Part shown: one piece after another, positions 1 to 57,055 of the stretch
How the letters are laid out: each line of letters opens with the position of its first letter
Numbering within the stretch: the first letter of the stretch is position 1
Assembly: GCA_016183425.1 (NCBI GenBank)
Contig: JACPEP010000036.1
Location: forward strand, 1 to 57,055
Direction: 5' to 3'
Length of the DNA: 57,055 bases
Source of the DNA: Chloroflexota bacterium
Lineage (GTDB): Bacteria; Chloroflexota; Dehalococcoidia; JACPEP01
Notes under the pieces: generated by a model
Seen by the model: only the letters and a program-made list of their open reading frames with translations
Told to the model about the DNA's origin: nothing
The model's database searches: none
Translations under genes and position numbers: made by a program

Positions 1-58
1 TTTCGTCTTGAATTGCGGCGACAAAAGTCTCTGCATCTGGAATGCTTATCCTTTTCAT
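1..58 (-). CDS. 5' end of a truncated leftward gene, possibly IS-related
   Basis: An ATG at 58 on the minus strand opens a frame that runs off the left edge. The visible 19 residues begin MKRISIPDAETFVAAIQDE. A GGAGG lies 9 bases upstream of the ATG, so this is likely a real start. The start vaguely recalls helix-turn-helix proteins encoded by IS630-like elements, but too little is visible to assign a family. Confidence 0.45.
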   Translation of the reverse strand, partial: MKRISIPDAETFVAAIQDE

Positions 59-92
59 TGGGAGCAACCTCCAAACAATCTTTGCTCCCAAT
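57..92 (-). promoter_or_regulatory. Hairpin enclosing the SD and start codon of the left-edge gene
   Basis: An 11-bp perfect inverted repeat (57-67 against 82-92) spans the start of the left-edge gene. In its mRNA the SD sequence falls in the loop and the AU of the AUG falls in the 3' stem strand. Upstream on the same strand, TTGCGC and TATATT are spaced 17 bases apart and could be a promoter. The hairpin could limit translation or be part of an element end. Confidence 0.5.
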
Positions 93-193
93 ATAACTCA
101 AAATATCATAATGCGCAACTACTTGTGTCGTTACATATAGCACAGAAACAAGGAGTTTGAAAATGATGAGATTGGACAGGGCGCAAGGTGTTG

Positions 194-1834
194 CTAGGTC
201 TGTATCCAGACCTCCCTAAAGTTCCACCGGTTGTCATTAAACCAGGGGATGTAGTTCTTAAGCCGCTTATTGTAAGCCAGACGGGTGCTATTGTAGACGA
301 TAGTCATAAAACCGACCACATCCTCAGTCAAATACTTGTCTACCTCAGAGTATAGTTTTCCCCTCTCCTCCTGGTCATATGTTTGGTCGGCCTTCAGTAT
401 AAGTTGCCACGCCTCAGGGCTCACCTTAGCGCCCTTATATGTAGACTCAGGGTGCAGGTACCAAAAGACATAGGCTTGCGGGTCAGCCCCTGTGCTTGTT
501 CGGCCGATGACCATATCATAGTCACCCTGCTTCCAAAGGTTCGCATACTTTGCTTGCTCCATAGACTGAATCTTTATACGCACTCCTATCTTGCTCAACA
601 TGGCCTGGATAGCCTCCGCTACAGGCATCAGGTCCGGATAATCGGAGCGGATGATAGCGGTCACTTCGAACCCGGTTGGATACCCCCCCTCCGCCAGTTT
701 TGTCCTTGCTTTTTCGAGGTCTAATGAATATCCTTTGACCTTCCCGTAGAACCAGTATGGAGGCCCAAAAGTGCCTTCGGCCGGCTGGAATTTGCCCCCG
801 TAGACAGACTGCGCAATAGCCTGGCGGTCGATGGCGTAAGCAATGGCCTGCCTCACCGCTTTCTTGTCGAAGGGTGGCTTCTCCATATTCATCTGTATTC
901 CCCTGATTCCCATGGCTGGGGTGGATTGCACTTCCAATTGCGGCGATCCCTTCAACTCGTCTAGGGTTGTCACACTCAAGTCGTGGGCGAAGTCGACCCC
1001 GCCTGTTTGAAGCATAATTTTTCTCGTTGTTTCCTCAGGGACCACCATAGTCGATATCCCGTCGAGGTAGGGAAGACCTTTCTGCCAGTAGCCGTCAAAC
1101 CGCACCATTTCCTGACGCTCACCCGACAACCACGCCTTGTGCTGAAAGGGACCGGTGCCCACACCGTTCTGTGTCAAGTCATTCTTGAACTTTTCAACAG
1201 CCGCTGGTGAGACCATAGCCCCTGCTTTATCGGCCATTGTGTTCACCAGAAAGGATGCCGATGGGGCCTTCAAGACGTACATAAGCGTGGACTCGTCAAC
1301 CGCTTGAACCGACTGGACAGCTAGCTCTAGGTCGCGTCTCGAGCCTGCCTTGGTGTCTGGACTGAGTTGCCGGTCATAGTTTACCTTACCAACTGAGGCA
1401 TTGAAATCGCCTCCGTCGTGAAACTTCACGCCCTGTCTAAGCTTAAAAACGACCTTGGTCGGTTCTGGTGTCTCCCAGGATATGGCCAGCTCGGGCCGTA
1501 ACCTTGCCTTTTCATCAAGGAAAATCAGATTATTGTACATCTGACCGTTGGCGATGTGATCGAACGCCCCCGATAAGCTGCGGGCGGGGTCTTCGCCGGG
1601 CATGGCCCCGATTGCCAGTCGTAGAGTTCCTCCATAAACTGGCTTAGCCGCTGGGGTTACCCCTGGCTTCGGCGTAGTGGGAGCTTTCGTGGGAGTGGCG
1701 GCAGGGGCAGCGGCGCAGCCCAATAGGGAAAGCCCCCCCACGCTCATCCCAACTCTTAGGGCGAGTCCCACCGCTTCCCGTCGGGACAGCCTCCGCCCCA
1801 GCTTCTTTGCCCAATAGGTCTGATCCTCTCCCAC
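194..1834 (-). CDS. ABC transporter solute-binding lipoprotein, family 5
   Basis: A family 5 (peptide/nickel/opine type) extracytoplasmic solute-binding protein of 546 residues, the usual length. The N terminus has a Tat-like motif (RRLSRREAVG, residues 14-23), a hydrophobic stretch and a lipobox LLGCA, so it should be a membrane-anchored lipoprotein. A Thr/Pro/Ala-rich linker follows, then the SBP5 core with PFDKKAVRQAIAYAIDRQAI near residue 325. The GTG start at 1834 has AAGGAGGAG upstream. No permease or ATPase gene lies nearby, so partners must be encoded elsewhere. It is a paralogue of the two binding proteins in the Grd operon; all share a YWA motif before the twin arginines. Ligand unknown. 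Confidence 0.9.
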   Translation of the reverse strand: MGEDQTYWAKKLGRRLSRREAVGLALRVGMSVGGLSLLGCAAAPAATPTKAPTTPKPGVTPAAKPVYGGTLRLAIGAMPGEDPARSLSGAFDHIANGQMYNNLIFLDEKARLRPELAISWETPEPTKVVFKLRQGVKFHDGGDFNASVGKVNYDRQLSPDTKAGSRRDLELAVQSVQAVDESTLMYVLKAPSASFLVNTMADKAGAMVSPAAVEKFKNDLTQNGVGTGPFQHKAWLSGERQEMVRFDGYWQKGLPYLDGISTMVVPEETTRKIMLQTGGVDFAHDLSVTTLDELKGSPQLEVQSTPAMGIRGIQMNMEKPPFDKKAVRQAIAYAIDRQAIAQSVYGGKFQPAEGTFGPPYWFYGKVKGYSLDLEKARTKLAEGGYPTGFEVTAIIRSDYPDLMPVAEAIQAMLSKIGVRIKIQSMEQAKYANLWKQGDYDMVIGRTSTGADPQAYVFWYLHPESTYKGAKVSPEAWQLILKADQTYDQEERGKLYSEVDKYLTEDVVGFMTIVYNSTRLAYNKRLKNYIPWFNDNRWNFREVWIQT

Positions 1835-1909
1835 GTTATCTCCTCCTTTTCACTCTTGACCGGCACCCACCAGCTTGGTATGGCAATAATTGTATCAGTA
1901 GCGGAGCAA

Positions 1910-1938
1910 ACAATAGGCGGTTTTCGCGGTCATGTCAA
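1910..1938 (-). promoter_or_regulatory. Promoter for the leftward solute-binding protein gene
   Basis: Read on the minus strand, TTGACA (1938-1933) is followed after 17 bases by TATTGT (1915-1910). The start codon of the binding-protein gene lies about 75 bases downstream. It lies face to face with the rightward ubiD promoter. Confidence 0.55.
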
Positions 1939-1957
1939 GGGTGATACCTTCAAGCCG

Positions 1958-1987
1958 TTGACAGGGGATGCCATAGGGCACTATAGT
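1958..1987 (+). promoter_or_regulatory. Promoter for the ubiD-MFS genes
   Basis: TTGACA at 1958-1963 and TATAGT at 1982-1987 are separated by 18 bases and point to the UbiD gene starting at 2104. The -35 boxes of this promoter and the leftward one lie only 19 bases apart, so one regulator bound there could act on both. Confidence 0.55.
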
Positions 1988-2103
1988 TCCTATGCCACAA
2001 ATGATGAAAGGTCAGCACTATCTCTGATATTGGTCCCGTCCTCACGTTTCGTGAGAAGAGGCCTTGGGCAGCGGGTCCGCAGAGCTACATTAGGAGGATT
2101 TCT

Positions 2104-3576
2104 ATGGTAGAGGACGCAACAAAAACAAAGAGGGGGGGAAGGGACTATCAAGATTTGCGGGAATGGTTGGCACTAGTGGCGGAAATCGGCATGCTCAGGG
2201 CGGTTAGAGGTGCTGATTGGAACCTGGAAATCGGTACCCTGGCCGAGCTGAATGCCAAAAGAGAAAGGGCGCCCTCCCTTCTCTTCGATGAGATCAAGGA
2301 CTATCCACCGGGCTATCGGGTAACCACCGGTGCCCTGTTGAATGCGGCCACACTGGGGCTTGCCCTCCGCCTGCCCACCGAATACTCGGATCGGGAGCTG
2401 GTGGAGGCCTTGCGGGAAAAGATACCGGAGTGGGAGGCAAAGGCGGAGGAATATCCGCCGCAGTTCGTGGAGAGGGGTACCGTGACCGAGAACATGGATG
2501 TCGGGAAGGCGGTGGACCTCTTGAAGTTCCCCGCTCCCTTTTGGCATGAGCTAGACGGCGGACGCTACATCGGCACTGGCTGCGCCGTCATCACCCGAGA
2601 CCCGGACACCGGGCTGGTGAACCTGGGCACCTACCGGATAATGCTGCATGACAAGACATGCGTGGGATTCTATGCCTCGCCCGGCAAGCATGGCAATATC
2701 CATCGCGCCAAGTACCACGCCCGGGGAGAGCCCTGTCCGGTGGCCATATCCCTGGGGCATGACCCTCTATTGCTGGCGGTAGGCGCGGTGGAGATACCGT
2801 TAGGGGTCTGTGAGTATAACTACGCGGGGGCCATTCGCGGTAAGCCAATGAGGGTTATCAAGAGCGACGTTACCGGACTGCCTATCCCGGCCGATGCCGA
2901 GGTCGTCATCGAGGGATGGTGTCCCCCCAGCGAAGAAAGGCTGGAAGGGCCCTTTGGGGAGTGGACCGGCTACTATGCAGGAGGGCGGGAGCCAGCACCC
3001 ATCATAAACGTGGCGGCGGTTCGCTACCGAGATAGTCCTATCATCTTAGGCTGCCCCCCCAACCGGCCGCCTAACGACCATAGCTACCTGACGTGTGTGT
3101 TCCGCTCGGCGTTGCTCCACGAAGCCCTGGTCAAGGCCGGTGTCCCTGATGTGCGGGGGGTGTGGCGCTGCGAGGCGGGAGGGTCGCGCCTTTGGGTGGT
3201 GGTATCCATCAAGCAGCGCTATGCAGGACACGCCCGTCAGGCCGGCTTCGTGGCCGCCCAGTGCCAACAAGGGGCCTACCTGGGCCGCTACATCATTGTG
3301 GTAGACGAGGACATCGACCCCTTCAATATGAACGATGTTATCTGGGCCCTGTCAACGCGCTCCGATCCCGAGAAAGATATAGACTTTGTTCGGCGCGCTT
3401 GGAGCAGCCGGTTGGACCCCATGATCCCAAAGCCCGCCGCTGGCTACTTCAACTCCCGGGCCGTGATCGATGCCTGCCGTCCTTTTGAGTGGATGAGAGA
3501 CTTTCCCAAGGTCTCCGAGGCCAGCCCAGAGGTGGCGCAGCGGGTACGAGAGAAGTGGCGGGAGGTGCTCTCCTAA
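2104..3576 (+). CDS. UbiD family (de)carboxylase
   Basis: A UbiD-superfamily enzyme of 490 residues; family members use prenylated FMN to decarboxylate or carboxylate aromatic and unsaturated acids. Supporting features are the length, the segment LVNLGTYRIMLHDK (about 178-191), the conserved acidic motif EGPFGEWTGYY (about 281-291) and VVVDEDIDPFN near 400. The ATG has TTAGGAGG just upstream and a promoter at 1958-1987. An MFS gene follows after 45 bases, suggesting catabolism or transport of one small molecule. No UbiX prenyltransferase gene is seen in the window. Substrate cannot be read from sequence. A second UbiD lies at 51946-53313 but is not a close duplicate. Confidence 0.88.
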   Translation: MVEDATKTKRGGRDYQDLREWLALVAEIGMLRAVRGADWNLEIGTLAELNAKRERAPSLLFDEIKDYPPGYRVTTGALLNAATLGLALRLPTEYSDRELVEALREKIPEWEAKAEEYPPQFVERGTVTENMDVGKAVDLLKFPAPFWHELDGGRYIGTGCAVITRDPDTGLVNLGTYRIMLHDKTCVGFYASPGKHGNIHRAKYHARGEPCPVAISLGHDPLLLAVGAVEIPLGVCEYNYAGAIRGKPMRVIKSDVTGLPIPADAEVVIEGWCPPSEERLEGPFGEWTGYYAGGREPAPIINVAAVRYRDSPIILGCPPNRPPNDHSYLTCVFRSALLHEALVKAGVPDVRGVWRCEAGGSRLWVVVSIKQRYAGHARQAGFVAAQCQQGAYLGRYIIVVDEDIDPFNMNDVIWALSTRSDPEKDIDFVRRAWSSRLDPMIPKPAAGYFNSRAVIDACRPFEWMRDFPKVSEASPEVAQRVREKWREVLS

Positions 3577-3621
3577 GAGGCACATATTTCGGACGCTTAT
3601 TGAAGAAGTGGTGGTGCGGGC

Positions 3622-4851
3622 ATGGCCATAGTGCTGCGGCGGGTGCGCACCTTCGATTCCATTCAGCGGTATCCGGACTACCGCTGGCTGTGGTTGGGAT
3701 CGATGACAGAGCACGCCGGCGAGTGGATGGAGACCGTGGCCCTGGGCTGGCTCATGCTCCAATTAACGGACTCTGCCTTCCTCCTGGGTCTGGTGGGGGT
3801 ATGCCGGATGGCCCCCCGGCTTTTCTTCCCCTTGCTGGGCGGGTTAGTGGCAGACCGAGTGAACCGGCGCAACCTGCTTATGGCCAGCCTTCTCGCCTTC
3901 TCTGTCTTGGCCTTTGCCTTGGCAGCGCTGGTGGCCACGGGCGTGGTGCAGGCGTGGCACGTTCTGGTGGTGGTCACCCTGGGCGGGGTGTCCATGTCCT
4001 TCAACCACCCAGCGCGCAACACAATCCTGCCCAACCTGGTGCCCCGGCAGGACTTGACCAACGCGGTGAGCCTGGACATCGCCTCGGTAAACGGCTCTCG
4101 TATCCTGGGGCCGCCCCTGGCGGGCCTTCTTATTCCGGTTCTGGGCACCCCCGCCGTCTTTGTGGCCCGAGGACTGGGGTGCATCCTGGCCGCCTTCTGG
4201 CTATTTCACATTAAGACGGACATGACCCCCATCGCCGGAGACAGAAAGGTATCCCTATTCAAGGATTTTCGGGAAGGGATTAGCTACCTCCGCCTTTCTC
4301 CTTCCCTTCTTCAGCTAACCCTATTATGGGGTATGCTATACACCGTTGTTCACCCTTACACTAACCTGTTGCCCATCTTCGCGCGGGACATCCTTCACGC
4401 TGGGCCTCAGGGTCTGGGTTTTCTGGTGGGGGCAGCCGGCGCGGGAGCTCTGGTGGGAACCTTGGGGCTGGCCTCTATGGCCGGTTTTCGCTCCAAAGGG
4501 AAACTCCTCTTTGCCACCGGCATTGCCGTAGGCATCTTCATGATCTTCTTTTCTTACTCGCCGTGGTTTCTGGTGTCCTTGGGCCTGGTCGTTATCATGG
4601 GGGTTACCAACTCCTCTTACATGGCGGTGAACAACACCCTCATCCAGCTTCATGCCACCGATGAGATGCGGGGGCGGGTAATGAGCGTTCGAGAGGTGAC
4701 CATGGCCATCAACCTGTTTGGCAGTTTGGTCATGGGCGCCCTGGCCGATGTAAGCGGGGCGCCCTTGGCGGTGGCCGTCTTTGGTGGAGTCATGGCGCTG
4801 ACCAGTGGTTGGTTTCTAGTCCGGATGTCCGATGTGCGGAGGATGGAGTAA
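3622..4851 (+). CDS. MFS transporter (EntS/DHA3-like)
   Basis: A 409-residue major facilitator with about 12 hydrophobic segments. The N-terminal motif DYRWLWLGSMTEHAGEW and the loop DRVNRRNLLM (motif A type, GGLVADRVNRRN) place it among EntS-like proton-coupled exporters. It lies 45 bases after ubiD in the same direction, so it probably belongs to the same transcript and could move the UbiD substrate or product. A clear paralogue with the same N-terminal motif is at 33955-35190. The ATG at 3622 has only a weak ribosome site. Confidence 0.85.
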   Translation: MAIVLRRVRTFDSIQRYPDYRWLWLGSMTEHAGEWMETVALGWLMLQLTDSAFLLGLVGVCRMAPRLFFPLLGGLVADRVNRRNLLMASLLAFSVLAFALAALVATGVVQAWHVLVVVTLGGVSMSFNHPARNTILPNLVPRQDLTNAVSLDIASVNGSRILGPPLAGLLIPVLGTPAVFVARGLGCILAAFWLFHIKTDMTPIAGDRKVSLFKDFREGISYLRLSPSLLQLTLLWGMLYTVVHPYTNLLPIFARDILHAGPQGLGFLVGAAGAGALVGTLGLASMAGFRSKGKLLFATGIAVGIFMIFFSYSPWFLVSLGLVVIMGVTNSSYMAVNNTLIQLHATDEMRGRVMSVREVTMAINLFGSLVMGALADVSGAPLAVAVFGGVMALTSGWFLVRMSDVRRME

Positions 4852-4953
4852 CCTTGTTTGAAGTGGTCTAAGTCGGGCAGCTTGGGGGGTGAACCCCGGA
4901 GAGTCTTATCTGGGTCAGTGTTCTACACTCGTAGCTATGGAGAGGAGTGACTA

Positions 4954-5463
4954 ATGAGTTTTCCAGAGCTAATTAACAGGCGTCACAGCGTACGGTCTTA
5001 CAAGCCTGACGATGTGGAGCCAGAAAAGCTGCTCGCCGTGCTTGAGGCGGCCCAGCTCGCTCCTACGGCGGCCAACCGGCAACCCTTCCAGTTCATTGTG
5101 ACCCGTACCACCGGTAGGGAATCAGAGCTCAGGCGCATCTACGACAGGCAATGGTTCGTTCAAGCGCCAATGGTGATCTGTGCCTGTACCGTTCCTGCCC
5201 AAGCTTGGGTACGTAGAGACGGTAAGAGCTACGCCGATGTAGATGTGGCCATAGCCATGGATCACCTGATTCTGGCTGCCACTGAGCTGGGACTGGGCAC
5301 ATGCTGGGTCGCCGGCTTTGACCCGGCGGCCGCGAAACAGGTCTTGGGCATACCCGAGGATGCGGAACCGGTGGCTTTTACACCCCTGGGTTATCCCAGT
5401 GACGAGCCGAGGCCAAAGAGACGCAAATCTCTCAACGACATTGTTCGTTACGAACAATGGTAG
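4954..5463 (+). CDS. Nitroreductase family protein
   Basis: A 169-residue FMN-dependent nitroreductase-fold protein. The N terminus has the family hallmark RRHSVRSYKPDDVEPEKL, then the FMN-contacting region LAPTAANRQPFQ, and LAATELGLGTCWVAGF near residue 110. The length suits the short nitroreductase subfamily. GAGAGGAG lies 6-7 bases upstream of the ATG. The family reduces nitro compounds, quinones or dehalogenates iodotyrosine; substrate unknown. It is 102 bases after the MFS gene and could be in the same transcript. Confidence 0.85.
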   Translation: MSFPELINRRHSVRSYKPDDVEPEKLLAVLEAAQLAPTAANRQPFQFIVTRTTGRESELRRIYDRQWFVQAPMVICACTVPAQAWVRRDGKSYADVDVAIAMDHLILAATELGLGTCWVAGFDPAAAKQVLGIPEDAEPVAFTPLGYPSDEPRPKRRKSLNDIVRYEQW

Positions 5464-5466
5464 ACT

Positions 5467-5602
5467 TCTGTACACCCCCAACGGAGAGGAGAAGAACTAC
5501 GAGCCTGACTTCCTTGTTCGCCTCCGAGACCCCCAGGGCGAGGAGCTCACCCTTATCATCGAGGTGACTGGCGAGAGGAAGAAGGGCAAAGAGGCCAAGG
5601 AC
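5467..5602 (+). pseudogene. 3' fragment of a type III restriction/DEAD helicase gene
   Basis: Translated in the frame of 5467, this stretch reads LYTPNGEEKNYEPDFLVRL and later LIIEVTGERKKGKEAKD. That resembles the C-terminal nuclease region of type III restriction endonuclease-like helicases, with a D...ExT pattern (EPDFLVRL, then IIEVTG). No start and no upstream helicase part exist; the nitroreductase gene ends right before it. The similarity stops where the first REP-like repeat begins (5602), so the gene was probably lost and its end capped by repeats. Confidence 0.6.
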
Positions 5603-5861
5603 GGATTGCCACGCCCTTCTGGGGAAGGGCTCGCAATGACAGGTTATAGGAGATGAGGTAGAGATGACACAGAATTTGGCTGTCATTCCGAGGCCTCGAT
5701 ACGCAAACGCCCGCAAACGCAGTGAAGCGGAAGAGGCCGTGGGAATCCGTAACCCTGGGTGCGCTGTGGCGGATTGCCACGCCCTTCTGCGGAAGGGCTC
5801 GCAATGACAGTGTGGATGGTGACGGATTGCCACGCCCTTCTGGGGAGGGCTCGCAATGACA
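5602..5861. repeat. Cluster of four REP-like palindromic repeats
   Basis: Three direct copies of a unit that starts GGATTGCCACGCCCTTCT and ends GGGCTCGCAATGAC lie at about 5602-5641, 5770-5810 and 5822-5861. Each can fold through a GCCCTTC/GAAGGGC stem. A diverged, longer inverted copy lies at 5681-5750 (TGTCATTCCGAGG to GGGAATCC). A tract AGGTTA-TAGGAGATGAGGTAGAGA follows the first copy and nearly the same tract follows the last. The TGTCATTGCGAG core is a widespread bacterial repeat type. No gene is supported in this stretch. Confidence 0.85.
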
Positions 5862-5926
5862 GGTTAGGAGATGAGGTAGAGAATGGGGGATTTAGGGGGT
5901 TGAAAAGGGGTTGGCAAATACTCTTC

Positions 5927-6391
5927 CTAAGAAGATAAACGACGGACTTTCCTCATCGCCGCTGCGATCTTGTCGACCTCAAGGGCTATTTCCATCAACC
6001 CTACCTGCTCTTGGTAGACCTCAGGATCGACCTGCTCCTTGATCTCCGGCTCGGTGATGTGATATACGGGCAGTCCTAACTCAATCCCTGCCAAAGCGCC
6101 CGCGTAGGATGGGTCACCTTTGGTAACTGTCTCGGCGTAGATCTCGGCGCTGTCAGCATCTGGAGAACCCAGCACTACGATCATATTGTCTCGGCCGTGG
6201 GCTTCAACAGCTCGTTTTATGGCTTCTTGACCGTCCAGGTCAAGGGCTCCGGCGGCGGTTCAGACAAAGCACTGAGTTTGTACCAGAACCACTTGGGCTT
6301 GGGCGCTGAGAAGGCATTCGGCGATAGAGGGCCCTTGGACTCCATCTCGTTCTCCGATGACTATCGCCTTCTTACCCTTCAGTTGAACCAT
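5927..6391 (-). CDS. grdA: Selenoprotein A of glycine reductase (Sec at codon 44)
   Basis: Protein A carries the carboxymethyl-selenocysteine intermediate between component B and component C. The reading frame runs from ATG 6391 (AAGGAGGAGGAA upstream) to TAG 5927, 154 residues, the normal GrdA length, with one in-frame TGA at 6262-6260. That TGA is codon 44, exactly the known Sec position, inside QCFVUTAAGALDLDGQ with the partner Cys41. The C-terminal part reads TVTKGDPSYAGALAGIELGL, a conserved GrdA segment. Standard gene finding would call only the part after 6184. It overlaps the thioredoxin gene by 20 bases and is the last gene of the operon. Confidence 0.93.
6226..6244 (-). promoter_or_regulatory. 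Candidate SECIS hairpin in grdA
   Basis: On the minus strand, 15 bases after the TGA, CTTGACC and GGTCAAG form a perfect 7-bp stem with a 5-base loop TGGAC. Bacterial SECIS elements lie just downstream of UGA within the coding sequence, so place and shape fit. Confidence 0.6.
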
Positions 6392-6734
6392 TTCCTCCTC
6401 CTTCAGACACCAGTATTGATCTCACCGAGTCTATTATGGCTTGTTTTTTGACATCGCCAGTCAACCGATTTACCTCTTGCCCCCCGACAAAGAGGAGAAA
6501 GGTCGGCAGGCTCATAACCTTAAGGTTGATGCATAGCCGGCGGTTGTGGGAAGCATCCACCTTCGCCACCTTTAACCGACCGCGACAGCTTTGGGATAGC
6601 TCCGCCACAAAGGGCATCAGGGCCAGGCAAGGCACACAGCTTGGCCCCCAAAAATCCACGAGCACAGGCTCCCTTGCTGCCAAGACCTCCTCATCAAAAT
6701 TGTCCAGGCCGACCTCGACCGGCAGATTATCCAT
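6372..6734 (-). CDS. trxA: Thioredoxin of the glycine reductase operon (CVPC)
   Basis: A 120-residue thioredoxin. The active site is WGPSCVPC (Cys33, Cys36). Its CVPC differs from the common CGPC and matches, as I recall it, thioredoxins of clostridial glycine reductase operons. The cis-Pro region reads MSLPTFLLF near residue 75. It should pass electrons to the selenoproteins; no thioredoxin reductase gene is in the window. The start overlaps the grdC stop by 8 bases and its end overlaps grdA by 20 bases, so it is tightly coupled to the operon. Confidence 0.88.
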   Translation of the reverse strand: MDNLPVEVGLDNFDEEVLAAREPVLVDFWGPSCVPCLALMPFVAELSQSCRGRLKVAKVDASHNRRLCINLKVMSLPTFLLFVGGQEVNRLTGDVKKQAIIDSVRSILVSEGGGNGSTEG

Positions 6735-8190
6735 CTCCCGAATTCCTTTCCAGCAAAAACGACATCCCGTCAGACAGTTGAGTCATCCTCCCCAGGAAAA
6801 GGCTTCCCTTGGCCAAGAACATGGCGTTTGCCATCTGCCCGGCCCTAATCTTGGTTAGGGCATGACCCAAGAAGGGAATGGCCGAAGCAATATGACCCTG
6901 GGTTGGGGAAAAGCCAGGCATGCCGTGCACCTTAATGAAGTGATCCAGATCCCCCCTTTCCATCTCCCCTCGGAGCACGGCGAAGCTGCCGATGGTACGA
7001 TAGTTGGTGCGGGGGACATTGCCGCTGCCCGCGGGCTCGGTGATTTCAGGGTTATGCATCTCGGTAGCATATTTGTTCACCTGCGCTAGCTTCAGCCCCA
7101 GCCGGTCCAGGGGCTCCACCACTAGCTTCTCGATAATGGCTTGCTGGCTAGAGCCAGAGCCGACGTCATGCTTGCCGATGGAATCAAGGCGGATGACCGG
7201 GCTCACGCCATCGTCTCGGCCGACCAGAATGGCGACGGCGGCCAGCACGTCTTCCAAGATAGGCATATCGTGACGAAGATGGCCTCTAAACTTCATCCCC
7301 AGCTTGGCGAAAGAGCCGCCTCCTACTACCACCACGTTCTTGAAGATGCCTGCGGCCACGAGGCTTCCGGCCAGGACGATAGCATGAATGGGCGCGCAGC
7401 AGAAGGCCTTGACATCGGAGCCGGTGGCCGCGGTACAACCGCATAGCTCACCAATAGCCTTGGACAGGCTACCTCCACCCCTATTATATCGGTCCCCCAC
7501 CGCCTCCTCACCACAACCAAGAAGGTACTCAATCTGGGGGACGGTGGCAAGCCCATGGAGCATGAAGCGAAGGGCCATCACGCCCGAGGCCCGTGCCGCT
7601 AGATTCTCGATAAGCACCTCTGGTATCAGAGACTGATCCTCCTCATGTCCCCGCTGAAGACAGCCCACTAACCGGTTCCTTTGATCATAGAGAGGCAGAG
7701 CCTTTTCCTCATGTACCTTTTCTTCGATTCGGCTCTGGGGAACCCCACTGCCCAGCCTCCTAATATCTTGAGATGAGAGGAGAGGGTGCCTTTCCAGAAG
7801 CAGAGCCACTTCTTTGACAATACCTTCTTCCAGAAGCAGCAGGTCAAAGTCATCGCAGATTTTCATCACGCCATAGAATTCCTCTTCGGGCATAATCTCG
7901 CCGAAAAGCCCCCTCCGATGGCCATTGGAGGGAGGGTTCCGGTACCACGGCGTCTCGATGTGCCAGAGGTCGTCCGGATACAGGTTGCCTATGAAGGCCT
8001 GGTGGGGAGGATAGGCAGCAGCAGCTTCAAAACTGCGCAGGCGCTCCAACACCTTGACCAGAAGAGCCGGCTCCTTGGATATCTCTCGAAATGGCTTGGA
8101 GCCATAACGAACCATGCCGGGCACGTGGGCCAGGAAATAGGCTATATCCTTAACTACGGGTGCTACCCGTGGACTCGCAAAGGAATACAA
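6727..8190 (-). CDS. grdC: Glycine reductase component C, beta subunit (GrdC)
   Basis: A FabH/thiolase-fold protein of 487 residues. In clostridia GrdC works with the PlsX-like GrdD to turn the acyl group released from selenoprotein A into acetyl phosphate. Family signs are the N-terminal DIAYFLAHVPGMVRYG, LRSFEAAAAYPPHQAFIGNL and the cysteine-rich CGCTAATGSDVKAFCCAPIH. The open frame extends to 8352, but that would overlap grdE1 by about 145 bases. The TTG at 8190, with AAGGAAAGG upstream, gives a start matching the family. No grdD gene is present anywhere in the window, so either GrdD is encoded elsewhere or GrdC acts alone. Confidence 0.86.
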   Translation of the reverse strand: MYSFASPRVAPVVKDIAYFLAHVPGMVRYGSKPFREISKEPALLVKVLERLRSFEAAAAYPPHQAFIGNLYPDDLWHIETPWYRNPPSNGHRRGLFGEIMPEEEFYGVMKICDDFDLLLLEEGIVKEVALLLERHPLLSSQDIRRLGSGVPQSRIEEKVHEEKALPLYDQRNRLVGCLQRGHEEDQSLIPEVLIENLAARASGVMALRFMLHGLATVPQIEYLLGCGEEAVGDRYNRGGGSLSKAIGELCGCTAATGSDVKAFCCAPIHAIVLAGSLVAAGIFKNVVVVGGGSFAKLGMKFRGHLRHDMPILEDVLAAVAILVGRDDGVSPVIRLDSIGKHDVGSGSSQQAIIEKLVVEPLDRLGLKLAQVNKYATEMHNPEITEPAGSGNVPRTNYRTIGSFAVLRGEMERGDLDHFIKVHGMPGFSPTQGHIASAIPFLGHALTKIRAGQMANAMFLAKGSLFLGRMTQLSDGMSFLLERNSGDG

Positions 8191-8206
8191 CTTCCTCGGC
8201 CTTTCC

Positions 8207-9481
8207 TTAAAACTCCTGTGCGGCGATGGTGTTAAAGCCGATTCGGTTGCATGAGGCCAATAGATTGAGCATTCGAGTCGAGATCTTCCCTCGAGGGTCG
8301 CTGCTAAGAAGAGTGACCACCGATTCCTCTGTCTGGTAGAGAACCTCACCACCGATCACCCTTTTCATGGGAGGTAACAAAATAGTTTCTTCACGGTTGC
8401 CACAGCTAACAATAGCATCAGCTTCGGGAGTGGTAAAAACAAGGGATTGATCGTCACCTTGTGGCCCTGCCAGCTCTTCGATGACAAGAGCAGTTTTTAT
8501 TCCCCCTTCTTCGCACTTTTTGCATATCATCATGAGATTGACCTGGGACGAGCCTCCGTAGTCCCAACCGACGACAGCACCTTGGGCTCCCAAGAAGCGA
8601 GCCAACTTTACCGCATATTCCGCGTTGCGTTCCTTTTCTTGCTGAGAGCGACCTGGGCTGCCGCAAATCACTACCCCAACGAAGTCCAAAGTCTTTCTGT
8701 GTTGATCAAAGAGCGCTCGCACTACCGGAGTATTGCATTGTATGAGGGTCACATTTCGATCGGCGGCATACCTCCATGTAGTATTCACCAGAGCACCGTC
8801 TAGAATCTCGTTGGGATGGAGGACCGTGGGCGTCAGGCCAAGAGGAAGCCCATAAAGGGCACCATCATCGGCGGCAACCCGTATGTAGACTACTTTGGGA
8901 AGGGAGCTCTCTGCCTTCCCCAGTTCAAACACGTCCCACTGGTCCGGTTCCCCCGTGGCGGCAACTCGTCCCAAGTATTCCGCTGCCTTCAATCCCGCCT
9001 GGAGAAGAGCCGAGTCACAAACCTCCACGGAGATGCCCCCTGTCGGGCGAAGAGCCAAGACTATATTGACAGTCCTGGAAAAGGGGCTCCACTGGGCACC
9101 AGGTCCTGACATGTCAATAATAGCCTCTCCGATGCGAGTTTTAACCGTCCTGTCCAGGAGCTCTGCAGCCAGGACCACCGTCACGCCAGCCAAGCGATGG
9201 GTGCGGCCATCGCCGCAAGTATAAGCCGGGCCTAAAAAGCCGGGAAAGACGCTGCCCCTGCCGCTCACCTTACACCGCGGTTCGATAACGTCTAGAACGT
9301 GGATAATGCGAGCCTCCTCTCCCGGGCGAACGATCTCAATGTCTGCCTTCTCAAGGTTAGGATCTTGGAGCAATAGAGCGCGCAATTCCTCCCTATTTAT
9401 ATGAAGCGTTTCATGGGCCAACTTGGTCTGATCCGAAAAAAGGACGTCCTTTACCCAAAATGTCCCCAACTCTAGACGCAT
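8207..9481 (-). CDS. grdE: Glycine/sarcosine/betaine reductase component B subunit (GrdE-like), copy 1
   Basis: A 424-residue homologue of GrdE/GrdG/GrdI, the proprotein that in clostridia is cleaved at an Asn-Cys site to make a pyruvoyl group for binding the amine substrate. Family features are MRLELGTFWVKDVLF, DVIEPRCKVSGRGSVFPGFLG split around residue 64-84, IIDMSGPGAQWSPF (121-134) and HPNEILDGALVN (222-233). Where clostridial sequences, from memory, read GNC after DGA, this one has TTW (Trp236), so the pyruvoyl-forming Cys seems absent. The ATG has AGGAGG upstream. It precedes grdC by 16 bases. Function of the unprocessed form is unknown. Confidence 0.88.
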   Translation of the reverse strand: MRLELGTFWVKDVLFSDQTKLAHETLHINREELRALLLQDPNLEKADIEIVRPGEEARIIHVLDVIEPRCKVSGRGSVFPGFLGPAYTCGDGRTHRLAGVTVVLAAELLDRTVKTRIGEAIIDMSGPGAQWSPFSRTVNIVLALRPTGGISVEVCDSALLQAGLKAAEYLGRVAATGEPDQWDVFELGKAESSLPKVVYIRVAADDGALYGLPLGLTPTVLHPNEILDGALVNTTWRYAADRNVTLIQCNTPVVRALFDQHRKTLDFVGVVICGSPGRSQQEKERNAEYAVKLARFLGAQGAVVGWDYGGSSQVNLMMICKKCEEGGIKTALVIEELAGPQGDDQSLVFTTPEADAIVSCGNREETILLPPMKRVIGGEVLYQTEESVVTLLSSDPRGKISTRMLNLLASCNRIGFNTIAAQEF

Positions 9482-9522
9482 GATGACACCTCCTATTTAG
9501 GGCTGAGCTCTACCGGATTGAC

Positions 9523-11178
9523 CTACTTCTGCTTCCACACCCAGTGTAAATACCAGGACGTATCTGTCCGAGACAGCTTAAAGCCTTTAACCGGCTTATT
9601 GTAAGCCACAAAGTTAGTGCCATGGAGAATGGGAATATTTAGGTATGCCTCTTCCAACATTCGGCGGTCTAGCTCATTGTAGAGATGCCCCCGCTCCTCC
9701 ATGTCATAGGTAGTATTCCCCTTTAACATCATGGCGTCCAGCTCGGGGTATGGGTCCGCAACGCTCTTAACCCGTGGCGCATAGCTGATAAGATTGGAAA
9801 CCACGGTTCGGTGGGGGTCGAGGCCAGTAGTGGTCCGGAAAAAGCGCAACTGATAGTCGCCCGATACCCCCGCCTGGGAGTGCACGGCGTTTTCTACATT
9901 CTTGAGCTTGATTTTGATGCCCACCTTGGCCACCTGGGCCTGAACCGCCTCAGCTATGTTGTCCAGCCCTGGAATCGCTTTGGTTGTCAGCCCTTCGCAT
10001 TCAAAACCATCGGGATAGCCCCCTTCTGCCAGCTTGGCGCGCGCCATTTGGGGGTCATAGGGATAGCCTTTGATATTGGGGTTGTAGAACCAGTAAGTGG
10101 GGTTGCTGCTAAAGAAAGACTCGGCCAAAGGCCAGTCTTTAAAGAGTGATTGCTGAATAGCCTTTCGATCTATGGCATAGGCCACCGCCTGGCGCAGAGC
10201 CTTGTTTTTGAAGGGATCCTTTTTCATATTCAACACAATGCCCCTGAGCACTGGTACTGGCCCACCTTCCACGATAATATTCTCTGTTCTCCTAAGGTCG
10301 TCCAGTACGTCTTGGTCTACATTAGCTATGAAATCGACCTCTCCGGTTTGCAACATTGTTTTTTGCACCATCTTGTCAGGGACAATTTGAATAACAATTT
10401 TGTCAAGGTACGGATACCCCTTCTGCCAGTAGTCGGGAAAGCGTACCATACTGACGCGGGCATCTATTCGAAAGTCTTCGTGCTGAAAGGGCCCGGTGCC
10501 AACGCCACTCCGTCTCAGATCGTTGTTGTACTTTTCAACTGCTTTGGGGGATACAAAGGACATTAAGGTTTCACCAGCAATAGCCATCAAAAAAGATGCC
10601 GAGGGGGCACGTAACCGATAGGCTACAGTATAGTCGTCAACAGCTTCGACGGCTTTCACCTCCTGATTAAGTATGTCCATTCTATCGGACTTGGTCTTGG
10701 GGTCGATGACCCGTTCATAGTTGAACTTAGCAACGGAGGCGTTAAAGGCTACCCCGTCGTGGAATTTGATCCCCGGCTCCAGCTTAAAGATAAACTTGTC
10801 GGGCTCCGGGATCTCCCAGGACTTGGCCACCCAGGGGCGCGGTTTACCTTCCAGGTGAACCTCCACCAAATTCTCGTAAAGTTGCCCCTTGGTCAGCCCT
10901 TCTATACCGCCACCCATAGAAATAGCCGGGTCCTCGTACAACATGGCCGGAGATCCTATCGTTAAAGTGCCGCCGTAGGTGGCCTTAGCGGGGGTGGGGG
11001 TGGGCTGTGGCGCCGTAGGTGTGGCGGCGGCCGGGGCCTTGGTGGGGGTGGGGGCGGCACAGCCCAGAAGGCTGACTCCGGCTACACCCAGGCCCGCTCG
11101 GGCGGCACCCCTCAGTATCTGACGGCGGGACAACCTTTCCCGAAAAACACTTGCCCAGTAATTCTTCCCCTCTTTCAT
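9523..11178 (-). CDS. ABC transporter solute-binding lipoprotein, family 5, inside the Grd operon
   Basis: A family 5 solute-binding protein of 551 residues. The frame is open to 11253, but ATG 11178 with AGGAGG upstream gives an N terminus like its paralogues: KNYWAS, then a twin-arginine motif RLSRRQILRG, hydrophobic segment and lipobox LLGCA, followed by an Ala/Pro/Thr linker. The conserved SBP5 segment KALRQAVAYAIDRKAI lies near residue 305. It sits between grdB1 and grdE1, 41 bases before the latter, so it is expected to capture the substrate of that reductase module. No permease or ATPase gene accompanies it. Confidence 0.9.
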   Translation of the reverse strand: MKEGKNYWASVFRERLSRRQILRGAARAGLGVAGVSLLGCAAPTPTKAPAAATPTAPQPTPTPAKATYGGTLTIGSPAMLYEDPAISMGGGIEGLTKGQLYENLVEVHLEGKPRPWVAKSWEIPEPDKFIFKLEPGIKFHDGVAFNASVAKFNYERVIDPKTKSDRMDILNQEVKAVEAVDDYTVAYRLRAPSASFLMAIAGETLMSFVSPKAVEKYNNDLRRSGVGTGPFQHEDFRIDARVSMVRFPDYWQKGYPYLDKIVIQIVPDKMVQKTMLQTGEVDFIANVDQDVLDDLRRTENIIVEGGPVPVLRGIVLNMKKDPFKNKALRQAVAYAIDRKAIQQSLFKDWPLAESFFSSNPTYWFYNPNIKGYPYDPQMARAKLAEGGYPDGFECEGLTTKAIPGLDNIAEAVQAQVAKVGIKIKLKNVENAVHSQAGVSGDYQLRFFRTTTGLDPHRTVVSNLISYAPRVKSVADPYPELDAMMLKGNTTYDMEERGHLYNELDRRMLEEAYLNIPILHGTNFVAYNKPVKGFKLSRTDTSWYLHWVWKQK

Positions 11179-11216
11179 GGGATACCTCCTGAAACAACTA
11201 ACTTTGCAGAACACCG

Positions 11217-11237
11217 CCCCGTTCTCGAAAAACGGGG
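11217..11237. other. Intergenic hairpin between grdB1 and the binding-protein gene
   Basis: CCCCGTT and AACGGGG (7 bp) enclose a 7-base loop. There is no T-run after it in the direction of transcription, so it looks more like an mRNA processing or stabilising element than a terminator. Confidence 0.5.
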
Positions 11238-11261
11238 TAGAATCATACCACAACCCCCAGT

Positions 11262-12575
11262 TTATTTAACAGTGAAGACCGTCGGCGTCTTCACCTCGGT
11301 TTGAAGAGCCAGCAGTGCCGTTTCCACGATCTGCCTGCGCAGTCCCCTTTCTTCCGCCGAGGAAATACTGGGGTCGCCACAAGGGTAAGCCATGGCAGTG
11401 CCAATTACGATTCGACTCGCTCCTATTCGTTGCGCCAGATCGGGAAGAGCTGTTATGGTAGCGACCGGCAATCCGCTCCGTTCCATTTCCCTTGCCATCG
11501 TTGCGCCGCAACGAGTCCCCGTTCCTCAGGTTCCAGTGAGCACTACCGCATCCACCCCCTGGGCCAGGAGCTCTTTGGCGATTTCATGTGCGTATTTGGT
11601 AGCGCTCTCGACACTGGTTCCATTGCCCACGGTAACGTAATAGTGGTCAAGGAGCTTCTTGAACACATTCTCTTTTTCCATCTCCCGCAGAACATCCAAA
11701 GGGAGCAACCGGTCAGGGTCTTCATCGGCAAACTTGCCGGCCGCCATCCCGTGGGCTGACGTATAGGCGTCTCCGGTGAGATCGTCTATGCCAGCAATGT
11801 CATACTTGATCCATTTCGTTGCCCGGGTCCATTCTAGGCGATCGGGGTTCCCTTTCGGTACGACGCCGGCTTCTGTTACCAAAGCGAGAACGGCGTCTCT
11901 GAGATCGTGGATTGCCGACGGCGGCGGCACAGGGGAGAAAGTGGGCAAAGGCAGCTCAGTGACAAATGATTCACCTTTGAGCTTTTTAAGCAACATCTCC
12001 ACCGCTCGCTGGCCTGGATTCTTGTCGACAAGGACGTTTCGCCGAACCCCTCGAGGTATATATCCTTCTGCTGCCGGAGGACCTATTTGATCGCCTCGGC
12101 CTAGCTTCAGAGCCAGCCCAGCCATCACCGCGGTGACTCGGCGCATGGCGGCCGCCGATTCTCCGCTCTCGACGATGTAGGTCAGGCGCCGACATAGCTC
12201 CACGCCAGGGTTTTGGAGGTGCATGCCGCTTACGACTGGGATGTTTAATCTCTCAGCAACAGTGGTGCAGACATGGGCGCAAGCCAACCCATAGCGGCCA
12301 GCGTCGAAGGCTGGCCCGGCTACCAAAATATCCGGGGATGCCTGGGCAACAAAAGAAAATACCTGTTCCTTTGCCTTGTCCAGGTTTTGATTGAAGTAGT
12401 TGTCGCCGCAAAAGATAGTGCTAACTACCTCTCCTTCCTCCCCTAGGGCTGCCTGCAAGGCAATCCCGGGCCCGATGGGTCCGTAACGCCAGGCAGGGCC
12501 AACGTCAGTCTTCTCTTCACCTCCTATACCAGCAAAGAACTGATTGATATAGTGAGCCACTTTTATCTTGTCCAC
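11262..12575 (-). CDS. grdB: Selenoprotein B of a glycine/sarcosine/betaine reductase-like system, copy 1 (Sec350)
   Basis: A GrdB/GrdF/GrdH homologue, the Sec-containing catalytic subunit of component B that attacks the C-N bond of the substrate. The frame runs from GTG 12575 (GAGAGGAGAGG upstream) to TAA 11262, 437 residues, with one in-frame TGA at 11528-11526, codon 350. The surrounding sequence VVLTGTUGTGTRCGATMARE matches the family Sec motif; the frame continues through GASRIVIGTAMAYPCGDP and ends with ALQTEVKTPTVF, as in GrdB. The N terminus IKVAHYINQFFAGIGGEEK is diagnostic. It carries U-x-x-G-x-x-C where I recall U-x-x-C-x-x-C in clostridia. A parallel copy lies 82 bases upstream. 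Confidence 0.92.
11499..11513 (-). promoter_or_regulatory. Candidate SECIS hairpin in grdB copy 1
   Basis: Twelve bases after the TGA (minus strand) CGTTGC and GCAACG form a perfect 6-bp stem around a GGC loop. The second grdB has the equivalent hairpin. Codons here also encode the conserved RCGAT, so part of the conservation may be protein-driven. Confidence 0.45.
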
Positions 12576-12657
12576 TTACCTCTCCTCTCTGTTTGAAACA
12601 ACTGGTTCCCGAATCCAGGTCCCTCGAAAGGCTTCCCGATCAAAACTCCGAACTACA

Positions 12658-13983
12658 TCAAGGCCCGCTCTTGGCAACGATGAAGACCGTTGGCTCTCCC
12701 ACTTCAGTTTGCAAAGCCTTCAGTGCTGTTTCCACGATCCGTCGGCGCAGCGCTCTCTCCTTTTCAAGGGGTAGCGACGGGTCTCCCACGGGGTGGGGCA
12801 TGCGAACTCCAGCGACGATGCGATTGGCGCCGACGCGCTGGGCTAGATCGGGCAAGGCGGTAATCAGGACGCCAGGAATGCCCGCCCGCTCCATTTCTTT
12901 GGTAAGCGTTGCCCCGCAACGCGTGCCGGTTCCTCAGGTTCCAGTTAGCACTACTGCCTGCACCCCCTGGGCCAGGAGCTCAGTGGCGATTTCCTTGCCG
13001 TATTGTCGACCACTTTCCACACTGGTGCAATTACCCACCGTCACGTAGTAGTGGTTAAGGAGCTGCTTGAATCTTCCTTCCTGCTCCAGCTCCCGCATCA
13101 CATCCAGGGGCACCAGGCGGTCGGGGTCCTCGTTGCCAAACCGGTTATCGTAGCCCCCATGCGCGCTCATAAACTCTTCGCCAGTAAGGTCAGCCTTGCC
13201 CCTTATATCGTATTTGATCCATTTGCTGGCCTGGGCCGATTCCAGGTGATCCGGGTTGCCTTTAGGGACGATCCCGCTCTCGGTCACCAAGGCCACAACG
13301 GCTTCTTTCAAATCCTTCACAGCCAGGGGTGGCTTAACGGCGTCAACGGTGGGCAAGGGCAGCTCGGTGGTAAAGAGCTCTCCTCTAATCTTTTGCAGGA
13401 GCATCTTCACTGCCCGTTCGGCACCGTCCTCCCCTACAAAAACATTGCGTCGCACGCCCCGCGGCAGGTAGCCTTCCACCTCAGGAGTACCCAGAGTTTT
13501 TCTCATTGCCAACTTCCAGGCTAACTCGGCCATGGTCGTAATGGCCTGGCGCATCCCTGCTGTCGTCTCGCCTGTCACCACAATGTAGACCTGCGAACGG
13601 CATAGCCCCACTCCGGGATTGTCCGGATGCTGCCCGCCCACCGCCGGGATCTTCAACCTTTGAACCGCATCCAAACATACGTGAGCGCAGGCCAGACCGT
13701 AGCGGCCGGCACTGAAGGCTGGCCCAGCAACCAGGACGTCCGGGCGATAGCCGGCTATGAGATCGAGAACCTCCCTTTTAGTCCTCTCCAAATCCTCGTG
13801 GAAATAGTTATCGCCGCAGAAGACGGTGCCCACAATCTCCCCCCGCTGGCCCAAAACCTCCTGGAAAGCCTTCCCTGGGCCCACCGGGCCATCCCGAGAT
13901 ACAGGAGGCGTGCCAGCTTTCTCTTCGCCACCAACCCCGGCGAAAAACTGGTTTAAATAATGAACGACCCGAATCTTTGCCAT
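12658..13983 (-). CDS. grdB: Selenoprotein B of a glycine/sarcosine/betaine reductase-like system, copy 2 (Sec350)
   Basis: A second GrdB-type selenoprotein, 441 residues. Start at ATG 13983 (AKIRVVHYLNQFFAGVGGEE) is preferred over the ATG two codons upstream: it has GAGGGGG six bases before it and puts the in-frame TGA (12936-12934) at codon 350, as in copy 1. The Sec context is VVLTGTUGTGTRCGATLTKE; after it come GANRIVAGVRMPHPVGDP and ALQTEVGEPTVF. Clearly related to copy 1 but well diverged, so probably a different substrate rather than a recent duplication. It follows grdE2 by 37 bases, forming a component B unit with it and the upstream binding protein. U-x-x-G-x-x-C motif again. Confidence 0.92.
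12906..12922 (-). promoter_or_regulatory. Candidate SECIS hairpin in grdB copy 2
   Basis: Eleven bases after the TGA (minus strand) GCGTTGC and GCAACGC form a perfect 7-bp stem around a GGG loop, at the same place as the hairpin in copy 1. Confidence 0.5.
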
Positions 13984-14020
13984 AACCATCCCCCTCTCTG
14001 TGCGCTTGGCATAGATTGCC

Positions 14021-15262
14021 TTAAGATTGACGAGCGGTAAGGCAATGGAAACCCAAACGGTTTGTAGAAGCCATCAAATAGCGCACCGGAACCTCGAGCC
14101 TCCCTTTGGCCTCCCAACCCGTCTTGTAAAGAGTCTCGCCGCCGATAACCCGCTTCATTTCCGGCAGCTCAACGACTTCATCAGTAATACCTGGACTGAC
14201 GATAGCATCGGCTTCCGGCGTTGAGAAGATCAAGGACTGGTCCATCTCCACCACAACGAGCACCGTCTTTATCCCTAGTTTCTCACACTTCTGACAGGTG
14301 AGCATCAGGTCAAACTGCGAGGAGCCTCCCCAGTCCCAGCTTATGATAGCCGCCTCCGCCCCCAGAAGTCGCGCCAGCTTCGACAGATGCTCGGCGTTGC
14401 GGTCCTTTTCCCATTGAGAACGCGCCCCGCTGCCAGACATTACCACACCCACGAAGTTTAAATCCTTCCCGTGATGCCGATAGAGGGCTAAAACCTCCGG
14501 ATTGTTTAGTTGTACATACGTAACATTCCTCTCGGAGGCAAATCCCCAATTCAGGTTCACCACGGCGCCATCCAAGATCTCGTTAGGATGAATCAGAGTG
14601 GGCGTCATGGCTTCGCTTTTAGCCCCGTAAATGGCAACATCGTTAGTCCCACTCGCCACCCGGATGTAGGCCACCTTAGGAAGACCAGGGGTAACCGGGC
14701 CCAGCTCGAAGGTCTCCACCTGCTCTGGTTGGAGGTCAGCGGTGCTCTTGGCCAGATACTCCGCCGCCCGCAGCCCGCCCAAGAGAAGGGAAGTGTCGTA
14801 TTCTTCGGGTGTCAGGCCCGAAACGGGACGAAGCCCCACCACTACGTTCACTGTTTTACCGAAGGGACTGTACTCTACTCCTGGCCCTGACATGTCGATG
14901 ATAGCCTCGTCCCACTGGGTCGGCCTGAGCCGGTGGGGTATGTCAGCGGTCTGCACTACGGTTACCCCCCTCAGCCTGTGGGTACGCCCCTCGCCAACAG
15001 TGTGAGGCGGCCCCAGTAAACCGGGAAAGGTACTGCCATGTCCGGCAACTTTGAAACGAGGCTCCACTACATCTAGAGCATGCACAATGCGAGTCTCATC
15101 ACCAGGATGGACTATTTCAACATCGATGGCCCCGAGGTTCGGGTCTTGCGCCAAAAAGCTCCGTAGTCCATCCCTGTCGATGGACAGAACCCCGTCTGAG
15201 AGCTGAGTTTTATGGCCAAAGACAGCATCTTTCACCAAAAACGTGCCCCACTCCAACCGCAT
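14021..15262 (-). CDS. grdE: Glycine/sarcosine/betaine reductase component B subunit (GrdE-like), copy 2
   Basis: A 413-residue GrdE-type subunit, paralogous to the one at 8207-9481. It shows MRLEWGTFLVKDAVFG, DVVEPRFKVAGHGSTFPG, IIDMSGPGVEYSPFG (121-135) and HPNEILDGAVVN (225-236). After DGA it reads VVNLNWGFAS, with Trp239 where clostridial GrdE, from memory, has the cleavage Cys at about 242; so it too should remain uncleaved and lack pyruvoyl. The ATG has GGAAGGGGGAG upstream. It lies between a binding-protein gene and grdB2 in the same direction. The partner GrdB is most likely copy 2. Confidence 0.88.
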   Translation of the reverse strand: MRLEWGTFLVKDAVFGHKTQLSDGVLSIDRDGLRSFLAQDPNLGAIDVEIVHPGDETRIVHALDVVEPRFKVAGHGSTFPGLLGPPHTVGEGRTHRLRGVTVVQTADIPHRLRPTQWDEAIIDMSGPGVEYSPFGKTVNVVVGLRPVSGLTPEEYDTSLLLGGLRAAEYLAKSTADLQPEQVETFELGPVTPGLPKVAYIRVASGTNDVAIYGAKSEAMTPTLIHPNEILDGAVVNLNWGFASERNVTYVQLNNPEVLALYRHHGKDLNFVGVVMSGSGARSQWEKDRNAEHLSKLARLLGAEAAIISWDWGGSSQFDLMLTCQKCEKLGIKTVLVVVEMDQSLIFSTPEADAIVSPGITDEVVELPEMKRVIGGETLYKTGWEAKGRLEVPVRYLMASTNRLGFHCLTARQS

Positions 15263-15374
15263 GGGAAACTCCCCCTTCCATCGCTTCCCCAGTTCCCCGA
15301 TAACGTCGCCAAGATGTACCTAAGTCCTCTTCGAGACTGGGAAGCTTTGTCGCACTCTTACCCGGCGTTCAACT

Positions 15375-16979
15375 CTACGATACCCAGACTTTGGTCAAGT
15401 TCACCGTGTCCGCCTCCAGAGGCAAAAGGAAACCCTGAACCCGTTTGTTGTAAGCTACCCGGTTCGTGTCGTGGGCGATCACATATTGGAAATGAACCTC
15501 GTCCAGTAGCAGTTGCTCCAATTCGTTGAACAACCGTTTTCGTTCTGCTTTGTCGTAGGTTTGATCGGCCGCGATTATCAACTGGTCTATCCGCGCGTTT
15601 GGTTGGCATGAATTCTTGCAGTAGGGCGCATCCTTCATGAGGTTGGCGGTGTTATGCCTAAAAGGATCCGTGGGACCGCTGGTCTTTCCCAGCAGAGCCT
15701 GGAATTCACCCGCTCTCCACTGAGCGATCCCCTTGGCATACTCTGGTACGACAACTTTCACTCGGATGCCTATTTTCCCCAGTTGGGCTTGCACAACCTC
15801 AGCACCCGCCGTATGATTGGGGAAACCTGACCAAGCGACCAACTCCAGGTCAAAACCATTGGGGTATCCTCCTTCCGCCAGTTTGGCCTTTGCTTTCGCT
15901 AGATCGTAGGTATAGCCCTTAATGTTAGGATTGTGGAACCAGTATTGAGAACTATAGTAGCCCAGGGCTGGTTCGGCCATCCCATCGAGAACAGTATCGG
16001 TGATTGCCTTTTTGTCAATGGCGTAGGCAATGGCTTGTCGCAGTGCTTTATTATTAAGAGGTGGCTTCAACCCGTTGAGAGCGAGCCCCAGAGGCGCCAA
16101 GGAGGGGCGCCATTTGGCCACCAAGTTTGGGTCTTCCCCCAAGGTCTTCATGTATCGAGGCTCGACTCTGTGTATAAAATTCAGCTCACCAGTCTTCAAC
16201 ATGGTTAGCCTGACGGTTTCATCAGGGATGATTCTGATCAGAACCGTGTCCAGATAGGGCAGTCCTTTTCCCCAATACTCAGGGAACCTTTGGAAAGTGA
16301 GATGGTCGTCCATGACCCATTCCCCATGTTGGAAGGGGCCAGTGCCCACTCCTTTCTGGGTCAAATCGTTGTTATATTTCTTAACTGCCGCTGGTGAGAC
16401 TATGACGCCCAGGTTCTCGGCGGCGACATTATAGAAGAAAGAAGCCGATGGGCCAGGCAGGCGATATGTCACGGTGAAGCTATCCGTCACCTCCACAGAC
16501 TTTACCGCCTGCTCCAGACGTGGTTTATCGTAGGCTTGAGTGGCCGGATCCATAATACGATCGTAGTTGAACTTCACCGCAGCGGCGTCAAAATCGGTTC
16601 CGTCGTGAAATTTGACCCCCTTCTTTAGCTTAAAGACGATGCGGTCGGGCTCTGGGATCTCCCATGACTCGCCGAGATCCGGCACAATCTCAGCATCAGG
16701 GCTTAGGTTGCATATTCCATGATAGACTTGTTCTCGTACCGGCCTCTCCGCGCCCCCGGCTAAAGGCCGATGAGGGTCCGCACCAAGCATCTGGGACACG
16801 GCCATCGTCAGTTTGCCCCCCGAGACCGGTTTAACAGCGGTGGGGGTTGCTTCTTTGGCCGCTGCACAGCCCAAAAGTGATACCATCGCCAGCCCCACGC
16901 CCCCCCGGGCTGCTCTACCAAGCATCTCCCGACGGCTTACTCGTCTTCGCAACGCCCAATAGTCCCTCTGCCCTTCCAT
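15375..16979 (-). CDS. ABC transporter solute-binding lipoprotein, family 5, first gene of the Grd operon
   Basis: A family 5 solute-binding protein of 534 residues. The N terminus has RDYWALRRRVSRREMLGRAA, a Tat-type signal, then VSLLGCAA as lipobox. The core segment NKALRQAIAYAIDKKAI lies near residue 305. ATG 16979 has AGAGAGGAG upstream, and a promoter lies about 180 bases further up (17160-17187). Being first in the operon and next to grdE2-grdB2, it probably supplies the substrate of that module. It differs much from the binding protein at 9523-11178, which supports two distinct ligands. Cognate permease genes are not in the window. Confidence 0.9.
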   Translation of the reverse strand: MEGQRDYWALRRRVSRREMLGRAARGGVGLAMVSLLGCAAAKEATPTAVKPVSGGKLTMAVSQMLGADPHRPLAGGAERPVREQVYHGICNLSPDAEIVPDLGESWEIPEPDRIVFKLKKGVKFHDGTDFDAAAVKFNYDRIMDPATQAYDKPRLEQAVKSVEVTDSFTVTYRLPGPSASFFYNVAAENLGVIVSPAAVKKYNNDLTQKGVGTGPFQHGEWVMDDHLTFQRFPEYWGKGLPYLDTVLIRIIPDETVRLTMLKTGELNFIHRVEPRYMKTLGEDPNLVAKWRPSLAPLGLALNGLKPPLNNKALRQAIAYAIDKKAITDTVLDGMAEPALGYYSSQYWFHNPNIKGYTYDLAKAKAKLAEGGYPNGFDLELVAWSGFPNHTAGAEVVQAQLGKIGIRVKVVVPEYAKGIAQWRAGEFQALLGKTSGPTDPFRHNTANLMKDAPYCKNSCQPNARIDQLIIAADQTYDKAERKRLFNELEQLLLDEVHFQYVIAHDTNRVAYNKRVQGFLLPLEADTVNLTKVWVS

Positions 16980-17159
16980 CGTGCTCCTCTCTACGTTTCG
17001 CTGCTCGTTGAACCCTAGCTGTTGTTTGTGTACAACCGAGCTATGGTGACTTCATCCCCCTCTTTAAAAAAAGGTGTGAAAACCCTCGGCTCTGTCACTT
17101 CGGTTTCCTCACGCATTGGCTGATTCTCGTTTCATGTAGAACCCGGTCGATACAGGGAC

Positions 17160-17187
17160 AGTATAATCTTCGCTACCGAGATGTCAA
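17160..17187 (-). promoter_or_regulatory. Promoter of the Grd operon
   Basis: Minus strand: TTGACA (17187-17182), 16-base spacer, TATACT (17165-17160). It lies in the gap before the first gene of the operon (16979) and just after the DUF1232 gene, leaving a leader of about 170 bases. Confidence 0.6.
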
Positions 17188-17196
17188 GGGCACCGC

Positions 17197-17601
17197 TCAA
17201 CCCTTGTCTTCCTTCATCACCTGATAAGAAGTCTCTATGTAAGACCCCTTTTCCTTATCTTTAGCGGCCACCGGCGGTCCGTATATCTCCCTGAGATGTT
17301 CCTCCACCACCCGGCGGGGAGAAAAGGCAATAAAGAGACGAAAACCCAAAAGGAGAACAGCGATGTCATCCAGGTAGCCCAGACCAAGGAGAAAATCGGG
17401 CACAAGATCGATGGGGGAGATAACGTACAAAAGCATAGCCGGGATGATTAGCTTCACGGCTCCGGGCACCCTTTTGTCCCGGAGCAATCGAAAGACCAAT
17501 CGACCATTTCTAAACAACTGGGGAAGGAACCATAGCCAGCGGTAAGACTGATAACCCACGGTGGCACCTCCCGGTGGTACTTGAATTATTAAGCCCATCA
17601 C
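17197..17601 (-). CDS. DUF1232 (YkvA-like) membrane protein
   Basis: A 134-residue small membrane protein. The DUF1232 signature YVISPIDLVPDFL followed by GYLDDIAVLLL lies at about residues 59-85, within two predicted membrane segments. The family is widespread and its biochemical role is not settled. An internal ATG at codon 2 could be used instead of codon 1. It is upstream of the Grd operon on the same strand, but a promoter in between suggests a separate transcript. Confidence 0.8.
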   Translation of the reverse strand: MMGLIIQVPPGGATVGYQSYRWLWFLPQLFRNGRLVFRLLRDKRVPGAVKLIIPAMLLYVISPIDLVPDFLLGLGYLDDIAVLLLGFRLFIAFSPRRVVEEHLREIYGPPVAAKDKEKGSYIETSYQVMKEDKG

Positions 17602-17700
17602 CCCAGAGAGGGAAAAGGGGAACTCTCACTATCCAGGCTCCCTTAGGGTGACCTGCTAAATACCCGCCACTTTACTGTGCGCCTCAATTGTAGCATGATT

Positions 17701-17719
17701 ATAGCGCCCAAAGCGCTAT
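17701..17719. other. Inverted repeat upstream of holA
   Basis: ATAGCGC and GCGCTAT (7 bp, 5-base spacer) lie between the divergent DUF1232 and holA genes, within AT-rich flanks (ATTATAGCGC, CGCTATTATAG). It could be an operator for either gene; no known operator recognised. Confidence 0.35.
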
Positions 17720-17760
17720 TATAGCACCTACATAGATAGAGGCACATCAAGGAAAAGACG

Positions 17761-18744
17761 ATGATTTACATTTTTTACGGAGAAGATACGTACTCGCTAA
17801 AACAGGCGGTAGATAAACTGAAAGAGGGCCTGGGGGACATGGCAACTGCCAACACTACCCTTCTAAATGGGCGACACCTGAGTCTGAACGAGCTAAGGGC
17901 AGTGTGCAATGTGATGCCTTTCCTCGCATCGCAGCGGTTAATAATCGTGGAGGGGCTTCTATCTCTCTATGAGCCTCGGCCTGCTGACCGCCCGCGCGCC
18001 GCTGTCCCCAAGGGGGACGAGGCCTGGTTTAAGCTGGCCGAATACAGTCCCCAAATGCCCCCCCCTACCATCCTTGCCCTTTTAGACGGCAAGCTTGGCG
18101 GCAAGAACCCCCTGCTTCAGGCCCTGGCTTCAGCGGCCACTGTCCGGGAGTTTCGCCCCCTGGGACAGCGGGACATAGGCGTATGGATTCGTACCCAGGT
18201 GACCGCAAAGGGAGGCACCATCTCTCCCGCCGCAGTATCCCTGCTGGCATCCCTGGTGGGCAACAACCTGTGGCTTCTATCCCACGAGATCGAAAAACTC
18301 ATCCTTTACGCCTCACCCCGCGCCATAGAGGCGGAGGATGTAAATCAGACCGTAAGCCTGGCGAAAGAGACCAAAATTTTTGACCTGGTAGACTTCATCG
18401 TAGAGGGAAAAGCAAGCCCTGCCCTCCAGAGCCTTTACCGCTCTCTGGAAGAGGGGATGACTCCTCCTTATATCCTAGTGATGCTTACCCGGCAGTTTCG
18501 TCTCCTTCTCCGAGCCAAAGAGCTAGCCTCCCTCTCTCAGGCACAGGTAAAAGAAAAGCTGGGCGGCGGCCCTCCCTACCCTTTGCAAAAAGCCCTCATG
18601 CAGGCTCCCCGCTACTCCAGAGAGAGCCTGGATGCCGCCTACCGCCGCCTTCTGGAAGCCGATCTTTTCATCAAGACGGGCAAAGGAAGTGGAGAGACGG
18701 CCTTAATGTTATTGGTGGCCGATTTGTGCTCCATGGGACCATAA
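17761..18744 (+). CDS. holA: DNA polymerase III delta subunit
   Basis: The clamp-loader delta subunit, 327 residues, usual length for HolA. Family features are the N-terminal IYIFYGEDTYSLKQAVDKL, a RecA-like domain with LLDGKLGGKNPLLQAL near residue 107, LLWLLSHEIEKLIL-like helix (NNLWLLSHEIEKLILYA) near 170 and the C-terminal helical domain with MLTRQFRLLLRAKEL near 240. It opens the sliding clamp during replication. AAGGAAAAG lies just upstream of the ATG. It stands alone on the plus strand. Confidence 0.9.
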   Translation: MIYIFYGEDTYSLKQAVDKLKEGLGDMATANTTLLNGRHLSLNELRAVCNVMPFLASQRLIIVEGLLSLYEPRPADRPRAAVPKGDEAWFKLAEYSPQMPPPTILALLDGKLGGKNPLLQALASAATVREFRPLGQRDIGVWIRTQVTAKGGTISPAAVSLLASLVGNNLWLLSHEIEKLILYASPRAIEAEDVNQTVSLAKETKIFDLVDFIVEGKASPALQSLYRSLEEGMTPPYILVMLTRQFRLLLRAKELASLSQAQVKEKLGGGPPYPLQKALMQAPRYSRESLDAAYRRLLEADLFIKTGKGSGETALMLLVADLCSMGP

Positions 18745-18805
18745 AAGAGGCGGGCCTAGGGTATCGTTCCCAATAGGCTCAGGCTTCCGCAAAAAGACCG
18801 GGAGA

Positions 18806-18814
18806 TGGTATAAT
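18806..18814 (+). promoter_or_regulatory. Extended -10 promoter before the enoyl-CoA hydratase gene
   Basis: TGGTATAAT is a perfect extended -10. No good -35 box lies upstream, as is common for this promoter type. The first gene of the fatty-acid set starts about 85 bases downstream. Confidence 0.5.
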
Positions 18815-18899
18815 GCAATTGTCTGTCATACAAAGCTAAAAAAGTGTCCAACGCGGCGATAACCGGGGATATTTAAAGTTTTTCTAAGAGGAGGCTTTC

Positions 18900-19661
18900 T
18901 TGGCACTTATCTACGAGAAAAAGGGCCGCATTGCCTGGATTACCCTCAACCGTCCCGAGGTGTTGAATGCCGTGGATCCCGAAACCCTGAACGATCTCCA
19001 CCAGGCGTGGGTAGATTTCCGGGACGACCCCCAGGTGTGGGTAGCCGTGCTCACTGGCGCCGGAGAGCGTGCCTTCTGTGCTGGCGCTGACCTGAAAAAG
19101 CTTATCCCTATCCAGGGACAACCAGGGTACCAAGAGCCACCTAACATCACCAGGGGGCTAGAAATATGGAAGCCCATCATCGCCGCCGTGAACGGACTAG
19201 CCATGGGCGGCGGGCTGGAATTGGCCCTATCCTGTGACCTGCGTCTAGCCTCGGAGAAGGCTGTATTCGGCGCCCCCGAGGTGACCTGGAGCATTATGCC
19301 CGGATGGGGGGCCACCCAGCGCCTCCCCCGCGCCATACCCTACGCCAAGGCGGCGGAGATGATTCTTATGGCCCACCGTATGGATGCTCAGGAGGCCTAT
19401 CGCCTCGGCCTGGTGAACCTGGTGGTGCCCGCACTGGAGCTCTTACCCACCGCCCAGAGGTGGGCCGAGGAGATCTGTGAGCTGGGACCCCTGGGGGTGA
19501 GGGCGGCCAAGGAGGCTATGGTGCGCGGGCTGGGCATGTCCCTGCCGGAAGGGCTGCGACTGGAGGAGCTCCTCTTCGACACCCTGCGCCGCACCGAGGA
19601 TTATGTGGAGGGACCACGTGCCTTCGCGGAAAAGCGAAAACCAGAGTTTAAAGCCAGGTAG
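18900..19661 (+). CDS. Enoyl-CoA hydratase/isomerase (crotonase family)
   Basis: A 253-residue crotonase-fold protein that hydrates trans-2-enoyl-CoA in beta-oxidation-like pathways. The oxyanion-hole motif is AFCAGADLKKL (about 59-69) and the second glycine-rich motif is GLAMGGGLELALSCDLRLAS (about 99-118). A catalytic Glu is present in GAPEVTW and a second in AKAAEMI. Start is TTG 18900 with AAGAGGAGG upstream. It is followed by a 3-hydroxyacyl-CoA dehydrogenase and a thiolase, so the three can carry out the last three steps of beta-oxidation or their reverse. Confidence 0.9.
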   Translation: MALIYEKKGRIAWITLNRPEVLNAVDPETLNDLHQAWVDFRDDPQVWVAVLTGAGERAFCAGADLKKLIPIQGQPGYQEPPNITRGLEIWKPIIAAVNGLAMGGGLELALSCDLRLASEKAVFGAPEVTWSIMPGWGATQRLPRAIPYAKAAEMILMAHRMDAQEAYRLGLVNLVVPALELLPTAQRWAEEICELGPLGVRAAKEAMVRGLGMSLPEGLRLEELLFDTLRRTEDYVEGPRAFAEKRKPEFKAR

Positions 19662-19718
19662 CCCATATAATACTGAGTAAGCAGAGACGGGTAGAGTAGC
19701 GCGAGGAGGTAGCTAGCC

Positions 19719-20570
19719 ATGGAGATCAAGAGGGTGGGGGTGGTAGGCTGCGGCATCATGGGCGGCGGCATCGTCCAGGTTTGCGCTGCCTCCGGTTATC
19801 CGGTGGTAACGCGAGAAATCTCCCAGGAGTTCCTGGATAAAGGCCTGGCCGCTATCCGTTCCAACCTTAACCGCAGCGTGGAGCGGGGACGGCTCACGGC
19901 AGAGGCTAGAGACGAGACCCTGGGACGCATCCGGGGCACCCTGGCTATGGAGGATTTCGCCGCCTGCGACCTGGTCATCGAGGCCGTCATCGAGGATATG
20001 GTGGAGAAAAAGAGGGTTTTTGCCGCTCTGGACCAGACCTGCCCTGCCCACGCTATCATCGCCTCCAACACCTCCACCATGACCGTCCTGGATATGGCCG
20101 CCGCCACCAAACGACCGCAGCAGGTATTGGGGCTTCATTTCTTCAATCCGGCGCCGGTGATGAAACTCCTGGAGATAGTGCGCACCCTGGCCACCTCTGA
20201 AGCAACCCTGGCCACCGCCCGGGCCTTTGGCGAGTCCTTGGGAAAGACGGTCATCATTGCCCCCGACACCCCTGGGTTCATCGTCAATCGCCTCATCATA
20301 CCCTTTCTCATGGATGCCATCCGTTTCCTGGAGGCGGGCTGCGCCACCAAAGAGGACATCGACAATGGCCTGGTGACCGGCTGCAATCATCCTATGGGCC
20401 CCCTGGCCCTGGCCGATTACGTGGGGCTGGATACCCTTATGTACAGCGGCAACCACATGTTCGATGAGCTACGAGACCCCCGCTTCGCTCCACCGGTGCT
20501 GCTCAGGCGCATGGTGGCGGCGGGATGGTTGGGACGCAAGAGTGGCAAAGGATTCTACGACTACAAGTGA
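19719..20570 (+). CDS. 3-hydroxyacyl-CoA (3-hydroxybutyryl-CoA) dehydrogenase
   Basis: A 283-residue NAD(P)-dependent dehydrogenase acting after the hydratase. The Rossmann motif VGVVGCGIMGGGIVQVCA opens the protein; the catalytic His/Glu region is LGLHFFNPAPVMKLLEIV (about 137-154) and the C-terminal domain starts with NRLIIPFLMDAIRFLE. It ends with KSGKGFYDYK, the standard C terminus of the single-domain enzyme. The gene lies 57 bases after the hydratase and is strongly coupled in context with the thiolase further downstream. Confidence 0.92.
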   Translation: MEIKRVGVVGCGIMGGGIVQVCAASGYPVVTREISQEFLDKGLAAIRSNLNRSVERGRLTAEARDETLGRIRGTLAMEDFAACDLVIEAVIEDMVEKKRVFAALDQTCPAHAIIASNTSTMTVLDMAAATKRPQQVLGLHFFNPAPVMKLLEIVRTLATSEATLATARAFGESLGKTVIIAPDTPGFIVNRLIIPFLMDAIRFLEAGCATKEDIDNGLVTGCNHPMGPLALADYVGLDTLMYSGNHMFDELRDPRFAPPVLLRRMVAAGWLGRKSGKGFYDYK

Positions 20571-20583
20571 GACCATACCTACC

Positions 20584-20997
20584 GTGGGCGTTTTCCGGGT
20601 CGAGATAAAGGTGCGCAACTGGCAGAACCGCTTCCTGCCTCCTCATGAACGGGGAAAGGATGTGGTCTGTCAGGCCCTGGTGGATACGGGCGCCGTAGAG
20701 CTATGCCTGCCGGTGGAGCTGGTGGCGGAGCTGAAGCTGGTGGATCTGGGCCAGGTACGGGCCTACACGGCGGACGGCAGTGAGCACCGGTATCGGGTGA
20801 TGGGCATAGGGGAGGTAGAGGTCCAGGGTAGAACCTGTCAGGTGCGGATAATCGAACTCCCGCCGGGGGCGGAGCCGCTCCTGGGGGCCGTGCCCCTGGA
20901 GGTGATGGATTGGCACATATCGCCCCAGGAAAGGCGGCTGGTTCCCAACCCTCGGTCTCCGGAGGAGCCATTGCTCCCCCTTGTTGGCTATACTTAG
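20584..20997 (+). CDS. Retropepsin-like (clan AA) aspartic protease domain protein
   Basis: A 137-residue protein with the retropepsin-like motif ALVDTGAVELCLP (DTG as the catalytic triad) near residue 30 and a beta-rich remainder including LLGAVPLEVMDWHI, typical of the second half of clan AA domains. A single such domain must dimerise to work. The frame is open to 20464, but that overlaps the dehydrogenase gene; GTG 20584 gives a natural N terminus (GVFRVEIKVRNW). It is often found as a stand-alone domain of unknown role in bacteria. Placement between beta-oxidation genes seems incidental. Confidence 0.7.
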   Translation: MGVFRVEIKVRNWQNRFLPPHERGKDVVCQALVDTGAVELCLPVELVAELKLVDLGQVRAYTADGSEHRYRVMGIGEVEVQGRTCQVRIIELPPGAEPLLGAVPLEVMDWHISPQERRLVPNPRSPEEPLLPLVGYT

Positions 20998-21056
20998 ATG
21001 ACACCATAGGGATTGCTGAATAGATCAGCATTTTTGAGTACGCGATAGGAGGTTGA

Positions 21057-22238
21057 ATGGAGGAAGTTGTTATCGTCAGCGGTGTGCGCACCGCCATCGG
21101 CGGCTTTGGGGGGTCCTTTCGGGATTACCCGGCCTACAAGCTGGGGGCGGCAGCGATAAAGGCAGCCTTAGAAAAAGCGGGCATCGATGGCAAAGAGGTA
21201 GATGACGTCATTTTCGGCTGCCACTACCAGGTAGGCGAGGATGGATACATGGCCCGTCATTGCGCCGTAGAGGCGGGGCTACCCGTAGAGGTACCCGCCT
21301 ACACCGTGAACCGAATCTGCGGCTCTGGCCTGGAAGCCATTAACACCGCCACTCGGGCCATCATGGCCGGTGACGCCAGCATCGTGGTAGCTGGAGGCGT
21401 CGAGAACATGAGTCAGCTCCCCTATATATTGCGAAAAGCCCGCTGGGGCTATCGCCTGGGAGACAGCATTTTAGAGGACGTAGTGATTCAAGGGCTCAAT
21501 TGCCCCTTCAACCACTATCACATGGGGGTCACCGCCGAGAACGTTGCCGAGCGCTTCGAAGTAAGCCGCCAGGCCCAGGATGAGATGGCCTTAATGAGCC
21601 ACCAAAGAGCCGTGGCCGCCATCCAGGAAGGGCGCTTCAAGGAGCAGATCCTTCCCATTACCGTACCCCAGCCTCGGGGAGAGCCCAAGGTGGTGGACAC
21701 CGATGAGCATCCCCGGCCTGACACCAGCCTGGAAAAACTGGCCAAGCTACCCACCGCTTTCAAAAAGGATGGCACCGTAACCGCCGGCAACTCCTCAGGC
21801 CTCAACGACGCCGCGGCGGCCGTGGTGCTCATGTCCCGCCGCCGCGCCCAGGAGTTGGGCCTGAAGCCTCGCCTATTTGTGCGGGACCGGGCCGCTTCCG
21901 GAGTTGACCCGGCCATCATGGGCATGGGGCCCCTTCATGCGGTAAGAAAAGTCCTCAAGAACTCTTCCCTAAAGCTGGAGGACATCGACCTCGTGGAGCT
22001 GAACGAGGCTTTTGCGGCCCAAGCAGTGGCCGTGGTACGGGGTCTGGGCCTGGATTGGAGCCGGGTGAACGTCAACGGTGGCGCTGTGGCCTTGGGGCAT
22101 CCCATAGGTGCCTCAGGCTGCATCCTCACTGTGAAGCTTATGCACGAGATGGAGAGACGCGGCTCTCGCTACGGATTGGTGACCCTGTGCATCGGTGGCG
22201 GCCAGGGCATCGCCACCATCTTCGAGCGGGCCGCCTGA
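21057..22238 (+). CDS. Thiolase (acetyl-CoA C-acyltransferase)
   Basis: A 393-residue thiolase, typical length. Nucleophilic Cys in NRICGSGLEAINTA (about residue 87), the GHPIGASG motif with catalytic His near 346 and the C-terminal CIGGGQGIATIFE with the second catalytic Cys. It cleaves or forms 3-ketoacyl-CoA. ATG with AGGAGG six bases upstream. With the hydratase and dehydrogenase upstream it makes a coherent set; no acyl-CoA dehydrogenase or ligase gene is nearby. Confidence 0.93.
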   Translation: MEEVVIVSGVRTAIGGFGGSFRDYPAYKLGAAAIKAALEKAGIDGKEVDDVIFGCHYQVGEDGYMARHCAVEAGLPVEVPAYTVNRICGSGLEAINTATRAIMAGDASIVVAGGVENMSQLPYILRKARWGYRLGDSILEDVVIQGLNCPFNHYHMGVTAENVAERFEVSRQAQDEMALMSHQRAVAAIQEGRFKEQILPITVPQPRGEPKVVDTDEHPRPDTSLEKLAKLPTAFKKDGTVTAGNSSGLNDAAAAVVLMSRRRAQELGLKPRLFVRDRAASGVDPAIMGMGPLHAVRKVLKNSSLKLEDIDLVELNEAFAAQAVAVVRGLGLDWSRVNVNGGAVALGHPIGASGCILTVKLMHEMERRGSRYGLVTLCIGGGQGIATIFERAA

Positions 22239-22249
22239 AAGGAGACTAC

Positions 22250-23752
22250 TTGGAGATTCGAATCCTTCGGGGCGATATTGCCCAGGTTGCCACAGACGGG
22301 GCGGTGGTGAACCTCTTCGAAGGGGTAACCCAGCCTGGCGGGGCCACCGGCGCCGCCGATGCCGCCCTGGGCGGCGCCATCAGCCAGCTCATTGCCTCCG
22401 GGGAGATTAAGGGCAAGCTCAACGAGGTGACCATCATCCACAGCCTGGGACGCATACCACCCCGGCGAATGCTGGTGGTGGGGTTGGGCAAGAGAGAGGA
22501 GTTCACCCTAGACCGGGTGCGGCAGGTTTCGGCCACGGCCGCCAAGGCACTGCGCCATGCGGGCGCCAAAAGCATAACTACCATCGTTCACGGCGGGGGC
22601 ATCGGCGGCCTGGAGCCAGGTACAGCGGCTCAAGCTTTGGTAGAGGGGACAGTATTGGGTCTATACACCTTCCGCCGCCACATGACCAAAGAGGCGGACT
22701 TCGGCGAGGTAGAGTCCCTCACCATCGTGGAGCGGGACGTCGACAAGACCCCTATTCTGGAGAGGGCTTGCACCCGGGGCAAAATCGTGGCCGAGGCCAC
22801 CAACCTCTGCCGGAACATGGTCAACGAGCCAGCCAACTACATGACCCCCACCCTCATGGCTGAGAAGGCCCGAGAGGTGGCCGATGCCCACGGACTGGAG
22901 CTCCGCGTCCTGGAGCGGCAAGAGATGCAGGAGTTGGGAATGGGAGGGCTTCTCGGGGTGGCCCAGGGCAGCCGAGAACCTCCCAAGCTGATCATATTGA
23001 GCCATCGCGGGGACCCTTCCAGCGACAGAAACCTTGGTCTTGTTGGCAAAGGTATTACCTTCGACTCCGGCGGTATCTCCATCAAACCCTCCGAGAGGAT
23101 GGAGGAGATGAAGGGAGACATGGCTGGTGGGGCGGCCGTCATCGTCGCCATGGCGGCCATCGCTCAGCTCAAGCTAAAGATGAACGTCACCGGCCTCGTC
23201 CCTACCACGGAGAACCTCCCCGATGGCGCCGCCTACAAACCGGGGGACGTTCTGCGGGCCATGAGCGGCAAGACCATCGAGGTCATCTCCACCGACGCCG
23301 AGGGGCGCCTCATCCTGGCCGACGCCCTGGCCTACGCCCGGAAGCTAGGCGTCTCCCACCTGGTGGATGCCGCCACCCTCACCGGCGCGTGCAGTATCGC
23401 CCTGGGGCCGGTGTGCACCGGCGCCTTTACCAATAATCAGGAGCTATTACAAAAAGTTCTTGAAGCGGCGGAGGCGGCGGGGGAAAAGACCTGGCAGATG
23501 CCCATGCACGAAGAGTATCGGGAACTCATCAAGAGCGACGTGGCGGACATCAAAAACGTGGGGGGCCGGGCGGGAGGGGCCATCACCGCCGCCATGTTCC
23601 TGGCCGAGTTCGCCGAAGACACTCCCTGGGTACACCTGGATATAGCCCCCACCTCCTTCCAGGATAAGGACACTGCTTACGCTCCCAAAGGGGCTACCGG
23701 GGTGCCGGTGGGGACATTTGTAAACCTGGCCCAGGCCCTGGCGTCAAAGTAA
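22250..23752 (+). CDS. pepA: Leucyl aminopeptidase (M17)
   Basis: A two-metal aminopeptidase of 500 residues, usual M17 length. The C-terminal catalytic domain has LVGKGITFDSGGISIKPS, STDAEGRLILADAL (the NTDAEGRL signature with Ser for Asn) and VDAATLTGACSIALG. The TTG at 22250, with AAAGGAG upstream and only 11 bases after the thiolase stop, gives the correct N terminus (EIRILRGDIAQVATD); the longer frame overlaps the thiolase. Cytosolic peptide turnover is the known family role. Confidence 0.92.
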   Translation: MEIRILRGDIAQVATDGAVVNLFEGVTQPGGATGAADAALGGAISQLIASGEIKGKLNEVTIIHSLGRIPPRRMLVVGLGKREEFTLDRVRQVSATAAKALRHAGAKSITTIVHGGGIGGLEPGTAAQALVEGTVLGLYTFRRHMTKEADFGEVESLTIVERDVDKTPILERACTRGKIVAEATNLCRNMVNEPANYMTPTLMAEKAREVADAHGLELRVLERQEMQELGMGGLLGVAQGSREPPKLIILSHRGDPSSDRNLGLVGKGITFDSGGISIKPSERMEEMKGDMAGGAAVIVAMAAIAQLKLKMNVTGLVPTTENLPDGAAYKPGDVLRAMSGKTIEVISTDAEGRLILADALAYARKLGVSHLVDAATLTGACSIALGPVCTGAFTNNQELLQKVLEAAEAAGEKTWQMPMHEEYRELIKSDVADIKNVGGRAGGAITAAMFLAEFAEDTPWVHLDIAPTSFQDKDTAYAPKGATGVPVGTFVNLAQALASK

Positions 23753-23786
23753 ACGGGAAGGAAAATTAAAAAGAGGAGGAGAAATC

Positions 23787-24494
23787 ATGCGACTCACCGA
23801 TCTAACGATGCCCCTCTACGAGGGCATGGGAACTGGCTATCAGCACCGCTCTCTGGAGGGCGGCGACCTCTGGGATACCCAGGTAAAGATTCGCAAGGGC
23901 TGGAACTACGAGACCCATGGCCGCTCCATCTGGAGCATCAATGTCTTCCTGGAATCGGGAACTCGTCTGGTGTTGGCCAGCTTTCAAGGGCAATTCAAGG
24001 ACTCACCCCGTATCCACCAGGTGATGACCAAATACTTCATGCGCGATGCCGTCATCCTGGATATCCCCAAGGGGGCGGAAGAGGTGGTCACCGCCGAGGA
24101 CGTGGAGAGAGCCTACTCCAAAGTGCCGGCCCAAAAAGGGGACGCCATCATGGTGCGCACCGGCTGGGGCGACAACGAGCGCTACCTTAAGATGGGCCGA
24201 GACTACCACATCCGAACACCCCATTACATCAATAAGAGCGCCCAGAAGATAGGGGAGATCATGGAGTCACTGGGAAGCGACCTCTTCCTCTATGACACAT
24301 CCAACATGATCGGCCTGAATCCGGAGACGGGAGAGCGCGAAGGCCTGTTGCCCTTCCGCCCTCATTGGGCCATGCTGGGAGGCCTGGTAAACTGCGGCGC
24401 TATTCAGAAGCAGCGGGTCAAGATAGCGGCCCTGCCCTTCAAGGTGCTGGACGCCGGCATATCATTGTGCAGCGTAGTAGCCGTAGAAGAGTGA
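23787..24494 (+). CDS. Cyclase family protein (kynurenine formamidase-like)
   Basis: A 235-residue cyclase/KynB-like hydrolase. Family traits are the N-terminal DLTMPLYEGMGTGYQHR, the motif for metal binding seen in the family as a HxGTHxD-type site is replaced here by SINVFLESGTRLVLA, and KGDAIMVRTGW near residue 118 with C-terminal LGGLVNCGAI. The loss of the usual histidines suggests a changed or lost hydrolase activity. AGAGGAGGAG precedes the ATG. The neighbours do not reveal a substrate. Confidence 0.7.
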   Translation: MRLTDLTMPLYEGMGTGYQHRSLEGGDLWDTQVKIRKGWNYETHGRSIWSINVFLESGTRLVLASFQGQFKDSPRIHQVMTKYFMRDAVILDIPKGAEEVVTAEDVERAYSKVPAQKGDAIMVRTGWGDNERYLKMGRDYHIRTPHYINKSAQKIGEIMESLGSDLFLYDTSNMIGLNPETGEREGLLPFRPHWAMLGGLVNCGAIQKQRVKIAALPFKVLDAGISLCSVVAVEE

Positions 24495-24512
24495 GGTGGA
24501 GAATGGTAGCCT

Positions 24513-24542
24513 CTATACCCCAGGCTTAAGCCTGGGGTATAG
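24513..24542. terminator. 30-bp perfect palindrome, probable terminator
   Basis: The 15-bp arms are exact, starting CTATACCCCAGGCTT, and are followed by AAAAAC rather than a T-run on the plus strand. It could end the cyclase transcript, act on mRNA stability, or be a REP-type repeat; a similar core (CCCAGGCTTAAGCCTGGG) occurs in many genomes. Confidence 0.55.
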
Positions 24543-24564
24543 AAAAACTTAGGGAGGAAAAACC

Positions 24565-24990
24565 ATGGATAAAGAGCTTGAGCAGCTTGTTGACCGGTTG
24601 CGGGACATCAGGAAAGAGACCCAGGCTATCCTCTCCGACCTGACCCCGGAAGAGCTAAACTTAACCTGGCAGGGGGAGGGCTACCTGCGCGGGCGCACTA
24701 TCCGTCAGATCCTCCAAGGTATGGCGGACCACGAGCGAGACCACCTCTACCACCTCTTCCGCGCCCGAGTCAGGGTCGGGCTACGGCGCACCGAGTTGAA
24801 TCGCTACCTGGGGGACCTGGAGGCGGCCCGAGCCGACCTCCTAGGCAACCTTCTGGGCATCGGTGATGAGAAGCTGGATCAGGAGTGGGAAGCCGGCGAG
24901 TGGACCATCCGCCAAATAGTCTCCCACATGGGAGATGTGGAGGAGGAATACCGAAACCGCATCCAGACTATTCGCGGTCGTCAGACTTAG
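24565..24990 (+). CDS. DinB-like four-helix protein
   Basis: A 141-residue all-helical protein. The pattern of conserved segments, LSDLTPEELNLTWQGEGY, MADHERDHLYHLFRAR and EWTIRQIVSHMGDVEEEYRNRI, resembles DinB/YfiT domain proteins, which often hold a metal with three His; here His at HERDH and SHM are candidates. The ATG has GGGAGG upstream. Function is unknown. It precedes an Lrp-type regulator by 27 bases and may share its transcript. Confidence 0.6.
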   Translation: MDKELEQLVDRLRDIRKETQAILSDLTPEELNLTWQGEGYLRGRTIRQILQGMADHERDHLYHLFRARVRVGLRRTELNRYLGDLEAARADLLGNLLGIGDEKLDQEWEAGEWTIRQIVSHMGDVEEEYRNRIQTIRGRQT

Positions 24991-25017
24991 CCCGGTTGTA
25001 GCCACGGGGAGGTTTGC

Positions 25018-25497
25018 GTGCACGACATCCTGGAGATACTGGAGAAGGATGCCCGAGCCAGCCCGGAGCAGATAGCGGCCATGACAGGCCGCTCTGTGCT
25101 GGAAGTAGCGGAGGCCATTCACCAAGCCGAAGAAAGCCACCTCATCCTGCGTTACAAGACTGTGGTGGATTGGGAAAAGGCGGGACGGGAGGGAGTATGG
25201 GCCCTGGTGGAGGTGAAGGTGGCTCCCCAACGAGAAGTGGGCTTCGATCGCGTTGCGGAACGCATCTATCGCTTCCCTGAAGCTCGTTCCGTGTATCTGG
25301 TCTCGGGCACCTACGATCTGGCGGTGGTAGTCACCGCCAACACCATGCGCGAAGTGGCTGCCTTTGTTTCTGAGAAGCTGGCCTCCCTGGACTCCGTTCA
25401 AGGGACGGTGACCCACTTCCTCCTCAAGCGTTACAAAGAGGACGGCGAGATACTGGTGAGCCAACAGCAGGCCCCCCGCCTGCCGCTGACTCTGTGA
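25018..25497 (+). CDS. Lrp/AsnC family transcriptional regulator
   Basis: A 159-residue regulator. The N-terminal helix-turn-helix reads ILEILEKDARASPEQIAAMTG through EVAEAIHQAEESHLILRYKT, and the C-terminal half is the ligand-binding RAM domain with VYLVSGTYDLAVVVTANTM near residue 100. Start is GTG 25018 with GGGGAGG upstream. It lies 26 bases before an aminotransferase gene; Lrp-type regulators commonly control the adjacent aminotransferase gene in response to an amino acid. Confidence 0.88.
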   Translation: MHDILEILEKDARASPEQIAAMTGRSVLEVAEAIHQAEESHLILRYKTVVDWEKAGREGVWALVEVKVAPQREVGFDRVAERIYRFPEARSVYLVSGTYDLAVVVTANTMREVAAFVSEKLASLDSVQGTVTHFLLKRYKEDGEILVSQQQAPRLPLTL

Positions 25498-25523
25498 GAT
25501 AGACCAACTTGAAAAGGCCGAAT

Positions 25524-26708
25524 ATGTCGGTAGCCCAAAGCAAGGAAGCGGCGGATTTCCTCTCTCAGCGGGTAAGGCAGATACCCGCCTCCGGAATCCG
25601 GCGCTTCTTCGACCTTTTGGCTTCCATGGATGGGGTCATCTCCCTGGGTGTGGGAGAGCCGGATTTCCCCACCCCCTGGCATATTCGGGAGGCAGCCATC
25701 TACTCTCTGGAGAAGGGCTACACTACCTACACCTCCAACTACGGCCTTCTGGAGCTCCGCCGGGCGCTGGCCACCCATTTGGAGGGTCGCTACGGGGTAT
25801 GCTACGACCCCGACACCCAGCTTCTCATCACCGTGGGCGTCAGCGAAGCCCTGGACTTGGCTCTAAGGGCCATACTAAACCCGGGAGACGAGGTACTCTC
25901 TCCTGACCCCAGCTACGTTTCCTACATGCCCGGCACTGTTCTGGCAGGAGGGAAATTCATCCCGGTGCCCACCAGAATGGAAACGGGCTTCCGAGTCCAG
26001 CCCTCGGACCTAGAGGCGAAGATAGCGCCCCGCGCCAAAGCCATCCTCCTGGGTTACCCCAGCAACCCTACCGGTGCCGTCATGGAGCGCGAGGAATTGC
26101 TTCAGATAGCCCAGATAGCTCGCCGCCACGACCTACTGGTTATCTCCGACGAGATCTACGACCGGCTGGTATACGGTGTCGAGCATACCTGCTTTGCATC
26201 TCTGCCCCAGATGCCAGAGAGGACGATCCTTTTAGGGGGCTTCTCAAAGGCCTACGCCATGACAGGATGGCGCGTGGGTTACGCCGCCGCCCCGGCCCCC
26301 ATCATCGAGGCAATGATGAAAATCCATCAGTACGCCGCCTTGTGCGCTCCCATCATGTCCCAGAAGGCGGCTCTGGAGGCCCTTCGGGCCGGAGAGGCAG
26401 CAGTGCTGGAGATGGTGGCCGACTACGACCGGCGGCGGCGGGTGATGGTCAAGGGTCTCAACGACATCGGCCTTTCCTGCTTTGAGCCCCAAGGCGCTTT
26501 CTACGCCTTCCCTTCCATTGGCGTTACCGGTCTCTCCTCAGAGGAGTTTGCCGAACGTCTTCTTGTGGAGGAGAAGGTGGCGGTAGTGCCCGGCTCTGCC
26601 TTCGGCGCGGGGGGAGAAGGCCATGTGCGCTGCTGCTATGCCACCTCCCTGGCCGAGATAAACGAGGCACTGCGGCGTATGGCTCGCTTTGTGGAACACC
26701 ATCGGTAG
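25524..26708 (+). CDS. PLP-dependent aminotransferase class I/II
   Basis: A fold-type I aminotransferase, about 394 residues. Features: ISLGVGEPDFPTPWHI near the start, YPSNPTGAVM (substrate/PLP region), VISDEIYDRLVYG and the PLP lysine in LLGGFSKAYAMTGWRVGY. Start chosen at ATG 25524, seven bases after GAAAAGG, rather than the TTG five codons upstream. Likely an aspartate/aromatic or alanine-type transaminase; exact specificity cannot be told. Paired with the Lrp-type gene in front. Confidence 0.9.
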   Translation: MSVAQSKEAADFLSQRVRQIPASGIRRFFDLLASMDGVISLGVGEPDFPTPWHIREAAIYSLEKGYTTYTSNYGLLELRRALATHLEGRYGVCYDPDTQLLITVGVSEALDLALRAILNPGDEVLSPDPSYVSYMPGTVLAGGKFIPVPTRMETGFRVQPSDLEAKIAPRAKAILLGYPSNPTGAVMEREELLQIAQIARRHDLLVISDEIYDRLVYGVEHTCFASLPQMPERTILLGGFSKAYAMTGWRVGYAAAPAPIIEAMMKIHQYAALCAPIMSQKAALEALRAGEAAVLEMVADYDRRRRVMVKGLNDIGLSCFEPQGAFYAFPSIGVTGLSSEEFAERLLVEEKVAVVPGSAFGAGGEGHVRCCYATSLAEINEALRRMARFVEHHR

Positions 26709-26742
26709 GGATAGCAGAAAAACGGTTTGTAGGAGGTTAGAA

Positions 26743-26952
26743 GTGCCCCTTTACGAGTATTTCTGCCCTCAGTGCCAAAAAGAGTTCGAGCTTATGCGAC
26801 CTCTTAGTAAGGCCGAGGAGCCGGCTTCCTGTCCCCGATGCGGCACGCGGAGTGAGAAACTGGTTTCCACCTTCGCCGCCCGCACCGGCTCCTACATCCG
26901 CCCTCCAGAGGGCCCTCCCTTGAGAAAGTTTCCGGAGCCGCCTCATGAATAG
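26743..26952 (+). CDS. FmdB-family zinc ribbon protein
   Basis: A 69-residue protein with the FmdB regulatory domain: PLYEYFCPQCQKEFELMRPL and CPRCGTRSEKLVSTFAAR. The two CxxC knuckles should bind one zinc. Start is GTG 26743 with AGGAGG five bases upstream; the longer frame enters the aminotransferase gene. It overlaps the next gene by 8 bases (ATGAATAG), so the two are translationally coupled. Role unknown; such proteins often sit beside enzymes. Confidence 0.82.
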   Translation: MPLYEYFCPQCQKEFELMRPLSKAEEPASCPRCGTRSEKLVSTFAARTGSYIRPPEGPPLRKFPEPPHE

Positions 26953-27907
26953 TCCCTTCCAGACTAGAGTCACGGAGCTTCTGGACATTCAATATCCCAT
27001 CATCCAGGGGGGGATGACCAACATCTCCGACGCCGGTCTGGCGGCGGCCGTCTCCACCGCCGGCGGCCTGGGCCTCATCTCCGCCTCCTTTGGCGGCGGG
27101 ACGCCGGAAGGACTGCGCCAGGAGATAAGACGGTGCCGAGAGCTGACGGATAAGCCCTTTGGAATCAATATGTCCGTGGGACGGGGAGACCGGACGGCCC
27201 TGATAGAGGCTATCATCCAGGAGGGGGTGAGCATACTCTTCACCTCCGGACGCAGCCCGGAGGCCTATATGCCCCGTCTCAAAGAGGCGGGGGTAAAGGT
27301 GGCCCATGTCGTTCCCTCGGTGCGCTTCGGCGTCACCGCCCAGAAAGTGGGAGTGGATATCGTGGTGGCTGTGGGGCGGGAGTGCGGCGGCAGCCCGGGC
27401 CTGGACGACGTATCCACACTGGTCCTGGTGCCCCGCATGGTGGACAGCCTGAGCATCCCCGTCATCGCCGGCGGCGGCATCGGCGATGCCCGGGGCTTCG
27501 TGGCCGCCCTGGCCTTAGGTGCCCAGGGAGTGCAGATGGGCACTCGCTTCATCGCCACCAGGGAATGCATTGCCCACCCTAACTATAAAGAGGCCCTTCT
27601 CCAGGCCTCAGAGCGGGATGCCATTGTCATCCAGCAGAGCCACGGCACCCCTCATCGGGCGCTGCGCACCGAGGTATCGGAGATGATCCTGAAGCGGGAG
27701 ATGGAGGGCGCCTCCGCCGAGGATCTGGCCCAGTACCTCAGCAGTGAGAGCAACCGTCGGGCGGCGGTGGATGGGGACCTGGGGGCCGGCTTCCTCTACG
27801 CCGGCCAGGTGGCGGGCCTGGTGGGCCAGGTGCTAACTGTTCAAGAGGTTATCGAGGACATTATTCAGAGGGCGGTAGCCCTGAGAGAACGGCTGGCACG
27901 CCTGTAA
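26945..27907 (+). CDS. Nitronate monooxygenase-like FMN protein (NPD family)
   Basis: A 320-residue TIM-barrel flavoprotein of the 2-nitropropane dioxygenase/FabK-like family. It opens with DIQYPIIQGGMTNISDAGLA, then GGLGLISASFGG, GRECGGSPGL and VIAGGGIGDARGFVAALALG, and GAQGVQMGTRFIATRE for phosphate binding of FMN. In an anaerobe the oxygenase name may mislead; an enoyl reductase or other FMN reaction is equally possible. Translationally coupled with the zinc ribbon gene. Confidence 0.88.
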   Translation: MNSPFQTRVTELLDIQYPIIQGGMTNISDAGLAAAVSTAGGLGLISASFGGGTPEGLRQEIRRCRELTDKPFGINMSVGRGDRTALIEAIIQEGVSILFTSGRSPEAYMPRLKEAGVKVAHVVPSVRFGVTAQKVGVDIVVAVGRECGGSPGLDDVSTLVLVPRMVDSLSIPVIAGGGIGDARGFVAALALGAQGVQMGTRFIATRECIAHPNYKEALLQASERDAIVIQQSHGTPHRALRTEVSEMILKREMEGASAEDLAQYLSSESNRRAAVDGDLGAGFLYAGQVAGLVGQVLTVQEVIEDIIQRAVALRERLARL

Positions 27908-27922
27908 AATCGTGGGCCGCCG

Positions 27923-27951
27923 TTGACACCTACCAGGGAGTGTGATAACAT
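27923..27951 (+). promoter_or_regulatory. Promoter upstream of the SAM riboswitch
   Basis: TTGACA at 27923-27928 and TAACAT at 27946-27951 with a 17-base spacer. Transcription would start about 20 bases before the riboswitch aptamer. Confidence 0.7.
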
Positions 27952-27979
27952 ACCCCCAACAACTGAATAGTGGGCAACG

Positions 27980-28120
27980 CTCTTATCCCGAGTGGTGGAG
28001 GGACTGGCCCAGTGAAGCCCGGCAACCCGTCCTCGGCCCGCGACGCAGTGGCCAACGCTCTAAGTCGCCCCGCGGACACGGTGCCAATTCCGACCCCGCC
28101 CTGGCGGGGAAAGATGAGAG
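27980..28120 (+). promoter_or_regulatory. SAM-I riboswitch (S box)
   Basis: The conserved S-box blocks are present in order: GTGGTGGAGGGACTGGCCC, GAAGCCCGGCAACC, GGTGCCAATTCC and a closing GATGAGAG. The P1 helix pairs CTCTTATC (27980-27987) with GATGAGAG (28113-28120) with one G-U pair. It should bind S-adenosylmethionine and switch off transcription of mtnA and the genes behind it through the terminator that follows. Confidence 0.95.
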
Positions 28121-28136
28121 TGATGGAACGGCGAAG

Positions 28137-28165
28137 ACTTCTCTCATCGGAGAAGTTTTCTTTTT
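28137..28165 (+). terminator. Riboswitch-controlled intrinsic terminator
   Basis: ACTTCTC (28137-28143) pairs with GAGAAGT (28150-28156), then TTTCTTTTT. The sequence CTCTCATC (28141-28148) is exactly complementary to GATGAGAG at 28113-28120, the 3' strand of P1, so the antiterminator is visible as well. High SAM should give P1 plus terminator (off). Confidence 0.92.
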
Positions 28166-28178
28166 ATCTTAGGCTTTT

Positions 28179-29234
<1,056 letters not shown>

Positions 29235-29251
29235 TGATTATGAACACCAAA

Positions 29252-29270
29252 AACCCCTTCTTTAGGGGTT
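29252..29270. terminator. Hairpin after mtnA
   Basis: AACCCCT and AGGGGTT form a 7-bp stem with loop TCTTT. It is followed by AGGGGAAAAA, so it is a poor rho-independent terminator but could mark the transcript end or the edge of the inserted element. Confidence 0.35.
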
Positions 29271-29304
29271 AGGGGAAAAATGAATACCAGGATAACGGGG
29301 GTCT

Positions 29305-29734
29305 CCCGCCCTGAAGGGCGGGGCTGGGAAATGGAGAAACTTTTTCACTGTACCTTCTCGACTTATCGCCGAACCAAGATATTCCTTGGGGATCTTGAAG
29401 AGGAACTGCGAAAGGTCTTTGCCCAGATTATCTGTGAAAAGGGCTATGATGTGTCTTCATACGAAATAATGCCAGACCACGTACATCTATTGGTGCGGAC
29501 CTCTAGGGAGAACCTGTCTAAGGTCATGAGTATGGTCAAGGGCATCTCAGCACGACGCATCTTTCAGGCTTTTCCTGACCTGAGGTTGGATATGGGCAGC
29601 AATCATCTCTGGACCAGCGGCTATCACGCCCTGGAGGTTAGCGAGGGTAAAATCCAAAGGGTGCTAGGCTATATAGCGCAACAGAAGCGCCGTGGCGGTC
29701 TGATATGATTTCAGCCCCGCCCTTCAGGGCGGGG
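29305..29734 (+). mobile_element. IS200/IS605-type or REPtron-like element bounded by hairpins
   Basis: A single Y1 transposase gene is bounded by two hairpins. Left: CCCGCCC-TGAA-GGGCGGG (29305-29322 including the pairing T/A). Right: CCCCGCCC-TTCA-GGGCGGGG (29715-29734). The loops are reverse complements, so the ends are inverted relative to each other. IS200-type ends normally have hairpins in like orientation, whereas REP-associated transposases are flanked by inverted REPs. The element, about 430 bp, separates mtnA from mtnP. No tnpB gene. Confidence 0.7.
29331..29708 (+). CDS. tnpA: IS200/IS605 family Y1 transposase (TnpA)
   Basis: A 125-residue HUH single-strand transposase. The HUH motif is MPDHVHLLV (about 47-55) and the catalytic Tyr lies in GYIAQQKRRG near the C terminus. 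GSNHLWTSGYHALEV matches the family segment HLWSxxYxxxxV. The frame is open upstream to 29280, but ATG 29331 fits the family and lies right after the left hairpin. It is short for the family (usually about 130-150), yet all motifs are present, so it could be active. Confidence 0.82.
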   Translation: MEKLFHCTFSTYRRTKIFLGDLEEELRKVFAQIICEKGYDVSSYEIMPDHVHLLVRTSRENLSKVMSMVKGISARRIFQAFPDLRLDMGSNHLWTSGYHALEVSEGKIQRVLGYIAQQKRRGGLI

Positions 29735-29783
29735 AGAGGAGGAAAAACGGGAGGCGCAACAATGACGCAAAGTGGAGGTTGTT

Positions 29784-30137
29784 ATGCTAACGAATGATCA
29801 GCTTTGGGCAAGAGTGCAGACACTTGATGGGCAAACAATTTACACAATCGACCAAAGACGACCAAACAGAATTAGCTCGACGGCCAACAACCAGGTAGAA
29901 ATCGATAACAGAAACACCAGGCCGACTCGCGACCAGATATTTGAGGCATATGAATTATTACACAGAGATGGCTCCATCTGTCTTTGCAACATGCCAGATT
30001 GGTTCTCCAATAACCGCGTGGGGCGTATAATCATGGCGATCCTGGGACAAGCAGTGCCGGAAGAAATCGAAACTTTCAACCGTTTAAACTCTCCCCTTCT
30101 CTGTCACCACTCAGGTATTCGTCTGATTCAGCACTAG
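29784..30137 (+). CDS. Hypothetical protein
   Basis: A 117-residue protein starting at ATG 29784 (GGAGG six bases upstream), preferred over an ATG four codons earlier. The first half, LWARVQTLDGQTIYTIDQRR then PTRDQIFEAYELLHRDGSI, resembles small DNA-related domains found next to restriction or defence genes, but I cannot name a family. It is more AT-rich than its neighbours and lies directly behind the transposable element, 9 bases before mtnP, so it may have arrived with the insertion. It would be co-transcribed with mtnP. Confidence 0.55.
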   Translation: MLTNDQLWARVQTLDGQTIYTIDQRRPNRISSTANNQVEIDNRNTRPTRDQIFEAYELLHRDGSICLCNMPDWFSNNRVGRIIMAILGQAVPEEIETFNRLNSPLLCHHSGIRLIQH

Positions 30138-30146
30138 GAGGTCTAC

Positions 30147-31022
30147 GTGCCATCAGCCAAAGTTGGCATCATAGGGGGCAGTGGCCTTTATGAAATGGAG
30201 GGCCTGGCCGATGTGGAAGAGGTCAGGATTTCCACTCCCTTCGGTGAGCCCAGCGATGCCCTGGTCTTGGGCACCCTGGAGGGAGTGAGAATCGCCTTCC
30301 TTCCTCGCCACGGGAGAGGACACCGCTTCAGCCCCACCGAGATACCGGTTCAGGCCAACATATACGCCCTGAAGACCCTGGGGGTGGAGTGGATAATCTC
30401 TGTGTCCGCCGTAGGCAGCCTCAAAGAGGAAATCCGCCCCCTGGATTTGGTCATCCCCGACCAGCTCATCGACCGCACCCGAAGCCGGGTCAACTCCTTT
30501 TTCGGCCGCGGGCTGGTGGCCCACGTGGGGTTTGCCGACCCCTTTTGCCCCACCTTGAGCCGCCTTATTTACGAAAAAGCAGCGCAGGCAGCCCCTAAAG
30601 TCCATAGGGGAGGCACCTACGTGGTCATGGAGGGGCCTCTGTTTTCCACCCGCGCCGAGTCCAATCTCTATCGCTCATGGGGGGCCAGCGTCATCGGCAT
30701 GACCGCCCTTCCCGAGGCCAAGCTAGCCCGAGAGGCGGAGATGTGCTACGCCACCCTGGCCTGCACCACAGATTACGATTGCTGGCACGAGACCCACGCC
30801 TCCGTCTCCGTAGAGATGATCGTCTCTAATCTGCTCCGCAACGTAGCAGTGTCTAAGAGGGTCATCCGGGAGACACTTTCCCATCTTCCACAAAGACGGG
30901 ACTGCTCCTGTAGCTCTGCCCTGAAGAACGCTATCATCACTGCCCCGCACTTGATACCGCCCCCGGTTTGGGAGGAGTTGGGGCCCATCGTAAGCAAGTA
31001 TCTGCCCCGGGAGAAGTCTTGA
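30147..31022 (+). CDS. mtnP: S-methyl-5'-thioadenosine phosphorylase
   Basis: Splits methylthioadenosine into adenine and methylthioribose-1-phosphate, the substrate of MtnA. 291 residues. Motifs: GIIGGSGLYEMEGL, FLPRHGRGHRFSPTEIPVQA (phosphate and base binding), SAVGSLKEEIRP and VVMEGPLFSTRAESNLYRSW. Start is GTG 30147 with AGGAGG. The stop overlaps the TTG of the next gene (TTGA), indicating coupling. A close relative would be purine nucleoside phosphorylase, but the context favours MTAP. Confidence 0.93.
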   Translation: MPSAKVGIIGGSGLYEMEGLADVEEVRISTPFGEPSDALVLGTLEGVRIAFLPRHGRGHRFSPTEIPVQANIYALKTLGVEWIISVSAVGSLKEEIRPLDLVIPDQLIDRTRSRVNSFFGRGLVAHVGFADPFCPTLSRLIYEKAAQAAPKVHRGGTYVVMEGPLFSTRAESNLYRSWGASVIGMTALPEAKLAREAEMCYATLACTTDYDCWHETHASVSVEMIVSNLLRNVAVSKRVIRETLSHLPQRRDCSCSSALKNAIITAPHLIPPPVWEELGPIVSKYLPREKS

Positions 31023-32056
31023 GCCGACGCGATCTCGCCCCCAAAGGGCAGGCTACCGTCATCGGTAGCCTGCCCCACACCGACCCCCAGGCAGCCTGCT
31101 CCCTGGTGATGAAGTACTTGCCCCAGTTGCCGGCGTGGCCCCAGTTGCCCAAGCGTTCCTTCCTGGAGAATATGTATGTCCAGTTCAGCCAGGGCTTCCC
31201 GGGCGTCAGAGTGGAGGGAGGGCGCATCTACGTGGCCGATAACGCGGAAAAAGAGGAATCCCTGAGCCAGCTTTACCGGGCCTATCTGGAGGACAACAGC
31301 CTGTCCCGGCCGGTAACATCTGAGTACGCCGCCGGGCTATATGCCTTTTTGGACACCCCTCCCCCCTCAGCTATGGCAGTGAAGGGCCAGGTGGTCGGCC
31401 CGGTGAGCTGGGGCCTCACTGTTACCAATGAAGAGCGACGCTCCGTGCTCTACGATGAGGTGCTGGCGGACGCCCTGGCCAAACACCTGCGTCTGAAGGC
31501 CACCTGGCAGGAAAAGATGCTCCAGAAGCTCCACCCCCAGACCGTTATATTCGTGGACGAGCCCTATTTGAGTGCCTTAGGTTCCGCCTTCGTGTCTGTG
31601 CCTAGAGAGCTAGTGGTCTCCCTCTTGGAGGAAGTGTTTCAGGGCATCCAGGGTTTCAAAGGGGTTCACTGCTGTGGTAACACAGATTGGTCTCTCCTGC
31701 TGGAGACCTCGGTGGACATCCTGAGCCTGGACGCCTACAATTATGCTGAGACCTTTGGCCTATACCCGTATGAGGTGGAGGCTTTTTTGCGCCGTGGGGG
31801 AATCATTGCCTGGGGTCTGGTTCCCAACGAGCCGGAGCCTCTGAAGAGGGAGACCCCGGCCAGCCTCACCGATCGATGGGAGGCGGCGGCGGCGGCCCTT
31901 TCCCGAAAGGGGGTGACGCCTTCCCTTCTTCGCGAGCGCTGGCTGGTGACCCCCTCTTGTGGCCTTTCCGGGCTCTCCGAAGACGGCGCGGCGCAGGCCC
32001 TGGAGTTGACAGCGCTGACAGCCGCCCTCCTCAGGGAGAAATACCTCAAGGACTAA
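31019..32056 (+). CDS. Core-type methionine synthase (MetE/UROD-fold), cobalamin partner likely
   Basis: A 345-residue protein corresponding to the C-terminal catalytic barrel of MetE, lacking the N-terminal folate domain. Segments: TVIGSLPHTDPQAACSLV at the start, VIFVDEPYLSALG (Glu), GVHCCGNTDWSLLLE (His and Cys) and TPSCGLSGL (last Cys) that together supply a zinc site for homocysteine. Core-MetE of this size is known from Dehalococcoides, where the methyl group comes from a corrinoid protein rather than methyl-folate. Start TTG 31019 overlaps mtnP. Placement beside ahcY and metK supports homocysteine methylation. The direct methyl donor is not shown by sequence. Confidence 0.78.
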   Translation: MSRRDLAPKGQATVIGSLPHTDPQAACSLVMKYLPQLPAWPQLPKRSFLENMYVQFSQGFPGVRVEGGRIYVADNAEKEESLSQLYRAYLEDNSLSRPVTSEYAAGLYAFLDTPPPSAMAVKGQVVGPVSWGLTVTNEERRSVLYDEVLADALAKHLRLKATWQEKMLQKLHPQTVIFVDEPYLSALGSAFVSVPRELVVSLLEEVFQGIQGFKGVHCCGNTDWSLLLETSVDILSLDAYNYAETFGLYPYEVEAFLRRGGIIAWGLVPNEPEPLKRETPASLTDRWEAAAAALSRKGVTPSLLRERWLVTPSCGLSGLSEDGAAQALELTALTAALLREKYLKD

Positions 32057-32070
32057 AAGGAGTATTGAAG

Positions 32071-32994
32071 GTGAGCATCCTGGTTGTTGGCTCCGTGGCC
32101 CTGGATACTGTACAGACACCCTTCGGCAAAGTGACCGAGGCTTTGGGAGGCTCGGCCACCTACTTTGCAATGGCTGCCTCCCTCTTCGCCCCCGTCAATA
32201 TGGTGGCTGTGGTGGGCCGGGACTTCCCCAAAGAACACCTGCAATATCTGCGCAGCCGCCCCATCGACTTGAGCGGCCTCCAGATGGCCCCGGGACACAC
32301 CTTCCGCTGGGCGGGCGTCTACGACTACGATCTCAATACTACCCATACCCTGGAGACTCGATTGAACGTCTTCGCCGATTTCCATCCTCAGCTAACTCCA
32401 GGCTACGAGGAAACCCCCTTTGTATTCCTGGCCAACATCGATCCGGACCTCCAACGCGAGGTGCTGGAGAGGATAAAAAGCCCCAAAGTAACCATGATGG
32501 ACACCATGGACTTCTGGATTGGGAGGAAACGGGAAGCCCTGGAGCACACCATAAGGGGGGTGGACATTGTAACCATGAACGAGGCTGAGCTACGCATGTT
32601 CGCCGGCACTAACTCGGTAGTGGCCGCCGCTCGCCAAGTGCTCCGCCTGGGGCCCAAAGCCCTTATCGTCAAAAAGGGAGAGTACGGCGCCGTGCTCTTC
32701 ACCGATTCCCTGTATTTTGTGACCCCAGCCTACCCCCTGGAGGAGGTCAAGGACCCTACCGGAGCCGGAGATAGCTTTGCTGGTGGCTTCATGGGGTATC
32801 TGGCCGCCCGGGGTGAATTTAGCCCGGAGTCTATCAAACAGGCCATGGTACACGGTAGCGTCATCGCCAGCTTCACCGTGGAGGAGTTCAGTGTACGCCG
32901 CCTGGCCACGGTAACCTGGGAGGAAATTGCGTCTCGCTATCGAGAATTCCAGGAGTTCACCTATTTCGCGGGCCACCCAGGTCCAGGTGGTTAG
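32071..32994 (+). CDS. PfkB family sugar/nucleoside kinase
   Basis: A 307-residue ribokinase-fold enzyme. N terminus ILVVGSVALDTVQTPFGK, LGGSATYFAMAASLF (substrate lid region) and the C-terminal PfkB signature DPTGAGDSFAGGFMGYLA with the catalytic Asp. Start GTG 32071 with AAAGGAG. It is adjacent and paralogous to the next gene, about half identical by eye. In this salvage context it might phosphorylate a nucleoside such as adenosine released by AhcY, but the substrate is unproven. Confidence 0.85.
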   Translation: MSILVVGSVALDTVQTPFGKVTEALGGSATYFAMAASLFAPVNMVAVVGRDFPKEHLQYLRSRPIDLSGLQMAPGHTFRWAGVYDYDLNTTHTLETRLNVFADFHPQLTPGYEETPFVFLANIDPDLQREVLERIKSPKVTMMDTMDFWIGRKREALEHTIRGVDIVTMNEAELRMFAGTNSVVAAARQVLRLGPKALIVKKGEYGAVLFTDSLYFVTPAYPLEEVKDPTGAGDSFAGGFMGYLAARGEFSPESIKQAMVHGSVIASFTVEEFSVRRLATVTWEEIASRYREFQEFTYFAGHPGPGG

Positions 32995-33003
32995 GAGCCG
33001 AAG

Positions 33004-33954
33004 GTGACCGATCAGGCATCTCCATACCGTCATGAATCTCCGCCCCTGGTAGTAGTGGGAGTGGTGGCCTTAGACACTATCGAGACCCCCCACCTCCGAG
33101 TAGAAGACCTTTTGGGAGGCGGGGCAACCTACTTCGCCCTCGCCGCCAGCCTCTACGGGCCAGTTGGGATGGTGTCAGCGGTGGGCAGCGACTTCCCTCC
33201 TCACTACCTGAACCTCCTCGCCCAACGGGGGGTGGATTTGGCGGGGGTGCAGACTATCCCCGGAGCCACCTTCCGCTGGGCTTGCCGCTATGGCCGGGAC
33301 TGGAATCATCGGGAGGTGCTGGAGCTCAGCCCTAACGCCTTCTCCCACTTCCGTCCCCACCTCCAGAAAAGCCCCTTTCTTTTCCTCTCCACCATGGACC
33401 CCCAGCTTCAACTCCTGGCCCTTCAACAACGCTCCCAGAATACCCTAACCTTGGTGGACACTATGGATCACTGGATACGTCACCAGACAGAGGAATTGGG
33501 AATGGTTCTGGCGAAGGCAGAGCTGGTCACATTGAACGAGGAGGAGGCCCACCTTATGACTGATGAAAGAGACATGGCGGTAGCCGCGAGGAATATTCTG
33601 CGTATGGGACCAAAAGGGGTCATCGTAAAGAAGGGAAATCGAGGGGTAACTCTCTTCAGCGCCTCTCAATGTTGGGAAGTGGCCGCCGTTCCCGTCGCCC
33701 AGGTAGTAGACCCTACCGGCGCGGGAGACGCCTTTGCCGGAGGGGTCATGGGCTATCTGACGGCCCAAGGGCAGGTGACCGAAAGAACCCTGGCGGAGGC
33801 CTTGCCCCACGGGGCCGCCGTGGCCAGTCTTGTGGTGGAGGATTGGGGCGTCCAGGGGCTCCTCAAAGGCACACGAGAGCTAGTGGAACAGCGGCGACAG
33901 GCCCTAGCCGCCCCAAAGGCCTTCCCTCTTCCCCGGGCGGGAAGAAGGCAATAG
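33004..33954 (+). CDS. PfkB family kinase, paralogue of the preceding gene
   Basis: A 316-residue PfkB enzyme. It repeats the features of its neighbour: VVGVVALDTIETPHLR, LGGGATYFALAASLYGPVG and DPTGAGDAFAGGVMGYLTA with the catalytic Asp. GTG start 33004, 9 bases after the previous stop. The common YFA-AASL segment suggests a shared substrate class, while the C terminus is extended by about 20 residues. The two may form a heteromer or act on two related substrates. Confidence 0.85.
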   Translation: MTDQASPYRHESPPLVVVGVVALDTIETPHLRVEDLLGGGATYFALAASLYGPVGMVSAVGSDFPPHYLNLLAQRGVDLAGVQTIPGATFRWACRYGRDWNHREVLELSPNAFSHFRPHLQKSPFLFLSTMDPQLQLLALQQRSQNTLTLVDTMDHWIRHQTEELGMVLAKAELVTLNEEEAHLMTDERDMAVAARNILRMGPKGVIVKKGNRGVTLFSASQCWEVAAVPVAQVVDPTGAGDAFAGGVMGYLTAQGQVTERTLAEALPHGAAVASLVVEDWGVQGLLKGTRELVEQRRQALAAPKAFPLPRAGRRQ

Positions 33955-35190
33955 ATGGCCAAAATCCCTACCCCGACGACATGGCAATCAACCACCTTCG
34001 CATCGCTACGCTATAAAGACTACCGTTGGATGTGGTTGGGCTCTATCACAGAGCACGCCGGAGAGTGGGCGGAGCTGACCGCCATCAGTTGGCTGGTGCT
34101 GGATATAACTGGCTCCCCCTTTTGGCTGGGATTGGTTGCCTTTGCCCGAAGCGGGCCACGATTGGTTTTCCCTCTAATTGGCGGTGTGGTGGCCGACAGG
34201 ATTAATCGACGAAACCTTCTCATGAGCACCTTGGTGGCCTTCTCCTTTCTCTCTGTTATTCTGGCGGCTCTCGTCCTCACCCATCAGGTACAGGTATGGC
34301 AAATTTTTCTGCTGGTTTTACTGGGGGGCATTGCCCAGTGCTTCAACCATCCCGCTCGGGCCACCATCCTGCCCAACCTGGTGCCCCGACAGGACCTGGT
34401 TAACGCTGTCAGCCTGGATATGGCCTCCGTCACCGGCTCCCGAATCTTTGGGCCGCCGTTGGCCGGGCTTTTCATCGGCACTTTTGGCATCAGCGGCGTC
34501 TTGGGAGTACGAGCTTTGGGTGCCTTAGTGACGCTAATCATGCTCCTCTTCATCGATACCCCCCTTACTCCCTTCAGTGCTCGAAAAGCCTCCGTGCTTC
34601 AGAACTTTAGCGAGAGCACCAGCTACCTTAAATCCAACTCCTTCGTTTTCTTTCTCATCACCCTGTGGGTTATCCCCTTCCTCCTCGTCATGCCCTATGT
34701 GGCTCTCTTGCCCGTTTTCGCCCGGGATATACTCAAGGTGGGGCCTGAGGGCTACGGACTGCTCATGGGCGCGCCTGGATTGGGGGCGATAGTAGGCGTC
34801 TTCACCTTAGCCTCTATAAGGGATTTTCGTCGCAAGGGGCAGCTTATTTTTGCCTGCGGCGTGGCTTTGGGGGTTTTTCTTCTTTCCTTCGCCTTTTCTA
34901 AATGGTTCGCCCTCTCTTTGTTCATGGTCTTCATCGCCGGGGGCACCAACGCTGTTTACCAGGCGACAAACAATAGCCTGTTGCAGCTCAACATCCCCGA
35001 TGCCCTTCGGGGACGAATCATGAGCTTTCGTGAGGTGGCCACGGGCATGGAGCCTTTAGGCAACCTAGTCCTGGGAGCCGGCGCCGAGCTCATGGGCGCT
35101 CCCCTGGCCCTGGGCATCCAGGGTGTGGTGTGTAGCCTGGTCTCCCTGGCCTCGGCTGCCCTTCTTCGCAATGTTAGACGCTTGCAATGA
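33955..35190 (+). CDS. MFS transporter (EntS/DHA3-like), second paralogue
   Basis: A 411-residue major facilitator, paralogous along its whole length to the one at 3622-4851: DYRWMWLGSITEHAGEW, GGVVADRINRRNLLM, FNHPARATILPNLVPRQDL. Its ATG directly abuts the PfkB stop codon, so it is translated from the methionine-cycle transcript. It might export a product of methylthioadenosine salvage that cannot be processed further; this is inference. Confidence 0.85.
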   Translation: MAKIPTPTTWQSTTFASLRYKDYRWMWLGSITEHAGEWAELTAISWLVLDITGSPFWLGLVAFARSGPRLVFPLIGGVVADRINRRNLLMSTLVAFSFLSVILAALVLTHQVQVWQIFLLVLLGGIAQCFNHPARATILPNLVPRQDLVNAVSLDMASVTGSRIFGPPLAGLFIGTFGISGVLGVRALGALVTLIMLLFIDTPLTPFSARKASVLQNFSESTSYLKSNSFVFFLITLWVIPFLLVMPYVALLPVFARDILKVGPEGYGLLMGAPGLGAIVGVFTLASIRDFRRKGQLIFACGVALGVFLLSFAFSKWFALSLFMVFIAGGTNAVYQATNNSLLQLNIPDALRGRIMSFREVATGMEPLGNLVLGAGAELMGAPLALGIQGVVCSLVSLASAALLRNVRRLQ

Positions 35191-35262
35191 TGTATCACGA
35201 CAAACAAAAGAAATGGTGAGTAATAATCTAGGACATAGGAAGGTTGGTAAAGCAAAAGAGCC

Positions 35263-36537
35263 ATGAGCATCAAAAGCCCGGTTAACCACCACATCAAGGA
35301 CTCATCCCTGGCTCCCCCAGGAGAACTCCGCATAGAGTGGGCCTCTCGGGAGATGCCCGTACTGCGTTTAATCGGTGAGAGCTTCGCCAAAGAGAAGCCT
35401 CTCCAGGGGGTTCGCATCTCCGGCTGTCTCCACATCACTACCGAGACGGCCAACCTGGCCCTGGCCCTTCAGGCAGGAGGTGCGGAGGTGGCCCTGTGCG
35501 CCAGCAACCCCCTGAGCACCCAGGACGACGTTGCCGCAGCCCTGGTAGCCAACCATGGCATCTCTGTTTTCGCCATCAAAGGAGAGGACAACGAGACCTA
35601 CTACCAGCACATCGTGGCCGCCCTGGCCCACCAACCCCACATCGCCCTGGATGACGGCGCCGACCTCCACGCCACTATCCACAAAGATTATGAGCACCTC
35701 ATCCCCGCCATCTTGGGGGGCACGGAAGAAACCACTACTGGGGTTATTCGCCTGCGCAGCATGGAGCGAGACGGAGCCCTGAAATATCCCATCGTGGCTG
35801 TGAACGAGGCAGACACTAAGCACCTCTTCGATAACCGCTACGGCACCGGCCAAAGCACCGTGGACGGCATCACTCGGGCCACCAACATCCTCTGGGCGGG
35901 CAAGAAGGTGGTGGTCTGCGGCTACGGCTGGTGCGGCCGGGGGGTATCCCTGCGCGCCAAGGGGATGGGGGCCCACGTCATCGTCACCGAGGTGAATCCC
36001 ACCCGGGCCTTGGAGGCGGTGATGGACGGCTACCAGGTCATGCCGATGAAGGCGGCGGCGGTGGTGGGGGATGTCTTTGTCACCCTAACGGGCGGGCTAA
36101 AGATAATCGACCGGGAGCACCTCCTGGCCATGAAAGACGGGGCCATAATGGCCAACAGCGGCCACTTCAATGTGGAGATAAACATCCCAGCTCTGGAGGA
36201 ATTGGCAGTAGAGAAACGAACGGTGCGCCCCTTCGTAATGGAGTACCGACTGAAGGATGGACGCCACCTCTACCTTCTGGGGGAGGGCCGCCTCATCAAT
36301 CTGGCAGCAGCGGAGGGCCACCCTGCCAGCGTCATGGACATGAGCTTTGCCAATCAGGCCCTGTGCGCCCGATACATCGCCCAAAAAGGAAAAGAGTTGA
36401 CGCCGCGGGTCTATACTGTGCCCCAGGATATAGATGCCGATGTGGGCCGCCTGAAGCTCTCCTCCATGGGGATAGCCATCGACACCCTCACGGCAGAGCA
36501 GCGAAGATACCTGGAGAGCTGGCACGAGGGAACCTAG
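35263..36537 (+). CDS. ahcY: Adenosylhomocysteinase
   Basis: Hydrolyses S-adenosylhomocysteine to adenosine and homocysteine. 424 residues, typical of the shorter bacterial/archaeal type. Motifs: [22 protein letters not shown]-like start, [28 protein letters not shown] and the NAD-binding [21 protein letters not shown] terminus ends with [10 protein letters not shown] instead of the eukaryotic KPDHYRY. It lies between the MFS gene and metK. The start has no clear SD. Confidence 0.95.
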
Positions 36538-36549
36538 CCTTGGGCAACC

Positions 36550-36576
36550 TAGTCGGGGTCGTCCCGACCCCGACTA
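36550..36576. terminator. Strong hairpin between ahcY and metK
   Basis: TAGTCGGGGTCG and CGACCCCGACTA form a perfect 12-bp stem with a TCC loop, followed by CAACTCTTTTG. It probably terminates or attenuates the ahcY transcript; metK starts 48 bases later. Confidence 0.6.
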
Positions 36577-36624
36577 CAACTCTTTTGTCAAAGAAAAAAG
36601 TTCAAGAAAGGAGCTAACCGAACA

Positions 36625-37872
36625 ATGGATTCCACTTTTATGAAATCCCCCTCCTATTTCATCACCTCAGAATCGGTTACTGAGGGGCACCCGGACAAGC
36701 TGTGCGACCAGATCTCCGACGCTATCTTGGATGCCATCATTGCCCAGGACCCCCTGGCACGGGTGGCCTGCGAGACGGCGGTGACCACCGGTATCGCCAT
36801 GGTACTGGGGGAAATAACCACCGAGTGCTATGTGGACATCCCCAAAATCATCAGGGAGACCATTGAGTCCGTGGGCTACACCCGGGCCCGCTACGGCTTC
36901 GACTACGAGACCTGCGGCGTGCTGGTCTCCATCAAAGAGCAATCGGCGGACATCGACATGGGGGTGAGCCGCTCTCTGGAGGTACGAAAAGGCAAGCTGA
37001 TGACCCACGATGAGCTGGAGCAGATCGGGGCAGGTGACCAAGGAATGATGGTGGGCTTCGCCTGCAACGAGACGCCGGAGCTAATGCCCATGCCTATCAT
37101 GCTTGCCCACAAGCTGTGCCAGCGTCTGGCCCAGGTTCGTAAGGAGAGGCTACTGCCCTATCTCCGCCCCGACGGCAAGTCTCAGGTCACCGTGGAGTAT
37201 CGCTTTGGCGTCCCTCACCGTGTGGACACCGTGGTCATCGCCGCCCAGCACGACGAGGTAGTGAGCAACGAGGTATTGCATCGGGACATCACCGAGCATG
37301 TCATCAAGGCCATCGTTCCCCACCACCTCTTGGACGACAACACAAAATACTTTATCAATGCCACGGGACGCTTCGTCATCGGCGGACCCATGGGGGACGC
37401 CGGCGTCACCGGGCGCAAGATAATTGTGGACACCTACGGGGGGGTCTGTCGCCACGGTGGCGGCGCTTTCTCCGGCAAGGACCCCACCAAGGTTGACCGC
37501 TCCGGGGCCTACATAGCCCGCTATGCAGCCAAGAACCTGGTCGCCGCTGGCCTGGCTGATAGGATGGAGGTTCAGCTATCCTACGCCATCGGTGTCGCCC
37601 AGCCCACCTCTATCGCCATCGAGACCTTTGGCACCAGTAAGGTGGATGAGGAGCTTATCCTGGCCCTGATAAAGAAACACTTCGACTTCCGCCCCGCGGC
37701 CATCATCCAGAATCTTAACCTGCGTCGCCCCATCTATCGGCCCACCGCCGCCTATGGCCATTTTGGCCGAGACGACCTTAATGTGCCCTGGGAGAGAACA
37801 GACAAGGCAGCAGCGATCCGGACGGAGGCGGGGCTGCGGGTGATCCAAGGAGGTAAGGCCGCCGCCTCCTGA
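36625..37872 (+). CDS. metK: S-adenosylmethionine synthetase
   Basis: Makes SAM from methionine and ATP. 415 residues. Motifs: [38 protein letters not shown] (ATP) and [26 protein letters not shown] lies 10 bases before the ATG. As the last gene of the rightward block it closes the cycle with ahcY and the core methionine synthase. No separate SAM riboswitch precedes it, so its control may depend on read-through from the mtnA promoter or an unseen one. Confidence 0.97.
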
Positions 37873-37932
37873 GGCCCGAATCATCAATTCGATCTGCAGC
37901 TACAACGAGGCTGGCCTCGATATATCAAGGCC

Positions 37933-38889
37933 TCAAGATGGAAGACTATCCAGATAGGAATTTAGCTGGGACAAGGTTGGCAGGCCCACCCTAGCCCCCG
38001 GCCGGGAAAGGGCCAGATGGGCCAAGGCCATCCCCAGGCGGCCACAACTAAGTAAGTCTCGGCCATTTAGATAGCCGAAGAGGAAGCCGGCGGCAAAGGC
38101 GTCGCCGGCACCGGTGGCTTCCACGGGCCCGGCCGGCGATGGCAGGATGTCGAGAAAGAACTGGCTATCCCGGGTGGCGATGTAGGCACCTTTGGGGATG
38201 GAAGAGCCCGGCACCTGAATCCCTGCCCCTAGAGTGACTGTGACCTGCTGGCATCCCGCCTCAAGGCACCGTCTGGCTCCAGCCTCCAGCCCCTGTCCGG
38301 TGAGAGCGGTTATCTCGTCCTGGTTCAGGAAAAGGAAGTGACATCTCTCTAAAATGGGAGCCAACTCCGTCCATCCCCACCGCACATAGAGGGCCCCGGG
38401 GGCAAAGGAGACCTTTACTCTATCGGACAGCGCCGCCACCGCCGCCTTCTGTTGCTGAAGCTGCGGGGAGCCGGAAAGGGATGAGAGGTGGACAACCTCC
38501 GCTTCAGCCAGGTACTCCAGGTCTACGTCCGCGACAGCCAGAAGCTCGTTGGCCCCCGGGGAGACGTAAAGAGAGCGATTACCTTCTCTATCTGATAGAC
38601 AAAGGACTGCGCCTGTGGGCCACCCATTTTTGACCGCGATGTGGCTCACGTCCACGCCGTGAGAGCGAAAGTCATCCAATAGCATCCCGCCGCCCTCATC
38701 ATCCCCCACCGCCCCCAGGAAACCCGTCTTCACCCCCAGACGGGCCAAGGCGGCGATGGTGTTGGCGGCGGAGCCGCCGGGGAGGGGAGGCAACTGCTCC
38801 AGGATGGCAGCCTCGCCATCCACCAGGATGCGCTCCACCCTGATGATGCGATCCATATTCAGCGCGCCCCAGCCGACAACCTGTTTCAT
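37933..38889 (-). CDS. PfkB family carbohydrate kinase
   Basis: A 318-residue ribokinase-type enzyme. N-terminal substrate-binding motif PPLPGGSAANTIAALARLG, C-terminal signature EATGAGDAFAAGFLFGYLNG with the catalytic Asp. It is not closely similar to the two plus-strand kinases of this window. It ends the long leftward housekeeping block and its start overlaps the stop of the HAD gene by one base (38889). Substrate unknown. Confidence 0.88.
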   Translation of the reverse strand: MKQVVGWGALNMDRIIRVERILVDGEAAILEQLPPLPGGSAANTIAALARLGVKTGFLGAVGDDEGGGMLLDDFRSHGVDVSHIAVKNGWPTGAVLCLSDREGNRSLYVSPGANELLAVADVDLEYLAEAEVVHLSSLSGSPQLQQQKAAVAALSDRVKVSFAPGALYVRWGWTELAPILERCHFLFLNQDEITALTGQGLEAGARRCLEAGCQQVTVTLGAGIQVPGSSIPKGAYIATRDSQFFLDILPSPAGPVEATGAGDAFAAGFLFGYLNGRDLLSCGRLGMALAHLALSRPGARVGLPTLSQLNSYLDSLPS

Positions 38890-39872
38890 TAGCCCAGCCT
38901 TCCTGCCTCCTGCCTTACCTGGCGACGCAGGCGAGCGTGGATGACCAGGGGTTTCGCTAAATCACGGCGACCCAGGAGCCAGTGATAATGCCGCCGCCCC
39001 CCCTCGCCACCCACCTTCTCCCACCTCCCTACCGCCTCCTCCACCTCCCCCCGGCCCCCCTTATTCCAGGCGGAAAGGACAGGCTCCAGATCCAAGATAT
39101 TGGTACTAGCTAGTCCCACGGTAGCCCGGGGAAGGGCATACTGGTTGGCGTTGAAGGCCACCGCCAGCCCACTGGCATCCCTTACCCTTTGCAGCATACG
39201 GGCATCGGTAATGCTGTCACCTACTGCCACCCACTGGCCCAGGTCTGGCTGGTGAGCGGCGGCGAAAGCCTCCAAGGCGGCCACTTTGCGCTGCCCCCCC
39301 ACCGGTTGCACCAGCCCCACTATCCACCCCAGAGATGGCAGCTCCTCCCAGAAGAAGCGATCCAGGCTTCTTTTTATGGTTTCGTCATCTCCCTCTGCTT
39401 GAAGGGCCTCGACCTCTTTTTCCACCCGCTCCACCGCCTGTCCCAAAGGGCGGCTCCATCGGCGGCGAAGCTCCCCTAGCGGAAAGTCAGTTGCTGCCAC
39501 CCTTGGCCCCGGTATGGCTAGCCGCTGCGTCATCGTCAGGGCAAACTGCCGGTAGCTGGTGGTGATGCAGAAAACCGGCCACCCCGATGCCTTCAGGCGA
39601 TCTATCAACTCCTGGGCACCGTCTACCAAAGGAGCTATCTCAGCCATTCGTGTTATATCCCCCTCTTGCATTCCGTGGTGCACCAGAAAAGGCACAATGA
39701 GGGCAAGGGTATCGCCGGCCTCGTAAGCCGGCCTCTCCTCCAAAGCCAAGAGGTCATCGTATCGGCTGATGACCTGAAAGAGACGATCTCCCTGGGGAAG
39801 GCGGCGCATCAGCTCATAGGCGTTATCCTGAGGGGTAAGAGGCCCCTCCAGGTCAAAGCAGATATATTTCAC
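38889..39872 (-). CDS. HAD-superfamily protein, EhaR-like
   Basis: A 327-residue HAD-type phosphatase-like protein. Motif I is ICFDLEGPLTPQDNAYEL (DLEGPLT in place of DxDGTLT), motif II is VFCITTSYRQF and the final motif is WVAVGDSITDARML. Methanogen genes annotated as hydrogenase EhaR carry the same DLEGPLTPQDNA start, so they are homologues, but no hydrogenase lies here. The second motif I Asp is replaced by Glu, seen in several HAD phosphatases. Coupled with the formyltransferase-like gene by a 4-base overlap. Confidence 0.75.
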   Translation of the reverse strand: MKYICFDLEGPLTPQDNAYELMRRLPQGDRLFQVISRYDDLLALEERPAYEAGDTLALIVPFLVHHGMQEGDITRMAEIAPLVDGAQELIDRLKASGWPVFCITTSYRQFALTMTQRLAIPGPRVAATDFPLGELRRRWSRPLGQAVERVEKEVEALQAEGDDETIKRSLDRFFWEELPSLGWIVGLVQPVGGQRKVAALEAFAAAHQPDLGQWVAVGDSITDARMLQRVRDASGLAVAFNANQYALPRATVGLASTNILDLEPVLSAWNKGGRGEVEEAVGRWEKVGGEGGRRHYHWLLGRRDLAKPLVIHARLRRQVRQEAGRLG

Positions 39873-40696
39873 GGCGTTGCCTTGTCCCTTAGCTGGCTCT
39901 CTATATCCTCAGTGAGGTCGTAGCCCGCCACGGGATTTCCCCGGCTATCCAAAACCTTCCCCTCCTCTATCCTCACCCGGCCCTGGGCGAAGGCCCTGAT
40001 AGTGGCCAGGATGAGGGGAAACTCTCGGGCCAGGCCGTGCTGCCGGATGAGGCGGAAGAGGGGATTGGCTTCCCCTTCCTGCCTCTTGATCTCCGGGATG
40101 CTCACTCCCTCCATCTCCCGCCAGTAGCCGTCGAAGGGTTCGCCACGCAGGGAGTAGGTGCAGTAGGTGACCACAGGACCCCGGTCTAGCTCCGGGGTCG
40201 CTAGGTGCATCATGACCCCTGAGCGGGAGGCCCTGTCTTCCATCAGCCTCCAAATGACCTGCTGCCAGGAGCCGGTGGGGCCGCCAGGGGCGGCGGGGTG
40301 CAAGTTTATCATATTGTACCTCTGACACATCTCCTCGCCCACAATGTGCATATAGCCCGCCAGAAGACACAGGTCAGGAGAATAGCCTTGAAGGAGCCGC
40401 ATCACCTCTCTATCGTGCTCCAAGCGCCAAGGGGCGCGGGGGCTGGAATCGTGTGGGGTGGAGATACCTTTTTCCCTCTGAAAGCGCCGTGTGGAAAAGG
40501 TGATGAGGGGAACACCGTAGTCTCCCACCAATCGAATAAAGGCGTCGCTGGCGGCTGCCTCTCCGGGCTTCCGGTTGCAAAAAACGAAGCTTATCTTCGC
40601 CTCTATCTCCCCCCCCTGGATGGCCTCCCACACTGTCTTCAGCAGGTCCAGGGCCGCTTCATCCCTACCGGTGGAGAACCAACCCAACCTGAGCAT
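39869..40696 (-). CDS. Formyltransferase family protein (PurN-like)
   Basis: A 275-residue formyltransferase-fold protein. It has LRLGWFSTGRDEAALDLL at the start, VFCNRKPGEAAASDAF near 50, a catalytic-type segment YMHIVGEEMCQRYNMINLHPA (N...H) and an Asp in PELDRGPVV. PurN uses 10-formyl-THF to formylate GAR; this protein is longer and diverged, so the acceptor is uncertain. Start at ATG 40696, just after the PHP gene stop; the frame continues further upstream into that gene. Confidence 0.72.
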   Translation of the reverse strand: MLRLGWFSTGRDEAALDLLKTVWEAIQGGEIEAKISFVFCNRKPGEAAASDAFIRLVGDYGVPLITFSTRRFQREKGISTPHDSSPRAPWRLEHDREVMRLLQGYSPDLCLLAGYMHIVGEEMCQRYNMINLHPAAPGGPTGSWQQVIWRLMEDRASRSGVMMHLATPELDRGPVVTYCTYSLRGEPFDGYWREMEGVSIPEIKRQEGEANPLFRLIRQHGLAREFPLILATIRAFAQGRVRIEEGKVLDSRGNPVAGYDLTEDIESQLRDKATP

Positions 40697-40701
40697 AGCT
40701 C

Positions 40702-41388
40702 TCAAAAACGGCGGGGGATGGCGGATAGCCTCCCTCTGCTTCTCCGCCAGCGGTTCCACAGGGAGAAGAAATGCACCAGGGGTGAAGACAGCCGGCCCGA
40801 CACCCTGCCCTGGGCCAGGGCATCACGAAAGCCGGGCAGGTCATGGAACTGGGGCATCTCCACCCAGGCGGCGCCGATCTCGCCCAGGGTATGGGCATCG
40901 CTTCCGACGGTGGTGAGAAGGCCCTTGTCCCTGGCCAGGGCCCGGGCCCGGCGACAGTCGCTGCCAAAGGTCACCCGAGAATTGAGCACCTCCAGGGCGT
41001 CTACCTGGGGCAGTATATCCATGAGAGCAGAATAGCGAAGACGTGAGCGGCGCAGGCGGTCCAGAGGGTGGGGAACCACCACCAGCCCCCCCTGCTCCTT
41101 AATGCGTGTCACAGTCTGGAGAGGAGTCAGTCCCCGGGGTATCTCTTGAGTAAGAAAAAGGCCGATGATCTCCCCCTGGGTCGTTTTTATCTCCTCGCCC
41201 ACGATGACAGGGAAGGAAGCTATCTTCTGCACCTCCAGCGCCCCCTCGATGGTGTTGTGGTCGGTCACCGCCAGGCAATTGATGCCCACCCTCTGGCAGC
41301 GGGCCACGATCTCCTCTGGCATCATGCGGCAGTCTCGAGAGTAGCACGTGTGAAGGTGCAAGTCAGCCCTGAGCAACGGAAACTCCAC
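40702..41388 (-). CDS. PHP domain phosphoesterase
   Basis: A 228-residue PHP-domain protein. Metal-binding motifs: RADLHLHTCYSRDC (HxH), GINCLAVTDHNTIEGA (DH), GEEIKTT, VVPHPLDRLR and VGSDAHT. The family includes nucleoside 5',3'-bisphosphate phosphatases and histidinol phosphatase-like enzymes; the stand-alone short form here fits a cytosolic phosphoesterase. Starts 11 bases after the efp stop. Confidence 0.88.
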   Translation of the reverse strand: MEFPLLRADLHLHTCYSRDCRMMPEEIVARCQRVGINCLAVTDHNTIEGALEVQKIASFPVIVGEEIKTTQGEIIGLFLTQEIPRGLTPLQTVTRIKEQGGLVVVPHPLDRLRRSRLRYSALMDILPQVDALEVLNSRVTFGSDCRRARALARDKGLLTTVGSDAHTLGEIGAAWVEMPQFHDLPGFRDALAQGRVSGRLSSPLVHFFSLWNRWRRSRGRLSAIPRRF

Positions 41389-41399
41389 AGCCCTGAAGT

Positions 41400-41960
41400 T
41401 CAGGAGGCCCGCTCTACGTACCTTCCGGCACGGGTATCGACCCGAATCATGTCTCCTACGTTGACAAAGAAAGGCACTTGAATAGCAAGGCCCGTCTCCA
41501 GCACCGCTGGCTTGCCGCCGCCGGAGGCGGTATTCCCCTTGAAGCTGGGGGGCGTCTCCGCCACCCGCAGGTCTACCGTTACGGGCAACTCCACTCCGAT
41601 GGCCTCACCATCGTGGAGGAGAAGCTCCAGGGCCATGTTCTCCTTAATGTAGCTCAGGGCATCCCCCAACTGCTCCGCAGACAGTGCCCTCTGCTCAAAG
41701 GTCTCGTTGTCCATGAAGTAGTAAAGGTCGCCTTCGCCATACAGATATTGAACAGAACGACTCTCCAAACGTACCTGAAGGAACTTCTCCCCCGCCTGGA
41801 AGGTCCGTTCCGTGATGTGGCCCGCTTTGAGGCTCCGTAGCCTCAGGCGCACCTGGGCCGTGCCCCGGCCCATCTTGATGTGCTGATTGTCCAATACGTT
41901 ATAGAGCTCCCCATCCAGTTGGATGTTGATTCCTTTCTTCAGGTCGCCCGTGCTAATCAA
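41400..41960 (-). CDS. efp: Elongation factor P
   Basis: Helps ribosomes through polyproline stretches. 186 residues from TTG 41960 (GGGGAGG upstream); the open frame further up overlaps pepQ. Motifs: STGDLKKGINIQLDGELYNV, HIKMGRGTAQVRLRLRSL and the C-terminal DMIRVDTRAGRYVERA. The tip residue that is modified in many EF-P proteins, Lys in E. coli (PGKG), is Arg here (MGRG), and the preceding Pro is Met. Whether this Arg is modified cannot be told. Confidence 0.94.
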   Translation of the reverse strand: MISTGDLKKGINIQLDGELYNVLDNQHIKMGRGTAQVRLRLRSLKAGHITERTFQAGEKFLQVRLESRSVQYLYGEGDLYYFMDNETFEQRALSAEQLGDALSYIKENMALELLLHDGEAIGVELPVTVDLRVAETPPSFKGNTASGGGKPAVLETGLAIQVPFFVNVGDMIRVDTRAGRYVERAS

Positions 41961-41977
41961 ATCTGCCTCCCCACACC

Positions 41978-43045
41978 TTAGCCCTTCTTGGCTTTGGTCA
42001 ATACCCTGGCCCGCCCCCCCTCCAAAACCACCATGTCCTCGATACGAACTCCGCCCCAACCAGCAATATAAATACCGGGCTCTACGGTGAAAACCATGCC
42101 ATCCTTGAGGACGTGCTCCGATCTTCGCCCCAGGCGGGGCAACTCGTGGGGCACCAGGCCAATACCGTGCCCCAGGCCGTGGCCGAAGGCGGCGCCGTAG
42201 CCTGCCTTCTCAATGACGGTACGGGCCAGAGCGTCCGCTTGCCCCCCCGTTGCTCCCACCTGAATAGTGGCCATCGCCGTTAGCTGAGCCCCCAACACAA
42301 CATCATATACCTTCCTAAAAGTATCGTCGGGGGTACCCAGGCAAAGGGTACGGGTCATGTCGCTGCAATAGCCGTTTACCTGAGCCCCCAGGTCCACCAC
42401 CACTGGCTCACCCGTGGCAATGGGCCGAGAAGAGGGCTTGTGGTGGGGGAGAGAGCCATTGGGCCCCGCGGCAACGATAATGTCAAAGGCCACTTTTTCC
42501 GCCCCCGCCTCCCGGATGTGACGCTCTACCTCCCAGGCCACCTCTTTTTCTGTCATCCCTGGCTGCACGACGGAGACCAGATGATTAAAGGCGGCATCAC
42601 CTATGGCCGCCGCTTGCTCCATAGCCTCCCGCTCTGCGGGCTCTTTTATTGACCGCAGCGGCTCCACTACCCCCTCCGTGGCCACCAAATCCAAAGGAAC
42701 CTTGTTTTCCTTCACCGATGCCAGCCACTGATGAAAGGCGACATAGGAAATATGGGCGCTCTCAAACCCCAGCCGTCTCCCCACCTCTCCCGCCAGGCCA
42801 GGGAACCAATGGTGAAGCTCCCCCTCCACTTGGACAATCTGAAAGAGGGGCGCTTCCTGTCCCCCTTGCTCCACATAACGGAAGTCCGTGGCCAGAATGG
42901 CCTTATCTTGGGAGATAAGGAGGTAACCCGCGGAGCCGGTGAATCCGGAGAGGTAGCGACGGTTCTCCGGTTGAGAGATCAGTATGGCGTCCAGCTCCTT
43001 TTCCACCAGTTGCTGGCGAAGCTTCTTCAGTCGCTCACTTACCAT
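41978..43045 (-). CDS. pepQ: Xaa-Pro aminopeptidase/dipeptidase (M24)
   Basis: A 355-residue proline peptidase. It has the creatinase-like N domain (RRYLSGFTGSAGYLLIS) and the pita-bread catalytic domain with metal ligands in VVDLGAQVNGYCSDMTRTL (two Asp), GHGLGHGIGL (His), VEPGIYI (Glu) and GVRIEDMVV (Glu). Start ATG 43045 (VSERLKKLR) is favoured over the one six codons earlier; it overlaps the aroQ end by 11 bases. Adjacent to efp, a frequent pair. Confidence 0.92.
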   Translation of the reverse strand: MVSERLKKLRQQLVEKELDAILISQPENRRYLSGFTGSAGYLLISQDKAILATDFRYVEQGGQEAPLFQIVQVEGELHHWFPGLAGEVGRRLGFESAHISYVAFHQWLASVKENKVPLDLVATEGVVEPLRSIKEPAEREAMEQAAAIGDAAFNHLVSVVQPGMTEKEVAWEVERHIREAGAEKVAFDIIVAAGPNGSLPHHKPSSRPIATGEPVVVDLGAQVNGYCSDMTRTLCLGTPDDTFRKVYDVVLGAQLTAMATIQVGATGGQADALARTVIEKAGYGAAFGHGLGHGIGLVPHELPRLGRRSEHVLKDGMVFTVEPGIYIAGWGGVRIEDMVVLEGGRARVLTKAKKG

Positions 43046-43475
43046 CATGCCTTCCCTCGGCAAGAAACTCCAGGGCCATGATATATCCCCGCCATCCCAG
43101 GCCGCTTATCTGCCCTCGGGCCAAGGGTGCGGTGAGCGAGCGGTGACGCCATTTCTCCCGGGCGTAGATATTGGACAGGTGTACCTCAACGAAGGGGACG
43201 GCTAGAGCAGCCAGGGCATCCCGAAGAGAGAGGCCGTAGTGGGTGAGGGCACCGGGGTTGATAACAATCCCCTGGGCAGAGGGGGCCTCTCGGTGCAGAA
43301 AGTCGATGATGGCCCCCTCGCTGTTGGACTGAAGGATGGACAGCTCCACCCCCAGCTCCTCGGAGCGCTTTAGCAGCGCTCCGTCTATCTCCGCCAGGGT
43401 GGTAGTTCCGTAGACAGCCGGTTCCCGCTGTCCTAAAAGGTTCAAGTTTGGCCCGTGAACGACCAGGATTTTCAC
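43035..43475 (-). CDS. aroQ: 3-dehydroquinate dehydratase, type II
   Basis: Shikimate pathway enzyme, 146 residues, normal for type II. Motifs: VHGPNLNLLGQREPAVYG with the catalytic Tyr, INPGALTHYGLSLRDAL and VEVHLSNIYAREKWRHRS with the catalytic His. Its start overlaps the xer stop by 4 bases and it overlaps pepQ at the end, so it is embedded in the leftward operon. Confidence 0.95.
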   Translation of the reverse strand: MKILVVHGPNLNLLGQREPAVYGTTTLAEIDGALLKRSEELGVELSILQSNSEGAIIDFLHREAPSAQGIVINPGALTHYGLSLRDALAALAVPFVEVHLSNIYAREKWRHRSLTAPLARGQISGLGWRGYIMALEFLAEGRHDGK

Positions 43476-44416
43476 TCCTTCGTCTCGTCCCTTCTTTTTT
43501 GAGCACGGGGATGGGCCGCCAGATAGACGCGCCTGGCCTGGGTCTGGGTGACGTGGGTATATATCTGGGTAGAGGATAGGCTGACATGGCCCAGAAGCTC
43601 CTGAACCGTGCGCAGGTCGGCCCCACCGTCCAAAAGGTGAGTGGCAAAGGTATGACGCAACAGGTGCGGGTGGACGGCCTTCTCCAGGCCCGCCTTTTGA
43701 GCCAGTCGGCTCAGGGTCGTCTGCACCGTTCGCTCCGAGACACGCCCACCAAAACGGTTAAGGAACAGGGCGTCATTTTTCCTTTTGCCCAGAAGCTTGG
43801 GACGCCCCTCCCTTAAGTAGAGCTCCAGGGCCATGGCTGCCGGCTTCCCCATAAGGACGAGCCTCTCCCGGGAGCCTTTACCCCATACGCGAATCTCTCG
43901 GCTTCCCAGATTCACACTATCCATATCCAGGGATGCCAGCTCACTGACTCTGATACCTGAGGCGTAGAGAAGCTCCACTATGGCTCGGTCCCGAAGTCCC
44001 TGAAGAGATGAGACATCCACCGCCTGAAGAAGGTCGGAGACCTGAGAGGGAGTGAGAAAGGAGGGCAAACGCCGTCCCAAACGAGGAGAGGAAAGAAAGG
44101 CCAGGGGATTAGTGACAACGATCTTCTCCCGCACTAGAAAGCGGTAGAAGGCGCGCAAGGCGCTTAGCTTGCGGGCGATGCTCCGACGAGCGTACTTCCT
44201 GTCCATCAGCCAGGCCAGGTAGAGACGCATCAGTTGGCGGTCCACACTAATTAGAGAGGGATGCGCCTTCCCATCGAGAAACTGAACAAGGCCGTGAATA
44301 TCCCCCTGGTAGTTCCGCACTGTGTAGGGAGACAGGCGCCGCTCCAACTCCAGGTAAGCCACGAATCTAGGCAGAAGCTCCCCTTCCTGACGCAAAAGGG
44401 GGCTGGAGAGTGCCAC
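43472..44416 (-). CDS. xerC: Tyrosine recombinase XerC/XerD
   Basis: A site-specific recombinase for chromosome dimer resolution, 314 residues. N-terminal SAM-like domain with LSPYTVRNYQGDIHGLVQFL, catalytic Arg in YASGIRVSELASL, HPHLLRHTFATHLL (HxxR), LLGHVSLSSTQIYTHV with His and the Tyr nucleophile. GTG 44416 with AAGGAGG is the likely start, though the spacing is short; the frame itself extends further into topA. C or D cannot be told apart here. Confidence 0.9.
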   Translation of the reverse strand: MALSSPLLRQEGELLPRFVAYLELERRLSPYTVRNYQGDIHGLVQFLDGKAHPSLISVDRQLMRLYLAWLMDRKYARRSIARKLSALRAFYRFLVREKIVVTNPLAFLSSPRLGRRLPSFLTPSQVSDLLQAVDVSSLQGLRDRAIVELLYASGIRVSELASLDMDSVNLGSREIRVWGKGSRERLVLMGKPAAMALELYLREGRPKLLGKRKNDALFLNRFGGRVSERTVQTTLSRLAQKAGLEKAVHPHLLRHTFATHLLDGGADLRTVQELLGHVSLSSTQIYTHVTQTQARRVYLAAHPRAQKRRDETKE

Positions 44417-44426
44417 CCCCTCCTTC

Positions 44427-46679
44427 TCAGGCACCGATCCTCTCCTTTTCCCGTACCTGGCTTGTGTAGGAACACGCAACACATCTCTCCCCATTTTTAC
44501 CCTGCTGGACAAGCAAGCCGCCGCAGCGGGGACAGGGGTCGGACAGCGGCCGCTGCCACAGGGAAAAGGTGCACTGGGGATAGTTTTTGCAGCCGTAAAA
44601 GTGGCGTTTCTTTTTAGTAACCTTCTCCACAATATCACCACCGCACTGGGGGCAGACGACTCCCAAACTGCGCTCATTGCGCTTAGTGTATCGACACTCA
44701 GGGTAGCCGCTGCAGGCTATGAATTGGCCGTAGCGGCCGTGTTTGATGACCATAGGCCGACCGCACTCCGGGCAAACCTCTCCGTCAGGCGCCACCCTTT
44801 CCATCGCTGCGGTAGCTTTGTAACGACACTGGGGGAAACCGCTGCAGGCCATGAATTGGCCGTAGCGGCCACGCTTGATAACCATAGGCCGACCGCACTC
44901 CGGGCAATCCTCCCCGGCCGGCTCATCCGCTACCTTGACCTTTTCCATCTCCGCGCTGGCTTTCTGAACAGCAGCCTGCAAAGAGGGGTAGAAATCGCCC
45001 ACGGCCTTCACCCAGGGCCGCTCGCCACGGGCGACGCTGTCCAGCTCCGCCTCCATATGGGCGGTAAAGCCAATGTCAACGATCTGGGGAAAATGCTGAG
45101 ACAGGAGGTCGCTTATCAGGGTGCCCAGGGGAGTGGGATGGAAACGTCCCTCCTCCCGGGTCACGTAGTCCCGCTGCTGGAGGATGGCAATGATAGGCGC
45201 ATAGGTGCTGGGGCGGCCAATACCGTTGTCCTCCAGGGACTTCACCAAGGTGGCATCGGTATAGCGGGCCGGGGGCTTGGTGAAGTGCTGCTCCGGATGA
45301 AGCTTCACCAAGCTCAAGTCCTCTTTCTCCGCCAAAGGAGGCAGAGACTGCTTGGAATCTTCCTCTTCTTCATCCTTCCCCTCACTATAGAGGGCGAGGA
45401 AGCCTGGAATTTTGACGCTTAAAGCCGTGGCCCGAAGGAGATATTTGCCGCTCTTGGCCTCCGCCTTTATGTCTACGCTAACATTATCCATCACCGCCGC
45501 CGCCATCTGGCTGGCCACCATACGCTTCCAGATGAGCTGGTAGAGACGGAGCTGGTCTCGGTTAAGGTGGGACTTCAGAGCATCGGGCTCCCTGAAGACT
45601 GAGGTGGGACGAATGGCCTCATGGGCCTCCTGAGCCCCCTTGACCTTGGTAACGAAGGCTCGCGCTGATGGGGGAAGGTAATCTGGGCCGTATTTTTGGG
45701 CGATGTAGTCCCGAGCCTCGGCCACCGCCCCCGCGGAAACTCGGGTGGAATCGGTGCGCATGTAGGTGATGAGACCCACTGAGCCCTGGTCCCCCAAAGG
45801 CAAGCCCTCGTATAGCTGCTGGGCCAGGGTCATGGTGCGCTGGGCGGAGAAACCCAGCTTCCGATAGGCCTCTTGCTGAAGGGTACTGGTAATGAAAGGA
45901 GGCGTCGGCTGGCGCTTGGATTCCTGCCTCTTCACCGCCGCCACGGTATACTGAGCGCCTTGGAGCCCTTCTACTACACTGCGGGTTACCTTTTCGTCGG
46001 GCAGGGAGATGCGCTTTCGGCTCCCCCATTGGCTCACCAGAAGGGCGGTAAAGGTAGGAGAATCGGGGCCTTTGGCCAGCTCCGCCTTTATAGTCCAATA
46101 CTCTATGGGGACGAAGGCCTGGATCTCTCGCTCCCGCTCCACGATGAGGCGCAAAGCCACTGATTGCACCCGCCCCGCAGAGAGACCACGGCGCACCTTC
46201 TTCCACAGGATGGGACTTATCCGGTAACCCACCAGCCGATCCAGGATACGCCGCGCCTGCTGGGCATCCACCAGACTCATGTCGATGCTCCGGGGATGGC
46301 GAAAGGCCTCCTCCACGGCATCCTTGGTGATCTCGTGGAATACCACCCGGTGCACGGGCTGGTCGCCCGTCTTCATGGCTTGAACCAGGTGCCATGAAAT
46401 GGCCTCTCCCTCCCGGTCGGGGTCGGTGGCCAGATAGATGGCCGAAGCTCCGCTTGCCGCCTGGCTTAGCTCCGTTACTACTTTTTGCTTCTCTTCAGGA
46501 ATGACGTAGTGGGGGGCGAAATCGTGATCCACATCCACCCCCAACTGGCTCTTAGGCAGATCCCTAATGTGGCCAATGGAGGCCTTGACTAGAAAGGGAG
46601 CGCCCAATATACGCTCCACCGTCCTGGCCTTGGCGGGAGATTCTACTATTACCAGCTTCTTAGCCTTAGCTCTCACCAA
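44427..46679 (-). CDS. topA: DNA topoisomerase I
   Basis: Type IA topoisomerase, 750 residues, relaxing negative supercoils. Toprim domain: KLVIVESPAKARTVERIL and ATDPDREGEAISWHL (DxDxE). Active-site Tyr in GLITYMRTDSTRVS near residue 310. The C terminus has four zinc ribbons starting at about residue 600: two near-identical CPECGRPMVIK-GRYGQF units, CPQCGGDIVEK and CPRCGGLLVQQ. Starts with TTG 46679 or GTG one codon later. Confidence 0.96.
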   Translation of the reverse strand: MVRAKAKKLVIVESPAKARTVERILGAPFLVKASIGHIRDLPKSQLGVDVDHDFAPHYVIPEEKQKVVTELSQAASGASAIYLATDPDREGEAISWHLVQAMKTGDQPVHRVVFHEITKDAVEEAFRHPRSIDMSLVDAQQARRILDRLVGYRISPILWKKVRRGLSAGRVQSVALRLIVEREREIQAFVPIEYWTIKAELAKGPDSPTFTALLVSQWGSRKRISLPDEKVTRSVVEGLQGAQYTVAAVKRQESKRQPTPPFITSTLQQEAYRKLGFSAQRTMTLAQQLYEGLPLGDQGSVGLITYMRTDSTRVSAGAVAEARDYIAQKYGPDYLPPSARAFVTKVKGAQEAHEAIRPTSVFREPDALKSHLNRDQLRLYQLIWKRMVASQMAAAVMDNVSVDIKAEAKSGKYLLRATALSVKIPGFLALYSEGKDEEEEDSKQSLPPLAEKEDLSLVKLHPEQHFTKPPARYTDATLVKSLEDNGIGRPSTYAPIIAILQQRDYVTREEGRFHPTPLGTLISDLLSQHFPQIVDIGFTAHMEAELDSVARGERPWVKAVGDFYPSLQAAVQKASAEMEKVKVADEPAGEDCPECGRPMVIKRGRYGQFMACSGFPQCRYKATAAMERVAPDGEVCPECGRPMVIKHGRYGQFIACSGYPECRYTKRNERSLGVVCPQCGGDIVEKVTKKKRHFYGCKNYPQCTFSLWQRPLSDPCPRCGGLLVQQGKNGERCVACSYTSQVREKERIGA

Positions 46680-46700
46680 GTCGTCATCCCCCCTGCTCTC

Positions 46701-47801
46701 TCAAGCGAGAACATAGTTCATAGCCCCTACTTGGTGCACCAGACCCTTAAGCTCCATGAGGGAGAGGGTACTGCTTATCACGGCAATAGGCAAACCGCTG
46801 CGGCGACGCACCTCATCGATATGAAGGGGCTCCGAGGTGAGGTGGCGGAGAACCAGGGACTCATTCTCTTCGATTGGCGCCGGCAGCTTCATCTCCAATT
46901 GTTGGCCCACGGTGTCCCTCTGACCCAAGGCATTGATATTGAGCTCCTCCAATATGTCATCCACATGGCGCACTAACTTCGCCCCCTCCTGAATGAGATG
47001 GTTGGTGCCTTGGGATGTGGGCGTAAAGATGCTACCGGGCACGGCAAAGACCTCTCGATTCTGCTCCAGGGCATGGCGAACGCTGTTAAGAGCGCCGCTG
47101 GCTTTCCCCGCCTCCACCACCAAGACCCCCAGACTCAGGCCGGTCATGATGCGGTTCCGCTGAGGGAAGTTCCTTGCTTCGGGACGGGCACCCAGGTGAA
47201 GTTCGCTCATTAGAGCTCCCTGTTCTGCTATCGCCTGGGCCAGTGCCTTATGCTCCGCTGGGTAGATTGTGTCCAGACCGCTGCCCATAATGGCGATGGT
47301 CCGCCCCCCCGCTTTCAAAGCCGCCTGGTGGGCAGCGGCATCTATACCTCGGGCCAAGCCGCTGATTGTGGTCACCCGGTTACGCGCCAATTGACCTACC
47401 AAATATGCAGCGACCTCTCGACCATAGGCAGTGGCCTGACGAGTACCCACCACCGCCACCGCCCACTCGTCCTGGGGCACCAAACTCCCCTGATGGTAAA
47501 GAACGGGAGGGGCATCGTATATCTCCCGAAGGCGGGCAGGATAGTCGGGCGATTCCCAGGTGAGGACGCCAACGCCTCGTTTTTCCAGGCGCTCCATCTC
47601 TTCATCCAGGTGGATGCGATCCCTTTTGGCTAAGATGGAGGTAATGGAACGGCTGTCCAGCCCGGCGGCGGCCAACTCCTTTTCTCCAGCACCCCAGGCC
47701 ACTTCCAGGCGTTGAAAATAGCTCAGCAGATGCCGAAGGCGAACCGGGCCGATGCCCGGAATAATATTGAACCCCACCCAGTACTTGATTTCCTGGTTCA
47801 T
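46701..47801 (-). CDS. dprA: DNA processing protein DprA
   Basis: Loads RecA on single-stranded DNA during transformation. 366 residues: N-terminal helical domain (IPGIGPVRLRHLLSYFQRL), Rossmann-like core with VVGTRQATAYGREVA, SGLARGIDAAAHQAAL and GSGLDTIYPAEHKALAQ, and a C-terminal winged helix (LRHLTSEPLHIDEVRRRSG). First gene of the dprA-topA-xer-aroQ-pepQ-efp block, with topA 21 bases after. Confidence 0.95.
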   Translation of the reverse strand: MNQEIKYWVGFNIIPGIGPVRLRHLLSYFQRLEVAWGAGEKELAAAGLDSRSITSILAKRDRIHLDEEMERLEKRGVGVLTWESPDYPARLREIYDAPPVLYHQGSLVPQDEWAVAVVGTRQATAYGREVAAYLVGQLARNRVTTISGLARGIDAAAHQAALKAGGRTIAIMGSGLDTIYPAEHKALAQAIAEQGALMSELHLGARPEARNFPQRNRIMTGLSLGVLVVEAGKASGALNSVRHALEQNREVFAVPGSIFTPTSQGTNHLIQEGAKLVRHVDDILEELNINALGQRDTVGQQLEMKLPAPIEENESLVLRHLTSEPLHIDEVRRRSGLPIAVISSTLSLMELKGLVHQVGAMNYVLA

Positions 47802-47978
47802 GGCAACCCTGACTCCAAGAACAAACTATCGTAGCTTAGCATAAGAGGCTCAGACATCTCAAGTAGAGCTTCATCACTGTGGACCTGCGGCTTACCAAGG
47901 AAAGAATGGCACTTGTCCGTTAATATACTCCAAGCACGGTGTTGGCAACAGGCTGACGGACACCAGCGAAAAAGTGGC

Positions 47979-48164
47979 TTAGGGTCTTCCACTGGCAATT
48001 ATCATCTCTTTTTCGATCACACAGACGACATTTCTCTCCGCTATGGCCCGTTGGCTTCTGTGGGCACCCGTTCGCGAAAACGTGCCTCTGTGTTCAATCT
48101 TCATGGCCTCGATGGAAACTTTCTGCGCTCTAAGTTGGTCACCCAGTTTGGTCAGAGTTGCCAT
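47979..48164 (-). CDS. Possible small protein
   Basis: A 61-residue frame starting MATLTKLGDQLRAQKVSIEA, with the ATG inside the last codons of the previous small gene (26-base overlap). No family recognised; the charged helical N terminus and EMIIASGRP tail look protein-like. GC content here is lower than in the flanking genes. The 175 bases between it and dprA hold nothing I can support. Confidence 0.35.
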   Translation of the reverse strand: MATLTKLGDQLRAQKVSIEAMKIEHRGTFSRTGAHRSQRAIAERNVVCVIEKEMIIASGRP

Positions 48165-48423
48165 AAAGAGTAACCTCTCCTTCAGCGATAAGTTCTTCGC
48201 AGATTTCTACCGCTTCAGCGAGGCCAATGCGCAACCTCTGAGCGACATCGGCGTACAGAAGTGGCTCGCCTTTGCGAAACAAGCCCAATGCTTCCTGCTT
48301 AGCTTGTTCTCTGCTGGTTGTGCGCAGCACAATAACACGCTTCTTTTCCTCTTCAGCTAGAGAGGTTTTCATCATTTCAGCTTTCTTTTCGAGAGTAGTG
48401 ATTCGTGACTCTAGCTTTTTCAC
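48139..48423 (-). CDS. Small hypothetical protein with coiled coil and possible winged helix
   Basis: A 94-residue protein. Residues 1-30 look like a coiled coil (LESRITTLEKKAEMM); the rest, ALGLFRKGEPLLYADVAQRL followed by LAEAVEICEELIAEGEV, reads like a small winged-helix DNA-binding domain. Start GTG 48423 has no strong SD, although the coiled-coil frame continues a few codons upstream. Family unknown. The 160 bases upstream to DUF2848 contain TTGACA-type sequence but no convincing promoter. Confidence 0.5.
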   Translation of the reverse strand: MKKLESRITTLEKKAEMMKTSLAEEEKKRVIVLRTTSREQAKQEALGLFRKGEPLLYADVAQRLRIGLAEAVEICEELIAEGEVTLYGNSDQTG

Positions 48424-48582
48424 TCTGTTCTCGAATTCTTTGCTTCCTAAGTAATGTCGTCATCGTGTCCCCTTCCTACTTCTGGGCACACTTTAACATC
48501 TTACCCCACCCCATTCAATATTCCGTCCTTCTAGCCGTCATTGTCAAGAGAAACGAAATCATGAATAAAGTCTCAAAGCTCA

Positions 48583-49278
48583 CTACACCTCGCCTTTGAA
48601 CCAGCGTATTGGCCTGACGAAGTAAGAACAGCTCAATGAGCGCCTCGCCGCCTCGTCCACCAGCTCCCCCTGGAAGCGGTCGGCGAAGATGGCGGCGCCC
48701 CCCAGGGTAGGCACGGTGCCCGAGAAGATGACCGCTCCTTCCAGCCCCCCATCAACCACCTCCCTGACACGCTCCAACAATTCCTCGGGGCGCATCAGAG
48801 TGGCCAGACGGGCCTCCTGGTAGAGAGTCCGCTTCCCCTCTTTTACTACCCACGCTCGAAGGATAAAGTCATCCCAGCCTTCCTCCACCTCCCGATAGGG
48901 CCAGACCTGGGGTGAAATGACATTGGGACATATCTGCTTTGAGAGAAGGATGCTGTGCTCCTCCAGCTTGCGGTCGGTGTGGTCGCTGCCCACGCCCACG
49001 TAGATATCGTCTCCGGCGCACAAGACAACATACTCCACCTCACCGGAGGTGTGTTCTCCCACCACCTCGATCTCCGAAGCAGTGGTGATTCTATCGGCGA
49101 CGACGGGGTAGTAGGTGGGAGTGGTCGTGGGGACAGTCACCCCCTGTCGTCTCAGCTCCTCCATGTGCTGGCGCACCGCCTCCTGGTCCCGGGCGGCAAA
49201 GCCGGCGTTTATCATTTTCTTAACCGGAAAGCTTAACCTGCCGGGGGTTTTTCCGTCCACGGTTAGCTCAAGAATCAT
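48583..49278 (-). CDS. DUF2848 family protein
   Basis: A 231-residue protein of the DUF2848 family, related to fumarylacetoacetate-hydrolase-like folds. Features: YYPVVADRITTASEIEVVGE, VLCAGDDIYVGVGSDHTDR and ISPQVWPYREVEEGWDD, all family-typical. AAGGAGTG lies before the ATG. DUF2848 genes are often near amidohydrolase or aromatic-degradation genes, which agrees with the nitrilase, PreA and UbiD genes further upstream on the same strand. Reaction unknown. Confidence 0.82.
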   Translation of the reverse strand: MILELTVDGKTPGRLSFPVKKMINAGFAARDQEAVRQHMEELRRQGVTVPTTTPTYYPVVADRITTASEIEVVGEHTSGEVEYVVLCAGDDIYVGVGSDHTDRKLEEHSILLSKQICPNVISPQVWPYREVEEGWDDFILRAWVVKEGKRTLYQEARLATLMRPEELLERVREVVDGGLEGAVIFSGTVPTLGGAAIFADRFQGELVDEAARRSLSCSYFVRPIRWFKGEV

Positions 49279-49393
49279 GGTTCGTCACTCCTTGTCGTAG
49301 GTGTTGGATGAATCCCAAAATGATTGCTACCCGATTCCAATCCCTCTCGGCAAGTCGTAGCCAGTCGTCAGGATACAGGGACTCCTTCTTCAT
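49268..49393 (-). pseudogene. Truncated HEPN-domain gene (toxin remnant)
   Basis: An ATG at 49393, inside the last codons of the nucleotidyltransferase gene, opens a 41-codon frame: MKKESLYPDDWLRLAERDWN and onward to a stop at 49268. The start DDWLRLAERD strongly resembles the first helix of HEPN proteins (usually 120-140 residues), which pair with MNT nucleotidyltransferases. The RxxxxxH ribonuclease motif and all later helices are missing. Confidence 0.55.
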
Positions 49394-49742
49394 AGAGCAC
49401 CCATCCCTTTGTCAAAATCTCTTCTACGAATTGGTCACTCCTTGCTTGCCGCTCCTGCACCTCCTGAGGGGTGAGCACCAGGGTTTCCAGAGGAATGTGC
49501 CGATGAGGATCCGAAAGGAGGCGGCGAATCGCTACCCAACGATCCATGAAGCGCTCCGGCGTCTCCTTGATGATGAGGAGGTCCAGGTCGCTGTCCGGGT
49601 GCGGCTCACCGTAAGCATAGGAGCCGAAAAGGATAACCTTCTGGGGGCCATATCCGTCAACGATACGCCAGACAATACGTTCTAACTCCTCCTGTACCTC
49701 CTGAGACAGATGATAGGGAAAGGAGAAGCGCATGGGTTTCAC
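49368..49742 (-). CDS. MNT-type nucleotidyltransferase
   Basis: A 124-residue minimal nucleotidyltransferase, antitoxin-like in HEPN-MNT pairs. The core motif is ILFGSYAYGEPHPDSDLDLL (GSxxxGxxxxxSDxDL) at about residues 37-56, with a third acidic residue region IPLETLVL. GTG 49742 or ATG three codons later may start it. Its 3' end overlaps the truncated HEPN frame, the gene order usual for this system. Confidence 0.85.
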   Translation of the reverse strand: MKPMRFSFPYHLSQEVQEELERIVWRIVDGYGPQKVILFGSYAYGEPHPDSDLDLLIIKETPERFMDRWVAIRRLLSDPHRHIPLETLVLTPQEVQERQARSDQFVEEILTKGWVLYEEGVPVS

Positions 49743-49829
49743 CCTTTTCTACTCTCCGTAGTCATTCGGCGCCTATTCTCAATCACGGCCTGAACCCCCG
49801 CTCCGTGGTTGCCTCGCCGGGGCAACCAC

Positions 49830-50621
49830 CTAAATCGGAATAACCCTGTCCTGCAGCGCCGGAAAATCGGCGCGCACCCGGTGCACCATCTGGACATCTA
49901 TCTCCGCCTTGAGGACGGTTTCATGGTCGCCCCCCGAAGCCACGGGAACGCCCCAGGGGTCCACGATGGCGCTGTGCCCACAGAAACGAGAGCCCCGGTT
50001 CACGCCCACACAGTTGCTGGAAATGAGGAAGCACTGGTTCTCAAAGGCCCGCACCCGGTTCAGAGCCTTCCAGTGCTCCAGGCGGGGATAGGGCCAGGCA
50101 GAAGCGACTAAGAAAACCTCCGCCCCTTTGTCCACCAGCTTGCGGTAAAGCTCCGGGAAGCGCAGATCGTAGCAGGTGGAAAGGCCCAGCGTCCCTATCT
50201 TCGTAGGGACAGCCACAATCTCCTCCCCACGGCTAAGCAGGGTGGCCTCCGCCGAACCGTAGCCGAAGAGGTGCATCTTACGGTAGGTAGCCGCCACCTC
50301 CCCTCGTGGGTTGAGGAGAACGCTGGTGTTGTACATGGCGTCGCCGGCCCTCTCCACCAGACTGCCAGCGAAGAGATACGCCCCCAGCTTCCGGGCCTGC
50401 TTCGCCATACGGAGGACGGTCTCCCCATCTAAAGCTTCGCCTCCCTCTTGATACACATCGAAGGAAAAGTACCCAATGTTCCATATCTCCGGCAGAAGGA
50501 TGAGCTGGTATCCAGCCAGGCCCGCCAAAAGCTCCTCCACGTGGCGGAGGCGCCTCTCTTTGGAGTAGGCATCAGAGATCTCTAGCTGAATAGAAGCGAC
50601 TTTTAGCATTTTCCCCCTCAT
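49830..50621 (-). CDS. Carbon-nitrogen hydrolase (nitrilase superfamily)
   Basis: A 263-residue C-N hydrolase. The Glu-Lys-Cys triad is visible in LILLPEIWNIGY (Glu), YRKMHLFGYG (Lys) and LGLSTCYDLRFPELYR (Cys). The size and motifs fit the omega-amidase/Nit2-like branch acting on small amides such as 2-oxo-amides. It follows the PreA-like gene, separated by three hairpins, so the two may be separately expressed despite the same direction. Confidence 0.88.
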   Translation of the reverse strand: MRGKMLKVASIQLEISDAYSKERRLRHVEELLAGLAGYQLILLPEIWNIGYFSFDVYQEGGEALDGETVLRMAKQARKLGAYLFAGSLVERAGDAMYNTSVLLNPRGEVAATYRKMHLFGYGSAEATLLSRGEEIVAVPTKIGTLGLSTCYDLRFPELYRKLVDKGAEVFLVASAWPYPRLEHWKALNRVRAFENQCFLISSNCVGVNRGSRFCGHSAIVDPWGVPVASGGDHETVLKAEIDVQMVHRVRADFPALQDRVIPI

Positions 50622-50631
50622 CCCCCTTTGT

Positions 50632-50721
50632 CCCCCTTCTCCCTCTGGGAGAAGGGGGAGATTATGTGACTAGGGCAAAGCCCTAGAACCCCTCCCAGAA
50701 GGGGGCGAGGCCCCTTCTGGG
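50632..50721. terminator. Three stacked hairpins after the PreA-like gene
   Basis: Three perfect stems lie in 90 bases: 12 bp at 50632-50658 (CCCCCTTCTCCC arm), 7 bp at 50670-50686 (CTAGGGC arm) and 11 bp at 50694-50721 (CCCAGAAGGGG arm). They begin right at the preA stop codon. No clear T-run follows on the minus strand. Likely a terminator or mRNA-protecting structure, perhaps REP-derived. Confidence 0.6.
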
Positions 50722-51930
50722 CTACCCTCTATGTTGCCCAGGCACCAGGCGGATAGCCTCAGGGACGGGGCATACCGATAGGCACAGCTCGCAGCCGATG
50801 CAGTTCCCAGGACGCGTGACTACCTTGCCGTTCTGGAGATCCATGGCCTCGTACCAACAGGAACGATAACACAGCTTGCAGTCCCGACACAACCCGTAGT
50901 CGATGACGGCCCTCCGTTTAGGCAAAGAAAGAAGCTCCCCATAGCTCAGGATGGCCCGGGTAGCCAAACCCCTCATATCCTCTATGGTCCTGTATCCCTT
51001 CCGCTCCATGAAGGCAGCCAGCCGCTCCAACATGGTGGTTATGGCCTGAAAGCCCTTGAGCATGATGACGGAGCACACCTCCATCACCGTGGCACCGCTC
51101 ATGATGAACTCCACGGCATCCCGCCAGTCGTAGATGCCGTTGGAGCCGGCGATGGGCAGGCCCAGGGCACTGTGGATCTCGGAGACCCAGCGCAGGGTGA
51201 TGGGTTTGACCCACGGCCCCCCCACCCCCGCCCGGCCATCGATGTAGGGGCGGCCCGTCTCGATATCCACGGCAAAGGCCACAAAGCGGTTGCTCACCGT
51301 CACCCCCGCCGCCCCCGCCTGATGCACCGCCCGGGCCATGGCTCCCATATCCGCCACCTGAGGGGTCAGCTTGACGATGACGGGAATGGAGACGGCTCTA
51401 GTGACAGAGGCGGTTATCTCCGCCGCCAGGGCCTCGTCCTGGCCGATGAGCATCCCTGTTTTGGTCTCTCCCATCTGGGAGGGGTGGGGACAGCCGAAGT
51501 TCAGCTCCAGCATCTTCAGCCCCGCCCCCTCCGCCATGGCGGCGATCTCCGGCCACGCCTCGGGCTCTAGAGCCCCCACGCTGCCGATGACCTGGGCACC
51601 CCGCTCCTGGGCATAGGCCTGGGCCTCCGCCAGCTTGGGACGCCACTCGTGCCATGGCTCGGGGATGAAGCCGGAGCGGCTATAGAAGGTATATGAGCGA
51701 GGGATGCGTCCCTGGCAAAGCTCCCCCCTCTCATTGAGAATGGCGTATCGGGAGTGCTGGGTCAGGGTCATCATGGCCTGGGAATCGGTGAGGGTCTTGA
51801 CAATGACCCCCCCTGCCCCGGCGTCGACGCAGCTTTTGATGTGGGCCACGGAGTTGGTGGGCTCCGCCGAGGCCACGATGATGGGGTTCTTGAACTCCAG
51901 GCCCGCGAAATTAACTCTCAGGTCAACCAT
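50722..51930 (-). CDS. PreA-like dihydropyrimidine/dihydroorotate dehydrogenase family protein with 2 x [4Fe-4S]
   Basis: A 402-residue FMN barrel of the DHODH/PreA family with a C-terminal ferredoxin domain. Barrel parts: FAGLEFKNPIIVASAEPTNS, ELNFGCPHPSQMG, VIVKLTPQVADM and LPIAGSNGIYDW. Clusters: CRDCKLCYRSCWYEAMD and CIGCELCLSVCP. PreA reduces uracil or thymine with NADH through PreT; no PreT is here. Coupled to ubiD (15-base gap, GGAGTG site). Substrate could be a heterocycle; inference. Confidence 0.85.
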   Translation of the reverse strand: MVDLRVNFAGLEFKNPIIVASAEPTNSVAHIKSCVDAGAGGVIVKTLTDSQAMMTLTQHSRYAILNERGELCQGRIPRSYTFYSRSGFIPEPWHEWRPKLAEAQAYAQERGAQVIGSVGALEPEAWPEIAAMAEGAGLKMLELNFGCPHPSQMGETKTGMLIGQDEALAAEITASVTRAVSIPVIVKLTPQVADMGAMARAVHQAGAAGVTVSNRFVAFAVDIETGRPYIDGRAGVGGPWVKPITLRWVSEIHSALGLPIAGSNGIYDWRDAVEFIMSGATVMEVCSVIMLKGFQAITTMLERLAAFMERKGYRTIEDMRGLATRAILSYGELLSLPKRRAVIDYGLCRDCKLCYRSCWYEAMDLQNGKVVTRPGNCIGCELCLSVCPVPEAIRLVPGQHRG

Positions 51931-51945
51931 GGGTCACTCCTGTAT

Positions 51946-53313
51946 TCACTCCAGATACTCCCTTAGAACAATGGCCTCGGTGCCGGGCACCCTTATCTCC
52001 TCCGGGTAGTTGGCCTTGCGGGTGGCGTCGATGCCCATCTTGGTGACGATGTGGGAGCCGCCCACGGGGTCGTAGGAGGCGGGATCCAGGGGGGAGCCCC
52101 GGGCATGGGTCACCATGAAGGTGTCGGTGTCCGCCCGCAGGCGGGTGGCCATGGCGTGAAGCACCTGGCTGTCGTCCAGGATGTCCACGTCCTTGTCCAC
52201 CACGATGACAAACTTGAGGAAGGGGTCGGCGGCGAAGGCAGCCATGGCGGCGTTCTTGGGGTCGCCCTCCATGATCTTATCCATGGCCACGTAGCAAATG
52301 AAGCGGCACCGTCCTGAGAGGGGCATGTGCACCGCCGTCACCGTGGGGCAGGCGATCTTCACCGTCCGGAATATCATGCTAGAGCGCACCACTCCGGTAA
52401 GAAGGAGGTTATCCGGGTGGCCCACGAAGCAGTTCTGATAGTAGGCATCGTGGCGGCGGGTGAGGGCCTGTACGATGACCACGGGGTTGTTTCTCATTGG
52501 GCCGTAGGTGCCCGGGTACTCCCCGAAGGGGGCCTCCTTCTCTCGCACACCGGGGGGAATGATGCCCTCCAGCACCATCTCCGCCTCGGCGGGGACCTCC
52601 AGGTCTACCGTGCGACACTTCACCAGAGGCAGCGGCTCCCCCATCACTGCCCCCGCCACAGCGAATTCGTCCACCTCCAGGGGGGTGAAGCTCATGCAAC
52701 CCAGGTAGAAGGCGGGGTGGTGGCCGACGACCACCGCCACCTCCGTGGGACGGTTCCGCCGATCGTTCTTCTGCCATATGTAGTGGCCGTGGGCCGTCTG
52801 GGAGATCTGGATGCCGAACCTGTCCCTGCCCTGGAGCATGAGGCGGTATATGCCGGCATTGCGGACGCCGCTGTCCGGGTCTTTCATAATGATGAGCCCC
52901 AGGGTTATGTAGGGGCCGGCGTCCCGCTCGTGGTAGGTCACGATGGGAAGCTGGGTACAGTCCACCGCCTCCCCCAGGGCCACCACCTCTTGCACCGGGC
53001 CCGAAGGCACCAGGCGGGGAGGAATGGGGTTATCCTCCCAGCGGCCGTAGACCCGCAGGAACTCCGGGATGCCCCCCTCCACCCCCACCGCCATGAGGAG
53101 CCGCCTCACGTCGGCGTGCATGTTGGACACCACGGGAAAAGAAGAGCCCTTAACCTGATGGAAAATGACGGCGGGGAACCTCTTCTCCTGCTCCAGTCGG
53201 GCAAGCACCGCCGTGAGCTCGAATCGGGGGTCCACCTCCCGCCGCACGTGGGCCAGGTGCTCCGGTGCCGCCTCCTCCAGGTAGGCGATGAAGTCGCGCA
53301 GGTTTTTACTCAT
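51946..53313 (-). CDS. UbiD family (de)carboxylase
   Basis: A 455-residue UbiD-superfamily enzyme using prenyl-FMN. Family parts: LRDFIAYLEEAAPEHLAHV at the start, GVRNAGIYRLMLQGRDRFGI, EAPFGEYPGTYG with the conserved Glu and FVIVVDKDVDILDDSQV. It overlaps korC by 8 bases and precedes the PreA-like gene by 15 bases. Probably decarboxylates (or carboxylates) an aromatic or heteroaromatic acid feeding the other enzymes. No UbiX gene seen in the window. Confidence 0.9.
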   Translation of the reverse strand: MSKNLRDFIAYLEEAAPEHLAHVRREVDPRFELTAVLARLEQEKRFPAVIFHQVKGSSFPVVSNMHADVRRLLMAVGVEGGIPEFLRVYGRWEDNPIPPRLVPSGPVQEVVALGEAVDCTQLPIVTYHERDAGPYITLGLIIMKDPDSGVRNAGIYRLMLQGRDRFGIQISQTAHGHYIWQKNDRRNRPTEVAVVVGHHPAFYLGCMSFTPLEVDEFAVAGAVMGEPLPLVKCRTVDLEVPAEAEMVLEGIIPPGVREKEAPFGEYPGTYGPMRNNPVVIVQALTRRHDAYYQNCFVGHPDNLLLTGVVRSSMIFRTVKIACPTVTAVHMPLSGRCRFICYVAMDKIMEGDPKNAAMAAFAADPFLKFVIVVDKDVDILDDSQVLHAMATRLRADTDTFMVTHARGSPLDPASYDPVGGSHIVTKMGIDATRKANYPEEIRVPGTEAIVLREYLE

Positions 53314-53890
53314 CGGCTCTCCTTCTAGCCTGTCCCTCCAAAGGCGCCCCCTCTGCCGCCGCCCGCCTCCCGGCTTCCAGGGCCCTCAGGTTCATATCTT
53401 TAGCCCTGGGGGGTACCCGAGCCAGGACGGCTGCCTCCAAGGTCCCCCAGGAGACTACCCCCGTCAGGTCTGTCATGGCCGCCAGGGCCACGATGCCCGC
53501 CACTACTACATCTCCCAACTCCTGCGCCAGTTGGGTCAATGGCAAAGACACTGCCCGGCCAGGAAGGTCTGGTAGCTGAGGGATAGTAGAGTCGGCGATG
53601 AGGATACCCTCTTGACGAAGAAGAGGGCCCAGACGCTGGGCGTCCTTCTCGGTAAAGGCGACCAGGATATGGGGGCGACGGACGCAGGGATAGTCGATCT
53701 CCTGGCGGCTGATGATGACCTCGGCTCGGGAGGGGCCACCGCGAACGTTGACGCCGTGGCTCTCTGTCATAGCCACGTGCCATCCCTCGTGAATGCCCGC
53801 GGCCTCGGCCAGAATGAGTCCCGCCAGGGCCAGCCCCTGCCCCCCCACCCCCACCATCTGCACCTCCCAGTAGCCCTCAGGGTCACTCAT
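53306..53890 (-). CDS. korC: 2-oxoacid:ferredoxin oxidoreductase, gamma subunit
   Basis: The gamma subunit, 194 residues. It shows EVQMVGVGGQGLALAGLILA, WHVAMTESHGVNVRGGPSRA and DPTGAGV-free ending; the VGGQG and SHGxxxRGG motifs are diagnostic. With KorA and KorB it forms the ferredoxin-dependent 2-oxoacid oxidoreductase. Both ends overlap neighbours by 8 bases (korB upstream, ubiD downstream), indicating one tightly packed operon. Confidence 0.92.
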   Translation of the reverse strand: MSDPEGYWEVQMVGVGGQGLALAGLILAEAAGIHEGWHVAMTESHGVNVRGGPSRAEVIISRQEIDYPCVRRPHILVAFTEKDAQRLGPLLRQEGILIADSTIPQLPDLPGRAVSLPLTQLAQELGDVVVAGIVALAAMTDLTGVVSWGTLEAAVLARVPPRAKDMNLRALEAGRRAAAEGAPLEGQARRRADE

Positions 53891-54734
53891 GGACCGCCCT
53901 CCCCTGGGCCCTCTCCACCAACTGGCGGTAGCGATAGGTGTACTCCTCCTCCGGCGCCTCTCGACTATAAAGCTCCCCGGTGACCACCTTATCCTTAAGC
54001 TGCTCCGGGCTCAGGCTGGCGGCCACCTGGGGGCTGACGGTGTGGCGCTGCTGCCAGCGAAGCATATCCACCGCCGAGGGCAGTTGATTGCGCCGACCGT
54101 ACTGCACTGGGCACTGGCTCACCACCTCCACGAAGGAAAAACCCTTGTGCTCAATGGCGGCGACGATCAGGCGCTCCAACTGAAGGACATGGTAGGTGGT
54201 CCCCCGGGCGACGTAGCTGGCACCAGCGCCCTGGGCTACCTGGCACAGGTCGAAGGGACGCTCCACGTTGCCGTACGGGGCGGTGGCTGCCAGACCATCA
54301 TGAGGGGTGGTGGGAGAGTACTGGCCGCCGGTCATGCCGTAGGTCTGGTTATTGATAACGATGGCGGTGAGGTCGATGTTGCGACGGGCGGCGTGGATAA
54401 GGTGGTTGCCGCCGATGGCGGCGCAGTCGCCGTCCCCCATGGGAACGATGACATGGAGCCGGGGGTTGGCCAGCTTGATGCCCGTGGCCACGGCCAGGGC
54501 GCGGCCATGGGTGCCGTGAAAGCCGTCGAAGTTCAGATAGTTGTAGATAAACCCGGAGCAGCCGATGCCGGTGACCATGACCACGTCATCCTGGTTCAGG
54601 CCCAGGCGCTGGATGGCCCGCAGCATGGCTCCGGTTGCGATGCCGATGCCGCAGCCGGGGCACCAGATGGTAGGAAAACCAGGGCGACGCAGATATTTCT
54701 CCAAAGGACTGGCTACTAGTGCCTCCTCAGCCAC
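53883..54734 (-). CDS. korB: 2-oxoacid:ferredoxin oxidoreductase, beta subunit
   Basis: The thiamine-diphosphate subunit, 283 residues. Motifs: FPTIWCPGCGIGIATGAM (CxxC of the cluster region), GIGCSGFIYNYLNFDGFHG, and the TPP-binding GDGDCAAIGGNHLIHAARRN with NNQTYGMTGGQ. Cleaves a 2-oxoacid (2-oxoglutarate-type by family) and passes electrons to ferredoxin. Start overlaps the korA stop by 8 bases. Confidence 0.94.
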   Translation of the reverse strand: MAEEALVASPLEKYLRRPGFPTIWCPGCGIGIATGAMLRAIQRLGLNQDDVVMVTGIGCSGFIYNYLNFDGFHGTHGRALAVATGIKLANPRLHVIVPMGDGDCAAIGGNHLIHAARRNIDLTAIVINNQTYGMTGGQYSPTTPHDGLAATAPYGNVERPFDLCQVAQGAGASYVARGTTYHVLQLERLIVAAIEHKGFSFVEVVSQCPVQYGRRNQLPSAVDMLRWQQRHTVSPQVAASLSPEQLKDKVVTGELYSREAPEEEYTYRYRQLVERAQGRAVHE

Positions 54735-55872
54735 GGGCCACTTCCTCTATCTTCTCCAGGATGTCCTCTGGGGGAATAAGGCGGCCATCCCAGCGGGGCA
54801 GGGAGAGCACCTGAGTCCTTCCGCCGCCAGCCTCCCGCACCTTCTCCACCATCTGGCCGGTGTTCATCTCGGGCACAATGATGGCCTCCACCTGATCTGC
54901 CCACCGCCTCACCATGTCCGCGGGAAAGGGCCACAGGGTGATGGGACGCAACAGGCCAGCCTTGATCTCCTTCTCCCTAGCCATGCGCACCGCCCCCCGG
55001 GCCGAGCGGGCTACGGAGCCGTAGGCCAGGATAGCGATGTGGGCATCGGCCATGGACTCCTCCTGGGCAAGAACTATCTCCGAGAGATGATCGTAAATCT
55101 TGCCATGAAGGCGCTGGATGAGGCCATGGGCCACCTGGGTATCGCTAGTGGCCTCGTGGCCGTCTTCATCGTGAAGGCTGCTGCTGGCATACCACCGGTA
55201 GCCAGCGCCGTAGGGAACGAAAGGGGGAACGCCAGTATCGTCGGGGGCGTAGGGCCGGTAGCTCTCTGGTGGTGCCACGGCCCTTTTTCGCTCCACCCTT
55301 TCCACATCGGTGGGCAAGCTTACCTTCTCTCTCAGACTGGCGAGAAGGGCATCGGAGAGGAGGATAACGGGGGTGCGGAAGCGTTCCGCCAGGTTCACCG
55401 CCTTAACAGTGAGGTGAAAGCACTCGGCCACAGAAGACGGGGCCAGGGCGATGATGGGGTGGTCGCCGTGGGTGCCCCAGCGGGTCATGAGCACATCCCC
55501 CTGAGCGGGGAAGGTGGCCATGCCGGTGCTGGGGCCCACCCGCTGCACGTTGACGATGAGGCAGGGCGCCTCCAGCATGATGGCCAGGCCCAGGTTCTCC
55601 ATCTTCAGCGAGAAGCCAGGGCCAGAGGTAGCATCCATGGTTTTGAGGCCAGTCAAGGAGGCTCCGATGACCGCTCCCAGGCTGGCGATCTCATCTTCCA
55701 TCTGGATGAAGACACCGCCCAACTGAGGGAGACGCCGGGACATGATCTCGGCGATCTCGCTGGAGGGCGTGATGGGATAGCCGGCGAAGAAGCGCACCCC
55801 GGCGGCCAAAGCCCCCTCGGCGCAGGCTTCGTTTCCGGACATGAGGTGAGGTTTATTGACTACTTCCGACAC
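54727..55872 (-). CDS. korA: 2-oxoacid:ferredoxin oxidoreductase, alpha subunit
   Basis: The alpha subunit, 381 residues. Motifs: SGNEACAEGALAAGVRFFAG, YPITPSSEIAE, MDATSGPGFSLKMENLG and RVGPSTGMATFPAQGDVL. GTG 55872 has AGGAGA nine bases upstream and a promoter lies at 55904-55933. The usual KorD ferredoxin subunit is not present, so free ferredoxin probably takes the electrons. Substrate is a 2-oxoacid; 2-oxoglutarate is the family default but unproven. Confidence 0.94.
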   Translation of the reverse strand: MSEVVNKPHLMSGNEACAEGALAAGVRFFAGYPITPSSEIAEIMSRRLPQLGGVFIQMEDEIASLGAVIGASLTGLKTMDATSGPGFSLKMENLGLAIMLEAPCLIVNVQRVGPSTGMATFPAQGDVLMTRWGTHGDHPIIALAPSSVAECFHLTVKAVNLAERFRTPVILLSDALLASLREKVSLPTDVERVERKRAVAPPESYRPYAPDDTGVPPFVPYGAGYRWYASSSLHDEDGHEATSDTQVAHGLIQRLHGKIYDHLSEIVLAQEESMADAHIAILAYGSVARSARGAVRMAREKEIKAGLLRPITLWPFPADMVRRWADQVEAIIVPEMNTGQMVEKVREAGGGRTQVLSLPRWDGRLIPPEDILEKIEEVARG

Positions 55873-55903
55873 TGCTTAAGGTCTCCTATTTATCACAAAG
55901 AAA

Positions 55904-55933
55904 AGTATAGCATTCGTAAGGGTGGCCGGGCAA
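55904..55933 (-). promoter_or_regulatory. Promoter of the kor-ubiD-preA operon
   Basis: Minus strand: TTGCCC (55933-55928), 18-base spacer, TATACT (55909-55904), about 32 bases before the korA GTG. The -10 is strong and the -35 moderate. Confidence 0.5.
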
Positions 55934-55964
55934 CTCAAACCCCTTCCTCCACCATCATCAGTCG

Positions 55965-56075
55965 TTGGGTGGGTGAAGTGAAACGAAACCCACCCAAAGA
56001 TTCGATGGCAAAGGTTATCGCCCAGACCGGGGGCAATCAGCAGCGAGGTGGGTTCCGCTGCGCTACACCCACCCT
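55965..56075. repeat. Two REP-like palindromes with GGGTGGGT arms
   Basis: First: TTGGGTGGGT (55965-55974) and ACCCACCCAA (55988-55997), 10 bp with a 13-base loop GAAGTGAAACGAA. Second: GGTGGGT (56047-56053) and ACCCACC (56067-56073) with a loop TCCGCTGCGCTAC. Both belong to the common GGTGGGTTTCGC-type repeat. No gene is supported between 55934 and 56195. Confidence 0.7.
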
Positions 56076-56195
56076 ATTAGGCTTACATCGCCAGCATGTA
56101 AGTTATGCCAAAGAGCCCAAGAGTGGCCTATGTGTGTGGGTCAACCGCAAACGACGTTCGCCTGACGACGGTTCACCTACCCTGTGCTACAGACA

Positions 56196-56360
56196 GGTGT
56201 TAGCGGTGATACTTTATACGAGTTGGGTTCCAAGCATGTCAATGTGTGGGCTTTGACCGCCGACACCGGTGGCTGGTTACGAGCATTTGGAAAGGATTTC
56301 CCTGATCGATTTATTGATGTCGACGTTGCAGAGCAGAGTTTGGCCGCTATAGCGGCCGGT
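56196..56360 (+). pseudogene. Transketolase pyrimidine-domain fragment
   Basis: The frame reads GDTLYELGSKHVNVWALTAD, GGWLRAFGKDFPDRFIDVDV and AEQSLAAIAAG, matching the start of the transketolase C-terminal half (usual: AxLxELGxxxPxVVxLTADL and FPDRFxNVGIAEQNMxxIAAG). No TPP domain precedes it and the frame breaks off after AAG with unrelated sequence. It is a decayed piece, about 55 residues, of a gene usually over 300 codons. Confidence 0.7.
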
Positions 56361-56411
56361 TGCTACCGTCATCATGAGCCTAGCAAGACGAGAAATGATG
56401 GGAGCGAGTGG

Positions 56412-56834
56412 TCACTCTGCTAATTTCCTCTGTACATTGCTTCGAGTCCCGCCAGTCGTAGCAGCGGTTTTCACTTTAGCATGACGGTGGTCCACGGCAG
56501 AACGGACGAGAATTTTTAGTGAGCTCTCGTTGATTTTGTCGCCCTTGTGAAGGTCGATCGTTCGCCTTTTTTTGCCCTCAAGCTCCGAGTTGAAGAGCTT
56601 GTCTGGGTCGGGAAGACTCGCACCTTCAAAAAAGGTCAGCTTCACTTTATCTTTGGTAGCATTTGCAAAACAGACTATTCCATCATGAGACCAGACGGGG
56701 GTACCCATCCATTTCCATTCCTCGACTATCTCCGGATCAGCATCATGGATGATTTTTCGAATGTTGGCAAAGGTCGCGCCACGCCAGTCAACAAGCTTTG
56801 CAATTAGACCGTCAATAAGTTCACTTGCGTTCAT
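56412..56834 (-). CDS. DUF1801 (YdhG-like) family protein
   Basis: A 140-residue protein of the DUF1801/YdhG family. Features: LIAKLVDWRGATFANIRKII at the start, IVEEWKWMGTPVWSHDGIVC and KVKLTFFEGASLPDPDKLFN. Family members are small cytosolic proteins of unknown function. Codon use and GC are lower than in the operons to the left, and it lies among gene fragments and repeats, so it may have been acquired. Confidence 0.82.
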   Translation of the reverse strand: MNASELIDGLIAKLVDWRGATFANIRKIIHDADPEIVEEWKWMGTPVWSHDGIVCFANATKDKVKLTFFEGASLPDPDKLFNSELEGKKRRTIDLHKGDKINESSLKILVRSAVDHRHAKVKTAATTGGTRSNVQRKLAE

Positions 56835-57025
56835 TATTGTTTTTCCGAAGGCTCTAGGCTACTTTTGCGTCATTTTCTCATAGCTGATTGCGGGTGTCAA
56901 GTTTATGTTGTGCGGGGGTCTACGCTGTTAAGTGTGAAAGAGGGGATGAAATGAGTTGAAAGCACCCGCTGGCCTCAGTAGCTTTGGGAAGCAAAGATCA
57001 TCTCAAAGCGAAGGAGGTGCGGCGA

Positions 57026-57055
57026 GTGCAAGACGACTGTATCACCATAGCCCTG
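57026..57055 (+). CDS. 5' end of a truncated gene, possibly ISL3-type transposase
   Basis: GTG 57026 with AAGGAGG eight bases upstream opens a frame (VQDDCITIAL) that runs off the right edge. This start resembles that of ISL3-family transposases as I remember them, but ten residues are not enough. The 190 bases before it contain no other supported feature. Confidence 0.4.
   Translation, partial: MQDDCITIAL

Follow-up and report, generated by a model that had tools for sequence, protein, structure and literature searches.

Soluble energy conservation through acetyl phosphate has its textbook example in glycine reductase, and the feeding of one component A and C by several component B modules is an equally established principle; Grd genes in metagenomes are now taken as a sign of glycine-to-acetate-plus-ATP metabolism. 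For the GrdEBCA clusters at Lost City and the glycine reductases of Dehalococcoidia, the available excerpts of the two reports give operon lists without GrdD and interpret the clusters as glycine reductases making acetyl phosphate (PMC9469722, PMC9751293), and in these excerpts GrdD goes unmentioned and no pyruvoyl-free or twin-module form is described. Such clusters are possible relatives of three genomes compared here (G123, G229 and G238). In the host strain of the Synergistota fluoroacetate reductase FarEB, a figure legend places grdD among the grd gene clusters (PMC10838667). Glycine reductases of Chloroflexota are known already, and an earlier note on the present DNA overstated its case in treating a non-clostridial setting as special and a dual module as undescribed, as Dehalococcoidia Grd appears in PMC9751293, and a common reductase served by several B complexes is already stated in PMC10838667.

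In the 57,055-nucleotide stretch of Chloroflexota DNA analysed here (the window), nine intact reading frames, all on the minus strand with intergenic gaps of ≤112 bp, form a grd operon (16979–5927) transcribed in the order SBP5, GrdE, GrdB, GrdB, SBP5, GrdE, GrdC, CVPC thioredoxin and GrdA (Table 1), where SBP5 is a family 5 solute-binding protein. Profile searches gave family scores far beyond chance for the operon proteins, so that gene anatomy and scores together bear out the noted arrangement of two B modules, each adjoined by an SBP5, with a single A, C and thioredoxin. The module order differs, being SBP-E-B in the first and B-SBP-E in the second, and therefore the pairing of each GrdE with a particular GrdB is only putative. 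The sigma-70-like promoter upstream is a consensus match only, by far the best in the region, where the count of promoter-like sites was not above that in shuffled sequence.

Table 1. Features of the grd operon and its upstream region in the window
Feature	Position	Strand	Evidence
Promoter-like element TTGACA-N16-TATACT	17160..17187	-	181 bp upstream of first gene; 11/12 consensus matches
SBP1, family 5 solute-binding lipoprotein	15375..16979	-	PF00496 295.7 bits
GrdE1, component B subunit	14021..15262	-	PF09338 373 bits
GrdB1, component B selenoprotein	12658..13989	-	PF07355 473.7 bits; UGA codon 352 (12934-12936), motif TGTUGTGTRC
UGA and SECIS-like hairpin of GrdB1	12890..12936	-	7-bp stem GCGUUGC/GCAACGC
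GrdB2, component B selenoprotein	11262..12575	-	PF07355 473.4 bits; UGA codon 350 (11526-11528), motif TGTUGTGTRC
UGA and SECIS-like hairpin of GrdB2	11482..11528	-	stem UCGUUGC/GCAACGA
SBP2, family 5 solute-binding lipoprotein	9523..11253	-	PF00496 273.6 bits
GrdE2, component B subunit	8207..9481	-	PF09338 384 bits
GrdC, component C beta subunit	6727..8190	-	NF040746 641.5 bits (cut-off 450)
Thioredoxin, CVPC active site	6372..6734	-	PF00085 81 bits
GrdA, selenoprotein A, motif CFVU	5927..6391	-	NF040748 212.3 bits (cut-off 130); UGA codon 44 (6260-6262)

Because the genome encodes tRNA-Sec (76.6 bits) and SelB (325.6 bits) and, in the GrdB genes, the UGA is followed by a covarying hairpin, the three in-frame UGA codons are credibly read as selenocysteine. 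Across 18 GrdBs 96.8% of the hairpin cells were paired, a value reached in 0 of 500 shuffles, and the outermost pair shows a compensatory change between GrdB1 and GrdB2; folding energy alone was not decisive (z-scores of −0.5 to −1.6). The proposed selenium dependence was thus supported, and the host has the selenocysteine decoding that a Grd-type reductase demands.

Both GrdBs exceed the cut-off of the selenocysteine-containing GrdB family TIGR01918 (518.2 and 527.0 bits, cut-off 65.45), and a selenoprotein A with CxxU and a component C beta subunit are likewise recognised (NF040748, NF040746), which on profile evidence makes the locus a member of the Grd-type selenium-dependent reductases in the broad sense. 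Narrower assignments failed. On the glycine equivalog TIGR01917 (cut-off 602.2) the window GrdBs reached 510.6 and 505.1 bits, versus 636.9 for a GrdB of a class relative (G238), and the marks of canonical glycine reductase, namely a pyruvoyl GrdE, a UxxCxxC GrdB and GrdD, are all missing. The sarcosine component B models (NF040794/NF040793) are the best NCBIfam matches of GrdB1 and both GrdEs, with scores of 529/522 against 800 for the GrdBs and 286/298 against 780 for the GrdEs. Scores also stayed below the cut-offs for betaine GrdH (NF040795, 437 and 448 versus 775), FarE (NF053623, 161.6 and 143.9 versus 675) and D-proline reductase (PrdB, 105 and 83 versus 300; PrdA, 28 and 32 versus 700), and a PDB search with GrdE returned no match. 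As expected of a betaine reductase, neither GrdE is a pyruvoyl proprotein.

GrdB1 and GrdB2 are 62% identical and GrdE1 and GrdE2 56%, and each pair forms sisters in the trees (100/100 and 100/99), which by sequence makes the two B modules diverged sister duplicates. When the pairs were placed against GrdB, GrdF and GrdH, the check that the earlier note had proposed, neither fell into the characterised glycine/sarcosine/betaine reductase clade; both lie outside it in the GrdB and GrdE trees (97/95 and 100/99), in which betaine reductase is represented by one reference. A contig scan with a two-sequence GrdB alignment, whose patterns were too specific, gave four loci only. At the two positions of the pyruvoyl-forming cysteines the window GrdEs carry W/S and W/A (NLNWGFASERN in GrdE1, NTTWRYAADRN in GrdE2); the glycine and sarcosine references keep both cysteines (SGNCVSACDK, SGNCVAPCDK), betaine GrdI has neither, and FarE and GrdI have been described as missing them likewise (PMC10838667). 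The window GrdBs read UGTGTRC, having lost the UxxC cysteine and kept only the second cysteine of UxxCxxC. Since both GrdEs are devoid of the pyruvoyl cysteines and both GrdBs of the UxxC cysteine, Schiff-base binding of the substrates is improbable, and ordinary amines thereby become less likely; the former expectation of other nitrogen-containing small molecules was not supported, because the pyruvoyl cysteine loss speaks against primary and secondary amines.

GrdD had no match in the operon or in the 95%-complete source genome (a 52-contig draft), and none exceeded the cut-off in 13 class relatives, a one-contig genome included, an absence that rests on draft genomes, the best two relatives being 94–95% complete on 1 and 6 contigs. 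As a control, a genuine GrdD was recognised by the model at 552 bits; searching locally with GrdD brought up matches in no loci but the references of Acetoanaerobium, Photobacterium and Enterococcus. Acetate kinase was detected in 0 of the 12 genomes tested and Pta had no convincing match in any of them; both may be lacking class-wide anyway, so that neither is independent of the GrdD absence. The ADP-forming acyl-CoA ligase domain (Succ_CoA_lig) occurs in 12/12 genomes, with adjacent alpha and beta subunits in the source genome, and in one relative only (G073) an acyl-CoA ligase alpha gene lies immediately upstream of another cluster with two modules, B-E-B-E-C-A. GrdC, for which a TTG start is proposed, is thiolase/KAS III-like with an FCCAP motif whose cysteine falls on the conserved cysteine of KAS III in the alignment, and is without the ∼30-residue C-terminal tail typical of GrdD-partnered GrdCs. 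This tail is present in 3/3 GrdD-partnered and absent from 14/14 GrdD-less proteins; as the former make up one clade, the link between tail and GrdD may reflect a single event. The missing GrdD, Pta and acetate kinase, the losses of the GrdC tail and the UxxC cysteine and the second two-module cluster had all gone unnoticed in the earlier note.

Two further correlates were rejected. A tie between GrdD loss and pyruvoyl loss fails on a family with pyruvoyl-type GrdE/B (f63), in which GrdD was still not found, and the doubled cysteine of FCCAP does not mark GrdD-less GrdCs, being absent from G301, G073 and the Deltaproteobacteria.

By eye, SBP1 carries an SRRxxL signal and an LLGC lipobox, and its nearest solved relatives are 5u4o, AgaA (6hlx) and YliB (1uqw). 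SBP2, for which the Met preceding KEGKNYW is a possible internal start, is 43–44% identical to SBP1, and a third SBP5 (194–1834, 43–44% identical) lies distant from any grd gene in the window. Solved relatives of the window SBPs span YliB/GsiB and dipeptide-, nickel- and agropine-binding proteins, a variety that precludes a ligand prediction from the family; the label 'peptide/opine type' is thus right at family level but no guide to the ligand. Neither the operon nor the surroundings of the SBPs held a recognisable permease gene. Co-directional SBP5 genes adjoin GrdBE in G301, and an SBP5 lies near GrdE in G011. By eye, an SBP of a different, NitT/TauT-like type adjoins GrdB in a Deltaproteobacterium.

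The best explanation as a whole, to which we give slightly more than an even chance, is a selenium-dependent, glycine-reductase-type reductive cleavage in which two diverged, ABC-fed and pyruvoyl-free B modules share one GrdA, thioredoxin and GrdC and the acyl group is delivered to CoA: given that amine-gripping residues and an acetyl-phosphate subunit are both missing, other compounds are probably reduced and the product probably goes to CoA. Each SBP5 lipoprotein would capture a small molecule bearing a carboxyl group and deliver it to an ABC permease whose gene lies elsewhere. GrdE/GrdB would then bind X-CH2-COO− with no pyruvoyl Schiff base, as the motif loss and the precedents of betaine and fluoroacetate reductase suggest, and the Sec selenolate of GrdB would displace X. 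Given pyruvoyl-free binding, X is likely, by analogy, a leaving group needing no Schiff-base activation, e.g. quaternary ammonium, sulfonium or halide. By homology, the carboxymethyl group should move to the Sec of GrdA and be cleaved reductively with thioredoxin, and the KAS III-like GrdC could bind the acyl group as a thioester on its cysteine. GrdC or a partner would hand it to CoA, and an ADP-forming acyl-CoA synthetase could then make ATP; this transfer is proposed because GrdD for acetyl phosphate and acetate kinase are not found in the genome, and we infer CoA as the acceptor from fold and neighbours only. A wider conjecture, somewhat short of an even chance, is that a GrdD-free lineage of 14 class genomes and three Deltaproteobacteria conserves the energy of C-X cleavage as acyl-CoA via GrdC, the twin modules serving two ABC-imported substrates that are no ordinary amines.

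Several other readings share part of this evidence. Betaine is the best-known pyruvoyl-free substrate, and GrdI resembles the window GrdEs both in its missing cysteines and in HPNEVLDG versus HPNEILDG, so both modules might be divergent betaine reductases for quaternary ammonium osmolytes, with the remainder of the best explanation unchanged; this is doubtful, as the GrdH scores are low, the betaine reference groups with glycine and sarcosine apart from the window pair, and the betaine transporter is a BCCT protein whereas SBP5 stands here, to our knowledge not a betaine-binding family. Decidedly unlikely is a FarEB-like reductive dehalogenation of haloacetates or related acids: FarE is without the same cysteines, FarB has lost its conserved Cys motif much as the window GrdBs have lost UxxC, and the host seemingly belongs to a dehalogenator-rich class, but the FarE scores are far too low, the operon holds no MFS antiporter or radical-SAM gene, and SBP5 would be an odd carrier for haloacetates.

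Acetyl phosphate is the sole product shown for the Grd enzyme class, and in a 52-contig draft GrdD might lie in the unassembled ∼5% or be replaced by an unrecognised protein; such an ordinary system is unlikely given the same absence in 13 further class genomes, one on a single contig, the lack of acetate kinase and Pta, through which acetyl phosphate would be used, and the lost GrdC tail. It is equally improbable that the SBP5 genes are unrelated neighbours and not uptake parts of the modules: the third SBP5 copy lies far off, the operon has no permease and SBP5 genes could be abundant in such genomes, but the two SBPs share the strand with short gaps, one beside each module, and SBPs recur beside grd genes in G301, G011 and, by eye and with a NitT/TauT-like protein, the Deltaproteobacterium. 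That UxxC and the pyruvoyl residues are gone, together with a GrdB peroxidase activity known from a literature title, could finally suggest a decayed or redox-only system with GrdB as a Sec peroxidase or detoxifier and not a catabolic reductase, which we hold very improbable, as none of the nine frames is broken, a compensatory change preserves the SECIS stem, GrdA, GrdC and thioredoxin are retained and two modules are maintained.

If the preferred reading of CoA-directed cleavage is true, a widespread Grd without acetyl-phosphate subunit or acetate kinase would change how Grd genes in metagenomes are read, and two questions become testable, i.e. the action of GrdC alone and the reach of B-module chemistry outside the four substrates glycine, sarcosine, betaine and fluoroacetate. 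Compared with known systems, the pyruvoyl-free GrdEs with UxxC-less GrdBs, the tailless GrdC without GrdD or acetate kinase, and the acyl-CoA ligase genes throughout are unusual. With GrdABCDE of Peptoclostridium and Acetoanaerobium the window shares a Sec GrdA with CFVU, a Sec GrdB, a GrdE-family subunit, GrdC and thioredoxin in one operon; it differs in that GrdD is missing, GrdE has no pyruvoyl cysteines and GrdB no UxxC, the B module is doubled and accompanied by SBP5 genes, GrdC is tailless and the genome has no acetate kinase. Sarcosine GrdFG, though the best NCBIfam match, lies far from the cut-offs and in a separate clade, and GrdG, unlike the window GrdEs, has the NC..PC pyruvoyl site. 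Betaine GrdHI is also a separate clade, accompanied by GrdD and a BCCT transporter and with UGTCTRC kept in GrdH, but GrdI is like the window GrdEs in its missing pyruvoyl cysteines and its HPNE.LDG motif. FarEB differs in its operon partners and in the window's scores far below the FarE cut-off, yet is alike in that a specialised pyruvoyl-free B module, with the FarB Cys motif lost, feeds a shared A/C.

The nine-gene leftward operon described in the earlier note was present in the window (table below), with intergenic gaps of at most 112 bp and a promoter match of 11/12 upstream, and its genes are assigned to their families beyond doubt by Pfam and NCBIfam scores. It almost certainly encodes a Grd-type selenocysteine (Sec) reductase with two non-canonical component B modules (GrdB plus GrdE) and no detectable GrdD. 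The modules are ordered SBP-E-B versus B-SBP-E, the E and B numbers denoting position, not pairing. Elsewhere in the window are a third family 5 solute-binding protein (SBP5; 194-1834, -; 43-44% identical to SBP1 and SBP2) away from the grd genes, a SAM riboswitch (RF00162, 80.4 bits; 27980-28120, +) ahead of an mtnA-like gene followed by methionine-salvage-like genes, and two UbiD-family decarboxylase genes (2104-3576, +; 51946-53313, -), the latter adjoining a 2-oxoacid:ferredoxin oxidoreductase cluster (53306-55872).

Genes of the grd operon in the window
Gene	Coordinates	Strand	Transcription order	Remark
SBP1 (SBP5)	16979-15375	-	first	
GrdE1	15262-14021	-	second	
GrdB1	13989-12658	-	third	
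GrdB2	12575-11262	-	fourth	
SBP2	11253-9523	-	fifth	
GrdE2	9481-8207	-	sixth	
GrdC	8190-6727	-	seventh	TTG start proposed
thioredoxin	6734-6372	-	eighth	
GrdA	6391-5927	-	ninth	

In-frame UGAs were located at codons 352 of GrdB1, 350 of GrdB2 and 44 of GrdA, and tRNA-Sec (76.6 bits) and SelB are encoded in the host's genome, an assembly of 2.70 Mb in 52 contigs with 95.3% completeness. A 7-bp hairpin 3′ of the GrdB UGA, with an outer pair of U-A in GrdB2 and G-C in GrdB1, is common to the window, Acetoanaerobium, Peptoclostridium and Enterococcus; among 18 GrdBs, 96.8% of its cells were paired and 14 changed on both sides, and its covariation score was reached by 0 of 500 shuffles and lost when the partner was slid, with the caveat that the same bases code for a conserved peptide. 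The UGA codons, host tRNA-Sec and SelB, and covarying hairpin together bear out the selenium dependence claimed previously. The same genome encodes two short PrdB-like proteins with in-frame UGA, GTTUPVCNRSGG at G000:C23:26703-27191 (locus L086, 5386-6345, -) and PAUPLCHQSVG at G000:C17:29916-30326 (L087, 5446-6606, +), scoring 202 and 184 bits against the PrdB model (cut-off 300); similar short GrdB/PrdB-like matches occur in >100 of 393 class genomes.

Judged by sequence, the two B modules are products of one duplication: identity is 62% between GrdB1 and GrdB2, 56% between GrdE1 and GrdE2 and 43-44% for the SBPs, and both the GrdBs (100/100) and the GrdEs (100/99) were sisters in maximum-likelihood trees. 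The phylogenetic check proposed earlier placed neither pair inside the known glycine/sarcosine/betaine set (97/95 for GrdB, 100/99 for GrdE), as represented by few references excluding fluoroacetate reductase FarB/FarE, namely Acetoanaerobium and Photobacterium (glycine type by motifs and operons, not by assays of those strains), Peptoclostridium (sarcosine) and Enterococcus (betaine). The window GrdBs also fell below the curated cut-offs of all three models, while the GrdB of a class relative, G238, exceeded the glycine one; among named Chloroflexi hits, a similar GrdB came only from one MAG (59% identity over 71 residues). The pyruvoyl-forming site is SGNCVSACDK or SGNCVAPCDK in E subunits of the glycine and sarcosine types and SGSFMPCSSK in betaine GrdI, whereas the window GrdEs read NLNWGFASERN and NTTWRYAADRN; their GrdBs read TGTUGTGTRC versus the canonical TSTUGTCTRC, having lost the UxxC cysteine and the STUG-motif serine. 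In the proposed mechanism the amine is bound as a Schiff base to the pyruvoyl carbonyl; with that group missing from both modules, primary and secondary amines would be disfavoured as substrates, which runs against the previous suggestion of other N-containing small molecules.

GrdD (NF040747) had zero matches in the window's genome and none above the cut-off in 13 class relatives with GrdE or GrdB, among them the single-contig G301 (95% complete) and G381, 94% complete in six contigs, or in four further genomes: one from Chloroflexi, with no GrdC match, and three from Deltaproteobacteria, each of which has GrdC. The model gave 552 bits on Enterococcus GrdD as a positive control, and a local GrdD query matched only the Acetoanaerobium, Photobacterium and Enterococcus loci. 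Acetate kinase was found in 0 of 12 genomes and Pta only as weak matches in the 12 searched, which in four genomes lay on or beside stretches weakly matching GrdD and so are probably PlsX-like. Acyl-CoA ligase (Succ_CoA_lig-domain) genes were present in 12/12 genomes, the window's own having adjacent alpha and beta genes with two acetyl-CoA hydrolase/transferase genes alongside. All 14 GrdD-less GrdCs (11 class, 3 Deltaproteobacteria) stop shortly past the KGSLF block and all three GrdD-partnered ones extend ~30 residues further, helical-looking by eye; as the latter form a single clade, the association of tail and GrdD may go back to a single event. In alignment, the conserved cysteine of GrdC matches that of KAS III enzymes, which take acyl groups from CoA. 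Protein C is reportedly, by a title of Stadtman, the acetyl acceptor tied to acetyl phosphate. The active thiol presumably lies in GrdD.

A comparable cluster exists in G073, from another family of the class (L029, G073:C45, 5289-14646), where an ADP-forming acyl-CoA ligase alpha gene immediately precedes B-E-B-E-C-A, i.e. two B modules, one C and one A, without pyruvoyl cysteines or GrdD, and a family III CoA-transferase lies farther upstream past an MFS gene. G301 encodes GrdB five times, and several of these genes are bordered by SBP5 and Opp-type permease genes reading in the same direction. Both the binding protein/B module linkage and the CoA-linked neighbours recur, although such genes may be abundant in these genomes. 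Loci of other composition were also seen: a Deltaproteobacterium has a NitT/TauT-type binding-protein-like gene (by eye; L021, 8008-9042), of another family than SBP5, directly upstream of GrdB-GrdE; in G005 and G011 (L023-L028) several GrdE-like genes have no full GrdB next to them, those of L025 lying beside paired genes that resemble family III CoA-transferases (by eye); and, of the GrdAs found, the one in a GrdC-GrdA fragment of G005 is most similar to that of the window.

By homology, the substrate would be imported, the GrdB Sec would attack X-CH2-COO-, transfer to the GrdA Sec and thioredoxin reduction would follow, and an acyl thioester would form on GrdC; we infer that the acyl group may then pass to CoA, with ATP from acyl-CoA ligase. 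The complete chain from import through GrdB, GrdA, GrdC and CoA to ATP is favoured by a slight margin. The literature searched contained no discussion of GrdD loss or of CoA as the acceptor, and the available part of PMC9469722 reports GrdEBCA clusters with no mention of GrdD. Two aspects presented earlier as new had precedents: several B complexes feeding one reductase were already stated (PMC10838667), so that dual B modules on one A are not undescribed in principle, and Dehalococcoidia Grd was already published (PMC9751293), so the non-clostridial setting is no novelty. Like GrdI, FarE is without the pyruvoyl-site cysteines and is no proprotein (PMC10838667).
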